Origin: Rhizoclosmatium globosum
Lineage: Eukaryota; Chytridiomycota; Chytridiomycetes; Chytridiales; Chytriomycetaceae
DNA: 64,000 nucleotides
NCBI GenBank assembly: GCA_002104985.1
Contig: MCGO01000062.1
Coordinates: 186,001-250,000, forward strand
Reading direction: 5' to 3'
This document shows, piece after piece, positions 1 through 64,000 of this stretch; the first letter of the stretch is position 1; each line of letters opens with the position of its first letter. The notes beneath the pieces are model-generated. The model saw only the letters and a program-made list of their open reading frames with translations. It was not told the origin of the DNA and did not search any database. The position numbers and the translations under genes are program-made.

Positions 1-372
1 GTCAAAGGTGTTCAGGAAATGAAAAAGTAAGTACTCATTGGAAATGGACGTGTCCACTCTCATCAATTAATCAATTCAACTCTAGTTTCGTCAACTTCGT
101 CCGCCGCCAACTTCGACTGTTTCCGTGAAGACGTATCTCCGATGATGCCTTTCTTCCGTCATCGCCTGGAGGAGAAACGAGGAGACGTTTAATAAGCCCC
201 TGCAAAGATCCAGCTAAATCACCTACCGACAGGCAACAATATCCATTGCTTACGAATCTGAAAATCGTGGGAGGAAATTCATTCGTGGGGCTCACAAGCC
301 CAACTAATACATTCAAAAAGGCGACCACCGCCACAGTCCTCCTATGATATCACAATTTGTATCCTCCAAACC
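1..372. other. 5' flank of the ABC transporter gene with a weak minus-strand ORF
   Basis: No gene can be called confidently here. Positions 1-25 could be the end of an exon, because a GTAAGT donor-like site follows at 26. An 87-codon minus-strand frame (71-334) would start 38 bp from the transporter start codon; it opens with a hydrophobic stretch and ends basic, but resembles no family I know and could be chance. If it is real, the two genes would share a very short divergent promoter. Confidence 0.25.
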
Positions 373-3300
373 ATGTCCACCAAATCGAAGTCATCGGCTC
401 AAGATCTATCTACCGATGTTGAACAACAACTGTCAAAATACAGTGCTCCGCCTGTTGTTGGCGAGGCAACTGACCCCTTCTCCTTCATTACTCTATCTTG
501 GCTCTCCAAGATGGTTTGGGTTGGATACAAGCGTCCCCTGCAATTCACAGATCTGCCACTGATACCCGAAAAGTCCAAGTCAGATGCAGTCGCTCACATC
601 ATGGATCCCTTCTATGCAAAACTCAAAGTGTACCTCAAAGACAAATCTGCCTTTAAAAAGCCTCCAAGTTATTTCGGCGACATTTGGCGTGCTGTTTGGT
701 TGCCTTACGTTTTCTCCGTATTTCTTGACGCAGCTGCAACTGTTTTGCGTACCACACAACCAGCAGTGATGGCGGCAATCATCAAATACCTTGCATCAGG
801 CGACTCGGATTTTTTTATCAAAGATCCCTACGGACTTGCCATCTTTTACTTTATGATGTCGTTCCTGTCGCTGGTTTTCCAACAGGCCGTGATGCAAATG
901 TTCCGAAAGATGCGTTACAAGTTGAGTTTGATTAAATTGCTTACGTATACACAACTGCTAACGCTTTGATTAGCATCCGAAGCACAATCATGACTGCTAT
1001 CTATGCCAAATCACTCAAACTCTCAAACGCAAGTGCTACTGAATTCACAAAGGGACGAATTCTCCAAATGGTGAACGTCGATGTCCCAACTCTCGCAGAA
1101 GCTGTCCACTCCACACATCAAATTCTTCTTGTTCCTTTCCAACTCGCCTTCTCGTTCTACTACCTGTCTACTCTGTTTGGTTCCGGCTTGTATCCCGTTG
1201 GAATCGTTGCTGGTGTTTTTCTCCTCATGGCGCCAGGCCTCATGTTTTTGATCATCACATCGCAGGAGAAATACATGAAGTCAGGAGACGTTCGTCTTGC
1301 TCGCCTTCGTGAGATTCTTGAAGGCATGAAAATGATCAAAATGCGAGGCCAAGAAAGTTATTTCACCAAAGTGTTGAGTGATGTGCGTCAAACGCAGTTG
1401 AAGGCTGTGTTTGGAATGCTTGTTGGGTTGTTTGGATTCGTGTTTATGGTTTTGGTTGTGCCATATGGAATGATGATCGGAACTTTTATGGTTTATGGTA
1501 AAGTGCTCAAACTTATTAGATATTTCATGACTAATTGCTATTTATATTCAGCTTCGCGTGTTTCTGTGTTGGATCCAGCCGTCTTGTTCCCAGCCACAAC
1601 ATACTTCTTCAACATTTTCGAGCCAATGCAAGCACTCCCCATGATTGTTGCTGGTATTTCATCGGCTCTTGTGTCATGGAATCGTATCCGCAAGTTCATG
1701 TTGGCTGATGAATCTGAGTTTGTCACTCTTCCTCCAAGCGATTCTACAAAGGGAGAGGCAATTAGTGTTGTGAACGGAACATTCCGTTGGGAAGCGGTCA
1801 AGAAAGAAGGCGAGGATGAGAAGGAGAAGGAAAAGGAAAAGGCCAAGAAACAAGAAGAGAAGAAGGCAGATAAGAAAGCAAAGAAGGGTGGGAAGAAACA
1901 AGTTGACGCACCAACCCCTGTCGAGATTGTGCCTCTGTTCAAGGATTTGGATCTTTCGATTGCTGCCGGAAAGTTGACTGCCATTGTTGGAACTGTTGGT
2001 GAGCATCTTTGTTTTCGTATTCCCTTCCTGACCTATTTAATCAGGCTCTGGAAAGTCGAGTTTGCTCTCTGCTCTCACTGGTGAAATGACGTGTCTTGAG
2101 GGGAAAGTTTCTGTCTACGGATCCGTTGCGCTCTGTCAACAACAGACTTGGCTCATGTCAATGGATGTTCGTAGTAACATTCTGTTCGGTCGCGAGCTGA
2201 ACCAATCACGATTGGACGATGTCATTCATTCTTGCGGATTGGCCGTTGACATTCAGCAGTTCCAACATGGATTGGATACCGAGATTGGTGAGAAGGGCAT
2301 TGCACTCTCTGGTGGACAGAAAGCTCGTGTTTCACTTGGTAATTGTTCGCCTTTCAATTCAAGGTCTTCGCTTATTATCATACCTCAGCCCGTGCCGTGT
2401 ACAGTGACGCTGATATCTACCTCCTTGATGACCCCTTGGCTGCTCTCGACGCTCACGTCGGCAAACATGTCTTTGACGAGCTTATCAAAAAGTCGCTTGA
2501 TGGCAAAACTCGCGTTTTGGTAACCCACCAACTCCACGTTTTACCCCACGTCGACCACATTATTGTTTTGAACAATGGTGTGATTGTCGAACAGGGAAGC
2601 TACGAGCAACTTGCCATCAACGGACCCGAAACTGGCCTCCTCAAGGAAATGCTCAAGAACCATGCGCTTGAAGATGAATCAACAAAAGTCGAGAAAACAA
2701 AGACTGTTGTCAAAACCGAAAAGAAAGCCGATGGTGTAACAGGTGAATCGGAGGGACTTTTGAAGGAAGAAGATCGCCAAACAGGTGCAGTTGGAAAGAA
2801 ATACGTTGCAAACTATTTCAAGGAAAGCGGTGGCTTCTACATGCTGTACATTATCATTTTGGCGGCTTTGTTGTATGGAGCGTTGAGTTTCATGCAGAAT
2901 CTTTGGTTGACTTTCTGGTCGGACGATAGTTATGGTCAAACTACACGTTGGGGCCTCCGTCCTTCTGATTACATCACCGTCTACACCATCGTTGTTGCTG
3001 CTACTTTTGTATTTGGAGGTAAGCTCATATTAGTTGCTAAATTGAATCTCAATCAACCACAACAGCGTTTATGGTTGGAATCATCGAATTTGCTGCTTAT
3101 CGTACATCTAAGGCATACCATTCCAAAGCTGTGGCTGGTCTTTTCCGTGCGCCTATGTCCTTCTTTGACTCTCAGCCCTTGGGCAGAATTATCAATAGGT
3201 GAGTACTTGACGTTATTGAGAATATTGTGCCAATTTCCATTTGAACAGAATGACCAAAGATATGGAAACGCTGGACTTGCAAATTTGGAACAACATGCTT

Positions 3301-4705
3301 AACTTCTTCGTACTTTTGGCACTTGGATCTTCAAACCTTGCAGCAGTCATATACTCGACTCTTTACACTCTTAGTAAGTTAATCGTCAATGGAATGATAC
3401 AAATCTAATTCTTATCCAGTCTTTGTGTTTTTCCTGTCCTTCCTCTATTACTACCTGCTCGAAATGTACCGATCCAACCAACGCGAAATCCGTCGTCTGG
3501 CAGCGCTTCAACGTTCCCCGTTGAACGCGTACATTTCTGAATGTATCGGAGGAAGCTCTACAATCAGAGCATTCCAAGTTAGTGCTCGCACGATTCACCA
3601 TCAACGTGAGCTTATGGACAAGGTCGTTATGCCTGAGTGGACTCTTGAAAATGTATACAACTGGTTCTCCATCCGTCTTCAAGTTTGCTTGAGTTCCATC
3701 ACCCTCTTCATTGTCTTGTTCGCTGTTGGTACTCACATGAGCGCATTTACTGTTGGTCTGGCCTTGAATGGTGTTGGAAGCTTGGGAGATTTGTTTTTCA
3801 ACTCTATTACTGCCTTCTCTCGTTTGGAGTCGGATTTTGTCGCTGCTGAACGTTTGGATCTCTACTGCAATGACTTGGAACGTGAGGCACCAGACCACTT
3901 GGACTCTGATCCTGTCGAAGGCACATGGCCAACAGAAGGTCGCATTTCAATCAAGGATCTTGAAGTCAAATATTCGTCCAAGTTTGATCCTGTCATCAAG
4001 AATCTTTCAGTCGAGATTAAAGGGAGCGAAAAGATTGGAGTCGTTGGTCGAACAGGTTCAGGAAAATCCACACTGATGACTGCGTTGTTCAGAATCGTCG
4101 AGCCAACCAAAGGAACTGTTTTGATTGATGGTGTTGACGTTTCGAGAGTTGGCCTCAACGCTCTCCGCAGCAGACTTCAAATTATTCCACAAGACCCAGT
4201 ACTTTTCACAGGAACTATTCGCAGTAACATTGACGTTGAGGGTAAATTTTCAGATCAGCAGATTTGGGAAGCGCTTGAGTTTGTAGGCTTGAAGGATTAC
4301 GTTTCAGAACTCACTGAAAAGTTGGATGCCCCAGTCGCTGAACGAGGAGAGAATCTCTCTGTCGGCCAACGTCAGTTAATGATGCTTGCCAGCGCTATTT
4401 GTCACCGCCCTAAAATCCTTATTATGGATGAAGCCAGTTCTGCTGTTGATCAAGCAGCTGATTTACTTATTCAGTCGTCGATTCACACCCATTTCAAGGA
4501 AACCACTGTTATTTCAATCGCCCATAGAATCAATACCATTGCCTCATTTGATCGCATCATGGTTTTAGATGCAGGTAAACTGGTTGAATACGACAGCCCA
4601 GCCAATTTGTTAAAACAGCCAGAGAGTATCTTCAAGTCTCTGGTTGATGCTACTGGTACAGCAAATGCTGCAGTTGTAACTGCGATTGCCAATCACACTT
4701 TGTAA
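373..4705 (+). CDS. ABCC-type (MRP-like) full ABC transporter, 8 exons
   Basis: This is an ATP-driven membrane exporter of the ABCC (multidrug-resistance-associated/YCF1-like) subfamily, which typically moves conjugated or anionic compounds across the plasma or vacuolar membrane. Inferred exons are 373-920, 974-1497, 1552-1998, 2045-2338, 2389-3018, 3066-3198, 3249-3373 and 3420-4705, giving 1,328 residues in consistent phase. The layout is TMD1-NBD1-TMD2-NBD2. NBD1 has Walker A GTVGSGKSS (created by splicing), signature LSGGQ and Walker B IYLLDD; NBD2 has [14 protein letters not shown] and ILIMDE. A Lys/Glu-rich insert precedes NBD1 (codons around 1800-1900). There is no N-terminal TMD0, so it is a short ABCC. 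The substrate cannot be read from sequence. AATAAA-like sites follow the stop at about 4730. A damaged inverted copy lies at 17366-20697. The 921-973 intron is the least certain, because the acceptor AG is absent from that copy. Confidence 0.93.
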
Positions 4706-5038
4706 TTTATTGACCCCATTTAGATATATCAAATAAACAAGTTCCTTTTGTTTACACCAATCTTCTGTCATTAAAAACACCTCTGTTTAATATAATATGT
4801 CTCCATTTCTTTTGCTTGTTCGAACAGAGACGTTTCATTGTTTTTTCGTGTTGTTTCTTCCTGTCAAGATGACTGTTTCACTAAGAGCACCGCTCATTTT
4901 ATACAGCTGTACCAACTAGGAAAGAAATAGGGAAATGGAGAATCTTTCAGATCACATTGTGCAATGGGCAGATGAGGGAAATAAAAAGAAACACTGCATG
5001 ATATTTAGAGAGAACCCCAACAAAAAAACAACATTAAC
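4706..5038. other. Convergent 3' region between two genes
   Basis: AT-rich spacer holding the 3' UTRs of the transporter (+) and the 425-aa gene (-). A polyadenylation-like AAATAAA lies near 4732. Bases up to about 4867 are also present in the inverted copy (near 17366-17520), so the duplication included transporter 3' UTR. No other feature seen. Confidence 0.6.
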
Positions 5039-6509
5039 TTAAAACGAAAAATAGGCATCGGCCTTTTCAGAGGATGATTTTTCATCAACTCCAGATCCAA
5101 CCAACTGAAGGAAGAACTTGGCCTTCTCCTTGGCCACTTCAAGTTGGAGCTTTTTGACCTTCAAATCTGCTTTTTGAGTGTTGATGCCAATCTGATGCGT
5201 CAGCTTTTGCTGCTCCCTGGCGGCGTTTTTAGCGTTTTGTTTATGCAGCTCGGAATTTACTTACAATGTGATATCAAGACAAGTGAAGTCAGTTTGGGTA
5301 TTTTGGTCGACAGATGCGGATGGTTCGTTCAACTGAATCCCATCTGGAGATACCTATTAGCGATGTAGATCTTGAATATTAATCCTCACCTGTGTCACTT
5401 CCGTCAAAGTCATTACGAGTCGTGGTATCGGCAGATGCAGGTTGTGGAATAGTTTCGAACTTGGTGTCGACAGACGCGAGCTGTGGAATGGATGAAGGAG
5501 ATGACTTTTCGTGTTGGTTTTGTTGGGAAGAAGTAAACGAAGTGCTTGCAGGTTGTGTTCTGACCGGAGATGTGAGTATTACGTCTGCAACATGATTTTC
5601 TTTTGGTGAGGGGGAACTCGTAGAATCGGTCTCTGTTCCAAATTGGTCGTCATAGAAGGCAGAACCTAGTTAATGTGGTTAATATAATTCACTTTTTCTG
5701 AAAAATACCATCTGGCAAAGCTGTCTCAGAATCAGTAGGCGGTGAATCAACTAAGCAATTCAGGGACATAGGATTGCGCGCATTAACAATGACGGGGACG
5801 GTGGGGCTTGTCTCGATACTGACTTCGATTGATTCTGGCAGTTCGGCTGACCCCTTCTGATTTTTGGTATGAGTATTAACCATACACTACATTCGTATTT
5901 ACCTGGATTTCTTTGACCCCGTCTATCAAAGTATGCGCCGAAGTCTGCGACGCTGTAAGAAAATGCACAATGCTGAATGAACCTCACCTTCTTGCTCGCT
6001 TCAAGGGCTGGATTACTGGGCATAACGATAGCAGAGTTGATAATTCGGGCGTTTGGGGTCTCGGATAATGCAGGAGATGAAAGAGGTGTTCCAGCCTTTT
6101 TTGTTACACAAGGTTGACACGGGGAATCCGCCTTTCGCTTGACAGGAGTTGTGAGTGCTTCCACCAAGTTGCAGGGTGAGACACTTGGCAGAACGCTTGA
6201 TACACTGATATTTTTGGAGACAAATGGTTTTTTGATTCCATATGCCAAGACAAACGTTGCTCCAGGCGGGGCTGTATTCATCAAGGCGGTACACGTAGCA
6301 TTTGTATCGCAGGCTGTGAATTGAGCTTCGAGGCTCGTTCTGCTGTAGATACGTCTGCGTCCTGTTTCAAGGAGTGTTCCGTCGGCAATGAGTGCGTTGG
6401 CGAAGGGACCAAGTCCGTCAAAGCTCTTCGAAACCAAATTCTTTCTCAGATCTGCTTCGTTCTTGTGCAGGTATGTGGCCACAATCCGAACGGGTGCACT
6501 GAGTGACAT
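5039..6509 (-). CDS. Protein of unknown function with a C-terminal basic helix, 425 aa, 5 exons
   Basis: I do not recognise this family. Inferred exons (minus) are 5903-6509, 5709-5846, 5390-5665, 5265-5343 and 5039-5216; they join in phase to 425 residues. The start MSLSAPVRIVA at 6509 was chosen over an ATG two codons upstream. The N-terminal ~110 residues look like a folded domain (mixed hydrophobic, repeated K/R). The middle is a long Ser/Thr/Pro-rich, probably disordered linker containing a short K/R cluster (VKRKADS) that could be a nuclear signal. The last ~60 residues form a Lys/Glu/Gln-rich helix ending in a small acidic tail, compatible with a coiled coil. A nuclear or scaffold role is only a guess. 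Exon 1 reads straight through a GTGAGG site near 5987, so no intron is needed there. Confidence 0.7.
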
Positions 6510-6618
6510 TTTCAACCACAGTGTGTTTGAATATGGGCGGGATTTATATTGTGACAGATTGCTCTTTATTTGAATGTTGTCCGAACACGTTTATTCAACA
6601 CGAAATAAGGACGTAGTT

Positions 6619-6735
6619 GCAGTCTTCGAAGCCGAGGGGTTCGGCGCCTGTGTATACCAAGGAAGTCTTGGTAACTATGCAAACACTGCCTTGCCCCATC
6701 ACATGGGTGCTAGCCAGCTAGGAACGTGAGACTGC
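6619..6735 (+). repeat. 117-bp structured repeat, copy 1
   Basis: Bounded by complementary ends GCAGTCT and AGACTGC. Internal self-complementary arms are visible: GCCGA/TCGGC, CCAAG/CTTGG and CCCAT/ATGGG. The terminal stem extends outward by about six more pairs (GTAGTT with AGCTAC, one G-T wobble). It contains GGTTCGGCGCC, which resembles a pol III B box, but no matching A box and no recognisable RNA family. It could be a non-coding RNA gene or a palindromic mobile element. Strand is arbitrary. Confidence 0.6.
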
Positions 6736-6763
6736 AGCTACTCCATCCTCCATAAATTCAGTC

Positions 6764-6880
6764 GCAGTCTTCGAAGCCGAGGGGTTCGGCGCCTGTGTAT
6801 ACCAAGGAAGTCTTGGTAACTATGCAAACACTGCCTTGCCCCATCACATGGGTGCTAGCCAGCTAGGAACGCGAGACTGC
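6764..6880 (+). repeat. 117-bp structured repeat, copy 2
   Basis: Same length as copy 1 and differs by a single base (T to C near its 3' end). It begins exactly 145 bp after copy 1. The flanks differ from copy 1, yet the terminal stem is again extended by complementary flanking bases (GTC with GAC), so the extension is kept by different base pairs. Confidence 0.6.
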
Positions 6881-8151
6881 GACGTTTCAGTGCGTGTGGA
6901 CTGTGTCAGGATTAGGCAGGTCAGGAACAGATGTGATAATAAAGAGGAAACAATTTGTACCAACATGAACTCTCAATCGAATTCAGAATCATGAAGCAGA
7001 TTGCTGCGTAAGAAAGATTTTGAAGTCACTGGAGCAAAGGGAAGGAAGCTCGAATGTTTGCTTTGACAGGGGCATACTCCAAATATCTCTACCGAGAAGT
7101 TGAAGATATTCACGTAAGTGCTTGAAGTCAATGGCAAACGAAAGGAGAGTTATGAATGATAGCAAAGCCAGAAGGTGTGGAGTGAGGAGTTTAATTTGAG
7201 CGAGACATAGAATGACTTCTCACCTCACTTAAGCCGAATGACGTAATTTAGCTAAATACAGCGTAGGAGAGATGACTCCTGCTTTGTCATTCGTGAAGAC
7301 GGCGAAGGTGTTTTCGTGATTGTTTTCAGCGGGTTGTTTTTTTGACATCCTGTTTTCGGGAAGTTTAAAACTTGAATGTCCGAAATAGTTTATAGTGTTG
7401 TCATTCAAGTTCAGTTGACCCAATCAACGTTTCCCAGTGCTTGTTGTTTCTGAGGGATTAAACGAATCATTGATGAGCAACTCAACTTTGCTAAAATTTA
7501 GGTTACAGCAATCATGCCCAACCCTGAAGCATACATTAGTGGAAAATCAAACAGATCGTATTATTTTACGCATTATTGAAACTTAATTTGAAGTCGGCTG
7601 ATTTGTGGAATCGAGCTACTCTCCGCGACAAACTGCCCCCCACTTGACACCACAGTCGGTAGACCACCACGAAGATTGGATCCGAAACCATGAGCTTGCT
7701 TCCAACGTGGAAGTAGCCAAGTCCATATTAGCTGCGATGGATATACATTCAAATATACACCTTCAAATGTGTGCGATACAACGCGTAGTACAGAATGCGC
7801 AATGAAACGAACGATTGAGGCTTGTGGTTCACGTTTTAGGTGAGAACTTACTGTAACTTAATCTCTGTTCGCCCCTTGATGTTCATACACTGATGCCCTT
7901 TTCGTTGCTTGCCACCTTCCTCCGATACTACAGAACTTTCAATCGAAACTCAGACGCATCTTTCTGTTCTCCTTGTTGGACAGTTTGCTCCATACAATCA
8001 GAGCGACCAACCAAAAACGCGGATAAAGATTTAAAGACACCATACGGCATCCTTTTATTTGATGAATCTTATCCATTGCAAAATGATCCATGAAGTACGA
8101 GCAGTATATCCGACACACACACATCATCACGATCGGTACTGTTGAAACGAT
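6881..8151. other. 1.27-kb region without a confident gene
   Basis: Short frames exist (for example 7605-7805 +, 66 codons, and 7229-7423 -, 64 codons), and a few GTAAG/CAG pairs, but I could not assemble a convincing multi-exon protein. It may hold a decayed gene. The right end (about 7980-8151) is the 3' UTR of QCR8 and is duplicated in inverted orientation at about 13612-13785. Confidence 0.4.
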
Positions 8152-8527
8152 TTAGTGGTCAGCACCACCTTCCTGAGTCTTCAAGTAAGCCTTGGTGTGG
8201 TAGTAGTTGTTCTGCTTCACAGCCCAGTCACCCAAGAAGTAGTAGAAGGCAAGAGGAGGGAGGATGAAGAGAGACTGACGACCGATACGGAAGGCGAACT
8301 TTGGGGCTCCAGTGCTGAAAACGCCCTTGAACAAGTTCTGCTGGAAAGGAGAGATTTGGTGCTCTGATGGGGGTGAGTCAGTTTGTAGTTCATTGTGAAG
8401 GAGTTGCGATCAAAGGGTGCGTCTCACCGTAGTATCCATTGATTCTGCTGAGGTTTCCGAACCAAGAGCTGACGATGTGTTAGTTGAAAGAGCAAGGTAG
8501 AGAGACGTCTACTCACTGGCCTCCCAT
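8152..8527 (-). CDS. QCR8: Cytochrome bc1 complex (complex III) subunit 8, 3 exons
   Basis: QCR8/UQCRQ is a small single-pass subunit of mitochondrial ubiquinol-cytochrome c reductase that contacts cytochrome b on the intermembrane side. Exons (minus) 8517-8527, 8428-8468 and 8364-junction to 8152 (8152-8363) give 87 residues, the normal length for the family. The N-terminus MGGHSWFGNLSRINGYYEHQ carries the family's GGH...WGNL-like start; the sequence continues with SPFQQN and a basic AFRIGRQS segment before one hydrophobic helix (LFILPPLAFYYFLGDWAV), followed by a polar tail. The first exon codes only three and two-thirds codons, so the start is split by an intron. Its 3' half is duplicated at 13531-13785. 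Confidence 0.88.
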
Positions 8528-8956
8528 TTTCAAAGTTTTGTGTGAAGGTCAAAAAAGCGAAAACAACCACCAAAGTAAGTAGAAATAGAAGCTCCTATTT
8601 ATTAACAAGTTGTGATATTAATCAATGGTACCCACACTGCTTGCATTGCATTGTTTTCTTGTGCTGAACGCCTTTTTTTCAAAGGCTAATTCAGTAAAAC
8701 GCGACGAAGTCATTTATTTCAAATATATCGTTTTATTTACGTATGTCGTTTCTAAAGTCGCCGAGGGGTTTTGGCAATGTTGCATATGGATTTGGTGCGG
8801 ATTGGAGGCGCAACCACCTCCACATGGTCCACGACTTACAAACCTGTGCCTCGATAAAACGCATTTTCTATCTAACTGCCTATAGCATAAAAGATCTTGT
8901 CCACAGTTTCTGAGGCTGTTCTTGCCGTTTGGTTGAGCGACAAAACAACATCAAAA
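8528..8956. promoter_or_regulatory. Divergent promoter region between QCR8 and calmodulin
   Basis: 429 bp separating two divergent start codons. It contains an AT-rich core and ATTTATTT-like tracts near 8705-8740, but no motif I can name with confidence. An 86-codon plus-strand frame (8625-8885) shows no protein-like character. Confidence 0.4.
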
Positions 8957-9706
<750 letters not shown>

Positions 9707-9815
9707 TGATACATTCGGTTTTGACAGCTGAAGAAAAATAAACACCATTAAAAAACCAAACAAATCTGTGAGCGATATGTATTTATTGTGCTTGTGCAAA
9801 GTTCAATCTACCGTT

Positions 9816-12490
9816 TTATTGGGACATTTGGTCGCGAATCAAATTTAAAGCACTTCCAGCCTTAATCCAAGCAATCTGATCCTCACTCAAAGTGTGGTTC
9901 ATTGGAATCACATCCACTTTTCCATCCTTGGAAGTCACCTTCAATGAAACCTTGGACCCTGGCGCCAACTCGCTCAAACCTTGAGTCGAAATAGAACATC
10001 CTTCCGTAATCAAATCGTAGTCGTCAGGGTTAGCAAACGTGACTGGAATGACACCTTGCTTCTTCAAGTTTGTTTCATGGATTCTGGCAAACGATCGCGA
10101 AATAATGAGTCCACATCCGAGGAAACGTGGTTGCAAAGCAGCGTGTTCACGGGCAGACCCTTCACCATAGTTCCAGTCACCAATCACAGTCCATGGGGTG
10201 TTGCTTGCCTTATAAGCTCGTGCAACGTTGGGGATCGTGTCTTCCTGCAAATTCAAACGTTCAGAATCAAACTACAAAAAACACATGAAGAACTTCACCT
10301 TTCCAGTAAGTTCGTTGGTCACAGAGTTGATTTTTCCATTGTACGCATTCACAGCTCCAATAAGTGTGTTGTTGGCGAGGTTGTCCAAGTGGCCCTTGTA
10401 CTTTAACCAAACACCGGCAGCACTGATGTGATCCGTCGTGCACTTTCCTTGAACTTTAACAAGAACCTTCAAGTTTTCCATGTCGCGACCGTTCCATGCA
10501 TCAAATGGTTCGAGGACTTGGAGACGCTGGGAGGCTGGGTCGATTGTGATTTGGACGGTTTCATCAGGTTGTGGAGTTGCAGAGGGCTTGAATTCAAGGC
10601 GACCTGCGATAAATGATTAAAGTGGGATTCAAACTGGGGAATTCAGACAAACCAGCGTCGAAGCCTTTGGAGGGCAAAGAGTTACCAGTTGGTGGAGCAA
10701 GCTTGAATGGCTTTCCGTCCTTGTCATTCAGAGTATCCGTGATTGGGTTGAAGCTCAAACGACCTGAGAGAGCCATGGAAGTAACAATCTGAAAAGGGTT
10801 TTTAAAAAAGACTGTTTTGATCAAATTGAAGTAGACGCTAATACCTCAGGTGAAGCCAAAAAGTTCATTGTCTTGTTAGATCCATCGTTTCTGGCTTTGA
10901 AGTTTCGGTTGAAGGACGTCAAGATGGAGTTTTGCTCATTCTTGACTGGATCAGTTCTGTTCCATTGACCAATACCTGATATCAATAGTTATTACATTGA
11001 TGTACTACGATAGGAATAAAAATAAAACGTACATGGTCCACAAGCGTTGGCGAGAACCTTTCCTCCAATTTGTTCCAAATCCTCAGTAATGCCATCACGA
11101 GCAATTGTGGCACGAACTTGCTCGGAACCAGGAGTAACCAAAAACTCGGCGGTGGTTTTGATTCCATGTGCCTTTGCTTGACGAGCAATGGAGGACACAC
11201 GGCTCATGTCTTCGTAAGACGAGTTGGTACAGGATCCAATGAGACCAGCAGACACCACATCGTTCCATCCATTTTTCTTGATCAAGTCCTTGAATTGGGA
11301 GATTGGTGTGGCCGCATCTATTGCATTGGTTAGAGAGTCAGATGGGAGGTAAAAAAAGGGGCATACCAGGAGTGAACGGCCCGTTAATGTGCGGCTCGAC
11401 AGTCGACAAGTCAATTTCAATGACTTTGTCGTATTCACAACCAGCATCAGCCTTCAAGAGACCTTCGGCCAAGTATTTGTCGGAGGCATCAGCAGTCTCA
11501 CTTCGTCCAGTTGAACGCAAGTAGCTAGCCATTCCCGCATTGTAAGGGAACACAGACGTAGTAGCACCAACCTTTTTTAGGTGTGTGTGAGAGTCTAAAT
11601 TGAAAGGAGGGAAACCCAAAAGACAAACCTCGGCTCCCATGTTACAGATTGTGGCCATACCAGTACATCCCAAGCTCTCGGTACCAGGTCCAAAGTACTC
11701 AATAATGTAGTTTGTACCTCCTCGAACAGTCAACTTTCCAGCAAGAGCCAGAATAACATCTTTTGGAGTAGCCCAACCACTCAATTTACCCGTCAATCTA
11801 ACACCAAGTACCTTGGGAGCCTTCAATTCCCATGGAATATTGGCCATACCATCGACGGCATCAGCACCTCCGACACCAATGGCAAGCATACCCAAACCAC
11901 CAGCATTCGGGGTATGAGAATCGGTTCCAAGCATCAGAGTACCGGGCGCAGCATAGTTTTCAAGCACAATTTGGTGAATGATACCACTTCCAGGGCCCCA
12001 GAAGGCGATACCATACTTTTTGGCTGAGGACTCAAGGAAACTAAAGATTTCCTTCTCCTTTATTTTGGAAGCAGTCAAGTCCTGTTCGGCACCATTGTGA
12101 GCTTGGATCAAGTGGTCGCAGTGGATAGAGGTAGGGACTGTTTTATGGTGGGTAGTTGACGCAATCAGTTTGATGTTCTCTTATCAATGGCCAATCAGAA
12201 AAAGAGAGGAACGCACCCGCCGTCGTCTTTCTTCCACACAACATAAACTGCAGAATTGCCATCTGCGCCGAGGCGTCCTGCATCGCAACTCTGTCTGGAT
12301 TCAGTTTGAGGTAGGTTTCGCCGCGCGTGATTGGCTGGGCGAGGTCCGCCGTCGTCTTCCCGGCCAAGTCCAAGTGCCCGTACAGAATCTTCTCGGCGAG
12401 CGTCAGTTTGTGCGTGACGCCGCCGCTGCTGCGAACGCTCTTGAGGGTTTCGGACACACGGGCGAGGATTTGTGCAGGGCGGTGGACCAT
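9816..12490 (-). CDS. ACO1: Aconitate hydratase (mitochondrial-type aconitase), 757 aa, 8 exons
   Basis: Converts citrate to isocitrate in the TCA cycle with a [4Fe-4S] cluster. Exons (minus): 12217-12490, 11629-12137, 11367-11571, 11033-11317, 10845-10975, 10653-10788, 10299-10603 and 9816-10244; all phases agree. The three cluster cysteines are in [14 protein letters not shown] and ANACGPC. Other family blocks are [13 protein letters not shown], the VHCDH-like [26 protein letters not shown]-like [21 protein letters not shown] and [13 protein letters not shown]. The N-terminus ([18 protein letters not shown]) is basic and amphipathic but about 30 residues shorter than usual precursors, so either it doubles as the import signal or an upstream exon exists. 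Only 29 bp separate its start from the divergent bioF-type start at 12520. A partial broken copy lies at 20698-21837. Confidence 0.95.
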
Positions 12491-12519
12491 TTGTCTAGTG
12501 AGTTACGACAAAGAAAAAG
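12491..12519. promoter_or_regulatory. 29-bp divergent intergenic gap, aconitase / bioF-type
   Basis: The two ATGs face away from each other with 29 bp between. Core promoters must lie inside the opposite transcription unit, or one start is misplaced. In the right-hand copy the equivalent gap survives in front of the intact bioF-type gene, with a small insertion. Confidence 0.55.
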
Positions 12520-13530
12520 ATGGCACGAATCACACTCGACTCGCTGCTTTCTACCGCTCTAAACAGACGGCGATCGGAAAACCTGCTGAGATCACTGGTC
12601 ATTCAACCACAAGATGCTAAGGACTTTGCTTCAAACGACTACCTGGGTCTGGCCCGCTCAACTCAGCTGCACTGCCGATTCCTTGCTGCTCTAAACAGCG
12701 AATTGGAATCGAATCGAGAAATAGAAGGGAAAGTACTGGGTGGAAGCACAGGCTCAAGACTTCTCTCAGGCAACTCTGCAACAGCCGTCAACCTTGAAGC
12801 CTTCCTGGCCCATTTCCACAATGCTGAAACGGCTCTGTTGTTTAATTCGGGCTATGATGCAAATCTGGGCCTGTTTGCTACTTTGCCTCACCCGGGATCT
12901 TCCGTTCTCTTCGATGAGTTGGTTCATGCCAGTGTCCATGACGGCCTCCGTCAGTGCCGAAAGGGCGTTGTCATTCAAAAATGGAGGCATAATAACGTTG
13001 GTCATCTCGAAGAGCTTGTATGGGACCAGGTTGCTCGGATAGAATCAAATGCATCCGTCTATTCACAGTTACCTGGTATCATTGTCGTTGTCGAGTCTAT
13101 TTATTCAATGGATGGGGATATCGCTCCTCTGAAACAAATTGTGAATCTGATGGACAAGGTTGGAGAACGGGCGGGGGGCCTACATTTGATTGTGGATGAA
13201 GCTCATTCAACTGGAGTTTGCGGACCTCAAGGACGAGGACTCGTCTGTCAGCTTGGACTGGAAGATAGAGTTTTTGCTCGGTTGCATACATTTGGAAAAG
13301 CTGTTGGCGCGCACGGAGGTATATCTTTGTAATCCATTTCCTCTGAATCAACAAGGAAGTCTAAATCTCACCCACTCAGCTGTTGTTCTTGGTTCAGCGA
13401 CTCTTCGCGAATTTTTGGTGAATTATGCAAGACCACTTGTGTATTCGACATCTCTTCCAATGCACTCTCTCATTGCTATTCGATGCGCATACGAATTCAT
13501 GCAAGAAGAAGCAGAAAATGTGGGCAATCA
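12520..13530 (+). pseudogene. Truncated bioF-type (8-amino-7-oxononanoate synthase-like) gene copy
   Basis: Nearly identical to the complete gene at 21895-23343 through exon 1 (12520-13322) and most of exon 2 (about 13383-13520), then it stops. The next donor reads GTGGGC rather than GTGAGC, and from 13531 the sequence switches to the 3' end of QCR8. The PLP-binding region (DEAHSTGVCGP; TFGKAVGAHG) is retained, but the C-terminal domain of the fold-type I enzyme is lost. It is therefore probably non-functional even if transcribed from the shared aconitase promoter. Confidence 0.85.
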
Positions 13531-13785
13531 TTGGGTGACTGGGCTGTGAAGCAGAACTACTACCACACCAAGGCTTACTTGAAGACTCAGGATGGTGGTG
13601 CTGACCACTAAATCGTTTCACCAGTATCGATCGTGATGATGTGTGTATGTCGGATATACTGCTCGTACTTCATGGATCATTTGCAATGGATAAGATTCAT
13701 CAAATAAAAGGATGCCGTTTGGTGTCTTTAAATCCTAATCCACGTTTTTGGATGTTTGGTTGTGGGTCGTTCTGATCCGTAAGAA
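13531..13785 (+). pseudogene. Inverted fragment of QCR8 (last ~25 codons plus 3' UTR)
   Basis: From TTGGGTGACTGGGCTGTG onward this matches the QCR8 coding strand (reverse of about 7995-8235) through the stop codon at about 13609 and into the 3' UTR, with scattered substitutions and one lost codon (Asn). It is fused directly to the truncated bioF-type copy; this fusion is what removed that gene's 3' end. Confidence 0.85.
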
Positions 13786-14420
13786 ACGGATATTATCGCC
13801 TTTGGATGCGAGTTCGATGGTGGTAAGAAACGACAAGGCTACTATTCTATGAACGCGTAGGTGGAATCAGGTGTTCGGTAGATAGGTATGTAAAGCGGGA
13901 TATTCAAGCCCTCTATCTCCTGTCTTCACATTCTTACCGCTTTGTGAGACTATTTCTTTTCTCTTTTGAAGCCTTACCCCTTACAAAGGTATAAATGTCC
14001 TCCACTGATACTTAATAATGCCTTTATTTCTGTCTGGGGCATTTTGAGGACAGCAGCCAAATCATTGCACCATATGTTGAATTAATGAAAGAAAGGTGAA
14101 AATAAAATGATGGTTAACAAAAAGGAATCTGATTGGATTGGCTTGAAAAGAAGAGATTGAAGGTTTATGGCGTCAGACGACAATGAAAGCGACGTTGAAG
14201 TGACAAGTGTGGATACAGCCTTGCCGTGTCAACTTGTTTTTGGGAGAAGCAGCAGATGTTCGTTCTCCCACCTCAATCCAAGACACATAACAAGAGACAA
14301 ACGATTTCCAACCACATTTTGCTGACATTCTCAAAAAAAGAAAGGGGTTTATTTCAAAAAACAACAGATTGTGAGCCATTCAATATAATAAATAGTAAAA
14401 AAACAATGATCCTTTGAAGG
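13786..14420. other. Intergenic region, no gene seen
   Basis: AT-rich sequence with short frames only (for example 14173-14379 -). It contains the 3' end of the secreted-protein gene. A short stretch near 14130 (TTGGATTGGCTT) recurs near 16592 with similar flanks, possibly a small dispersed repeat. Confidence 0.4.
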
Positions 14421-15985
14421 CTATTCAAACAAATGGGTCAAATCTAGAGAAGAAATCGTGAGTACTTTGGTAATAAGTCATATTCAAGTACCCGTATGAT
14501 ACTGATGCCAGTCTTTCTTCCAAGTCTTCTTGTTTGCTTTCGACATCCTGCTCTGCTCTTCCTGCGAAAACTCTGGTGGGGGGATTCCTGGGATCATCAA
14601 TTGTTTACTGTTTGCAATATAGTGATGGAGTCAAGACTTACCCTCAACGTAAACGTATTTAATCTTTGGTCTGGAAAGGACGGTTTTTTTCTCGCTGAGA
14701 TGAATGGCTTTCGAGGACAATAAAGGCGGCTTCAGCTTCTGAGTTGGTTTGGGGCCTAATTTTTGTATTTAATACAGCTTCTTACCCGACTGACTCACAA
14801 GGGGTAGTTGGAGTTGACAACGGCAAGTTTGGCTTTGATTCTGAACCAGATGTTTGAATGAACTCTACCCAGAACGTCGATCAGGAATAGCAACACAATA
14901 ATCTTGAGCAGCTACCATACGAAGCCATGTTTGACAATACTTTGTCGTCATTTGCTGTAGAATTTTCAACTGATACTTTTGACAAGTTCCCATTTTGGCT
15001 GAGGACGGCGAATCTTGATAATGCTTCAAATTGAATTGGGGCTATAGTGTCCAATGGTAAGAAAATTTGTATCAGATAAATAAATTGTTTACCAGGGGTT
15101 TGGATGTAACTAGTGCCGTTACCCGTGGAATTCAGCATATCTAGAAACGAGACTAAAGCTGGTAAGGTAAGCAAACACATAAGATGTATGACAAACTTTC
15201 GTCTGGAATGTGTCCTCCTGGTTGCCATGCACATCTTCCAAAAAAAGAAGGGGAGACATTCGTCACAATGGGCGTATCATTATTTTCACCTATCATATGA
15301 TACAGTTTGTATAAGGTAGTACAAAGATGGACTTTACCAGCAAAGAGTGGCGGAAAGTTATGCCAAAAATGACCGTGCGAAGGTGGCTGATTTGAAGTGT
15401 CAAGATCAAGAATTCCTGCATACGGATTCCAATATTCATCAGAAATGGTTTGGAATAGCGAAGTTCCGCCTGCAATGGTGTTACGACGTTTCCCACTCTG
15501 AAATGCGTTCACCTGGTGCACTCATTCCATTCAAGTATAGATCTGTACCGCTTGAATCTACAACGTATAAATCAATAAAGCTGTTAAAGAAGGCGCTTTA
15601 CCTGCACTGAATTCGTTGATGGGAAGGTTCACATCGATTTTGTCAACACCAACAACGTTGAACGGCAAATTGAAGTCAAAATATGTATCCCAAACAGTGT
15701 CATCAACATCTGAGAAAAATAAGTAAATGCAAGAGGAAAATGGTGAATTACGGTTGCTCTTCGGTGCTTTTGGTGATTCTTGGACATGTTTAACTTTTGT
15801 TGCTTTTGAAATATGGGGATTCAAAGTGGATGAACCTTAATCAGTGTATTAGATGTAATAATAAACAAGAGCTATGTACCAAAGTCCTCAGGTTCTTCCA
15901 ACTTTGAATTAACACCTTCGGTCGTGAGTAGAAACCAGGTTAGAACGAGGACAGTACCAAAACCACAAACCTGACGGCCCAGCAT
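14421..15985 (-). CDS. Secreted or lumenal protein of unknown function, 350 aa, 12 exons
   Basis: I do not recognise the family. Twelve small exons (minus): 15880-15985, 15752-15835, 15602-15709, 15513-15557, 15338-15469, 15197-15289, 15093-15152, 14916-15041, 14799-14864, 14642-14755, 14492-14587 and 14421-14443. All phases agree and introns are about 42-54 bp. The N-terminus MLGRQVCGFGTVLVLTWFLL is a strong signal peptide or anchor. The mid-portion is rich in Asp, Asn, Pro and aromatic residues (DDTVWDTYFDF, DEYWNPYAGILDLD) with possible N-glycosylation sites (NST, NGT, NLS). The C-terminus turns Lys-rich (KANKKTWKKDW). No second membrane segment is visible. The final 23-nt exon could instead be replaced by a stop in intron 11 (at 14484), costing a few residues. 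Confidence 0.65.
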
Positions 15986-16244
15986 CAGGCAATTTACGTT
16001 TCCTAAATCAAATGTTAGTTAGGCTTTCATGAGCATATTTGTTAGTTGGGGGGTACGGGAAACAGCAAGGGGTGCACTGCTTGGCAGCTTCGCTGCAGGT
16101 GATTTGGATCAGAATGGGTTTGAAGGGGTTGTCAAAGAACACGGAATCCAGAATACAAGAAGATAATATAATGTCAGCAGGGTCCAATACTAGGCTTCAA
16201 CGTATGTGTTCTGAAAGGTTTTGAAGGAAGACCATCATTGCATT

Positions 16245-16560
16245 TCAGGGCAGTATAGCCATGCCAAGAAGTTCTTTAAGCTTTCTACGCATCATGTCTT
16301 CCTGTACGCTATAAGGCCGCCGAGGGAAGAAGATATAGGCCAGCACTATACTAAAGTCGTTGCCGACACTCCAAAACCACACCACTTGAAGCACCGACAA
16401 TGCAGAAAATGAGGAAGGCGGAAGTTAGTGGAGGTTCTGTCCAGAAAAACTTACGACATGCAATGAGTGTATGTTGTTCTTGCTGATTCTTTTTCAGAAC
16501 ACACACAAGCGATGGAGTTTGTGAGCAAAATATACGACTGAATGAAGATTTATTTAACAT
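16245..16560 (-). CDS. Small predicted membrane protein, 81 aa, 2 exons
   Basis: Two exons (16455-16560 and 16245-16384) joined over a 70-bp intron with GTAAGT donor, CTAAC branch site, pyrimidine tract and CAAG acceptor give an 81-residue protein. It has a basic N-terminal half (KKNQQEQ), one likely transmembrane segment (LVWFWSVGNDFSIVLAYIFF) and a basic C-terminal tail (MMRRKLKELLG). That layout is common among small mitochondrial inner-membrane subunits, but I cannot assign a family. Without the intron the frame continues to a different C-terminus, so the splice choice matters. Confidence 0.45.
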
Positions 16561-17365
16561 ATTGTAAAGAGACAGATAGACAAAAGACTATTTGGATTGG
16601 CTTCAAAAGAAAGGACGCGTCCTTCTTCTTACTGACAGCAAACGCCACGTGAAGGCTCCAAATATGTTCACCGGGAGAAAGGGGGAAGAAAAGAAATAAA
16701 GGAGAAGTAAAAAGGGAGAGTGAGAGACGGAGAGGAGAAGGGAGGAAGAGAGGGAAGGAGACCACCAAACAACCAACAACTCACCTCGACGCGTCTGGAC
16801 TCCGGTCACACACAACAACACACACTCACCATTAAACAAACAGCTTTGCAAAGCACTCCGATAAGCTTCAACAACGGATTAGACATATCCGTGTTACAAA
16901 CTTGCAAGCAAGCCGTAACTCCTAATTAAACGATGTGCGGGCCATTAAATACAGTGACGTGCGACACCCCCATCCACAAAGACAGGGGCGAGATAGAACC
17001 CAGGACTCTGTCGATCAAAGGGCTTCTCTCTATTTTAACGCGCTGGGTCAGGTGAGTGGAAGCAAGACAGAGAAGTGCGGGTGTCACGAGAATAACCGGC
17101 TGCTTCGGGAAAGAGCAGTGCCCTCCGTTATCGCAGCCGGCTTCGATGCCCGTTAGCTTCACTGTCCAATCCAGGCATCGCGGCAACCTGCTCACTGAGC
17201 CGGGTCGCCGCTAGCCCGAGCCTCGAGGCTGGTCCGACTTTACGTCAGCACTCGAGAATCACTGTTTGTTGTGTGTGGGGGTGAGTGTGTGAAGGGTGTG
17301 TGACTGGTGACGCGTCGAAGGGAGGAGACAATTGTCAGTGTTTGGGGTGAAGAAAAGATTTGACA
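16561..17365. other. Non-coding region with a purine-rich tract and a GC-rich island
   Basis: 16670-16760 is almost purely purine on the plus strand. 16930-17240 is clearly GC-richer than its surroundings and has no protein-like frame. On the minus strand it holds boxes resembling pol III promoters (TGACCCAGCGCG near 17041-17052 and GGTTCTATCTC near 16990-17000, about 50 bp apart), so a tRNA-derived SINE or a decayed tRNA-like gene is possible. 17240-17300 is GT-rich simple sequence. The transporter copy begins just after. Confidence 0.35.
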
Positions 17366-20300
17366 GGAAGGAAACAACACGAAAAAACAATGAAACGCGC
17401 CGGTTCGGGGAAGCAAAAGAAATGGAGACATATTATATTAAACAGAGGTGTTTTTAATGACAGAAGATTGGTGTAAAACAAAAGGAACTTGTTTATTTGA
17501 TATATCAATGGGGTCAATAAATTACAAAGTGTGATTCCTGTGAAAAGTACTGGGTCTTGTGGAATAATTTGAAGTCTGCTGCGGAGAGCGTTGAGGCCAA
17601 CTCTCGAAACGTCAACACCGTCAATCAAAACAGTTCCTTTGGTTGGCTCGACGATTCTGAACAACGCAGTCATCAGGGTGGATTTTCCTGAACCTGTTCG
17701 ACCAACGACTCCAATCTTTTCGCTCCCTTTAATCTCGACTGAAAGATTCTTGATGACAGGATCAAACTTGGACGAATATTTGACTTCAAGATCCTTGATT
17801 GAAATGCGACCTTCTGTTGGCCAAGTGCCTTCAACAGGATCAGAGTCCAAATGGTCAGGTGCCTCACGTTCCAAGTCATTGCAATAAAGACCCAAACGTT
17901 CAGCAGCGACAAAGTCTGACTCCAAACGAGAGAAGGCAGTAATAGAGTTGAAAAACAAATCTCCCAAGCTTCCAACACCATTCAAGGCAAGACCAACAGT
18001 AAATGCGCTCATGTGAGTACCGACAGCAAACAAGACAATGAAGAGGGTGATGGAGCTCAAGCAAACTTGAAGACGGATGGAGAACCAGTTGTATACATTT
18101 TCAAGAGTCCACTCAGGCATAACGACCTTGTCCATAAGCTCACGTTGATGGTGAATCGTGCGAGCACTAACTTGGAATGCTCTGATTGTAGAGCTTCCTC
18201 CGATACATTCAGAAATGTACGCGTTCAACGGGGAACGTTGAAGCGCTGCCAAACGACGGATTTCGCGTTGGTTGGATCGGTACATTTCGAGCAGGTAGTA
18301 ATAGAGGAAGGACAGGAAAAACACAAAGACTTGATAAGAATTAGATATGTATCATTCCATTGACGATTAACTTACTAAGAGTGTAAAGAGTCGAGTATAT
18401 GACTGCTGCAAGGTTTGAAGATCCAAGTGCCAAAAGTACGAAGAAGTTAAGCATATTGTTCCAAATTTGCAAGTCCAGCGTTTCCATATCTTTGGTCATT
18501 CTGTTCAAATGGAAATTGGTACAATTTTCTCAATAACGTCAAGTACTCACCTATTGATAATTCTGCCCAAGGGCTGAGAGTCAAAGAAGGACATAGGCGC
18601 ACGGAAAAGACCAGCCACAGCTTTTGAATGGTATGCCTTAGATGTACGATAAGCAGCAAATTCGATGATTCCAACCATAAACGCTGTTGTGGTTGATTGA
18701 GATTCAATTTAGCAACTAATATGAGCTTACTTCCAAATACAAAAGTAGCAGCAACAACGATGGTGTAGACGGTGATGTAATCAGAAGGACGGAGGCCCCA
18801 ACGTGTAGTTTGACCACCTGTTTGGCGATCTTCCTCCTTCAAAAGTCCCTCCGATTCACCTGTTACACCATCGGCTTTCTTTTCGGTCTTGACAACAGTC
18901 TTTGTTTTCTCGACTTTTGTTGATTCATCTTCAAGCGCATGGTTCTTGAGCATTTCCTTGAGGAGGCCAGTTTCGGGTCCGTTGATGGCAAGTTTCTCGT
19001 AGCTTCCCTGTTCGACAATCACACCCTTGTCCAAAACAATAATGTGGTCGACGTGGGGTAGAACGTGGAGTTGGTGGGTTACCAAAACGCGAGTTTTGCC
19101 ATCAAGCGACTTTTTGATAAGCTCGTCAAAGACGTGTTTGCCGACGTGAGCGTCGAGAGCAGCCAAGGGGTCATCAAGGAGGTAGATATCAGCGTCACTG
19201 TACACGGCACGGGCTGAGGTATGATAATAAGCGAAGACCTTGATTGAAAGGCGAACAATTACCAAGTGAAACACGAGCTTTGTGACCACCAGAGAGTGCA
19301 ATACCCTTCTCACCGATCTCGGTATCCAATCCATGTTGGAACTGCTGAATGTCAACAGCCAATCCGCAAGAATGAATGACATCGTCCAATCGTGATTGGT
19401 TCAGCTCGCGACCAAACAGAATATTACTACGAACATCCATTGACATGATCCAAGTATGTTGTTGACAGAACGCAACGGATCCGTAGACGGAAACTTTCCC
19501 CTCAAGACACGTCATTTCGTCAGTGAGAGCAGAGAGCAAACTCGACTTTCCAGAGCCTGATTAAATAGGTCAGGAAGGGAATACGAAAACAAGGATGGCC
19601 TCACCAACAGTTCCAACAATGGCAGTCAACTTTCCAGCAGCAATCGAAAGATCCAAATCCTTGAACAGAGGCACAATCTCGACAGGGGTTGGTGCGTCAA
19701 CTTGTTTCTTTCCACCCTTCTTTGCTTTCTTATCTGCCTTCTTGTCTTCTTGTTTCTTGGCCTTTTCCTTTTCCTTATCCTTCTCATCCTTGCCTTCTTT
19801 CTTGACCGCTTCCCAACGGATTGTTCCGTTCACAACACTAATTGCCTCTCCCTTTGTAGAATCGCTTGGAGGAAGAGTGACAAACTCAGATTCATCAGCC
19901 AACATGAACTTGCGGATACGATTCCATGAGACAAGAGCCGATGAAATACCAGCGACAATCATGGGGAGTGCTTGCATTGGTTCGAAAATGTTGAAGAAGT
20001 ATGTTGTGGCTGGGAACAAGACGGCTGGATCCAACACAGAAACACGCGAAGCTGAATATAAATAGCGATTAGTCATGAAATATCTAATAAGTTTGAGCAC
20101 TTTACCATAAACCATAAAAGTTCCGATCATCATTCCATATGGCACAACCAAAACCATAAACACGAATCCAAACAACCCAATAAGCATTCCAAACACAGCC
20201 TTCAACTGCGTTTGACGCACATCACTCAACACTTTGGTGAAATAACTTTCTTGGCCTCGCATTTTGATCATTTTCATGCCTTCAAGAATCTCACGAAGGC

Positions 20301-20697
20301 GAGCAAGACGATCGTCTCCTGACTTCATGTATTTCTCCTGCGATGTGATGATCAAAAACATGAGGCCTTGCGCCATGAGGAGAAAAACACCAGCAACGAT
20401 TCCAACGGGATACAAGCCGGAACCAAACAGAGTAGACAGGTAGTAGAACGAGAAGGCGAGTTGGAAAGGAACAAGAAGAATTTGATGTGTGGAGTGGACG
20501 GCTTCTGCGAGAGTTGGGACGTCAACGTTGACGATTTGGAGGATTCGTCCCTTTGTGAATTCAGTAGCACTTGCGTTTGAGAGTTTGAGTGATTTGGCAT
20601 AGATAGCAGTCATGATTGTGCTTCGGATGTTGATCAAAGCGTTAACAGATGTGTATATGTAAGCAATTTAATCAAAACTCAACTTGTAACGCATCGA
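17366..20697 (-). pseudogene. Inverted, broken copy of the ABCC transporter
   Basis: High-identity inverted copy of about 911-4867. It lacks exon 1 (start codon and first TM segments), where it is joined to aconitase sequence at 20697/20698. It carries a 147-bp in-frame deletion that removes the first TM helix of TMD2 (counterpart of about 2788-2934; junction near 18820). It also has a ~479-bp deletion that cuts NBD2 after VLFTG and joins it, out of frame, to the last few codons (junction near 17537), removing signature LSVGQ and Walker B. Introns are retained at the same places, so the copy arose from DNA, not from cDNA. Confidence 0.92.
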
Positions 20698-21837
20698 TCC
20701 GTGGTGCACTTTCCTTGAACTTTAACAAGAACCTTCAAGTTTTCCATGTCGCGACCGTTCCATGCATCGAATGGTTCGAGGACTTGGAGACGTTGGGAGG
20801 CTGGGTCGATTGTGATTTGGACGGATTCATCAGGTTGTGGGGTTGCGGAGGGCTTGAATTCAAGGCGACCTGTGACAAATGGTTAAAGTGGGATTCAAAC
20901 TCAGGACTTTTGACAAACCAGCGTCGAAGCCTTTGGAGGGCAAAGAGTCACCAGTTGGTGGAGCAGCTTGAATGGCTTTCCGTCCTTGTCATTCAGAGTA
21001 TCCGTGATTGGCTTGAAGCTCAAACGACCTGAGAGAGCCATGGAAGTAACAATCTGAAAAGGGTTTTTAAAAAAGACTGTTTTGCTAAATTGACGCAGAC
21101 GCTAATACCTCAGGTGAAGCCAAAAAGTTCATTGTCTTGTTAGATCCATCGTTCTGGCTTTGAAGTTTCGGTTGAAGGACGTCAAGATGGAGTTTTGCTC
21201 ATTCTTGACTGGATCCGTTCTGTTCCATTGACCGATACCTGATATCAATAGTTATTAAGATTGATGCGTTAGAATAGGAACAAAAAAAATAAACGTACAC
21301 ATGGTCCACAAGCGTTGGCGAGAACCTTTCCTCCAATTTGTTCCAAATCCTCAGTAATGCCATCACGAGCAATTGTGGCACGAACTTGCTCGGAACCAGG
21401 AGTAACCAAAAACTCGGCGGTGGTTTTGATTCCATGTGCCTTTGCTTGACGAGCAATGGAGGACACACGGCTCATGTCTTCGTAAGACGAGCTGGTACAG
21501 GATCCAATGAGACCAGCAGACACCACATCGTTCCATCCGTTTTTCTTGATCAAGTCCTTGAATTGGGAGATTGGTGTGGTCGCATCTATTGCATTGGTTA
21601 GACTCAGATAGAGTCAGATGGGAGGTAAAAAAAGGGGCATACCAGGAGTGAACGGCCCGTTAATGTGTGGCTCGACAGTCGACAAGTCAATTTCAATGAC
21701 TTTGTCGTATTCGCAACCAGCATCAGCCTTCAAGAGCCCTTCGGCCAAGTATTTGTCAGAGGCATCAGCAGTCTCACTTCGTCCAGTTGAACGCAAGTAG
21801 CTAGCCATTCCCGCATTGTATGGGAACACAGACGTTG
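20698..21837 (-). pseudogene. Partial aconitase copy
   Basis: Copy of 10429-11565, keeping introns. It lacks the 3' end of the gene (beyond the block containing TTDHIS) and about 900 bp of the 5' part. Single-base deletions relative to the intact gene (GGAGCAGCTT near 20964; the TCGTTCTGG run near 21153) break the frame. At 21837 it is joined directly to the start region of the bioF-type gene. Confidence 0.9.
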
Positions 21838-21894
21838 CGGGGCGGTGGACCATTTGTCTTGAAGCGAGTGAGTGAGTTGGCGACAAAGAAAAAG

Positions 21895-23343
21895 ATGGCA
21901 AGAATCACGCTCGACTCGCTGCTTTCTACCGCTCTAAACAGACGGCGATCGGAAAACCTGCTGAGAACACTGGTCATTCAACCACAAGATGCAAGGGACT
22001 TTGCTTCAAACGACTACCTGGGTCTGGCCCGCTCAACTCAGCTGCACTGTCGATTCCTTGCTGCTCTAAACAGCGAATTGGAATCGAATCTAGAAATAGA
22101 AGGGAAAGTACTGGGTGGGAGCACAGGCTCAAGACTTCTCTCAGGCAACTCTGCAACAGCCGTCAACCTTGAAGCCTTCCTTGCGCATTTCCACAATGCT
22201 GAAACTGCTTTGTTGTTTAATTCGGGCTATGATGCAAATCTGGGCCTGTTTGCTACTTTGCCTCACCCGGGATCTTCCGTTCTCTTCGATGAGTTGGTTC
22301 ATGCCAGTGTCCATGACGGCCTCCGTCAGTGCCGAAAGGGCGTTGTCATTCAAAAATGGAGGCATAATAACGTTGGTCATCTCGAAGAGCTTGTATGGGA
22401 CCAGGTTGCTCGGATAGAATCAAATGCATCCGTCTATTCACAGTTACCTGGTATCATTGTCGTTGTCGAGTCTATTTATTCAATGGATGGGGATATCGCT
22501 CCTCTGAAACAAATTGTGAATCTGATGGACAAGGTTGGAGAACGGGCGGGCGGTCTGCATTTGATTGTGGATGAAGCTCATTCAACTGGAGTTTGCGGAC
22601 CTCAAGGACGAGGACTCGTCTGTCAGCTTGGACTGGAAGATAGAGTTTTCGCTCGGCTGCATACATTTGGAAAAGCTGTTGGCGCGCACGGAGGTATATC
22701 GTCGTAATCCATTTCCTGTGCCAAACAAGGAAGCCTAAATCTCAACCATTCAGCTGTTGTTCTTGGTTCATCAACTCTGCGCGAATTTTTGGTGAATTAT
22801 GCAAGACCACTTGTGTATTCAACATCTCTTCCAATGCATTCGCTCATTGCTATTCGATGCGCATATGAATTCATGCAAGAAGAAGCAGAAAATGTGAGCA
22901 ATCAACATGTTTGCCATCGATTCGTGTTCCTGACAGATCTCCCCCCAGCTCCAACACAAGCTGACACAAACGATCAAACACTTTCGTGCACAACTTAAGT
23001 TGATATTACCATCTGGAATCGAGTCAATCGATTCCCTCACAGCAATTCAAGGAATAATAGTACCAGGTACTCATAAGTCGATTCTTCAATCCAACTACTT
23101 CATTTATAGCAAATCAATTCAACAGGAAACAAACGCGTTTCGCAAGTATGCTCATACCTTCAAAGTAAATGTTACGATGTGAGGCCAATTCGTTCACCAA
23201 CCGTTCCTAAGGGATCAGAGCGCCTTCGAATCTGTCTGCATGCTCACAATTCTGTCGATGAGATTACTGGGCTGATTCGAGAGATTGCAATTGCGTGCAC
23301 AAACATTCGTGACACTGAGATGGCATCCTTGTCGAAACTATGA
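21895..23343 (+). CDS. 8-amino-7-oxononanoate synthase-like PLP enzyme (bioF type), 428 aa, 4 exons
   Basis: Belongs to the alpha-oxoamine synthase family (8-amino-7-oxononanoate synthase, KBL, ALAS and SPT share the fold). These enzymes condense an amino acid with an acyl thioester and lose CO2; the AON-synthase reading (pimeloyl thioester plus alanine, biotin synthesis) is the best fit but not proven. Exons are 21895-22693, 22754-22893, 22937-23066 and 23126-23343. Family blocks: FASNDYLGLARS near residue 40, GSTGSRLLSGN, LFNSGYDAN, DELVHASVHDG, DEAHSTGVCGP, Schiff-base lysine in TFGKAVGAHG, IVPGN, and the C-terminal DVRPIRSPTVPKGSERLRIC. No clear targeting signal. A truncated twin lies at 12520-13530. 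The third intron's acceptor was fixed by the conserved IVPGN-to-VRPIR spacing. Confidence 0.88.
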
Positions 23344-23446
23344 TGTTTTCCTATGAATTAAAAATAAATTATATCGTCCGTATGTACTTTCTCCCAGTGT
23401 TTGTTTGTAATGGCGGTGGTGAAGGAAAAAAGCAAAAACACAACAA

Positions 23447-25934
23447 ATGCTTCAACCTTACAGGAGGCCTTTATGCCGCTTCCTGTGCACAGGCTTCCAC
23501 TATCTCCAGCCACCGATACGGCATCAAACCTGTATGCCGTTTTCGTATCGCAATACCACCTCCATCGCCTCAATACCCGTCAACCTTCCAACACCTGCTG
23601 TCACTGCCATCACCACTCCAACTACAACAATACACAGAACGTCAACGCTGGACAAGCTATTGAACGATGCATCGTCAATATCATCAAGCCGGTACTCCTT
23701 ATACCGGATGTTCCTGAAAGAAAGAGAACAAGGAGTCCAGCATTCAACACAAAGCCTGCACACTCTCCTCCAAATCGCTGCAGGCCATATACCCACCCCA
23801 AAAACCGACTTCTCAGCTTTTCAAACCCAATGCACCGTGTCATGCAAATCCTGGAACACTCTGATCCACCAGCTTGGAGGTTTCACTGACTCCGTCTCCT
23901 CAAAACCTAGCTATACCTCCAAAGAATCCAGTCTCCTGATATCAAACTCATCTTTCCTCATATCCCTGGATTTATCGATCGCATTAACGTTGAGGGACGA
24001 AATCGAGGCTCGGGAAAGGATACTCTCACCAACAGACGTTTCATCTCTAATGACGGTTCTATCACGGAAAGGACGCGCTCAGAAAGTTGTCGCGTTGTTT
24101 AATCTTCAAAAATCTATGCTCGCAGTTAGTCGGGAATCATATTGGATGGGTAACCCCGCGTTCAGCAGTTCCAACACCGCATTTCTAACGTAATTCTATA
24201 GTTATGCAAGCATTTCAAATATCTACGAATCGAATGGGGAAGTCACTTGTATGGTACCACCGCATGCTCCAAGACGAGTCAATTCCCCGGCCTGGAATCC
24301 GAATATTTCGATTATTGCTCAAAGGATACTTGTTTACGGGAGATCGGGATCTGGATTTAGCTGTATCGTGTCTCTTGGAGTATGAGAGGTTGAATAACCT
24401 GCCGGCGGATATGACAATGTATTCTACGCTCTTGAAACAACTCAATCTAGATTCTCGGAGTAATGATGTGAAGTGGCTGTTTCACAGAATGTTGGCGTGG
24501 AAGCTTGAACCGAGTCTAAAGGCTTGGAATCAGTATATTCTGTCGTTTAAGAAGGATGGCTCTTTTAATGAGGAGTCGTTATTGCAGAATATGGCTGCTC
24601 AGGGATTGGATCCCGATGTTGGAACATATTATTCGTTGATGGAAGTCTATGCAAGTGTCAATGATCTTGCTTCTGCTGGACGATGTTGTGAGCAGGCGTT
24701 GGGGAAAGGATTCATTCTCAGTACACGAATGTGGCATATATTATTGCTCTCGCATCTACAATCTAACGACATCAATGGCTTTGATCGCAACTACAATATC
24801 TCGCTCTCAGAAATGAACTCGGACCAATATTTCCAGTCACTCTATATGCGTCGTCTAATGACCACTGGCGAAGTCCATTCCGCCATGAACACAGCAAAAT
24901 CTATGCTCTCATCTGGAATATACCCTCGTAGATTCACCTACGATATCTTGATGAAGTCTTTGATTTGCCATGGCCGGCACGACTATGCCATTAAACTATT
25001 TGAGCAGATGCAGCAAGCAGAAGTAATTGGAATCCATAATACGTACCACATGGTCTTGATGACGCAACTGCGGAACCTTGATTTCTACGAGAATCCAAAG
25101 GAGGAGATGGTGCGCATGATAGAGGACACGTTCGCCGATATGAAGTCCATGAAAGTGGTTCCTAGCACGGATACATACAACTCAATCTTATCAACGCTCG
25201 TATCTCTACAGAACTCAAGTCTCGTGTTTCATTTCCTCAAACACTTTGAGTTTCACCCAAACATCATCACATACACCCTCCTCCTAAAATTCATTTCGCC
25301 ATCGGTGTTACATTCTGACCTTAAACGGCTCGCAGCATCAGCATTTCATGATCATCATCCAGAAGATCCGTTACTTGAAAATCCAGCAGCATTTGATCGC
25401 ATCTTTTTTACAGTCTTGTTCTCTGTTCTCAGCTCATCGAAAAATGCATCGGCTACTCAACAGGACCAGTACAACCAATTTTCTCGGTTTTTTGAGCTTC
25501 TGGTTTCGCATAATCACTTGTCACCGGATGTGTTTTGCTTCAACAGCCTGATGGCTGGTCATCTGCGTCTCCAAAATAATAGCGAAGTAATTCGGTTGTA
25601 CACATTGATGGTTCGTGACTATCGCGTTCGCCCATCACTGCGAACGTTTACGTCGTTGATCGCTGCTGTTACATCCTCCAAGATGCAAACGATGATCCCA
25701 ATCATCTTGCCAACAAAGGAAATTATTGAAATTGAAGCGACGGCACTCAGTATTTATCAGAGTCTTGAGAGATGTGGAATTCAACCGGATATTGCCCTAT
25801 TTCGGATATTAGCAAAGATTGTTTGCATGAAGCGGGATGTAGGAGAAGCGAAATGGTTAGTGGGCGAAATGAGGAGGTGGGATATTGATGAGGATTCATT
25901 ATCGTTCAAACGGGTTGCCAGACTCTTAACTTAA
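23447..25934 (+). CDS. Pentatricopeptide-repeat (PPR) protein, probably mitochondrial, 811 aa, 2 exons
   Basis: PPR proteins bind organellar RNA in a sequence-specific way and act in its stability, processing or translation. Exons 23447-24149 and 24202-25934 join in phase. The N-terminus (MLQPYRRPLCRFLCTGFHYL) is Arg-rich with almost no acidic residues, like a mitochondrial presequence. From about residue 250 the protein is a chain of ~35-residue helical hairpins; typical starts are TYYSLMEVYASVNDLASAGR, FTYDILMKSLICHGRHDYAI, TYNSILSTLVSLQNSSLVF and TFTSLIAAVTSSKM. Which RNA it binds cannot be read here. It is too divergent to name an orthologue. Its 3' end is duplicated at 28335-28760. Confidence 0.85.
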
Positions 25935-26076
25935 ATTAATGCATGACATGAGGGGATATACGATGGCGACTATTTGTACAGTAAATGCACTTAGAAATGT
26001 CTTATTTGATATTATCATAGCCGTAGATAGAGATTTTATTTATTAAGCAAGATAAGCAATAAAGGAACACCGTTCA

Positions 26077-28092
26077 TTACAACAGATTGTGCCCAAAATC
26101 GTTCAAGCTGCGCTCAAAAGACAATCCCTTCTCATACAGGCGCTTGTGACAGAATCTGGCCCTCGCCAACAATGGTAAAAGATTTGCGTCCCAGGGAAGG
26201 GATGAGTATGGAACGCGCTAGAAAAAAAGTTAATATAGCGGATAATTGAAGAGGGAGGAAAATTACCACCAAATAATGCGTCTGAGTGGTTTGGTCCCAC
26301 ACGTCGGCGTTGTCATCGATGGCCAGTTGGCCTTGGGGCCGAACTTTGGAAAAGCTGAAAACGTTTTTGGTGCGTGGCTTGACACCCGCTTGGCACTCTG
26401 CCTCCAGCTTCGAGTGCCGGCCTATCACCCCAAATGCCCCCGCAACAACAACTTCTCCTGCAATGTCGTTCAATGTTCTCATGACAGCAAGTGCTCGACT
26501 TGTTCCTGAGTTGGTAACAAGGATGTTAACAGAAATCTTTGACATGTCCCGTAAATGCTGAATCGCATCGGTTGCAAGAAAGGCTGAACCATGGGTACCA
26601 CCCAACTCAATTCTGCGACTCAGTTCGTACAAGGCACAGTCTCCGCATTCCCTTGTATCAATCAATAGGGTTCGGTCAATGTCATAGTATGTCAAGCATT
26701 TTTTCAGCACGTTAATTCTGTGTTCTTCGGCTTGCTGATGAGAGGCGTCCGTCTTTGTCGAGTCAACAGAATAAAGTTCGAACCTGCAACGAAGGTAAGT
26801 GTCGGTACGTTCACAAAAAGTACTCACTGATTGAAATCGACAGCAACAACCAAAATACCATCATTTTTCACCAAGGGGATCCAACCAGCAATACTCGCGT
26901 CAAAATAAGAGGCGTAAAACTTTTCTTCTGCACTTTTCTTGTTGAACGTCAATCTTGCCAAGAGTGTCGAGCCTTAATTTAAGTGAGCACAAGAGGAGAG
27001 AAACAAGTTTACTCACAAGTCCTGTCACCGATTGCGGCCATGTAAAACCATGGTTCTTTAAACTTCGCGGGAAGGGCATGGCTTCTTGATAGAAACCCAT
27101 CTTGCTCTGAAGTGTTCTCAAGACTAACGCCAGTCAAGCGAAACACTAGCTTTCCAGACTTACCCTCAAATACAAACGTACGTTGAACTGGAGGAGGCAG
27201 CAAAGACTGAAACAGATTGGCCTTTGGAGGTGACGCGACGTTTGCCCAAGTCCTGGCTTTCGTTGGAGTTGCTTTCGTGTCTGCCTTCTTCTCGACAGTG
27301 GTCGGTACAGTTGGACTGTCTCTGTCACGCTTTTTAGTTGGCGAAGTTATTGCGATTCCGTCTTTGACTTCTTCCACTGGTGACGACAAACGGCAAGGCA
27401 AAGTTTGAGAAGTAGCGTCGACAACGTTTGGAATGGATGCAGATATTCCGGCAGGTGTGGTTGGGGTCTGCTCCAGCTGACGAAAACTGGTTAGTCTAAT
27501 CAAGAAAAACCAAATTTCGAATTACCATGGATAAAGAAGTAAGTTCATGATTCAACGTCGAAATCTCAAGGGCTTGTGCCATCATCAATGCCCCGGTCCT
27601 GTCGTCAACCTTCTTCAATCCGTAAATGTCTCTGATAATCACAAGAATACAGGCAGCATCGTTTGTAAGTGTGTCGACTTCATGTCTTTGACGGCGAAAA
27701 GGTCTTGAAGACTTCCAAGTGTGATACATTTGAGTCGTAAACCACTTTTTGGTGCAGATGTTGCTGAAAAACTTTGGTCGAAGAGGATTTGCACTCCCAA
27801 GCGAATACAACATCTCAATATTCACGGTAAATTTGCCGTCAACGGGTTCTTCAATCGCATCGACAGGTATGTAGGAGATAAAAGGATATGGTGTGGTCAG
27901 TGTGGCAGCAGATTGGTTCGAACTAGAACTGGAGGACATTGGCGAGGTTGATTTTGAGAAGGATTTTGGGACAAGAGTCTCGAGGGGAGCTTCAACTTCA
28001 AATCCTGTTGATGAAGTCATTACCCCAGTCATCACCCCATCATTACCCCACCAAGAGTCACCGAAAGTCATTACCCCAGTTCCTGCACTCAT
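26077..28092 (-). CDS. FCP1-like (HAD-family) phosphatase domain protein, 609 aa, 5 exons
   Basis: Exons (minus): 27526-28092, 27017-27476, 26828-26972, 26267-26783 and 26077-26217; all phases agree. The C-terminal ~200 residues show the FCP1/SCP hallmark: DxDxT-type motif YDIDRTLLID near residue 435, a following segment like the 'tmGTraYA' block (LVTNSGTSRALAVMRTL), and the closing LAIDDNADVWDQ, equivalent to DDRxDVW. FCP1-type enzymes remove phosphates from the RNA polymerase II C-terminal domain. The N-terminal ~400 residues are unusual: a Ser-rich start, a possible folded segment (YPFISYIPVDAIEEP...) and a Lys/Thr/Pro-rich linker (KKRDRDSP, possible nuclear signal). No BRCT domain is recognisable at the C-terminus, so it is FCP1-like rather than a clear FCP1. 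It converges on the PPR gene (142-bp gap). Confidence 0.72.
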
Positions 28093-28334
28093 TCATTTGC
28101 ACCAATTTGGATCCTTCAAGACGTTGATGCATTCAGGCTGAGTCAAAGAATCCTTGGAGCTGAGGACATGATATTGACCAGGGCATCACCCAAGTGACCC
28201 AACGAGTTATTGGGTGCCTAATGAGGCTTGGTCCGGACCGCCTAGTCACGGTTCTTTATCTTGAAGAAGAACTGTAAACCGAGGAGAAAGGGAAAAAAAA
28301 GTGTACATATATCCGTGTGAAGAGGCTCACAATT

Positions 28335-28760
28335 ACATACACAATGGTGCGTTATTATCGCGTTCGGCCTTCACTGCAAACATGCAAGTCGATGATTGCT
28401 GCAGTTGGATCCTCAAGATGCAAACAATTATTCCCATGCTAACGAATGAAATTATTGAAATTAAAGCGAAGGCGCTTGAATTCATCAGAGTCTTGAAAGA
28501 ATTGGAATTCAACCGGATATTGCCCTATTTCGGCTATTAGCAAAGATTGTTTGTATGAAGCGGGATGTAGGAGAAGCGAAATGGTTAGTGGGCGAAATGA
28601 GGAGGTGGGATATTGATGAGGATTCATTATCGTTCAAACGGGTTGCCAGACTCTTAACTTAAATGAATGCATGAGGGGATATACGATGAAGACTATTTGT
28701 ACAGTAAATGCACTTAGAAACTTCTTTTATTTAATACATGATCATAGGGCTGTGGATAGC
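28335..28760 (+). pseudogene. 3' fragment of the PPR gene
   Basis: Repeats the last ~105 codons and the 3' UTR of the PPR gene (25615-26045) in the same orientation, with substitutions and small indels, including one that creates an early stop in GYY-type context near 28538. There is no start codon or PPR upstream part. Together with the original it flanks the FCP1-like gene as a direct repeat. Confidence 0.88.
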
Positions 28761-28766
28761 AATTGT

Positions 28767-29369
28767 TTAAAGCACACGGGTTCCGTGGTGCAACACCTCA
28801 ACACCCAACAACTTGACAAACTCTCTGACCATAGCCTGGTGGCCTGGCCAAGCTGGGGAGGTAACAAGGTTTCCGCTGACAACAGCCTCAGCAGCACCAA
28901 CTTCAGCAAACTTACCCCCAACCAACTTGAGCTCCGGAGCACAGGCAGGGTAACAGGTAGCCTGGACACCAGCCATAACCCCCGCGGCAGTCAAGATCTG
29001 AATTCCATGACAAATGCAGGCAACTGGCTTATTGGTCTCGAAAAAGTGCTTGGTCATCTTGATTACATCGTCATTCAAGCGAAGGTATTCAGGCGCTCTA
29101 CCGCCAGGCAAGTAGAGCCCCACGTACTCCTCGACATTGACAGCGTCAAAGTCCTTGTTGATGCCAAAGTTGTGGCCACGGGTCTCAGCATAGGTTTGGA
29201 AACCAACAAAGTCGTGAACACAAGTGGCAACTGTCTCGCCGGCTTTCTTGTTAGGACAGACGGTATCGACTTGGAATCCAAAGGCTTCGAGGGTTTGGAA
29301 AGGGACCATTACTTCGTAGTCTTCGCTGAAATCGCCTGCAATCATGAGGATCTTGCGTGTGTTGGTCAT
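28767..29369 (-). CDS. DJ-1/PfpI family protein, 200 aa, intronless
   Basis: Member of the DJ-1/PfpI class I glutamine-amidotransferase-like superfamily, whose members include glyoxalases/deglycases, chaperones and proteases. The nucleophile elbow is [16 protein letters not shown], with Cys followed by His; a conserved acidic residue sits in the N-terminal [12 protein letters not shown] block, and [13 protein letters not shown] is the typical GG-containing loop. Length (200) and domain layout fit single-domain members; no targeting signal is seen. The precise reaction cannot be assigned. It is one of few intronless genes here. A short frame ends 15 bp upstream of its start. Confidence 0.9.
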
Positions 29370-29384
29370 TTTTCACGTGTTTTT

Positions 29385-29793
29385 TTAGGGAGGAATCACG
29401 CCTCCCTTCCATCGCTGCTCAATGTCTGTGTTAAGAGAATAATTGATAGGATTCAGAAATGGATGATTCTTTATTTGGTCACTTTGCCTTTTCTTCCACC
29501 TGACAATATTCTCCCCAAACAACAGACGCGTTCCCGTCAACTTGAACTGAATAGGCTCTTGGCCCCGTACTAAAGATCCTCTTCGCCATCTTCTCTGTTG
29601 CAATAGCTCTTAGTATACCTGTCCCAGTACAGAAATTGCGCGGTGACTGTAACTTGTAAGCCGTTCGTTATTGTCGTGTTCTTTAGGGTTATACCCGGCA
29701 TTTTGAGAGTTTGTTATCAATAAATCGGACATTCCAAGGGATCTCACCTGCCACCTCGGCCACCGCTGCGCCGCCAGCAGCTGAGCTCCACAT
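29385..29793 (-). CDS. Possible small gene, exon structure unresolved
   Basis: Three protein-like pieces follow each other on the minus strand: MWSSAAGGAAVAEVA from 29793; a piece containing HDNNERLTSYSHRAISVLGQ around 29600-29690; and a 65-residue basic piece ending in RWKGGVIPP with a stop at 29385. Sensible donors and acceptors exist for the first join, but the second would need an intron of only 24 bp or a frameshift, so the gene may be broken or mis-modelled. The last piece, with regularly spaced Lys/Arg and HPFLNP, recalls small mitochondrial ribosomal proteins, but I cannot name one. Confidence 0.3.
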
Positions 29794-30059
29794 TTTTTCC
29801 CTTGAGTTACAGAGCCTGACATCATTTGAACAGAAGTCGGGCAATACAGACACCACAAGTCACAGACTACTTGCCAAATAAACAGTCAGCGGAGCGAGCC
29901 GCCGACAAATAGTAAAGAAACAAATGCAAAGGAGATACTAAGACGGGGAGCAGCCGAACTCCACATTCCTATTACGAGCAAAGCACAACGTAGTATAAGC
30001 AGTAGAGCGCACACATTCGGAGGAAGTTCACCTGGTCCAGCATATTGCAAGTGAATTCA
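29794..30059. other. Spacer, nothing recognised
   Basis: No convincing frame, repeat or RNA gene seen between the possible small gene and the minisatellite. Confidence 0.4.
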
Positions 30060-30156
30060 ATTACACAATTGCAACAAACGCTGGTCGCGTCTCTGACTGG
30101 GTAGGATGCAACCCCAATTGCACAAGCACTAGTCGCGTCTCTGACTGGGTAGAATG
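30060..30156. repeat. 48-bp minisatellite, copia target site
   Basis: The block CGCGTCTCTGACTGGGTA occurs at 30086 and again at 30134 (period 48), joined by GGATGCAACCCCAATTGCACAAGCAC-like sequence. A third partial unit lies upstream (AATTGCAACAAACGCTGGT) and the continuation reappears after the 3' LTR at 42980 (GAATGCAACCCCAATAGCAC). The copia element therefore landed inside a short tandem repeat. Confidence 0.7.
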
Positions 30157-30274
30157 TGCTGAATGCAAACACTGTTTTATTATGACTGTGCCACATATAA
30201 TAAAGACACAAGTTTTTCCCCAAAACTCGCATTACGTCAACTATCGCACCAATCCGCCCAACTACATTACAGCA
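30157..30274 (+). repeat. 5' LTR of the copia element (118 bp)
   Basis: Starts TGCTGAATGCAAACACTG and ends CTACATTACAGCA. It contains an AATAAAG polyadenylation-like signal near 30200. Very short for an LTR. Two mismatches to the 3' LTR. Confidence 0.92.
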
Positions 30275-30288
30275 GATTAAGAGCTCAT

Positions 30289-32316
30289 ATGTCTCACCAC
30301 GAAATCAAGTACAAGTTCTTCGTTCTCAGCGATTACCGCAGAGAGAATCTCGAAACATTCAAGGTACATCACAACAACCCATACTGCCCATCTCTACCCA
30401 ACACTCCCATCACAACCCATCACGACCACCCTGAACAACATACATCAAACCTGAGAAATCGAACGCGAAGATAAAACAACACGGGATCGAGCAAAGTAAA
30501 CCTAGCGAAACTCGAAAATAGAATATGAGCGAAAACGACATCTGAAACAGCAAACACACCCAACGGAAAGGAAGGTAACACAAAGGTAAATGTAAGAAAA
30601 GAGGGAAGTATAAAAGAGACCAAAAGAGACCAAAAGAGATAAAAGAAAAGAAAAGAAAGAGAGAAACAAACATAAGTAAAAGGAGGAAAGGAAACACAGA
30701 GCAACAAAGCGAAAATGAGCTGAGAGCAAAACCCATAAAAACAGAATAGAAACAATTAACACGAAAACAAACAGAAAGGACTCATCTCCTACGCGTCTGA
30801 GAAAGACTCCCACCCAACTTGTGACACAAAATGCATCAACGAAACCCTCAACTTAGGCATCGACGAAAACGCAGCCATCGCCAAACACCTGAACAACTCC
30901 GCCACTCCTATTGAAAAACTCAAGTGGGTCCTGGCAAACTTCATCCCACACGAAGGGAAGTACTACCAGCTCTTGGACGACGACAACACAAAGATGGTCT
31001 TCCCTGGCACTCGAAAGATGAACAACATCGCCATAGGACTAATCCGCAATCACACCGTTGGGAATGTACACACCCTCATCAAAGACCTCAACTTCGCCCA
31101 CGAAGCCATCTCCGCCATTGAAGCACAAGTCTCTGCATTGGAATCCTCCAACTCCAAAAAGACACACAACGCCTACGTGAACATCCAAATGAACAATGGA
31201 GAAACGGCTTCCGCTTACATTGCCCGATTCAGTACCCTCTACGCCTCAGCCAAAGTTTCTGGTATGAGATATGAACGACCACAACCCAACACACTAAAAC
31301 CACGCAACAGGAAAGAAAATTACCGCTTACTCTGAACAACTGGACGAAAAATGGGCATTCGGAGTTTCCCTCGACGGAATGAACGACGTCAAAACGTTCA
31401 AGCCGTTTGTACTGCAACACCGCAACACGTTCAGCGTTGGGAAAAAGGGACTCGTCAACATCTAAGCCAAACTGCAACAATTCGCCGGTGAAGAAAACGA
31501 CCAACAGCCACCGCCAACCGCCACAGCCAACACAGTGGTCCAACCCGATCAACCACTTCACCACGACCCCTACGTAAACGTCGTACTACAACAGTTCCCC
31601 ACCCAAAACCCAAACTGGAATCAAAATCCCGCCCTCCACCTAATCGCAAACGCCATGGGACCTTGCCCACCATTCAGGCCACAAATCCCAACACCATTCA
31701 TGTATGCCGCAAACAGAATCAACCCACCCGCCCCTACCCAACCATCAACCAACAGCAACCCCAACCCCAACCTCTACCCACACCCAACCAACCCAGGCCT
31801 AATGATCAACCGCGCATACCACAGAAGATTCCTCAAAGATGGCGTCACCCCAAACCCTCACTTCCTACCCGCAACAGCAACTCGGCCTATTCCACTCGGA
31901 AACCCCTCGCACCTCCAACAATACCACCCGTATCAACGATCTCCTGGTATCCGTCCACCCTCAAATGCAACCACACCACCAGCCAGACCACCACGACCAC
32001 CAAACTCTGGCCTCTGCTTCACCTGTGGGGAACCGGGACACATCGCTATCAATTGCCCCATCGAACAGCAAACGTCGCCGCATCCTTCGACCAATCAATG
32101 TACTACCAACCCTTCCCCATAAACCCCCACTATTACGACCTATACAAGTACTACGACAATCAGCAACAATACGACGAATACAATGCCTACAACTCACATC
32201 CAAACGAAGTGAAAGCGCAACAACAGCAACAGCAGGATGACAAGCCAGATTGGATGAAACACGCCGAACAGGAAGGAGATCAGGATTTTGAATCAGCCCA
32301 CGGAGAGCGTGGGTAA
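30289..32316 (+). CDS. copia gag with intron-like gaps
   Basis: Capsid/nucleocapsid protein of the element. It starts MSHHEIKYKFFVLSDYR, then a 411-bp gap (30364-30774) bounded by GTACAT and AACAG, then the capsid-like part, a 49-bp gap (31262-31310), and a Pro/Gln/Asn-rich region with a CCHC zinc knuckle (CFTCGEPGHIAINC, near 32010). There is one in-frame TAA at 31463-31465 and a frame change near 32060-32100. The 3' part is Gln-rich and ends in a TAA (32314-32316) that lies in the same frame as the following protease, so gag and pol are separated by a single stop codon. Confidence 0.75.
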
Positions 32317-32334
32317 TGGACAAGGAAGATGACT

Positions 32335-35241
32335 ACAAACCCACAAGCCACCAACCAACGCACACCCCACCACCAAAACCTCACCAACATCGACCCACTA
32401 CCTGTCCCTGCCCTCTCCAAACTCGCCGCATCCATATCACCCTCAGAAACCGACAAAACCTGCCACGCTGTAATGATTGACACTGGAGCAAGTAAGCACA
32501 ATACACTACACACAACACACAACTAAACCCACCCAGACCTAGAAGTAGTCCGTGACAAGAAATACTTCAAAACCTTCACCCAATACCCCCGACCCAAACC
32601 CATCAGAATATCCGCCAACGCCTCTGCCATCATGGCCCACGGCCACGGCCATGCTGTCATACCCACTAAAGGAATCAACAACAAAGTCATCTCAATCAAC
32701 CTGTATAACGCCATATACTCCCCCTCTGCACCAGCCACTCTTGTTCCCCAAAAGGTAATAAACAATATATACCAATAACCAATAACATACTCTCCCCAGT
32801 CATTAAACAAACAAAACCTCTACTACTTTGGCTACGACGACCAATCATCCCACGAGTCCTCCATCTGGATCTACCAGAAGGGAATCTCCCCAAACCGCGA
32901 GAAGGACACCAAACTCATCGATATCCGCTGCAAATATGGCCTACCCTTCATCCCCACCATCGACGAACCACCAAGGTCCACACAGTATTACGGATCAGTC
33001 CACTCTTCATTCACGAAAGTCCGCCCGTCAGCCATGTCCAGCCTCACCCGCAAATACCTCTTGGACCTCAAAAACACACTGTCCTTCAACACGGAACGAA
33101 CACACAAAATCCTGGGACATATATCATACGACTGCCTTTGGTACATGATTTGTCACAGGACCACAGCTGACCTACCAATCTCAGTCGCCATTGACCCAGA
33201 ATGCACATGCCCTGACTGCACAAAAGGTAAATCAAAACAATGAAAAGTACCCCTCTAACACAAACCAAACCAGGCAAAAAACAGAGAGCCCCGTTCCCAT
33301 CTCTCCCGCCAAACACCAACAACCTCGGCGCAACCCTTCACGTCGACGTTGCCAAACTTGGGAAAGACCGATTCGGAAACCAGTACTTTGTCATTGTCGT
33401 TGATGATCGCTCAAGGAAATCATGGGTCTACCCTCTAAAACACAAGAGCGACGCACTCGTGGCTGTGATTCAACTCATTGAACAACTGCACGCATCAATA
33501 GACCGACCAACAAGAGTGCAACATATCCGCATGGACCGAGGAGAACTCTTCTCCACATCCTTTCATAACTACTGTGCCGCCAACAACATCACCATTGAAC
33601 CAACCCTCCAGAAAACACCAGAGCAAGATGGAGTCGCAGAGTCCCACATCCAAACCATATGCGATATCATGAGAACGTTCATAGCCGGGGCACCAAACCT
33701 ATCCGCCAACGACTGGGACGTCGCACTCCCACACTCCAACGAAATCAAAAACAAGCAACCAGGTACAAAAACATCACCACCCAAACCCCATCTTAACTAG
33801 TTCAACAGTAACCAGCCGAGACGTCTTCTCCCCCAACGAGGAATGGTCAGGTTACGCCCCTTACGTATCGCACTACCAAGTGTTCGGATCTGCTGTCGAA
33901 TACCACCTCGAGAAATCCGACACCACAAAACAAAACCCAGCAGACGGCACCAAGACAACCCGCAACAAATTGGATCCAAAAACCGCACCAGCTGTGTACG
34001 TGGGACACCTCTCCAGAACCCATGTCAAACTCATTGACATTGCTTCTGGCAAGTTCATCACGCGACGCCACGCAGACTGCTATCCCCTCCCGAAAAGTTG
34101 GACCTGGTAGCACCGACGCCACCACCCCCGAAGTCATCGCACACCAACTCAACGCACTATCGCAAGAAGACCTCAACACTGCAAACCAACAAATCAATAT
34201 ATTCCTGAAAAGGAAGGAGCGATTCAAGAATGACCCCCTCAACCCTGCTACACTGAAGGTGAGGAAAACAGCATGCCACACAAAAACACTAACCACCACA
34301 AAGGATATGAACAGAAAAGCACTCATGCCCGAACCAGCAACAACACGCAAACAAAAACTGAAGCGAAAGCAGCAAAACAAAAACGACGTACTGACAACAA
34401 CATCCTCCAAATCTCCAAACAAACCCCACCCACCTCACAAGCCACCTCCGAACCAACTCCTCAACCCATACCATCCGACGACCCCCCTTCAACAGTCGAC
34501 AAACCCCCTGACCGCACAAGTGCCCAACGCCCACGCCGATCCAACACCAACTATGACGAAATCGACGGTAACAATGATGACACGTCAGAGAGCGAATCAC
34601 AAGAATCTGATCAGGATGGAGAATGGACCCCTGGCCTCAACAGCCTCGTCGCCACAATATGCCGCACCCTCAACCTACCCAACCCCAAAAACCCCACTGA
34701 AGACTCACTCGCCGAACTCCTTCGAAAAATACACATCCAACCTCAAGGAAACCGAATCCACAACCCAGAAGCACGCTTCCGGCAATCGTCAAGCATCATG
34801 CCAGAACATGACGAAGACGACACAATAGCCTACACTGAAGACCTACTCACTGGTAAGAAAAATCAGCCTGGAAACCTGCTTGCTAATAGTCCCAAAACAG
34901 GATGGACAGTATTCAACCACACTGACCAACTCCCAGGCGACAACCCCCTATCCGATCAACTACCAAAGTATGTGCCACTTGAAGACCAATCCCCACGCAA
35001 CCGAAAAGCAGCTATGGCAAGCCCCTGGAAGTACTTTTGGCTCCGTGCAGAAGAGGAAGAAAAGAACTCGCTCAAAGGAATGGGAACGTTTCTTCCCTGC
35101 TCTATCAGCAACCTACCCCCTGGATCAAATATAGTCGGATGCAAATGGGTATACAAGGTTAAACTCAACGCAGATGGAACAGTGGAAAGGTTCAAAGCCC
35201 GACTTGTGGCACAAGGCTTCACCCAACGATTTGGCATCAAC
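32335..35241 (+). CDS. copia pol, part 1: protease, integrase, start of RT
   Basis: The protease active site DTGA lies at about 32480-32491, followed by a 45-bp gap (32492-32536). Next come a GAG-pre-integrase zinc region (ERTHKILGHI...CTCPDCTKG) and the integrase core with D (HVDVAKLGKD), D (RMDRGELFS) and E (EQDGVAESH). A long Pro/Thr/Lys-rich linker precedes the RT start (GCKWVYKVKLNADGTVERFK). Further intron-like gaps: 32755-32799, 33227-33273, 33763-33808, 34259-34314 and 34853-34900. Removing each keeps frame, except for an unexplained shift near 34085. The reading frame stops where the Plavaka element enters at 35244. Confidence 0.8.
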
Positions 35242-35259
35242 TACATCTGTAGACTCAAG

Positions 35260-35520
35260 AAATGCACTTTATTATATTTAATTGTATTTAAATGAATTGC
35301 AATGTAGGCAATGTCAACCATGTGTCCCCCCCCCCCCCCCCCCCCCCCCCTCCCCTTTTTGAGATATTGGCAATGCAAACAATTATGGCAATGCACTAGC
35401 AATGCATGAGCAATGTATGAGCAATGCATGAGCAAATCACAAGCAATGTATGAGCTGTGTACTAGAAGACTAACAGTAATGCATCAGCAATGTATTAGCA
35501 ATATGCTGGATTTGTATTGG
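35260..35520. repeat. Subterminal GCAATG repeats and a C25 tract at the left end of the Plavaka element
   Basis: GCAATG or a one-base variant recurs about a dozen times (for example TGAGCAATGTATGAGCAATG around 35407-35430). Such clustered subterminal repeats are typical transposase-binding sites in CACTA-like elements. A run of 25 C lies at 35326-35350, which may also be an assembly or sequencing weak point. At the right end (41120-41340) related CAATGCATCGCAATG and ATTGC motifs are sparser. Confidence 0.6.
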
Positions 35521-35673
35521 ACATATATATAAATGAATTTCTCATGAATTAGTCATAAGTTGGCCATACACGAGTGGTGTATTCCAAGGTATGTTAATAA
35601 CATTAACAATTCTGCATAAATACCAATACACTTCATAAATGTTTATTCAAATGGATGAAAATAGAGATAATCT

Positions 35674-38204
35674 TTAGATATTGAATATCTTTCCTCTTTG
35701 AACTGACACAGAGGACTGGAAGCGGTCTTTCATTTTGAGGTAGAAACTTCTTGCACCCTTTCCCAATTCTTCTGAAAGTCCTTCTTCAGCAGGTTCACCG
35801 TTTGTCTGTTTTCCACGTATTCCTTGAATCAGCTGAAAATAAAGACAAGCTGAATCACACCCGCTTTTGAATTCCGCATCTGGAAACGATACTCTGTGAA
35901 GTTGGTGGCGAACCTTCCAACATAAATCAGCACAACATTTCTGAACAGGTAGAACTTACAAGACTAGCCATGGCTGCAAGAGTGTTAAAGTTTCCATCCT
36001 TGATGACTTGTTCAACAGTCACACAGTATCTAAATTGTGAAAGCCCCATGAGACATGCTGCAGCATCCATGAACTGTGGGTTTTGGAACTGGTGAAGTAC
36101 ATCTTCCTCTTCCACTGTTTCAACATGATGAAGAAAGCTACAATGATGGTGAGCAAGCAAAAAGAAACTCCCAAGCACTCACTTTGTGTCATCAATAAGG
36201 TTTTGAGCAAGTTCCTTCTTGGGAGTCAATGTTTTGAGATCCAGCTTGTATGGATCATTCTGATTGAAAGCAGTCCAGAAAGCATGTGCAATGTCTGCAC
36301 GTTGAGCTTGAACTTTTGTTTTGTACTATGACACAACTTAGTGAAAATTAAAAATTGTGGGGATTATACCAATTCATAAATGCCTGTTGGTAGGCTTGAG
36401 ATCCGTTGTTTCACTTCTGAAGCAGTTGCACGTTTCAGCAGCAACCATATACGTTCTTGAGCTTGTCCATCGCCTTGGCCTGTCATGGAAGGGACAAATA
36501 ACAGGAATCGGAGAGAATCCGCTTTAAACAAACGAATGAGATCTTTCTTTTCACTATTTTTTTTCAGTAAAGTCAACAAATTAAGACTCACGTGTCAGTC
36601 ATGACATGGTTCCAAAACCTGTCTCCAGACATTCGAGAGCTGGTCATGCTTTGTCCAATACTTTTCCCACCAACATCATCCGTAACAATCTCATCCTGCT
36701 CTTCATCCTCTTTCGAATTTTCACCAATGTCACAGTCCTCATTGTTCTGATTATCTTCATTGTCTTCCTCTTCCTCTTCGTTGTCTTCCTCTTCCTCCTC
36801 GTTGTCTTCCTCTTCCTCATCGAATACCATTTGTTTGCCATCACCATCACCTTCATCCTCACTAGAGTCCAATCTTTTGGAAGTTGATCTAAATAAAAGA
36901 TATGGTTACTAACAGACTATAGCGAAAGGGAAAGACGGATAGAAGGAGGGTTGATGAGGGGGTTGGAGGGTTAGGGTTTGAGGCACTGCATAATAATTGC
37001 GCTTTGTTGACTATTACACGCCGCGCGCGAAATGGAGATACTATGTGTGAGTATTGTAGCAGTGGCTGGGATGGGGTGAGAGATGGGAGACAAGGGAGAG
37101 ACTGAGAGGGAGAGCCAAGACAACAACAGTTGCGCGAGAGCGAACTAACAGCGCACGACTCTCGCGCAAGTGTTATTGCTGTGGCGCGTCACGGGAGAGG
37201 ATGGGAGCAATGGGTGATGAGTAGGAACCATTGTAATACCCATCATAAGAACACAAACAAGCTGTTTACGTTCTTATGATGGGCGTTACGACGGATATGG
37301 ACGAAGAAGAGGCGTAGATGGTGGAGAGAGGGGCACAGGAAGGCGCGTGGTTTAAAGGGATTGAGCGAGGGGAGCGAGGGGGTCGAGTACAAAGCGAGCG
37401 TCACTGGACGTAGACTGTAGACGCGGGACAGGACATGGTTGGAGGGATGGTTGGTGGTTGAGTAGCTGGGTGGCTGCTGCGAGGCTCGTGCTCAAAGCAG
37501 ACAGCTGCGACAAGAGCAATCGAGAGCGAGCGCACCCGAAAGCGATCTCGCAAACATGCGAGATCGCTTTCGGATGCGCTCGCTGATGACTGAACTCGCC
37601 GGCAGTGTCTTGGTTGTAGCAGGTGGTTGGGTGGCTGAAGGTGACGCGCGTGCTCGAACCAAAGACAGCTGCGACAAGCGCGATCCCGCTGGTTGCGAGA
37701 TCACTTTCGGGTGCGCTCGCTGACTGAACACGCCGGCAGTGCCTTGGTTATAGCATACTTGCAATCACAGCGACCGAGTAGCGATCCCCATCCGCAATGG
37801 ATCGCAAACTTGTGACCGCCGCAATCGCTAGCGCCGACACTGGGAGGATGGGACAGGGGTGAGGGTGAGAGGATAGAGGAGGAGAGGGGGAGGAGGAGAG
37901 TAGAGGAAGAGAGGGGTGTGTAGATAAGATTTACTCACCCTTTCACGAAAATGCGTCTGTTTGTTTCGAAGACAGGTTTGAGTGCGGATCTACTTTGTAA
38001 TGAGTAAAGACCTTTAACGACAGCTTGATCTTACCTTTTAGTGGCCATTGCCTTCCCTTTTCTCTCAGCGTTCCTTTCCAATGCAGCCAATTTCAAGCGC
38101 AAAGTATTGATGGCTTTCTCCGTAGCCTTAGGATTTGATCCTTTGGTAATTGGAATCTTGCCTTTGGAACCTTTCTGCTTCTTGAGGCTCAACTTTGGGG
38201 GCAT
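35674..38204 (-). CDS. Accessory protein of the Plavaka element, 394 aa, 7 exons
   Basis: Exons (minus): 38035-38204, 37939-37992, 36592-36888, 36370-36553, 36183-36325, 35960-36137 and 35674-35832; all phases agree to 394 residues. The N-terminus is Lys-rich (MPPKLSLKKQKGSKGKIP, then a short helix LRLKLAALERNAERKGKAM). Exon 3 codes an extremely acidic run (EEEEDNEEEEEDNEEEEED). The remainder is a soluble, probably helical region (SVSVQRGKIFNI at the end). I recognise no catalytic motif. By position it is the second gene of a two-gene element, like the DNA-binding partner (TnpA-type) of CACTA elements, but no homology is visible. Its second intron (36889-37938) is 1,050 bp, against about 45 bp elsewhere, and full of inverted repeats. 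Confidence 0.7.
36889..37938 (-). repeat. GC-rich, hairpin-rich 1-kb intron inside the accessory gene
   Basis: Contains three strong inverted repeats: TTGCGCGAGAG with loop at 37130-37169; CCCATCATAAGAAC / GTTCTTATGATGGG at 37239-37283 (perfect 14 bp, 17-nt loop); and a 28-bp arm pair at 37525-37584 with one mismatch and a 4-nt loop. The unit starting TGCGAGATCGCTTTCGG at 37557 is repeated directly at 37694 (about 62 bp). It may be a nested MITE-like insertion or a structural or regulatory segment. Confidence 0.65.
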
Positions 38205-38246
38205 TGATGAAGGCAAATTTGAATGAAAAAATTCCAACAAAAATCA

Positions 38247-41064
38247 ATGACGCCTTTCAGGTGCCACTTCAACTGCCGAAAAACGTTCAACACAAAAGAC
38301 GCGCTTGGGCGCCATATGACGTCAAAACACAAAAACTATCTGCGGCAACGTCTGGACGAAGAAACGGTCTTCTCCGATGAGATTGTCGATGTCGAAAATC
38401 TCACCTTCAACACTGACGCAATCATGGAAGAAGTTGGACTCAACAACACAGAAGGTACAAATAAAGAGGAAGCTGAGCAAGACTATGACGATGGGGATGA
38501 TGATGGGAAGATTCAACACGGTTTGACAAATAACAATCGATTGTTGTTAAACATATGATAGGTACTCCAATCGATAACGTCGTGTATAATTTAAAAGAAA
38601 GCATTCTTCCACGTGTAAAACAAGCCTTTTCAAACGCCGACTTGAATGTGATGAAACACATGATTTTGGATAATCCAATGGGACAAACTGCAATTACCAA
38701 GGTGCTAAAATTTTACAAGCCGCAATTACAAAAAAATGCTGTTCCATCATTTGAAAGTGGAAAGAAATTACACAAAGCATTAGACGCATTTAAGACAATC
38801 AATATTGTGAGTTTGAAAATAATGTTGTGAATATAACAAATCATAGGATTTCAAACCAGTAGTCATCCCACTGTCCCTAATTGTTAAAAACATGCATCAA
38901 AAGTACGAACTGAAGGCCAGGAAGGCATACCGACAAAAACCTGTCACCATTCCACTTAGGTCTTTGAAGAAGCTAATTATCAATAAGCTTAAAGATTGCA
39001 CTATTGCAAATGCCTTTAAATATAAACATGAAAAGCAATACGATGAAGCTGGGAATCGGCTCTATGATGAAGCTTTCTCTTCTGATTACTGTGAAGAGCT
39101 TGAAAATCATTTGCCAGAGGCAGGAACAGTGCTTCTGTTAATTTTTGGATCCGACAAAGCCCTTGCTACTAAAATAGGAAAGCAGTCATTTCATCCACTT
39201 GTTGTTTCATTTGGAAATCTACTGAAAAGTCACCGAAAAAAACTTGCTAATATTGCGAGTATGTTGGTTACTTATCTCCCAGTTGTTTCTGGCCAAACGT
39301 CTTTTGACAGTGGTGGGGACTTTCTACGCGAATATACTCGTGCTGTCCACCATGCAGCTTTATCAATTATTTTGGCCGAGATACATGATTGGGTTGACAG
39401 TGGTGTTGAACTTGTTAGCCCTGATGGCCGAAATCGTATATTTTATCCGTCATTGTTCAACTATAATTTGGACTATTCAGAAGGCATGATGGTTTCAACT
39501 GGTAGTCAAAACAACAAGATGTCTCCTATGCCATGCTGCTTTATACCCAAAAATTATTTGAGTGAATGTGGAAAGTCATGTGCAACATGGACGCTCAAAA
39601 CAACAGAAGTCATTCAACAACATTTCAAAAACGCAATGAGTAAAGAAACAGAAAACGCAATGAGAAAAGCTTTTGCATCTAAAGGTCAAATGCCATTTGT
39701 TAGAAATGCATTTTAAGAATTGCACAAACACTCTTCTCGATCGTGCTATAACTGCCGACCCATTGCATTCAATCTACATTGGCATTTTCAGGTACCATTT
39801 ATGGCCGTTCACAAAGCAAATCATTCTTGCAAAGCATGGACCAGATGGATTGAAGTTAATGGATACGCGATTTTCGGCAGTTCCATCGTATCCAGGTTTC
39901 AATTCTTTCTCAAAAGGGGTGTCAAAGCTCAGCAAACTCACCAAAAAAGACTATTCAAGCATAATGATGGGACTTTTGCCCTGTATTGTTGATCTTGTAC
40001 CGGTTGACTGTGTTCTCTGTTTACGAACTTTGCTTGATATTGCCATCATGATTGCTTCGACTTGTCACACCAGTGATTCCTTGGATGCACTGAAGGAGAA
40101 ACTTCAGCAATTTGAAGAAGAAGTTGAGTTCTTCAAAATTCTGGGCAAAGACATGAACTTCCCAAAAATGCACATTCTGGCAACATTTGTAGATGCAATT
40201 AAAAAGTTTGGTGCCTCAGATTCATATGGTACAGAGCACTTGGAGTCAACGCAACGAGTTAACGTTGTGTCTGCGTACCAAAACACAAATAGAAAGAACT
40301 CAGAAGCTCAAATGATACGATATGTGACACGAAAAGAGAAGGTACTCCTTATCACTAAGCTTGTTGAATTGTCAGAGAATGTGAACGCCACTCCCTTGCT
40401 TTGGGTCAATACAAAAGCTCAGTACTCATTATGTGCTCCTATCAAGTCCATTTACTTCAGGGAATACGAAAACTCTGATGTTATGTTTATGGGGTTACAG
40501 CAAAAGATAGAGTTCTATGATATTGAAGTTCAACCTGTGAAGGTACAGTGTGTTGTTGGATAAAGGAAAATTTCTAAAAAGAAATAGCACAAATGTTTCC
40601 GGACACTCCGTGTCACAGAATTTGATGAAGACAACAAACCACATGTTGAATTCCTCCGAATTGAATCTTCAAACAGTTCAGCAAATTTTTGCATTTACAA
40701 TAGACAGTTGGTCAAAGCTGTTGCAGTTGACACTGGGTTGGGTGGTAGTAATTACTTAGTTGGACAGGCACTCAAATTTATAAGTGTGAGCCACCAAACG
40801 GGAGTCAAACCATTTGTTATTCTAAAGAAGTATAAGCCACTTTCCAAGGTGCACCAAAACAAAACAGGTCTTTTTATTTTGCGTGAAGCAGGTAGACAAG
40901 AGCCAAGCCAAGGTATAATTGTTGCACCATTGGAAGCCATAGAGGGAAGGGCTCACATTATTCCATACTTTCAAGACGGCATTGAGGGAGATACAGGCAG
41001 AGTATACCTAAACACATATGCAGAGCGTAATTTGTGGTCAAAAATATGTTACAGCACTGATTGA
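38247..41064 (+). CDS. Plavaka transposase, about 896 aa, 4 exons, one frameshift
   Basis: Exons 38247-38520, 38562-38806, 38847-40542 and 40588-41064. The N-terminus has a C2H2 zinc finger (FRCHFNCRK...LGRHMTSKH) followed by an acidic linker. The core shows the Plavaka/KDZ-like transposase pattern: a conserved LLLIFGSDKALATKIG block, MLVTYLPV, AEIHDWVDSGVELVSPDGR, ADPLHSIYIGIFRYHL (the 'TPDLLHQ..G' equivalent), the late NFPKMHI block, and SYGTEHLESTQRVNVVSAYQ, equivalent to 'GYNTExxExxH'. A run of four T at 39711-39714 puts the reading frame out by one; with three T the frame would continue, so this copy is either just inactivated or carries a homopolymer error. Its start lies 42 bp from the divergent accessory-gene start. 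Confidence 0.85.
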
Positions 41065-41377
41065 GCTCCGCATTATTACTTTGGACTCCTTTCTGTGAAT
41101 TCATTCAAATAATATTTCAATCTATTACCAATATATTGCTAATTCAAATATTAGACTCTTAATAAATTCAAACACATTTTCGTCATTTTGCACATCGTTC
41201 ATATGTTATGATGTATCAGGAATGTCTCAACAATGCATCGCAATGCAACGTCAATGGATTGTTCATTTGTTGCTGATGAGCCAAACACATTAACCACATT
41301 TCAAGCACATTTCAAGACATCAACAATATCAATAATTTATTGTAATACATGGCATTAACAGGTGCAGTTTCCTGATG
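41065..41377. other. Right terminal region of the Plavaka element
   Basis: Non-coding, AT-rich, with CATTTCAAGCACATTTCAAG-type short repeats and the right terminus. No gene. Confidence 0.5.
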
Positions 41378-42817
41378 TACTCTGAGGTTTATTCCCCCGT
41401 TATCAGGCGCGCCACTTTCCGACTCTACCTGGCACTGTGCGCTAAGAAAAAGTGGTCGAACAGAATGATCACTATCTCATCAGCATACCTCCACGGCGTC
41501 CTTGATGAAGTCATCTTCATGCGCCCACCAGAGGGATACGGACTACCAGAAGGGATGGTACTTCAATTGGTCAAAGGACTTTACGGACTAAAGCAAGCCG
41601 GTCGATTATGGTACAACACACTCGTTGCACACCTGAAATCATGTGGATACACACAGTCACGAGCCGACCCCTGCAACTTCTTCAAAAAACTGAACGGAAA
41701 AGAAGTGTTTATTCTATCTTATGTGGACAACTTGTGCCTATTTGGAGACGGCCCCATGATCAATCAAGCCATCGCCGACATCAAATCAGCATTCAAAATC
41801 CGGGACCTAGGACCCATCAAACTATGCCTGGGAATTGAAGTAGAACAGACACAAGAAGGAATCTACATCCACCAATCCAAATACATCTCCACTATCCTTG
41901 ACCGATTCAAACCATATTTAGACAACTTCACAGCCACACATCAACCCCCCACTGCTCACACGCACCAATCACCGTCACGCAAAAGAATCATAACAACACC
42001 AATCCCTTCAACTGCGCGCGTCCAGCCAAAACTCAGCCCCTCTGATCACCTGTATCACCCCACAGCCGACCAGCCATTTGACCGGGAAATCTACCAGGAA
42101 GCACTTGGTTGCCTCAACTATTTAACAATCAACACTCGACCTGACTTATCCGTTGCTCTCTCAATATACTCAAGCTTTACTCAAGATCCAGCACTGAAAC
42201 ACTGGGACGGACTCATGCACGTATTCCAGTATATCAAAGATACCCGATTCCTCTCCATATTTTACGACGCAAACCACCCTTCTTCGGATCCCATTGGTGC
42301 AGCCGACGCGTCATTCGCAATGAACCACGATAGTCGATCACAAATTGGCTACCTTGTCCAACTTGCCAGAGGAGCTATATCCTGGAAATCTTCCAAACCC
42401 GCATCCACCATCCTTTCCGCTTCAGAAGCCGAATACATTGCAGTGTCGGAACTCGGTCGTGAGATTCAAGCCATTATCAATATATACGTTGCCTGTGGAC
42501 TACTACTGCATGGACCAATATCAGTACTTGAGGACAACCGTGCGGTTCACAGTATGTGCGTCAGTGATACTTACACTAACCGCTCAAAACACATCAACAT
42601 CCGTTATCACCACATTCGTGACCTGGTCCACCATAAACTAGTACATCTCCTTGATACACGGTCAGAAGACCAAATCGTGGACATCCTTACCAAGCCTCTC
42701 GGACCAATTAAGTTCATCCGCCCTCGCGAGTTACTTGGACTCAAATTACTCCCTGCTCATCTTCTTCAGATTGTTCGCAGCTGCCTTCAAGAATACTCCA
42801 GCGCCATCAACACATAA
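41378..42817 (+). CDS. copia pol, part 2: reverse transcriptase and RNase H
   Basis: Continues the copia RT directly after the Plavaka insertion (SEVYSPVIRRATFRLYLALC...). Landmarks: LVKGLYGLKQAGRLWY, the catalytic-loop position YVDN (normally YVDD), IRDLGPIKLCLGIEV, YQEALGCLNYLTINTRPDL. RNase H landmarks: AADASFAMNHDSRSQIGYLV, SWKSSKPASTILSASEAEYIA and EDNRAVHSM. The first RT aspartate block (normally MDVxSAYLxG) reads TISSAYLHG. Stop at 42815-42817. No intron-like gap is present in this part, unlike the 5' two thirds. Confidence 0.88.
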   Translation, partial: YSEVYSPVIRRATFRLYLALCAKKKWSNRMITISSAYLHGVLDEVIFMRPPEGYGLPEGMVLQLVKGLYGLKQAGRLWYNTLVAHLKSCGYTQSRADPCNFFKKLNGKEVFILSYVDNLCLFGDGPMINQAIADIKSAFKIRDLGPIKLCLGIEVEQTQEGIYIHQSKYISTILDRFKPYLDNFTATHQPPTAHTHQSPSRKRIITTPIPSTARVQPKLSPSDHLYHPTADQPFDREIYQEALGCLNYLTINTRPDLSVALSIYSSFTQDPALKHWDGLMHVFQYIKDTRFLSIFYDANHPSSDPIGAADASFAMNHDSRSQIGYLVQLARGAISWKSSKPASTILSASEAEYIAVSELGREIQAIINIYVACGLLLHGPISVLEDNRAVHSMCVSDTYTNRSKHINIRYHHIRDLVHHKLVHLLDTRSEDQIVDILTKPLGPIKFIRPRELLGLKLLPAHLLQIVRSCLQEYSSAINT

Positions 42818-42849
42818 ACTAACCCACAGCCGCGTTTGTCCAATCAGTG

Positions 42850-42861
42850 TTTGGAGGGGAG
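42850..42861 (+). other. Polypurine tract of the copia element
   Basis: TTTGGAGGGGAG immediately precedes the TG of the 3' LTR, as expected for the plus-strand primer. Confidence 0.7.
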
Positions 42862-42979
42862 TGCTGAATGCAAACACTGTTTTATTATGACTGTGCCACA
42901 TATAATAAAGACACAAGTTTTTCCCCAAAACTCGCATTACGTCAACTATCACACCGATCCGCCCAACTACATTACAGCA
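42862..42979 (+). repeat. 3' LTR of the copia element (118 bp)
   Basis: TGCTGAATG...TTACAGCA; 116 of 118 bases match the 5' LTR. Followed by the GAATG target duplicate. Confidence 0.92.
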
Positions 42980-43107
42980 GAATGCAACCCCAATAGCACT
43001 CAACTGAACAATACCAATTTGACACGATCACAAGCTAACATGTATCTTTTATTTGCTACCAATTTTATATGAAAAAAAGAGAGAGCAGGGACACAGCCTG
43101 AGAGAAT

Positions 43108-43836
43108 TTGAGAAAAGAATCAGGACTGAGGATTGGAAACCCAAATGTCCTCCTAGCGTCTAATCCAGAAGAAATTCTGACCCTAGGGATGGATGTCATG
43201 CCGGGAATAGGAATCAGACTCACAGGCCTGTCAGCGGCAGGAGACACTCCCCGCCGGCGCCTTTTGAAACCGAGACAGCTCAAGCAAGTGTTTCCAGAAG
43301 CAAAGTTATCAGGAGGACAAAATTTAGACAAAAACGCCAAGATCAATCTATGGGCCAAAACCACAATCGAGGGAGCTGAAGTCCAAATCACCTTTATTGA
43401 CAGCGCAAACCTGTCATGGATTCGACAATACAAGATACCAGCGAAACAAGAGGCAGCGGTTGAAGCAGCAATTGCAAAGTGGCTAGCAGAAGGGAGCAAC
43501 GTGGAGATGTCAGGGCTATCAGACTGGAACGCTCCCATAATTGCGCCGCCAAGGATTGTGAACGGCAAAATTGCGAAGATTCGAGTCTGTTTAGACGTGA
43601 GAGCCCTAAACTCACAGACGGTTGATTACCGCCGCGAGTTCCCAAACTGTCGCGATGCTCTGGAGACAATCATGGATTCAAATATCTTCTCAACAATTGA
43701 TCTGGAAGGCGCCTACCAGCAATGCTCAATCCACCTGGATCAAAGACATCTCACATCCTTCACGTGGAAAGGAAAGAGATACGAATTCCAATTGCCACCC
43801 TTTGGTTTGAAGAATATGCCAGTACCATTTGCATCC
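43108..43836 (+). pseudogene. Ty3/gypsy pol fragment 1: end of protease and N-terminal RT
   Basis: 5'-truncated pol. It begins in protease-like sequence (ILTLGMDVMPGIGIRLTGLS) and runs into a Ty3/gypsy RT (YKIPAKQEAAVEAAIAKWL, APPRIVNGKIAKIRVCLDVR, DSNIFSTIDLEGAYQQ, FQLPPFGLKNMP) with the first catalytic Asp (TIDLEGAY) intact. At 43836 it stops abruptly at minus-strand copia sequence, before the xxDD box. Confidence 0.85.
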
Positions 43837-45934
43837 TACAACGTTAGTGCCAGGAGGCTTTTCAACCAGCGTAAAGGTACCAGTGTCCCGTAATTGTTTA
43901 AGTTTGTAGGCCTCAGCAGTAACCCATTCGGACTTGTCAGGTCTGGAAAGTGCTTCCTTTCTGTCTGCTTGTTTTGCTAACCAATCTTGTCCAAACTCTG
44001 TGATAGCTTCAGGATTGGTAGGATCTAGTGCTGAGAGTAATGAGGTTGGATCATGGTCTGTAGTGCCATAGTAGTTGTTTGTGTACTCGGCAGAAACTGG
44101 ATCTGGTTTTGGAATGATCCAGGTGTTGTGAGAGGCAGTGATTCTCTTTGTTTGAGATGGTTTGTTGTATGGTTTGTGTTGGGAGATAGTACTTTTTATC
44201 TTTGACGCGGTCTAAGGTGACATTGAGTTTAGTAATGTATTTTGAGATTGCAACAGGGAATTTGGACGTGATTGTTTTTCACAAAGTGCAGGATGTAAAT
44301 ACGCGTCGCGCTTAGATGTAATGCGTATTGAGTGCGTGAGGGATGTGCTTAATTGTAAATGTAATTTCCCAATTTATGTGGTGCAAGGATTTGGCCGTTA
44401 AATCCGCAGACGGAATATGTAAACCAGATATCATGGTTGTTTGTGATGCATATTGAGGGTGAAGGGAAAAGTTGATCAGACCTTGGGCTTTTCCTTGGAC
44501 ACATTCCTCAATTCAAGTGCGTTGATGGCTTTTTGGACAGCTTTTGCTGGTGGTGGTGGAGGCTCATAACGACGTAATGCGTCAAGTGTGGAGTCAGATA
44601 GTGTGGCTTGTTTGATTGCCAGTCGTTTGAGAACAGCTGACATGACTTTGGCATCAACTGTTGTAGAGTCCAGATTGTTAACATTTCGTATGAAGAGACC
44701 AGAGTTTTCTGAGTCTTGTGTGTATGGAGCGCTATATGTGATGGTGGTATGCCAGGAAACTTAGATTCGTCAAATTTACAATCTCTGAAGTTTCTTATAA
44801 GAAGCTTGCCGGGTTTAACAAGGCTTGGTGATTGACATCCAACATAAGTTGCAGCTCTAGCGCGTGGATCCATTTTTGACTTTGTGTCGGAGGCATAAAG
44901 GAGGTACCATACTTGGCATCCAAATGTGCGTATGTGACTGGTAAGTGGTGCCATACCATAGTATAATTCATAGGGAGATTTGATATCTCGTGATACCACT
45001 GGGATCATAAGAGCTCTGGCCATTTTTGTTATGGTTTGGAATGCACGCTCAATTTTACTGTCTGATGATGGTGTTTTTGAGCTGTGACTTGCAGGTCTAT
45101 GCCGCGTGCTTTGCAGTATTCGCGAAAGGAGTGTGAGCTTCCGAGTTCTCCGTCAACTCTCACAAATTTGGGTTTATGCCCATGAATTTCAATTGCGTTT
45201 TCCAAGATTCTCATTAAGTTGACCAAAGTTTCATCTTTGTGCTCATGGTTGTATTTGAAAAACATGTCAGAGCCTTGATCGATTCCACCAGTCAGGTATG
45301 GAATCTTGTTTTCGTGCGGCAGTGAAATGGACAGAGTATCAAATGACCAGAATTGACCAACTGGATAAGTTTGTGATGGTTTCCCCTTAACAGGATTATG
45401 GTTAGCCGTAGATTGATGACAGATTTCACAGTTAAGATCCTTTGTGGATATCTTGATTGGAACAAGATATGTGGATGTATTCTTATTCTGCATGTATGCA
45501 ATTCTGCTAACAGCAGCGTGGCCAAGTCGTCTGTGGCGTAGGAGTAGTTCCTGTAATTCGTGATGACGACAAGTGGCTATCCTTTCCAGTTGTTCAGACG
45601 TAAGGTCAGAGACTTTTAGTGTTGACAGTTTAGCTGTAAGTAGAGCATAATGGCTTGTAGGCTCTGTGAGTTGGTCTGATTCCTTTGTCGGGAGAAAGTG
45701 AAGACCGTAAACCTTTTTGGTTGTTGCAACAACAATGTGGTTATCCAAAGGATTGTTGCTGATTGATTTCATTATGTATCCAGGTTTGTTGCCCATGGAG
45801 ACAAAATGGTATCCACTAGTTTCAATAACATTAATGGAGAGAAGATGTGTTGTCACATCTGGTGCATATTTTGCATTGTGCAATGTGATAGTGTGTCCAT
45901 TAGGGAGTTTGATAACGGCTGTGCCGGTACCAAG
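43837..45934 (-). pseudogene. copia-2 pol: protease end, integrase, start of RT
   Basis: Landmarks: TVIKL-type protease tail (LPNGHTITLHNAKYAPDVTTHLLS), pre-integrase RHRRLGHAAVSRIAYMQ...CEICHQS, integrase D (FWSFDTLSIS) and D (FVRVDGELGS). A frameshift near 45030 separates the last integrase part (SPYELYYGMAPLTSHIRTFGC), and later shifts and stops precede the truncated RT start. Not functional. Confidence 0.78.
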
Positions 45935-46297
45935 TGTTAGGTATTATGCGTTCAGGACGCAGACAACGAGGGCGCGATTTCTCATCACTTCTTCTCTCTC
46001 TTGATCCTAATTCCCTTTCTGCCCTCTTGCCTCCAGATGACGCCATTGGAGCACAATCTCCATAGGAGATGTGGAGAAAACTCTCACTGTGGTTATTCTA
46101 CCCTCGGTAGTGTCTGATCCCAAACCACACACACCACTTCCAAAGCCACAAGCCTAGCCTGCTACGTATAATCTGCTATCTGAGACTTTGGTAAGTGTTA
46201 CAGTTCTCTCTACAAGCTACAACATGTTTATTGGCTATCGTGCAGCCTCTCACCGCCGACGTGTTGTATTCCGCCTTGAAGACTGGAATATCCAACA
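45935..46297 (-). repeat. 363-bp solo LTR inserted in the copia-2 protease region
   Basis: Begins TGTTAGG and ends CCAACA (TG...CA) and is flanked by a perfect 5-bp duplication CCAAG (45930-45934 and 46298-46302). Removing it with one CCAAG restores the copia-2 reading frame across ...SLQALGTGTAVIKL. No coding sequence inside. It is different from the 118-bp LTR of the first copia element. Strand uncertain. Confidence 0.8.
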
Positions 46298-46505
46298 CCA
46301 AGAGCTTGAAGGCTCAGAGCGCTTTTTGAAGACGTTTGCACAATGGATTTTTCCAATTTGAGGTGCGTAAAGTACGTAATAGTTTTAAGGATGCTTGTGT
46401 TGCTTCTGTTGTCAATGATGATTGGGTAGTATGGTTGCCAAGTTTGTGATGATGGAATGGGTGTTATGGAGTTGTGGTTAACCCAGGAGTTGCCACCTGG
46501 GCTAA

Positions 46506-47622
46506 TTAAAAACCCTGCTCAGATTTGTTGTTGGCAATCTGAGCATTATTGAGTGCTTGGCGTAATTCATTTGACAATGTGTGATTGGAGGCTGCACCGT
46601 TTAAGGCAGCAATTACTTGGCAGATTAAGTTGCCGTTTCCATCAGCATTCATGTTTGCTTGAGGATTGTTGTATTGATATTTGGAACCTTTTTCTCTTTG
46701 TCGGCTCTGTCCGTTACGTTTGTTTTTGGAAACAAACGCGTTGTAACGTGGATCTTTCTTGCATTGCCAACCCCAGTGTGTTCCTTTTCCATTACATGTT
46801 GGACAAATGTACTCACGTGGGACAGGCTTTTTGGCTTTGGCAAGAGGATTGTAACGGTTGTTTGGATTTGAGTTCCAACTGTAAGGTGGATGAGTATCGT
46901 TTGTTTGAGAAGAGGAAATATCCAAATTTGCAATAGCCATAATTGGCTTGTAATCGAGTTCTACTTCAATTTGCATTGTCGCTGATGCATCCCTTTTGGT
47001 TTGCAAAGTGTGTGACGAGTCCATCGGTGATGGCAGTGCGCTGTTTCACAAAAGTATCCAACGTAGCAAATGCCACAACATTGGGGTTTGCCATAATTGG
47101 ACGGATCACCTTGCGAAATCTGTCTATGTACTCACCGATGGTTTCTGTAGCTTCCATCTTGAAATTGGTGAAGTCCTTAACAATAGTCTTCACTTGTTGG
47201 TCGTTGACTGAGTTAGTTCTTGCAAACAATTTCTTAAGAACATCGTAAGCACAGGTCGACTCAGATGGTGGGACCATCTTAAAGTTGGAAGAGACATTCA
47301 GGAGGATAAGTGAGATAGCCGCCATATTCTCACGTAGATTGCCTGGAAAGGAACTGTTGTCATTTGTGACAGCGTTAACCAAGCTGTAGATGTCTCCATT
47401 GTTGGTAAAGGCATGATGGATTTGGTTTGGATCCTCGTTTTGAGCGTTTGCACCATTAGCAGCGTTCAGGTGTTGATTGGCACCTGGATTGTTGTTACGA
47501 ATGTAACGTGTATCGATGCAATGGATGTGCAAGAACACCCTTGAGTGCCATCTCCCGAGAGATGCGGTTTATTGGACCGGTAAGGGGTTCAATAATGTCA
47601 ATAGTCTTCGCGTTTTGCATTT
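46506..47622 (-). pseudogene. copia-2 gag
   Basis: Starts MQNAKTIDIIEPLTGPINRI at 47622, shifts frame near 47515, then continues through a retrotransposon gag (UBN2-type) domain (ENMAAISLILLNVSSNFKM, AYDVLKKLFARTNS, IGEYIDRFRKVIRP), shifts again near 46970-47020, and ends with a nucleocapsid-like CPTCNGKGTHWGWQC cluster and an Asn-rich tail (stop 46506). At least two frameshifts. Confidence 0.78.
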
Positions 47623-47640
47623 GGAATTTGTTTTAAAAGT

Positions 47641-48096
47641 CTTGTTTTAAGCTTGTGTGGTTGTGGTGGGTCTTTTGTGTAGATCTGTGCCACTTTGGGT
47701 CAGAAAACCCCCGCTTTTAAAGCAAATTTCCCATGTTTGGGGCGTGTAGGGGGAGTGGGTAAGTGCCACCTGATTGAGGCGTATTTTTTGGAGCCACCCT
47801 GTTTTGGGTTGGTGGTTTTTTGTTGACTTTTTGTAGTGCACAAGCCTTTTAGCTTGAATTGGGTTAAGTTTGGAGGTCTATTGCGACAAATTTGAATTAA
47901 TAATCGTGATAAATAATCAAAATTATTGGTTGTTTCTTTATTGAAGGGGCTTTGTGCTGTAGTTTGTTTTGTACAAGTGATGGGGCAATGGGGGTAGTGC
48001 CACGTGATTTCGAATTGTGTAATTGTGTATTAGATTCAGCGCCTCAAATTGTGGGATAAAAAGCTGGAGTTAGGTTGGGGGGTGGAGTGTATCAAA
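47641..48096. other. Leader-like non-coding region next to copia-2 gag
   Basis: AT-rich, with blocks such as GTGCCACCTGATT and GTGCCACGTGATTT repeated in variant form (47763 and 47998). It may be the copia-2 leader, but no LTR end was found. Confidence 0.35.
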
Positions 48097-48882
48097 ATGT
48101 CCATGATTGACACACATAGTCCAATGTCAAGTTCTATGTCTTGTTCCACGCTTGTGTCCCAGTCTATCTACACATTGGATGATATCTTTGGTTCTGATTT
48201 TAGTGTTGATGATAATCCAGTAGTCCAGGATCCTGTTGTTCAAGGTCCAGATGTTCAAGGTCCAGTCAACCCAGTTCCTTTGAGTGATCCAGTCCCTATT
48301 CATATCCCAGGATTCGACAATCCAATGCATGATGGTTCTGTGTCTGTTCAGTACCAAGAATGGCTGCGCAGAGTTGTTGAAATGGAAGGAGCTCAGGTTA
48401 TAAATGCCAATGCCCAGACTGCACTTGAGCCTGGGGAGAGTCCTTTCAGTAGCGTGGGCTCTTTCAAGATTGAGCCACTGTATGATGAGCGTGATGACCA
48501 TGGGCATGAGGTTGAGCAAGGTGTTGCTACCTCTAATCAAGTATCTACTTATCAGTTCCAGCAAGGCCAGGACAACGATTTGGATATGCCAGATCTTGCT
48601 AATAGCAACAGCGTGGACAGCTTGGACAAGGCTGGTGCTCACGGGAGGGTGTCTTTGGATCAGGATTTACTTCCAGTTGGTGTTCAAGTCCACAATGGAA
48701 AAATCTATGTAGAAGACGACCTGCACGAGGGCCATATTATGATTCTACCAGGCTTACCGCTTCACAGATTAATGGAATCGCGGGGTGTGCATGGAAGGAA
48801 CATTCTGAAGAAGTGGTTACACTGGAATCTTTGCCGTAATGGGTTGCACCGCTGGTTTAAGGTGATTGATAGGATTGATTAG
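48097..48882 (+). CDS. ORF of unknown function, 261 aa
   Basis: An uninterrupted frame (an ATG at 48049 would add 16 residues). The N-terminal half is Ser/Pro/Val/Asp-rich with a short repeated motif (VVQDPVVQGPDVQGPVNPVP). The middle is acidic. The C-terminus is better structured and basic (DDLHEGHIMILPGLPLHRL, then NILKKWLHWNLCRNGLHRWF). It lies between copia-2 and the next gypsy fragment, opposite in strand to copia-2, so it could be an extra ORF of one of these elements or a captured gene. No family recognised. Confidence 0.45.
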   Translation: MSMIDTHSPMSSSMSCSTLVSQSIYTLDDIFGSDFSVDDNPVVQDPVVQGPDVQGPVNPVPLSDPVPIHIPGFDNPMHDGSVSVQYQEWLRRVVEMEGAQVINANAQTALEPGESPFSSVGSFKIEPLYDERDDHGHEVEQGVATSNQVSTYQFQQGQDNDLDMPDLANSNSVDSLDKAGAHGRVSLDQDLLPVGVQVHNGKIYVEDDLHEGHIMILPGLPLHRLMESRGVHGRNILKKWLHWNLCRNGLHRWFKVIDRID

Positions 48883-49284
48883 TTCTTCTTTCGAATAAAT
48901 TGTTGTTTTTCTGTTAGTAATGTTTCAAACTCTTGTGTTTCAGTTTCATTTTCAGTTTCGGAAAAATTCCATAACTCTTTCGGATTTTTCTGCAGCTCAT
49001 GTTTCAGAGTCGGAGGAGTGTCTCAGATTCTTTGAGACTACTTGTGTTTGCAGGTTTCTTGGACAGTCGGAGGATGAGACTGAGACTCTTAATCTATTGG
49101 TGTTAGTCTCTAGGGCGAGGACGGTATCTGACTGTAGCAACTGCTAGGAAGGTGAAGGAAGAATTAAGGAAGGGAACCGACGGTGTTTTTGGGAAAGAAA
49201 AAGTAAGGTGATTTATTCATTCTCATCTCTCTTTATAGCGTTTCAAGTCTAGCTCACTTTGCCCGTGCATCTGATCGCAACAAT
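48883..49284. other. Non-coding spacer, possibly LTR-like
   Basis: Contains TTTCAGTTTC/TTTCAGAGTC-type short repeats around 48940-49010 and, on the minus strand, CTATAAAGAGAG (TATA-like) near 49240. This would suit an LTR promoter, but no matching second copy is present. Confidence 0.3.
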
Positions 49285-49463
49285 TCTCAATCCACCTGAA
49301 CCACAGACATCTCACATCCTTCACGTGGAAAGGAAAGAGATACGAATTCCAATTGCCACCATTTGGTTTGAAGAATATGCCAGTATTTTTTCAGAAACAA
49401 ATGGAGAAATTGAAACTGGAGACCACAGTAGACATGTGCTGGAAAATTTTATTTATCGCTAAT
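49285..49463 (+). pseudogene. Ty3/gypsy RT fragment 2
   Basis: About 105 bp repeat of fragment 1 (from CTCAATCCACCTG to GAAGAATATGCCAGTA; a few differences), but here the sequence continues correctly into VFFQKQMEKL, the next conserved RT block, and on to 49463, where another insertion begins. The two fragments therefore overlap, forming a direct repeat around the copia-2 block. Confidence 0.8.
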
Positions 49464-50676
49464 GTGCGTCCTTTAGCATTATTTTGCGATGGGTATCGAA
49501 CAGATCGGTATTATCGATAACAGCCGATCTGATATCGGAAAATAAAGAAAAATATAGTGAATTATAGTCAAATATCGATAATCGTCTCTTATTATCGGTA
49601 AATCGCAATAAAATACCGTCAAATAGCGATAGCGGACTTTATACTTCTTTAATGCAATCATAAGGAAGAATGTGGCTGAGAGAAAGTATGGAAGTCCCAA
49701 ATGTAGAGAACGCATTTTATTCAATCATCCATTTAATAGGTTTTACGTTTAGATCCTTGATTACGTTGAGTATGACGTGGTTGGGTTAATCAGTGCACCT
49801 CCTTCTCTTCATCTACGACTCTCTTCATCTACGACTTCGTTGTCATCATCATCCCATCCTTCTTCCCCTTTCTTCTCGTTCGTTTCTCTCATCATAAGTA
49901 GAACTCAAGGATGTTGGACCTGTGTTTCTCAACACATTCTCCACAAGCAACCAGTCAACCCGCTCAATCTACTTGGCCAAGGAGTTTGCATTAAAATTGT
50001 TTTGAGTGTCTTGTTCTATAGTACGAGGTAAGTTGAATACCCACAAACCAAAACAACTCACAACTTCCATATGAACTATCGTATTGTTAGCGACGTTAAC
50101 ATGAAGGCTGCAATATGGCATCTGCCATTTTCGTCGTTGTCAATTGTCGTCTTCGACTCTTCGTCTTTGTCATTTTGATGTCTTGTTGAAGAGTTTCTCA
50201 TTTGGAGATGGGTGAATGCCATCTCCATTCACCCATCCAGCAAAGATTTCCTCATATCTTCAAATAAATGTGTTTAAAGTATATTCTTATTTCTGTTTCT
50301 TCGTGCGTCTCCTTTCGTCATATATCCAATTTGTGGATAATATATACAACGGGAGTACAAAACGAACAGCGAAATGGCAAAGTGGTGGCGAACGTACCTT
50401 CCCGCGAAGAGCTCTGTGTTCGATTCTGCGTGTTCCCATTTTAATGATGATGCAGAAGCCCATGACCAGGCCAATGACTATAAACTCAACGGTAAACATC
50501 GTGTGGAATGCCGCGATAGCTGCCTACTATAAAGATCGATATTCTTCGATGATGTACTTGCGCGAAAAATCGTTGTTTATCGGTATCTCACGCTTCAATA
50601 AATCCAGCACAATTCTAGTGATATTTTATACATGGTAAAGGAAAAGACAATTTTTTTTGTCCCCACTCACCAACAA
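49464..50676. mobile_element. 1.2-kb insertion in the gypsy RT with pol III-like boxes and palindromes
   Basis: Interrupts the gypsy RT just before its xxDD box (QDDLFIHS resumes at 50677). It is non-coding. Features: a CGATA-rich palindromic cluster at 49495-49640; a perfect 12-bp hairpin at 50207-50237; and tRNA-like promoter boxes at 50375-50385 and 50417-50426. It could be one composite insertion or several. No terminal repeats or clear target duplication found. Confidence 0.45.
50368..50440 (+). other. tRNA-like pol III promoter boxes (possible SINE head)
   Basis: TGGCAAAGTGG fits the A-box consensus TRGCNNAGYNGG, and TGTTCGATTC, 42 bp later, fits the B box GGTTCGANTCC. That spacing is normal for a tRNA. 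The T stem and acceptor stem do not pair properly, so it is not an intact tRNA gene; a tRNA-derived SINE or a tRNA pseudogene fits better. Confidence 0.4.
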
Positions 50677-52900
50677 ATCAGGACGACCTTTTTATCCACT
50701 CACGCAACTGGCAAGAACATACCAGTTGCTTGATCACAGTCATAAAGAAACTGACAGAGAATAACCTGCGTATTAGCCTGCGTAAATGCCAATTTGGGCA
50801 TAGAGAAGTCAAGTTGCTCGGATTTATGAAGAGTGCCCAAGGAATCTGTGTAGATCCGGATAGACTGAAAGAAATTGCATCTTGGAAACTACCAAACAAA
50901 GAAGGGGGGTCATTTTCAAAAGTGGGTCATATGCTGGAATTTCTTAACTATTTGCGGGACCATATCCCGAGCTACTCAACCATTGCAGCACCACTGAAAG
51001 CAATTTGGAACGAGAAGCACCCACAGAGAGTATGGGGGCCAGAGCAAGACACCCCATTCAAGGCTCTCTGCCAAGCTGTAGCAGAAGCTCCAATCCTTAC
51101 GACTCCTGATTACAAGAAACCATTTTTTGTGGCAACAGATGCGTCTAATTTTGGCATTGGAGGAGTTCTCTACTAGAAGGACAAAGCAGGGCACCACAAA
51201 TACATTCAATTCACAGCAAAAACGTTCTCAGACTGCCAGTCACAATATTCCACTACGCATTAAGAACTGCTGGGAATTGTCCACTGCCTCAAGAAATTCC
51301 ACCCACATCTGTACGGGACAACATTCACGTTGGAAACAGACCACCAAGCTCTTACCTATCTATTTTCCCAAAAACAGCTCAGTGTCATACTGCAAGGATG
51401 GATAGACACACTCCTCTCCTACGACTTCACGATTTCCCACATTCCAGGCATCAAGAACGTGTTGCCAGATGCCTTGAGCAGAATCCTGCAAGATTTTGAG
51501 ACAGCAGTCCCAGCAAGTATTCTCAGCAACAATGTGACATCAGAATTGGACGACAAATATTTTATATCACTGGGAGCTGGGTTCCTACCGGACACATCAA
51601 CACCCTTAGAAGTAATCAACTATGGGGAACGGGACTAATTGGAGCCAGTCCACTGCGTGAATCTCAAGCACCACGCCATTGTAGACCTGGCCCTTCACAG
51701 AATACCACCACCAGAGGAAAGGGAAGTTTTACTGAAACAAGCACATGGTATTGGGCACTTGGGTACCAATGCGTTGGTCAAACATTTGTGGACGGAAGGA
51801 TTCAACTGGCCATCGGTTAAAACAGATGCAGCTGAACACACCGCAAAATGCATCGAATGTGCCAGGTGGAAAATAGGAAAGCATGGTTTCCACCCACTAA
51901 GATCTATTAGCGCCGGACTCCCCTCGATCACGTAGCAGTCTACCTATTCCAGATATCAAAGTGTTCAGTAGAGGGGTTCAACTATGTAATTGTATTTGTT
52001 GACGTGGCCACGAAGTTTGTAATTCTGAGACCAATCAAGACAAAGGACAAAGTTACAATCACAGACGCCCTATTGCAGATATTCTGCGACTTTGGATTCC
52101 CAAAAATAGTGCAAAGCGATGGAGCTCGAGATTTCTGCAACAAACTGTTCTGGTCAATTGTGGAAAAGGAAACGCACCAAATTACAACGCCCTACACACC
52201 GCAGGGGAATGCACTTGTTGAAAGGCACGTGCAAGACGCAAAAACAGTGCTACTGAAGATGCTACAGGGAGATTTCAACCACTGGCAGGAAGCGGTACCC
52301 TGGGTTCAATACATTCTCAATACCAAAGTGTCCAGGACCCATGCATCAATACCTTTCAGTCTGATTTTTGCCAGAGCATGGAACACTCTTACAGATTACT
52401 CATTCACGTCAGCCAAACCTATTTCACTCAAAGAACTGCAGAAGAGATGTGACACAATGCATGACCTGGTATTCCCAATTGTAGCAAGCAAACTGAACAC
52501 GTACCAGGAACGGATGGAAATTGGAACCAAGGTACAAAGGACCTTTCAAAATCATCCACAAGACCCGACAAGGGACTCTCCAATTGTTGGACGCAGACAG
52601 GAAAGCACTGGGTCAAAACTATTCACCACAACAACTGAAACTGATCTCATCCGACACCTTCTTTGGTCCAACGGCCATGATCAGAAAGATTGTCAACCAC
52701 AAAACTGAAAAGGATAGTTCAAAGTCATACTTGGTGGATGGGAGGACAAGGACATTCCAAACAATAGGTCGCGTACAAAGATTTTATTGATGCTAAGATT
52801 GTGACAGACTACGATGACAGCCTCAACCCAAACTCAAAGAAGAATAAGAAGATCGAGAAAGATAAAGCAGCGAAGTACCAGAGAAAAGAAGAGTAGGCTT
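50677..52900 (+). pseudogene. Ty3/gypsy pol fragment 3: RT, RNase H, integrase
   Basis: Resumes at the RT catalytic box (QDDLFIHS), then RT thumb (KCQFGHREVKLLGFM), RNase H (FVATDASNFGIGGVLY; LETDHQALTYL) and an integrase with zinc-binding H-H-C-C (HGIGHLG...CIECARW), D (VFVDVATKF), D (QSDGARDF) and E (PQGNALVERHV). Stops at 51174-51176 and 51261-51263, another TAA near 51637, and frameshifts near 51930 and 52550 make it non-functional. The tail is Lys-rich (KKNKKIEKDKAAKYQRKEE). No LTR seen on either side. Confidence 0.85.
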
Positions 52901-53112
52901 GACAAAAGTTTAAGTGACTCAAAATCAGTCGCAATAGTGCTGTGGTTTGTGAGGTAGTGCTGAGAGTATGGACCGTTGGTGGTACCACTTCTTCATCATG
53001 ATTGTACAGAGGAATCTTCTCTCTGAAAACTTCAGTTTCCATTGAAAGGAAGCTTGTTGTTGCGTTGGTTGCAAGTTATGTTGCTTTCACATGATTGTTT
53101 TGTTGGTCCAGA

Positions 53113-54446
53113 ATGTCATCGAATCCAATCCCAGGATTGTCAGGGGCTGGACCCTCTTCTGGAACCTGTGCCACCACTTCTAGCATACCTCTAATACCAT
53201 CTACAAACTCTGAGTCTGACGAGCCTGAGAATGTTCCTCTCAGTTTCTATCTACCACGCGAATGTGTCGTCTTCAACTTGACTTCCCTGTTCGTGTTGCG
53301 CAACGTCGGCAAGGCCAACAACAAAAAGAAATACATCAGCAAATTTGAAGATTACAACTGGTTCCGCGACAATCCTGCTATCTTTAAATCATCATATCTC
53401 TGCAAAGCTACCAAGGTTCCGGACCAACCGGCTTCCAACCGAGAGATTTTGTCACAAGTTCTGCACTATTTGTACGGAAATGCACACATGCATAATTTCA
53501 CCATCAGCAGACTACTTAATCAAGAGCAAAAGATTTTTGATCTGGAACGCCAAGTGGGAACGTTGGAAGAATCACTCAAGGTCCTCAAAGTTGGAGAACC
53601 CAAAGTAATTGATTCTTTCCTTCTTTCATTTTTAATCCTTTTTGTTTTGTAGAAGCCAGGATTGTTGAGTGGAATGGGAGGCACGTTTGGAAAGATAAGC
53701 TTTTTCATTCTTCTCACCTGAGTATTCTGTCCTCATTACTGTATCATCTCTTAGTACACTGGTAAGCAAGCTCAAGGCCAGCCTCCCGAAAACTCTTTGG
53801 GAACGCCTCTGCCAAAAGCATCCCACTCTCGGACTTTGCCACCTTCTGATGAATCCGAAAAGAAAAACAAGTTCACATATTTTTTTTTCAAAGGAAAGGC
53901 TTGCAGGCCAGTCCATGACTATGTTCAAAGCCACACCATCTCACCAGATGTTCAAGTTTGATTGAATGATTGATTGCAAACAACTGTTCTTCACCGTTTC
54001 TGAAGTTAGAACAAATATGACTCCTGAGCATACAAAATTCCTCTCTGCCAGACAAGCTGCTTGGAAGTACTGCGAGCCAGTATATCAGCATATCACCAAA
54101 AAGAACCCTTCAAGTAAGTTTGTCATTTGGACATGTCCTTGGCTGAATCCGTTTTAGCATTCACTGTCATTGCCAAACTCACCTACCACTCAAACTCATC
54201 GGAAGCAAACACACTATCATGCCTCTGTCATTGTGAACAGGCTGTTTGGTTTGATGGGAATAGTCCTGGAAGCGGATATTGTCTTGTTCCAACTGAGTAC
54301 ATTAAGTGAGTACAACGACATCACCAATTGTTGCTAACCTCCCTTTCCCTTTTAGTGCAGAACTTCAATATATGGACTCAAAACTTGTCGAATCACTGTT
54401 CCAACCCAAAGATTTTGATTCCACAACTCTGATCATTTGTATCTGA
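53113..54446 (+). CDS. Multi-exon gene of unknown function, ending at the satellite edge
   Basis: Exon 1 (53113-53604) codes 164 residues: a Ser/Pro-rich start, then a folded-looking domain (FYLPRECVVFNLTSLF; KKKYISKFEDYNWFRDNPAIF; EILSQVLHYLYGNAHMHN) and a short coiled coil (QEQKIFDLERQVGTLEESLKVL). Introns 53605-53652, 54114-54157 and 54306-54355 are clear; the joins between about 53680 and 54010 are not resolved. Later exons code ...HTKFLSARQAAWKYCEPVYQ..., a Cys/His pair (LSCLCHCEQAVWFDG) and a final exon that stops at 54444-54446, which lies in the first bases of the satellite. It may be a host gene whose 3' end was replaced by satellite, or an ORF of an unrecognised element. Confidence 0.5.
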
Positions 54447-57400
54447 TTTGGAGCACTTTTGGTGGTCCTCAGAAAACACTTATCATTTGACGAGTGTCTA
54501 CAAAACTACTCCAAACACATTGAAGTCAGTCTTGGATACTAGATTGGGCCAGAAGACAGACTATTAAACATGATGGCTAAGTTTCATCTGATTTGGAGCA
54601 CTTTTGGTGGTCCTCAGAAAACACTTATCATTTGACGAGTGTCTACAAAACTACTGCAAACACACAGAACTCAGTCTTGGATGCTAGATTGGGCCAGAAG
54701 ACAGACTATTAAACATGATGGCTAAGTTTCATCTGATTTGGAGCACTTTTGGTGGTCCTCAGAAAACACTTATCATTTGACGAGTGTCTACAAAACTACT
54801 GCAAACACACAGAACTCAGTCTTGGATGCTAGATTGGGCCAGAAGACAGACTATTAAACATGATGGCTAAGTTTCATCTGATTTGGAGCACTTTTGGTGG
54901 TCCTCAGAAAACACTTATCATTTGACGAGTGTCTACAAAACTACTGCAAAACACAGAACTCAGTCTTGGATCTAGATTGGGCCAGAAGACAGACTATTAA
55001 ACATGATGGCTAAGTTTCATCTGATTTGGAGCACTTTTGGTGGTCCTCAGAAAACACTTATCATTTGACGAGTGTCTACAAAACTACTGCAAACACACAG
55101 AACTCAGTCTTGGATGCTAGATTGGGCCAGAAGACAGACTATTAAACATGATGGCTAAGTTTCATCTGATTTGGAGCACTTTTGGTGGTCCTCAGAAAAC
55201 ACTTATCATTTGACGAGTGTCTACAAAACTACTGCAAACACACAGAACTCAGTCTTGGATACTAGATTGGGCCAGAAGACAGACTATTAAACATGATGGC
55301 TAAGTTTCATCTGATTTGGAGCACTTTTGGTGGTCCTCAGAAAACACTTATCATTTGACGAGTGTCTACAAAACTACTGCAAACACACAGAACTCAGTCT
55401 TGGATACTAGATTGGGCCAGAAGACAGACTATTAAACATGATGGCTAAGTTTCATCTGATTTGGAGCACTTTTGGTGGTCCTCAGAAAACACTTATCATT
55501 TGACGAGTGTCTACAAAACTACTGCAAACACAGAACTCAGTCTTGGATACTAGATTGGGCCAGAAGACAGACTATTAAACATGATGGCTAAGTTTCATCT
55601 GATTTGGAGCACTTTTGGTGGTCCTCAGAAAACACTTATCATTTGACGAGTGTCTACAAAACTACTGCAAACACACAGAACTCAGTCTTGGATACTAGAT
55701 TGGGCCAGAAGACAGACTATTAAACATGATGGCTAAGTTTCATCTGATTTGGAGCACTTTTGGTGGTCCTCAGAAAACACTTATCATTTGACGAGTGTCT
55801 ACAAAACTACTGCAAACACACAGAACTCAGTCTTGGATACTAGATTGGGCCAGAAGACAGACTATTAAACATGATGGCTAAGTTTCATCTGATTTGGAGC
55901 ACTTTTGGTGGTCCTCAGAAAACACTTATCATTTGACGAGTGTCTACAAAACTACTGCAAACACACAGAACTCAGTCTTGGATACTAGATTGGGCCAGAA
56001 GACAGACTATTAAACATGATGGCTAAGTTTCATCTGATTTGGAGCACTTTTGGTGGTCCTCAGAAAACACTTATCATTTGACGAGTGTCTACAAAACTAC
56101 TGCAAACACACAGAACTCAGTCTTGGATACTAGATTGGGCCAGAAGACAGACTATTAAACATGATGGCTAAGTTTCATCTGATTTGGAGCACTTTTGGTG
56201 GTCCTCAGAAAACACTTATCATTTGACGAGTGTCTACAAAACTACTGCAAACACACAGAACTCAGTCTTGGATACTAGATTGGGCCAGAAGACAGACTAT
56301 TAAACATGATGGCTAAGTTTCATCTGATTTGGAGCACTTTTGGTGGTCCTCAGAAAACACTTATCATTTGACGAGTGTCTACAAAACTACTGCAAACACA
56401 CAGAACTCAGTCTTGGATACTAGATTGGGCCAGAAGACAGACTATTAAACATGATGGCTAAGTTTCATCTGATTTGGAGCACTTTTGGTGGTCCTCAGAA
56501 AACACTTATCATTTGACGAGTGTCTACAAAACTACTGCAAACACCAGAACTCAGTCTTGGATACTAGATTGGGCCAGAAGACAGACTATTAAACATGATG
56601 GCTAAGTTTCATCTGATTTGGAGCACTTTTGGTGGTCCTCAGAAAACACTTATCATTTGACGAGTGTCTACAAAACTACTGCAAACACACAGAACTCAGT
56701 CTTGGATACTAGATTGGGCCAGAAGACAGACTATTAAACATGATGGCTAAGTTTCATCTGATTTGGAGCACTTTTGGTGGTCCTCAGAAAACACTTATCA
56801 TTTGACGAGTGTCTACAAAACTACTGCAAACACACAGAACTCAGTCTTGGATACTAGATTGGGCCAGAAGACAGACTATTAAACATGATGGCTAAGTTTC
56901 ATCTGATTTGGAGCACTTTTGGTGGTCCTCAGAAAACACTTATCATTTGACGAGTGTCTACAAAACTACTGCAAACACACAGAACTCAGTCTTGGATACT
57001 AGATTGGGCCAGAAGACAGACTATTAAACATGATGGCTAAGTTTCATCTGATTTGGAGCACTTTTGGTGGTCCTCAGAAAACACTTATCATTTGACGAGT
57101 GTCTACAAAACTACTGCAAACACACAGAACTCAGTCTTGGATACTAGATTGGGCCAGAAGACAGACTATTAAACATGATGGCTAAGTTTCATCTGATTTG
57201 GAGCACTTTTGGTGGTCCTCAGAAAACACTTATCATTTGACGAGTGTCTACAAAACTACTGCAAACACACAGAACTCAGTCTTGGATACTAGATTGGGCC
57301 AGAAGACAGACTATTAAACATGATGGCTAAGTTTCATCTGATTTGGAGCACTTTTGGTGGTCCTCAGAAAACACTTATCATTTGACGAGTGTCTACAAAA

Positions 57401-60400
57401 CTACTGCAAACACACAGAACTCAGTCTTGGATACTAGATTGGGCCAGAAGACAGACTATTAAACATGATGGCTAAGTTTCATCTGATTTGGAGCACTTTT
57501 GGTGGTCCTCAGAAAACACTTATCATTTGACGAGTGTCTACAAAACTACTGCAAACACACAGAACTCAGTCTTGGATACTAGATTGGGCCAGAAGACAGA
57601 CTATTAAACATGATGGCTAAGTTTCATCTGATTTGGAGCACTTTTGGTGGTCCTCAGAAAACACTTATCATTTGACGAGTGTCTACAAAACTACTGCAAA
57701 CACACAGAACTCAGTCTTGGATACTAGATTGGGCCAGAAGACAGACTATTAAACATGATGGCTAAGTTTCATCTGATTTGGAGCACTTTTGGTGGTCCTC
57801 AGAAAACACTTATCATTTGACGAGTGTCTACAAAACTACTGCAAACACACAGAACTCAGTCTTGGATACTAGATTGGGCCAGAAGACAGACTATTAAACA
57901 TGATGGCTAAGTTTCATCTGATTTGGAGCACTTTTGGTGGTCCTCAGAAAACACTTATCATTTGACGAGTGTCTACAAAACTACTGCAAACACACAGAAC
58001 TCAGTCTTGGATACTAGATTGGGCCAGAAGACAGACTATTAAACATGATGGCTAAGTTTCATCTGATTTGGAGCACTTTTGGTGGTCCTCAGAAAACACT
58101 TATCATTTGACGAGTGTCTACAAAACTACTGCAAACACACAGAACTCAGTCTTGGATACTAGATTGGGCCAGAAGACAGACTATTAAACATGATGGCTAA
58201 GTTTCATCTGATTTGGAGCACTTTTGGTGGTCCTCAGAAAACACTTATCATTTGACGAGTGTCTACAAAACTACTGCAAACACACAGAACTCAGTCTTGG
58301 ATACTAGATTGGGCCAGAAGACAGACTATTAAACATGATGGCTAAGTTTCATCTGATTTGGAGCACTTTTGGTGGTCCTCAGAAAACACTTATCATTTGA
58401 CGAGTGTCTACAAAACTACTGCAAACACACAGAACTCAGTCTTGGATACTAGATTGGGCCAGAAGACAGACTATTAAACATGATGGCTAAGTTTCATCTG
58501 ATTTGGAGCACTTTTGGTGGTCCTCAGAAAACACTTATCATTTGACGAGTGTCTACAAAACTACTGCAAACACACAGAACTCAGTCTTGGATACTAGATT
58601 GGGCCAGAAGACAGACTATTAAACATGATGGCTAAGTTTCATCTGATTTGGAGCACTTTTGGTGGTCCTCAGAAAACACTTATCATTTGACGAGTGTCTA
58701 CAAAACTACTGCAAACACACAGAACTCAGTCTTGGATACTAGATTGGGCCAGAAGACAGACTATTAAACATGATGGCTAAGTTTCATCTGATTTGGAGCA
58801 CTTTTGGTGGTCCTCAGAAAACACTTATCATTTGACGAGTGTCTACAAAACTACTGCAAACACACAGAACTCAGTCTTGGATACTAGATTGGGCCAGAAG
58901 ACAGACTATTAAACATGATGGCTAAGTTTCATCTGATTTGGAGCACTTTTGGTGGTCCTCAGAAAACACTTATCATTTGACGAGTGTCTACAAAACTACT
59001 GCAAACACACAGAACTCAGTCTTGGATACTAGATTGGGCCAGAAGACAGACTATTAAACATGATGGCTAAGTTTCATCTGATTTGGAGCACTTTTGGTGG
59101 TCCTCAGAAAACACTTATCATTTGACGAGTGTCTACAAAACTACTGCAAACACACAGAACTCAGTCTTGGATACTAGATTGGGCCAGAAGACAGACTATT
59201 AAACATGATGGCTAAGTTTCATCTGATTTGGAGCACTTTTGGTGGTCCTCAGAAAACACTTATCATTTGACGAGTGTCTACAAAACTACTGCAAACACAC
59301 AGAACTCAGTCTTGGATACTAGATTGGGCCAGAAGACAGACTATTAAACATGATGGCTAAGTTTCATCTGATTTGGAGCACTTTTGGTGGTCCTCAGAAA
59401 ACACTTATCATTTGACGAGTGTCTACAAAACTACTGCAAACACACAGAACTCAGTCTTGGATACTAGATTGGGCCAGAAGACAGACTATTAAACATGATG
59501 GCTAAGTTTCATCTGATTTGGAGCACTTTTGGTGGTCCTCAGAAAACACTTATCATTTGACGAGTGTCTACAAAACTACTGCAAACACACAGAACTCAGT
59601 CTTGGATACTAGATTGGGCCAGAAGACAGACTATTAAACATGATGGCTAAGTTTCATCTGATTTGGAGCACTTTTGGTGGTCCTCAGAAAACACTTATCA
59701 TTTGACGAGTGTCTACAAAACTACTGCAAACACACAGAACTCAGTCTTGGATACTAGATTGGGCCAGAAGACAGACTATTAAACATGATGGCTAAGTTTC
59801 ATCTGATTTGGAGCACTTTTGGTGGTCCTCAGAAAACACTTATCATTTGACGAGTGTCTACAAAACTACTGCAAACACACAGAACTCAGTCTTGGATACT
59901 AGATTGGGCCAGAAGACAGACTATTAAACATGATGGCTAAGTTTCATCTGATTTGGAGCACTTTTGGTGGTCCTCAGAAAACACTTATCATTTGACGAGT
60001 GTCTACAAAACTACTGCAAACACACAGAACTCAGTCTTGGATACTAGATTGGGCCAGAAGACAGACTATTAAACATGATGGCTAAGTTTCATCTGATTTG
60101 GAGCACTTTTGGTGGTCCTCAGAAAACACTTATCATTTGACGAGTGTCTACAAAACTACTGCAAACACACAGAACTCAGTCTTGGATACTAGATTGGGCC
60201 AGAAGACAGACTATTAAACATGATGGCTAAGTTTCATCTGATTTGGAGCACTTTTGGTGGTCCTCAGAAAACACTTATCATTTGACGAGTGTCTACAAAA
60301 CTACTGCAAACACACAGAACTCAGTCTTGGATACTAGATTGGGCCAGAAGACAGACTATTAAACATGATGGCTAAGTTTCATCTGATTTGGAGCACTTTT

Positions 60401-63400
60401 GGTGGTCCTCAGAAAACACTTATCATTTGACGAGTGTCTACAAAACTACTGCAAACACACAGAACTCAGTCTTGGATACTAGATTGGGCCAGAAGACAGA
60501 CTATTAAACATGATGGCTAAGTTTCATCTGATTTGGAGCACTTTTGGTGGTCCTCAGAAAACACTTATCATTTGACGAGTGTCTACAAAACTACTGCAAA
60601 CACACAGAACTCAGTCTTGGATACTAGATTGGGCCAGAAGACAGACTATTAAACATGATGGCTAAGTTTCATCTGATTTGGAGCACTTTTGGTGGTCCTC
60701 AGAAAACACTTATCATTTGACGAGTGTCTACAAAACTACTGCAAACACACAGAACTCAGTCTTGGATACTAGATTGGGCCAGAAGACAGACTATTAAACA
60801 TGATGGCTAAGTTTCATCTGATTTGGAGCACTTTTGGTGGTCCTCAGAAAACACTTATCATTTGACGAGTGTCTACAAAACTACTGCAAACACACAGAAC
60901 TCAGTCTTGGATACTAGATTGGGCCAGAAGACAGACTATTAAACATGATGGCTAAGTTTCATCTGATTTGGAGCACTTTTGGTGGTCCTCAGAAAACACT
61001 TATCATTTGACGAGTGTCTACAAAACTACTGCAAACACACAGAACTCAGTCTTGGATACTAGATTGGGCCAGAAGACAGACTATTAAACATGATGGCTAA
61101 GTTTCATCTGATTTGGAGCACTTTTGGTGGTCCTCAGAAAACACTTATCATTTGACGAGTGTCTACAAAACTACTGCAAACACACAGAACTCAGTCTTGG
61201 ATACTAGATTGGGCCAGAAGACAGACTATTAAACATGATGGCTAAGTTTCATCTGATTTGGAGCACTTTTGGTGGTCCTCAGAAAACACTTATCATTTGA
61301 CGAGTGTCTACAAAACTACTGCAAACACACAGAACTCAGTCTTGGATACTAGATTGGGCCAGAAGACAGACTATTAAACATGATGGCTAAGTTTCATCTG
61401 ATTTGGAGCACTTTTGGTGGTCCTCAGAAAACACTTATCATTTGACGAGTGTCTACAAAACTACTGCAAACACACAGAACTCAGTCTTGGATACTAGATT
61501 GGGCCAGAAGACAGACTATTAAACATGATGGCTAAGTTTCATCTGATTTGGAGCACTTTTGGTGGTCCTCAGAAAACACTTATCATTTGACGAGTGTCTA
61601 CAAAACTACTGCAAACACACAGAACTCAGTCTTGGATACTAGATTGGGCCAGAAGACAGACTATTAAACATGATGGCTAAGTTTCATCTGATTTGGAGCA
61701 CTTTTGGTGGTCCTCAGAAAACACTTATCATTTGACGAGTGTCTACAAAACTACTGCAAACACACAGAACTCAGTCTTGGATACTAGATTGGGCCAGAAG
61801 ACAGACTATTAAACATGATGGCTAAGTTTCATCTGATTTGGAGCACTTTTGGTGGTCCTCAGAAAACACTTATCATTTGACGAGTGTCTACAAAACTACT
61901 GCAAACACACAGAACTCAGTCTTGGATACTAGATTGGGCCAGAAGACAGACTATTAAACATGATGGCTAAGTTTCATCTGATTTGGAGCACTTTTGGTGG
62001 TCCTCAGAAAACACTTATCATTTGACGAGTGTCTACAAAACTACTGCAAACACACAGAACTCAGTCTTGGATACTAGATTGGGCCAGAAGACAGACTATT
62101 AAACATGATGGCTAAGTTTCATCTGATTTGGAGCACTTTTGGTGGTCCTCAGAAAACACTTATCATTTGACGAGTGTCTACAAAACTACTGCAAACACAC
62201 AGAACTCAGTCTTGGATACTAGATTGGGCCAGAAGACAGACTATTAAACATGATGGCTAAGTTTCATCTGATTTGGAGCACTTTTGGTGGTCCTCAGAAA
62301 ACACTTATCATTTGACGAGTGTCTACAAAACTACTGCAAACACACAGAACTCAGTCTTGGATACTAGATTGGGCCAGAAGACAGACTATTAAACATGATG
62401 GCTAAGTTTCATCTGATTTGGAGCACTTTTGGTGGTCCTCAGAAAACACTTATCATTTGACGAGTGTCTACAAAACTACTGCAAACACACAGAACTCAGT
62501 CTTGGATACTAGATTGGGCCAGAAGACAGACTATTAAACATGATGGCTAAGTTTCATCTGATTTGGAGCACTTTTGGTGGTCCTCAGAAAACACTTATCA
62601 TTTGACGAGTGTCTACAAAACTACTGCAAACACACAGAACTCAGTCTTGGATACTAGATTGGGCCAGAAGACAGACTATTAAACATGATGGCTAAGTTTC
62701 ATCTGATTTGGAGCACTTTTGGTGGTCCTCAGAAAACACTTATCATTTGACGAGTGTCTACAAAACTACTGCAAACACACAGAACTCAGTCTTGGATACT
62801 AGATTGGGCCAGAAGACAGACTATTAAACATGATGGCTAAGTTTCATCTGATTTGGAGCACTTTTGGTGGTCCTCAGAAAACACTTATCATTTGACGAGT
62901 GTCTACAAAACTACTGCAAACACACAGAACTCAGTCTTGGATACTAGATTGGGCCAGAAGACAGACTATTAAACATGATGGCTAAGTTTCATCTGATTTG
63001 GAGCACTTTTGGTGGTCCTCAGAAAACACTTATCATTTGACGAGTGTCTACAAAACTACTGCAAACACACAGAACTCAGTCTTGGATACTAGATTGGGCC
63101 AGAAGACAGACTATTAAACATGATGGCTAAGTTTCATCTGATTTGGAGCACTTTTGGTGGTCCTCAGAAAACACTTATCATTTGACGAGTGTCTACAAAA
63201 CTACTGCAAACACACAGAACTCAGTCTTGGATACTAGATTGGGCCAGAAGACAGACTATTAAACATGATGGCTAAGTTTCATCTGATTTGGAGCACTTTT
63301 GGTGGTCCTCAGAAAACACTTATCATTTGACGAGTGTCTACAAAACTACTGCAAACACACAGAACTCAGTCTTGGATACTAGATTGGGCCAGAAGACAGA

Positions 63401-64000
63401 CTATTAAACATGATGGCTAAGTTTCATCTGATTTGGAGCACTTTTGGTGGTCCTCAGAAAACACTTATCATTTGACGAGTGTCTACAAAACTACTGCAAA
63501 CACACAGAACTCAGTCTTGGATACTAGATTGGGCCAGAAGACAGACTATTAAACATGATGGCTAAGTTTCATCTGATTTGGAGCACTTTTGGTGGTCCTC
63601 AGAAAACACTTATCATTTGACGAGTGTCTACAAAACTACTGCAAACACACAGAACTCAGTCTTGGATACTAGATTGGGCCAGAAGACAGACTATTAAACA
63701 TGATGGCTAAGTTTCATCTGATTTGGAGCACTTTTGGTGGTCCTCAGAAAACACTTATCATTTGACGAGTGTCTACAAAACTACTGCAAACACACAGAAC
63801 TCAGTCTTGGATACTAGATTGGGCCAGAAGACAGACTATTAAACATGATGGCTAAGTTTCATCTGATTTGGAGCACTTTTGGTGGTCCTCAGAAAACACT
63901 TATCATTTGACGAGTGTCTACAAAACTACTGCAAACACACAGAACTCAGTCTTGGATACTAGATTGGGCCAGAAGACAGACTATTAAACATGATGGCTAA
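54441..64000 (+). repeat. 145-bp satellite array, about 66 units, runs off the window
   Basis: The unit, starting ATCTGATTTGGAGCACTTTT and ending GATGGCTAAGTTTC, has a constant 145-bp period. The first unit (54441-54585) is the most divergent (CTCCAAACACATTGAAGTC). Units 2-4 carry GGATGCTAG or GGATCTAG, and from about 55250 on all carry GGATACTAG. Small indels occur near 55528 (2 bp) and 56544 (1 bp); from about 56600 to the end I see no differences. There are stops in all frames. The period is close to a nucleosome length. Confidence 0.97.

Follow-up and report, generated by a model that had tools for sequence, protein, structure and literature searches.

The genome of Rhizoclosmatium globosum harbours a copia LTR retrotransposon which very probably carries seven spliceosomal introns spread over gag and pol, and which would employ its unspliced RNA as genome and its spliced RNA as message, the latter being kept from being copied. 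The copy located in the window (the 64,000-nucleotide stretch of contig MCGO01000062.1 analysed here) extends from position 30157 to 42979 and is bordered on both sides by the TSD GAATG (Table 1). This copy, W, together with two others in the genome, L010 and L048, is named family A, and L009, L011, L012 and L013 constitute the sister subfamily B. The assignment to copia by a sequence-only reading of the window was borne out by a Pfam search, in which zinc knuckle, rve, SH3_retrovirus and RVT_2 fall in separate exon pieces of W. The integrase is located upstream of an RVT_2-type RT (rve at 33276-33761, RVT_2 at 34903-35250 and 41375-42814), as in Ty1/copia (Pseudoviridae), and the LTR trait of that group is present as a TG...CA pair of 118 bp with a 5-bp TSD, and likewise in two sister copies. 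Gag bears a CCHC knuckle (zf-CCHC, E 1.5e-6), the protease motif DTGA was read in the sequence with no Pfam protease match, and no Pfam match to RNase H was obtained in 41375-42814 of W up to an E of 1, where the frame is long enough. The element had first been taken to end at 34900; that boundary is incorrect, as RT resumes beyond a nested Plavaka insert of 6.1 kb and is followed by the 3′ LTR. No tRNA primer was found for the leader beside the 5′ LTR, GATTAAGAGCTCAT, its three one-mismatch sites in the genome not being tRNA genes by ARAGORN. The best-scoring organism-named matches to the RT are from Chytriomyces confervae (39-47% identity), higher-scoring matches being without organism name; together with the placement of these matches in the RT tree, they make a chytrid host likely.

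Table 1. Features of the family A copy W, in window coordinates, with their counterparts in other copies.
Feature	Position	Strand	Details and comparison
5′ LTR	30157..30274	+	TG...CA, 118 bp; 116/118 identical to 42862-42979; preceded by TSD GAATG
gag exon 1	30289..30363	+	Start ATG, 25 codons; identical in L010 and L048; first exon of L009 (B) at same place, 26 codons
Intron i1	30364..30774	+	Phase 0, GTACAT...AAACAG; 411 bp, 462 in L010, 472 in L048; B counterpart at same place, 372 bp in L009
gag exon 2	30775..31261	+	pS 0.253, pN 0.018 vs L010
Intron i2	31262..31310	+	Phase 1, GTATGA...CAACAG, 49 bp; identical in 3/3 A copies; absent in L009 (B), gag frame open there
Zinc-knuckle exon of gag, gag end, then protease in -1 frame	31311..32491	+	zf-CCHC; TAATG at 32314-32318
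Intron i3, in protease motif	32492..32536	+	Phase 1, GTAAGC...ACCCAG, 45 bp, in-frame stop inside; absent in L009 (B)
pol exon after protease motif	32537..32754	+	Pol_BBD E 0.0012, not reaching the cut-off of that family
Intron i4	32755..32799	+	Phase 0, 45 bp, 46 bp in L010 and L048; absent in both B copies holding the site (L009, L011)
pol exon before integrase core, role by position	32800..33226	+	55% identity to L009 over 142 aa; no Pfam match
Intron i5	33227..33273	+	Phase 1, 47 bp, 48 bp in L010 and L048; same place in 3/3 A and 4/4 B copies (B 48-49 bp)
pol exon with integrase core (rve)	33274..33762	+	E 4.7e-8
Intron i6	33763..33808	+	Phase 1, GTACAA...CAACAG, 46 bp; absent in B, read-through in 4/4 B copies
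pol exon with SH3_retrovirus and deletion scar near 34081	33809..34258	+	Pfam and copy comparison
Seventh proposed gap, not an intron	34259..34314	+	56 bp; open frame across it in L010 5326-6969 and L048 5403-6173
Eighth proposed gap	34853..34900	+	48 nt, stop-free, in frame, good-looking splice ends; coding sequence there in B
RT start	34901..35244	+	RVT_2 E 7e-9
Nested Plavaka DNA transposon splitting RT	35245..41380		PF18759 E 4.8e-34 in 38892-39713; 3-bp TSD TAC; site uninterrupted in L010
Remaining RT, then RNase H by position; intron-free	41381..42817	+	RVT_2 E 6.7e-39; continuous with 35244 in L010 and L009
3′ LTR	42862..42979	+	Followed by TSD GAATG; LTR comparison

Family A has seven supported introns in total, one of 411-472 bp close behind the leader and six of 45-49 bp, and W retains six of them (i1 to i6), all with GT...AG ends and at matching positions in L010 and L048, the other two A copies found in the genome. 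These are six of eight intron-like gaps initially proposed for W, and aligning the other genomic copies for gap position, a check suggested with that proposal, contradicted none of the six. The remaining two gained no such support. Position 34259-34314 is coding in L010 and L048 and was rejected as an intron, since its excision breaks the frame of both, its gap-like appearance in W being attributed to a W-specific single-base deletion just downstream, and 34853-34900, which is probably coding, was rejected as a needed intron on the grounds listed in Table 1. The seventh intron, i6b, had been missed; it measures 47 bp, separates the C-terminal part of the integrase from the linker in L010 (5335-5381) and L048, and was lost from W with flanking codons through a 73-bp deletion near 34081. 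In a junction test at five sites, all frame-keeping, stop-free cuts lying no more than 12 nt from the proposed ends were scored against an intronless relative, and the GT-AG cut ranked first of 209 at i3, first of 209 at i4 and first of 208 at i6 (the latter two with four ties each), second of 130 at i6b and 17th of 198 at i2, where homology is weak, so that it came first or second at four of the five testable sites. Introns i1 and i5 fell outside this test because the relative carries them too. The GT...AG ends, the host-like length and the precise absence in relatives suggest that these are spliceosomal introns, weakly so at i2. Their lengths and ends resemble those of nine host introns placed by frame (44-79 bp); counting against the spliceosomal reading are the CTRAY branch motif, present in one of six short A introns as compared to six of nine host introns, and a composition unlike that of host introns. 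Four of the six short introns contain an in-frame stop in L010, and copies differ by 1 nt in length at i4, at i5 and in a B protease intron (171 vs 172), the flanking exons still being matched. The six short introns are no more alike than shuffles (a fraction of 0.215 of 200 shuffles reaches the observed value for the best pair and 0.17 for the mean), and an introner origin was rejected to that extent.

Subfamily B, at 62-64% RT identity to family A, has i1 and i5 in common with it and is without i2 to i4, i6 and i6b; at the i3 site L009 reads an ungapped DTGANSEIIRD. Beyond B, L017 (lineage D) has one open frame of 574 aa from protease to integrase, and L021 (lineage E) a single uninterrupted frame of 1579 aa. 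On a tree built from 19 of the 120 proteins listed and 12 rows of the present genome, from which the L010 RT was left out as its frame is broken there, the distribution is most simply explained if introns turned over within the lineage, the two common to B being accompanied by a gain of the five that are not. It may instead be, though we think it unlikely, that the ancestor of A and B possessed all of them and that B lost i2-i4 and i6-i6b via partly spliced RNA and recombination; B indeed misses two runs of adjacent introns, a pattern that a pair of template switches involving spliced cDNA could produce, but given the uninterrupted frames of L017 and L021, gains in A take fewer steps (8 as compared to 10 events on the tree).

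Turnover by gain would concern an element whose introns travel with retrotransposition, as follows from the three different 5-bp TSDs of the A copies (GAATG, AAAAG and GAGAA), whose LTR pairs are identical at 116/118, 119/119 and 119/119 positions. A DNA duplication of W, L010 and L048 was rejected, as their TSDs differ and similarity stops within a few bases of the LTRs. Among the B copies, L009 and L011 likewise have individual TSDs (CATAC and GTAGT), and each has retained i1 and i5 along with a protease intron particular to them; L012 and L013 were counted as one insertion owing to flanks common to both. Separate insertions with their own TSDs and retained introns thus number five, three from family A and two from subfamily B. 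DNA searches of the genome returned the three A copies, all with introns, and a gag fragment of 463 bp that bears a larger deletion, and an LTR-based search returned one further lone LTR match. All three A copies are damaged, which leaves present activity of the family unproven; W carries, within 31311-32491, an in-frame stop plus two small deletions that shift the frame, and in L048 most of RT is missing although its LTRs are identical and a TSD is present. The exons are under purifying selection, with a pN/pS of W of 0.19 against L010 and 0.20 against L048, and in the comparison with L010 all 10 exon blocks have a pN lower than pS. It is improbable, in light of this, that family A is non-autonomous and was mobilised in trans by enzymes that another copia element supplied, its own split genes needing no expression and its introns being passengers: an intact A copy was indeed not found and the state of L048 would be in keeping with such a history, but the L048 deletion may postdate insertion, and the pN/pS values and the ten concordant blocks argue for selection on the encoded proteins during replication of the lineage. 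Very improbable is that the gaps represent indels and stops of dead copies and go back to a single broken master, for while all three A copies are damaged and decay plus misreading does account for one reported gap of the eight (34259-34314), the gaps are the same across the three copies and the frame-breaking damage is copy-specific, i1 and i5 are common to B, pN is below pS throughout, and the GT-AG cuts at i3, i4, i6 and i6b agree with intronless relatives, which, combined with pN/pS, is strong evidence against decay for these four. Least probable is recoding by frameshifting or bypassing at the gaps in place of splicing, for although the different frames of Gag and Pol imply some recoding or reinitiation at one place, six separate stretches of 45-49 nt, all GTA...CAG and four with an in-frame stop in L010, fit introns, 1-nt length changes are tolerated within two of them, and we know of no recoding signal that would suit six such stretches.

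If the gaps are spliced introns, a division between genomic RNA and message presents itself. The unspliced frame from the gag start ends after 61 codons in all three A copies and after 47 in L009, and as so little can be read from it, the unspliced RNA most likely serves as genome and the spliced RNA as message. Such an arrangement had been put forward from the sequence of W, and the five insertions with their own TSDs and retained introns lend it support. The transcript would exit the nucleus in two forms, the unspliced RNA to be packaged and reverse transcribed, and the spliced RNA to be translated into Gag and, via the -1-frame gag/pol overlap (the TAATG, or a frameshift), Pol. Spliced RNA would have to be shut out from copying, as introns are retained in every full copy found. 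It was also proposed that splicing sets the Gag:Pol ratio, which is unsupported given that gag and pol are in different frames with a stop-start overlap, TAATG, pol being in the -1 frame, and that the introns interrupt gag and pol alike; the ratio is probably set at this overlap rather than by the introns. A structured packaging signal in i1 was rejected, its RNA fold being not unusual (z 0.81, and 0.49 for its B counterpart) and thus giving no independent sign of one; no Rfam family was matched. We consider the chances even that the division of labour is complete, the genomic RNA never being translated and the message never replicated, in which case introns would not be purged, the unspliced RNA always being the template, and would therefore be gained over time, accumulating as in a host gene with sets that differ between sister subfamilies.

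Splicing or the keeping of introns is known from several retroelements, albeit in other arrangements. Drosophila copia has one splice that favours Gag, its full-length RNA being a single open frame; it resembles family A in its superfamily and its spliced subgenomic RNA, and differs in the single splice. Ogre, a gypsy-type element, has a single intron and an intron-free gag, and is similar to family A in having a coding-region intron whose removal links the downstream frame. Splicing is named for Drosophila copia (PMC3735527) and, between ORFs, for Ogre, a plant Ty3/gypsy element (PMC3735527, PMC12786077). The plant copia elements BARE1 and EVADE keep an intron in genomic RNA, with some transcripts spliced, and BARE uses separate RNA pools for translation and replication (PMC3735527, PMC12786077). 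There, one stretch is spliced out to yield a Gag-only message and the full-length transcript encodes Gag-Pol, whereas family A has seven introns across gag and pol and an unspliced RNA that offers only its few codons from the gag start; nor is its frame truncated to Gag, the removal of i2 joining gag to gag and that of i3-i6b pol to pol. Penelope-like elements also keep introns on retrotransposition, but belong to another RT class with a GIY-YIG endonuclease and a proposed antisense or self-primed template (PMC3846280), and family A, unlike them, has LTRs, an integrase and 5-bp TSDs. Cer1 and retroviruses similarly must export and package unspliced genomic RNA; their unspliced RNA, however, doubles as Gag-Pol mRNA and splicing yields other messages (PMC10309623). 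Splicing of the retroviral type, which gives a downstream gene, does not fit family A, where the unspliced frame is short in every copy and only 44 bp separate the end of the RT frame from the 3′ LTR in W. By title or abstract, no multi-intron copia element was present among the literature matches listed, most subscription papers being outside the search.

Laboratory work relies on introns to prove passage through spliced RNA, as they are lost on reverse transcription once spliced. Where an LTR element retains seven introns over several documented jumps, its unspliced RNA has to be exported, protected and packaged, and its spliced RNA excluded. Gene finders may mistake such elements for multi-exon host genes. 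The gain or loss of introns is traceable here between sister subfamilies inside one genome, and the long-standing question of how genome and message are kept apart becomes testable within a single natural system, through comparison of its spliced with its unspliced RNA.

Each gap reported by the sequence-only reading was compared across the window copy of the copia element and the two other copies of its family A, L010 and L048, and against the sister subfamily B (L009, L011, L012 and L013). Six gaps, i1 to i6, lie at matching sites in the A copies, and we take them to be real introns, shared and carried through retrotransposition, with six predicted in the window copy and seven in family A. 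L010 (on C389) and L048 (on C334) were obtained over the regions searched by a DNA search of the genome that scored the best candidates, copy counts thus being lower bounds, and which also returned a 463-bp gag fragment carrying an internal deletion (C46) and a lone LTR match (C411). The LTR pairs of L010 and L048 are identical at 119/119 bases, their target site duplications (TSDs) are AAAAG and GAGAA, respectively, and sequence likeness stops no more than a few bases from the LTRs, so that each copy integrated independently. Most of RT is missing from L048, yet its LTRs are identical and its TSD is present; it was perhaps mobilised in trans, or perhaps lost RT after insertion. Subfamily B shares 62-64% RT identity with A (A+B node 100/100 in the tree), with TSDs CATAC in L009 and GTAGT in L011, while L012 and L013 have flanks in common and were therefore counted as one insertion.

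Features of the element in window coordinates, except where another copy is named; rank is the place of the GT-AG cut among frame-keeping, stop-free cuts scored against an intronless relative
Feature	Coordinates	Details
5' LTR	30157-30274	118 bp, preceded by TSD GAATG
i1	30364-30774	three of three A copies; 411 (window), 462, 472 bp
i2	31262-31310	identical in three of three A copies; missing from L009; junction rank 17 of 198 (weak)
i3	32492-32536	within protease motif; in-frame stop inside; rank 1 of 209
i4	32755-32799	45 bp in window, 46 bp in other A copies; rank 1 of 209, 4 ties
i5	33227-33273	47, 48, 48 bp in A copies; same site in four of four B copies
i6	33763-33808	missing from four of four B copies; rank 1 of 208, 4 ties
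i6b (between i6 and RT)	L010 5335-5381	also L048; rank 2 of 130; not visible in window
Nested DNA transposon inside RT	35245-41380	Plavaka transposase PF18759, E 4.8e-34; 3-bp duplication TAC
3' LTR	42862-42979	118 bp, then TSD GAATG
GGGTTTTTA gag end and inverted repeat	about 4640-4700	L017 and L018 (reversed reading), of another copia lineage

An intron at the i1 site is also found in L009 (372 bp, same phase) and L011, following a first exon of 26 codons in B as against 25 in A, and the excess length of i1 in the longer A copies sits at a single place. Excision of i3 yields DTGAN, matching L009; L009 and L011 are continuous across the i4 site, and i5 measures 48-49 bp in B where measured. 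The seventh intron, i6b, is missing from both B copies holding the site (L009 and L011), and was removed from the window copy with adjoining codons by a 73-bp deletion. Of two further proposed gaps, one did not hold: both L010 and L048 read in frame through 34259-34314, which resembles an intron owing to a window-only one-base deletion just downstream. The other, 34853-34900, has good-looking splice ends but is probably coding; it is 48 nt, in frame and without a stop, its removal is not needed, and B has coding sequence there. No intron-sized insertion distinguishes the window copy, L010 and L009 in the 1.4 kb RT frame 3' of the nested transposon.

The element extends beyond 34900, where the sequence-only reading stopped; RT continues past the nested transposon to a 3' LTR matching the 5' LTR at 116/118 bases, and the sister copy L010 has the uninterrupted insertion site. 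When searched separately, exon pieces of the window copy matched zf-CCHC, Pol_BBD (below that family's cut-off), rve, SH3_retrovirus and RVT_2 in Pfam; four of the ten had no Pfam match, and none matched an RNase H family. Among RT matches with a named organism, the best (39-47% identity) came from the chytrid Chytriomyces confervae; these proteins cluster in the RT tree with a different copia lineage of this genome. The element adjoins the end of a two-copy repeat of 48-bp spacing (30074-30156), the TSD GAATG lying inside the second copy, and GCAATGCATGA-like repeats occur close to the left end of the Plavaka-type transposon (35377-35508). The right-hand half of the window holds fragments of other retroelements, all below Pfam cut-offs: RVT_1 at 43108-43890, gag_pre-integrs with rve at 45029-45883 (-) and rve at 52004-52705. 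The window also holds two copies each of what we take, from their translations, to be an ABC transporter gene (966-4705 and 17335-20637) and a BioF-like gene (12520-13332 and 21820-22707); the opposite orientation of the ABC copies and the paired BioF-like genes indicate a rearranged duplication.

The evidence that the A gaps are spliced is indirect. Over ten indel-free exon blocks the window copy and L010 gave pS 0.0765 and pN 0.0148 (ratio 0.19), pN being the lower of the two in every block, and against L048 the ratio was 0.20 (one block dropped for gaps, two partial); the comparison excluded stretches around indels, at the gag end and protease start, in a portion of the IN-RT linker and midway through the RT frame. 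Such low ratios imply that the proteins encoded on either side of the introns were under selection. Five short introns differ between window and L010 at 7 of 232 sites, plus two 1-nt indels, and the unspliced gag frame, counted from the gag start codon, meets a stop after 61 codons in all three A copies and 47 in L009. The 56.9 Mb assembly contains intron-split genes, which mark it as eukaryotic, and nine host introns (from aconitase, ABC transporter, BioF-like and CCT genes, ends placed via reading frame, a tenth being left out) are 44-79 bp with GT...AG ends, the short introns of the element being 45-49 bp with GTA...CAG. Counting against splicing, the CTRAY branch motif occurs in one of six short A introns as compared to six of nine host introns. 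Base composition also differs (A 45, C 33, G 8, T 14% in the element introns; A 23, C 25, G 16, T 35% in host introns), skewing in the same direction as fourfold sites of the element (A 34, C 40, G 9, T 17%; host A 27, C 24, G 18, T 31%), which may be a sign of long residence within the element's genome.

Lineage D (L017) has one open 574-aa frame from protease to integrase and lineage E (L021) a single 1579-aa frame, and with these uninterrupted frames the history is shorter if A gained five introns once it had diverged from B (8 events versus 10 for loss). Loss in B by way of spliced cDNA is less probable. Similarity among the six short introns does not exceed chance, so they do not look like a single introner family.

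Copies that have jumped keep their introns, so that, if these are spliced at all, unspliced RNA would serve as genome and spliced RNA as message, in agreement with the sequence-only reading. Its suggestion that splicing sets the Gag to Pol ratio fares less well, the gag/pol overlap being the more likely setter. The TAATG motif is present in all three A copies, and in both with an unbroken -1 pol frame it ends gag and its ATG opens that frame; in L009 pol is likewise -1 relative to the zinc-knuckle frame. In L016-L018, of another copia lineage in this genome, the gag frame closes at GGGTTTTTA, and a hairpin-like inverted repeat comes next (L016 about 4400-4440), an arrangement which we take to resemble a classical -1 frameshift site. 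The integrase frame of these copies ends at a conserved AAGGTCTGATCAAC, and the RT frame begins about 230-300 nt past it, after an ACTAAA...AG stretch; the intervening sequence is perhaps a single intron. This region spans about 6180-6580 in L016 and about 6330-6760 in the reversed reading of L017 and L018. Retroviruses can keep spliced RNA out of particles by carrying the packaging signal in an intron; a fold test found no unusual RNA fold in i1 of A or B.

Chytrids are described as intron-rich (PMC8476143) and introners as reported mostly from aquatic taxa (PMC9860276). The available parts of accounts of BARE1, EVADE, copia, Ogre, Cer1 and Penelope (PMC3735527, PMC12786077, PMC10309623, PMC3846280) each present one part of the arrangement, be it splicing, intron retention or the use of distinct RNA pools, and none describes an element whose gag and pol both carry several introns. 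Splicing, separate RNA pools and intron retention are thus known in retroelements, and a copia element with multiple predicted introns in gag and pol represents a variant of these.
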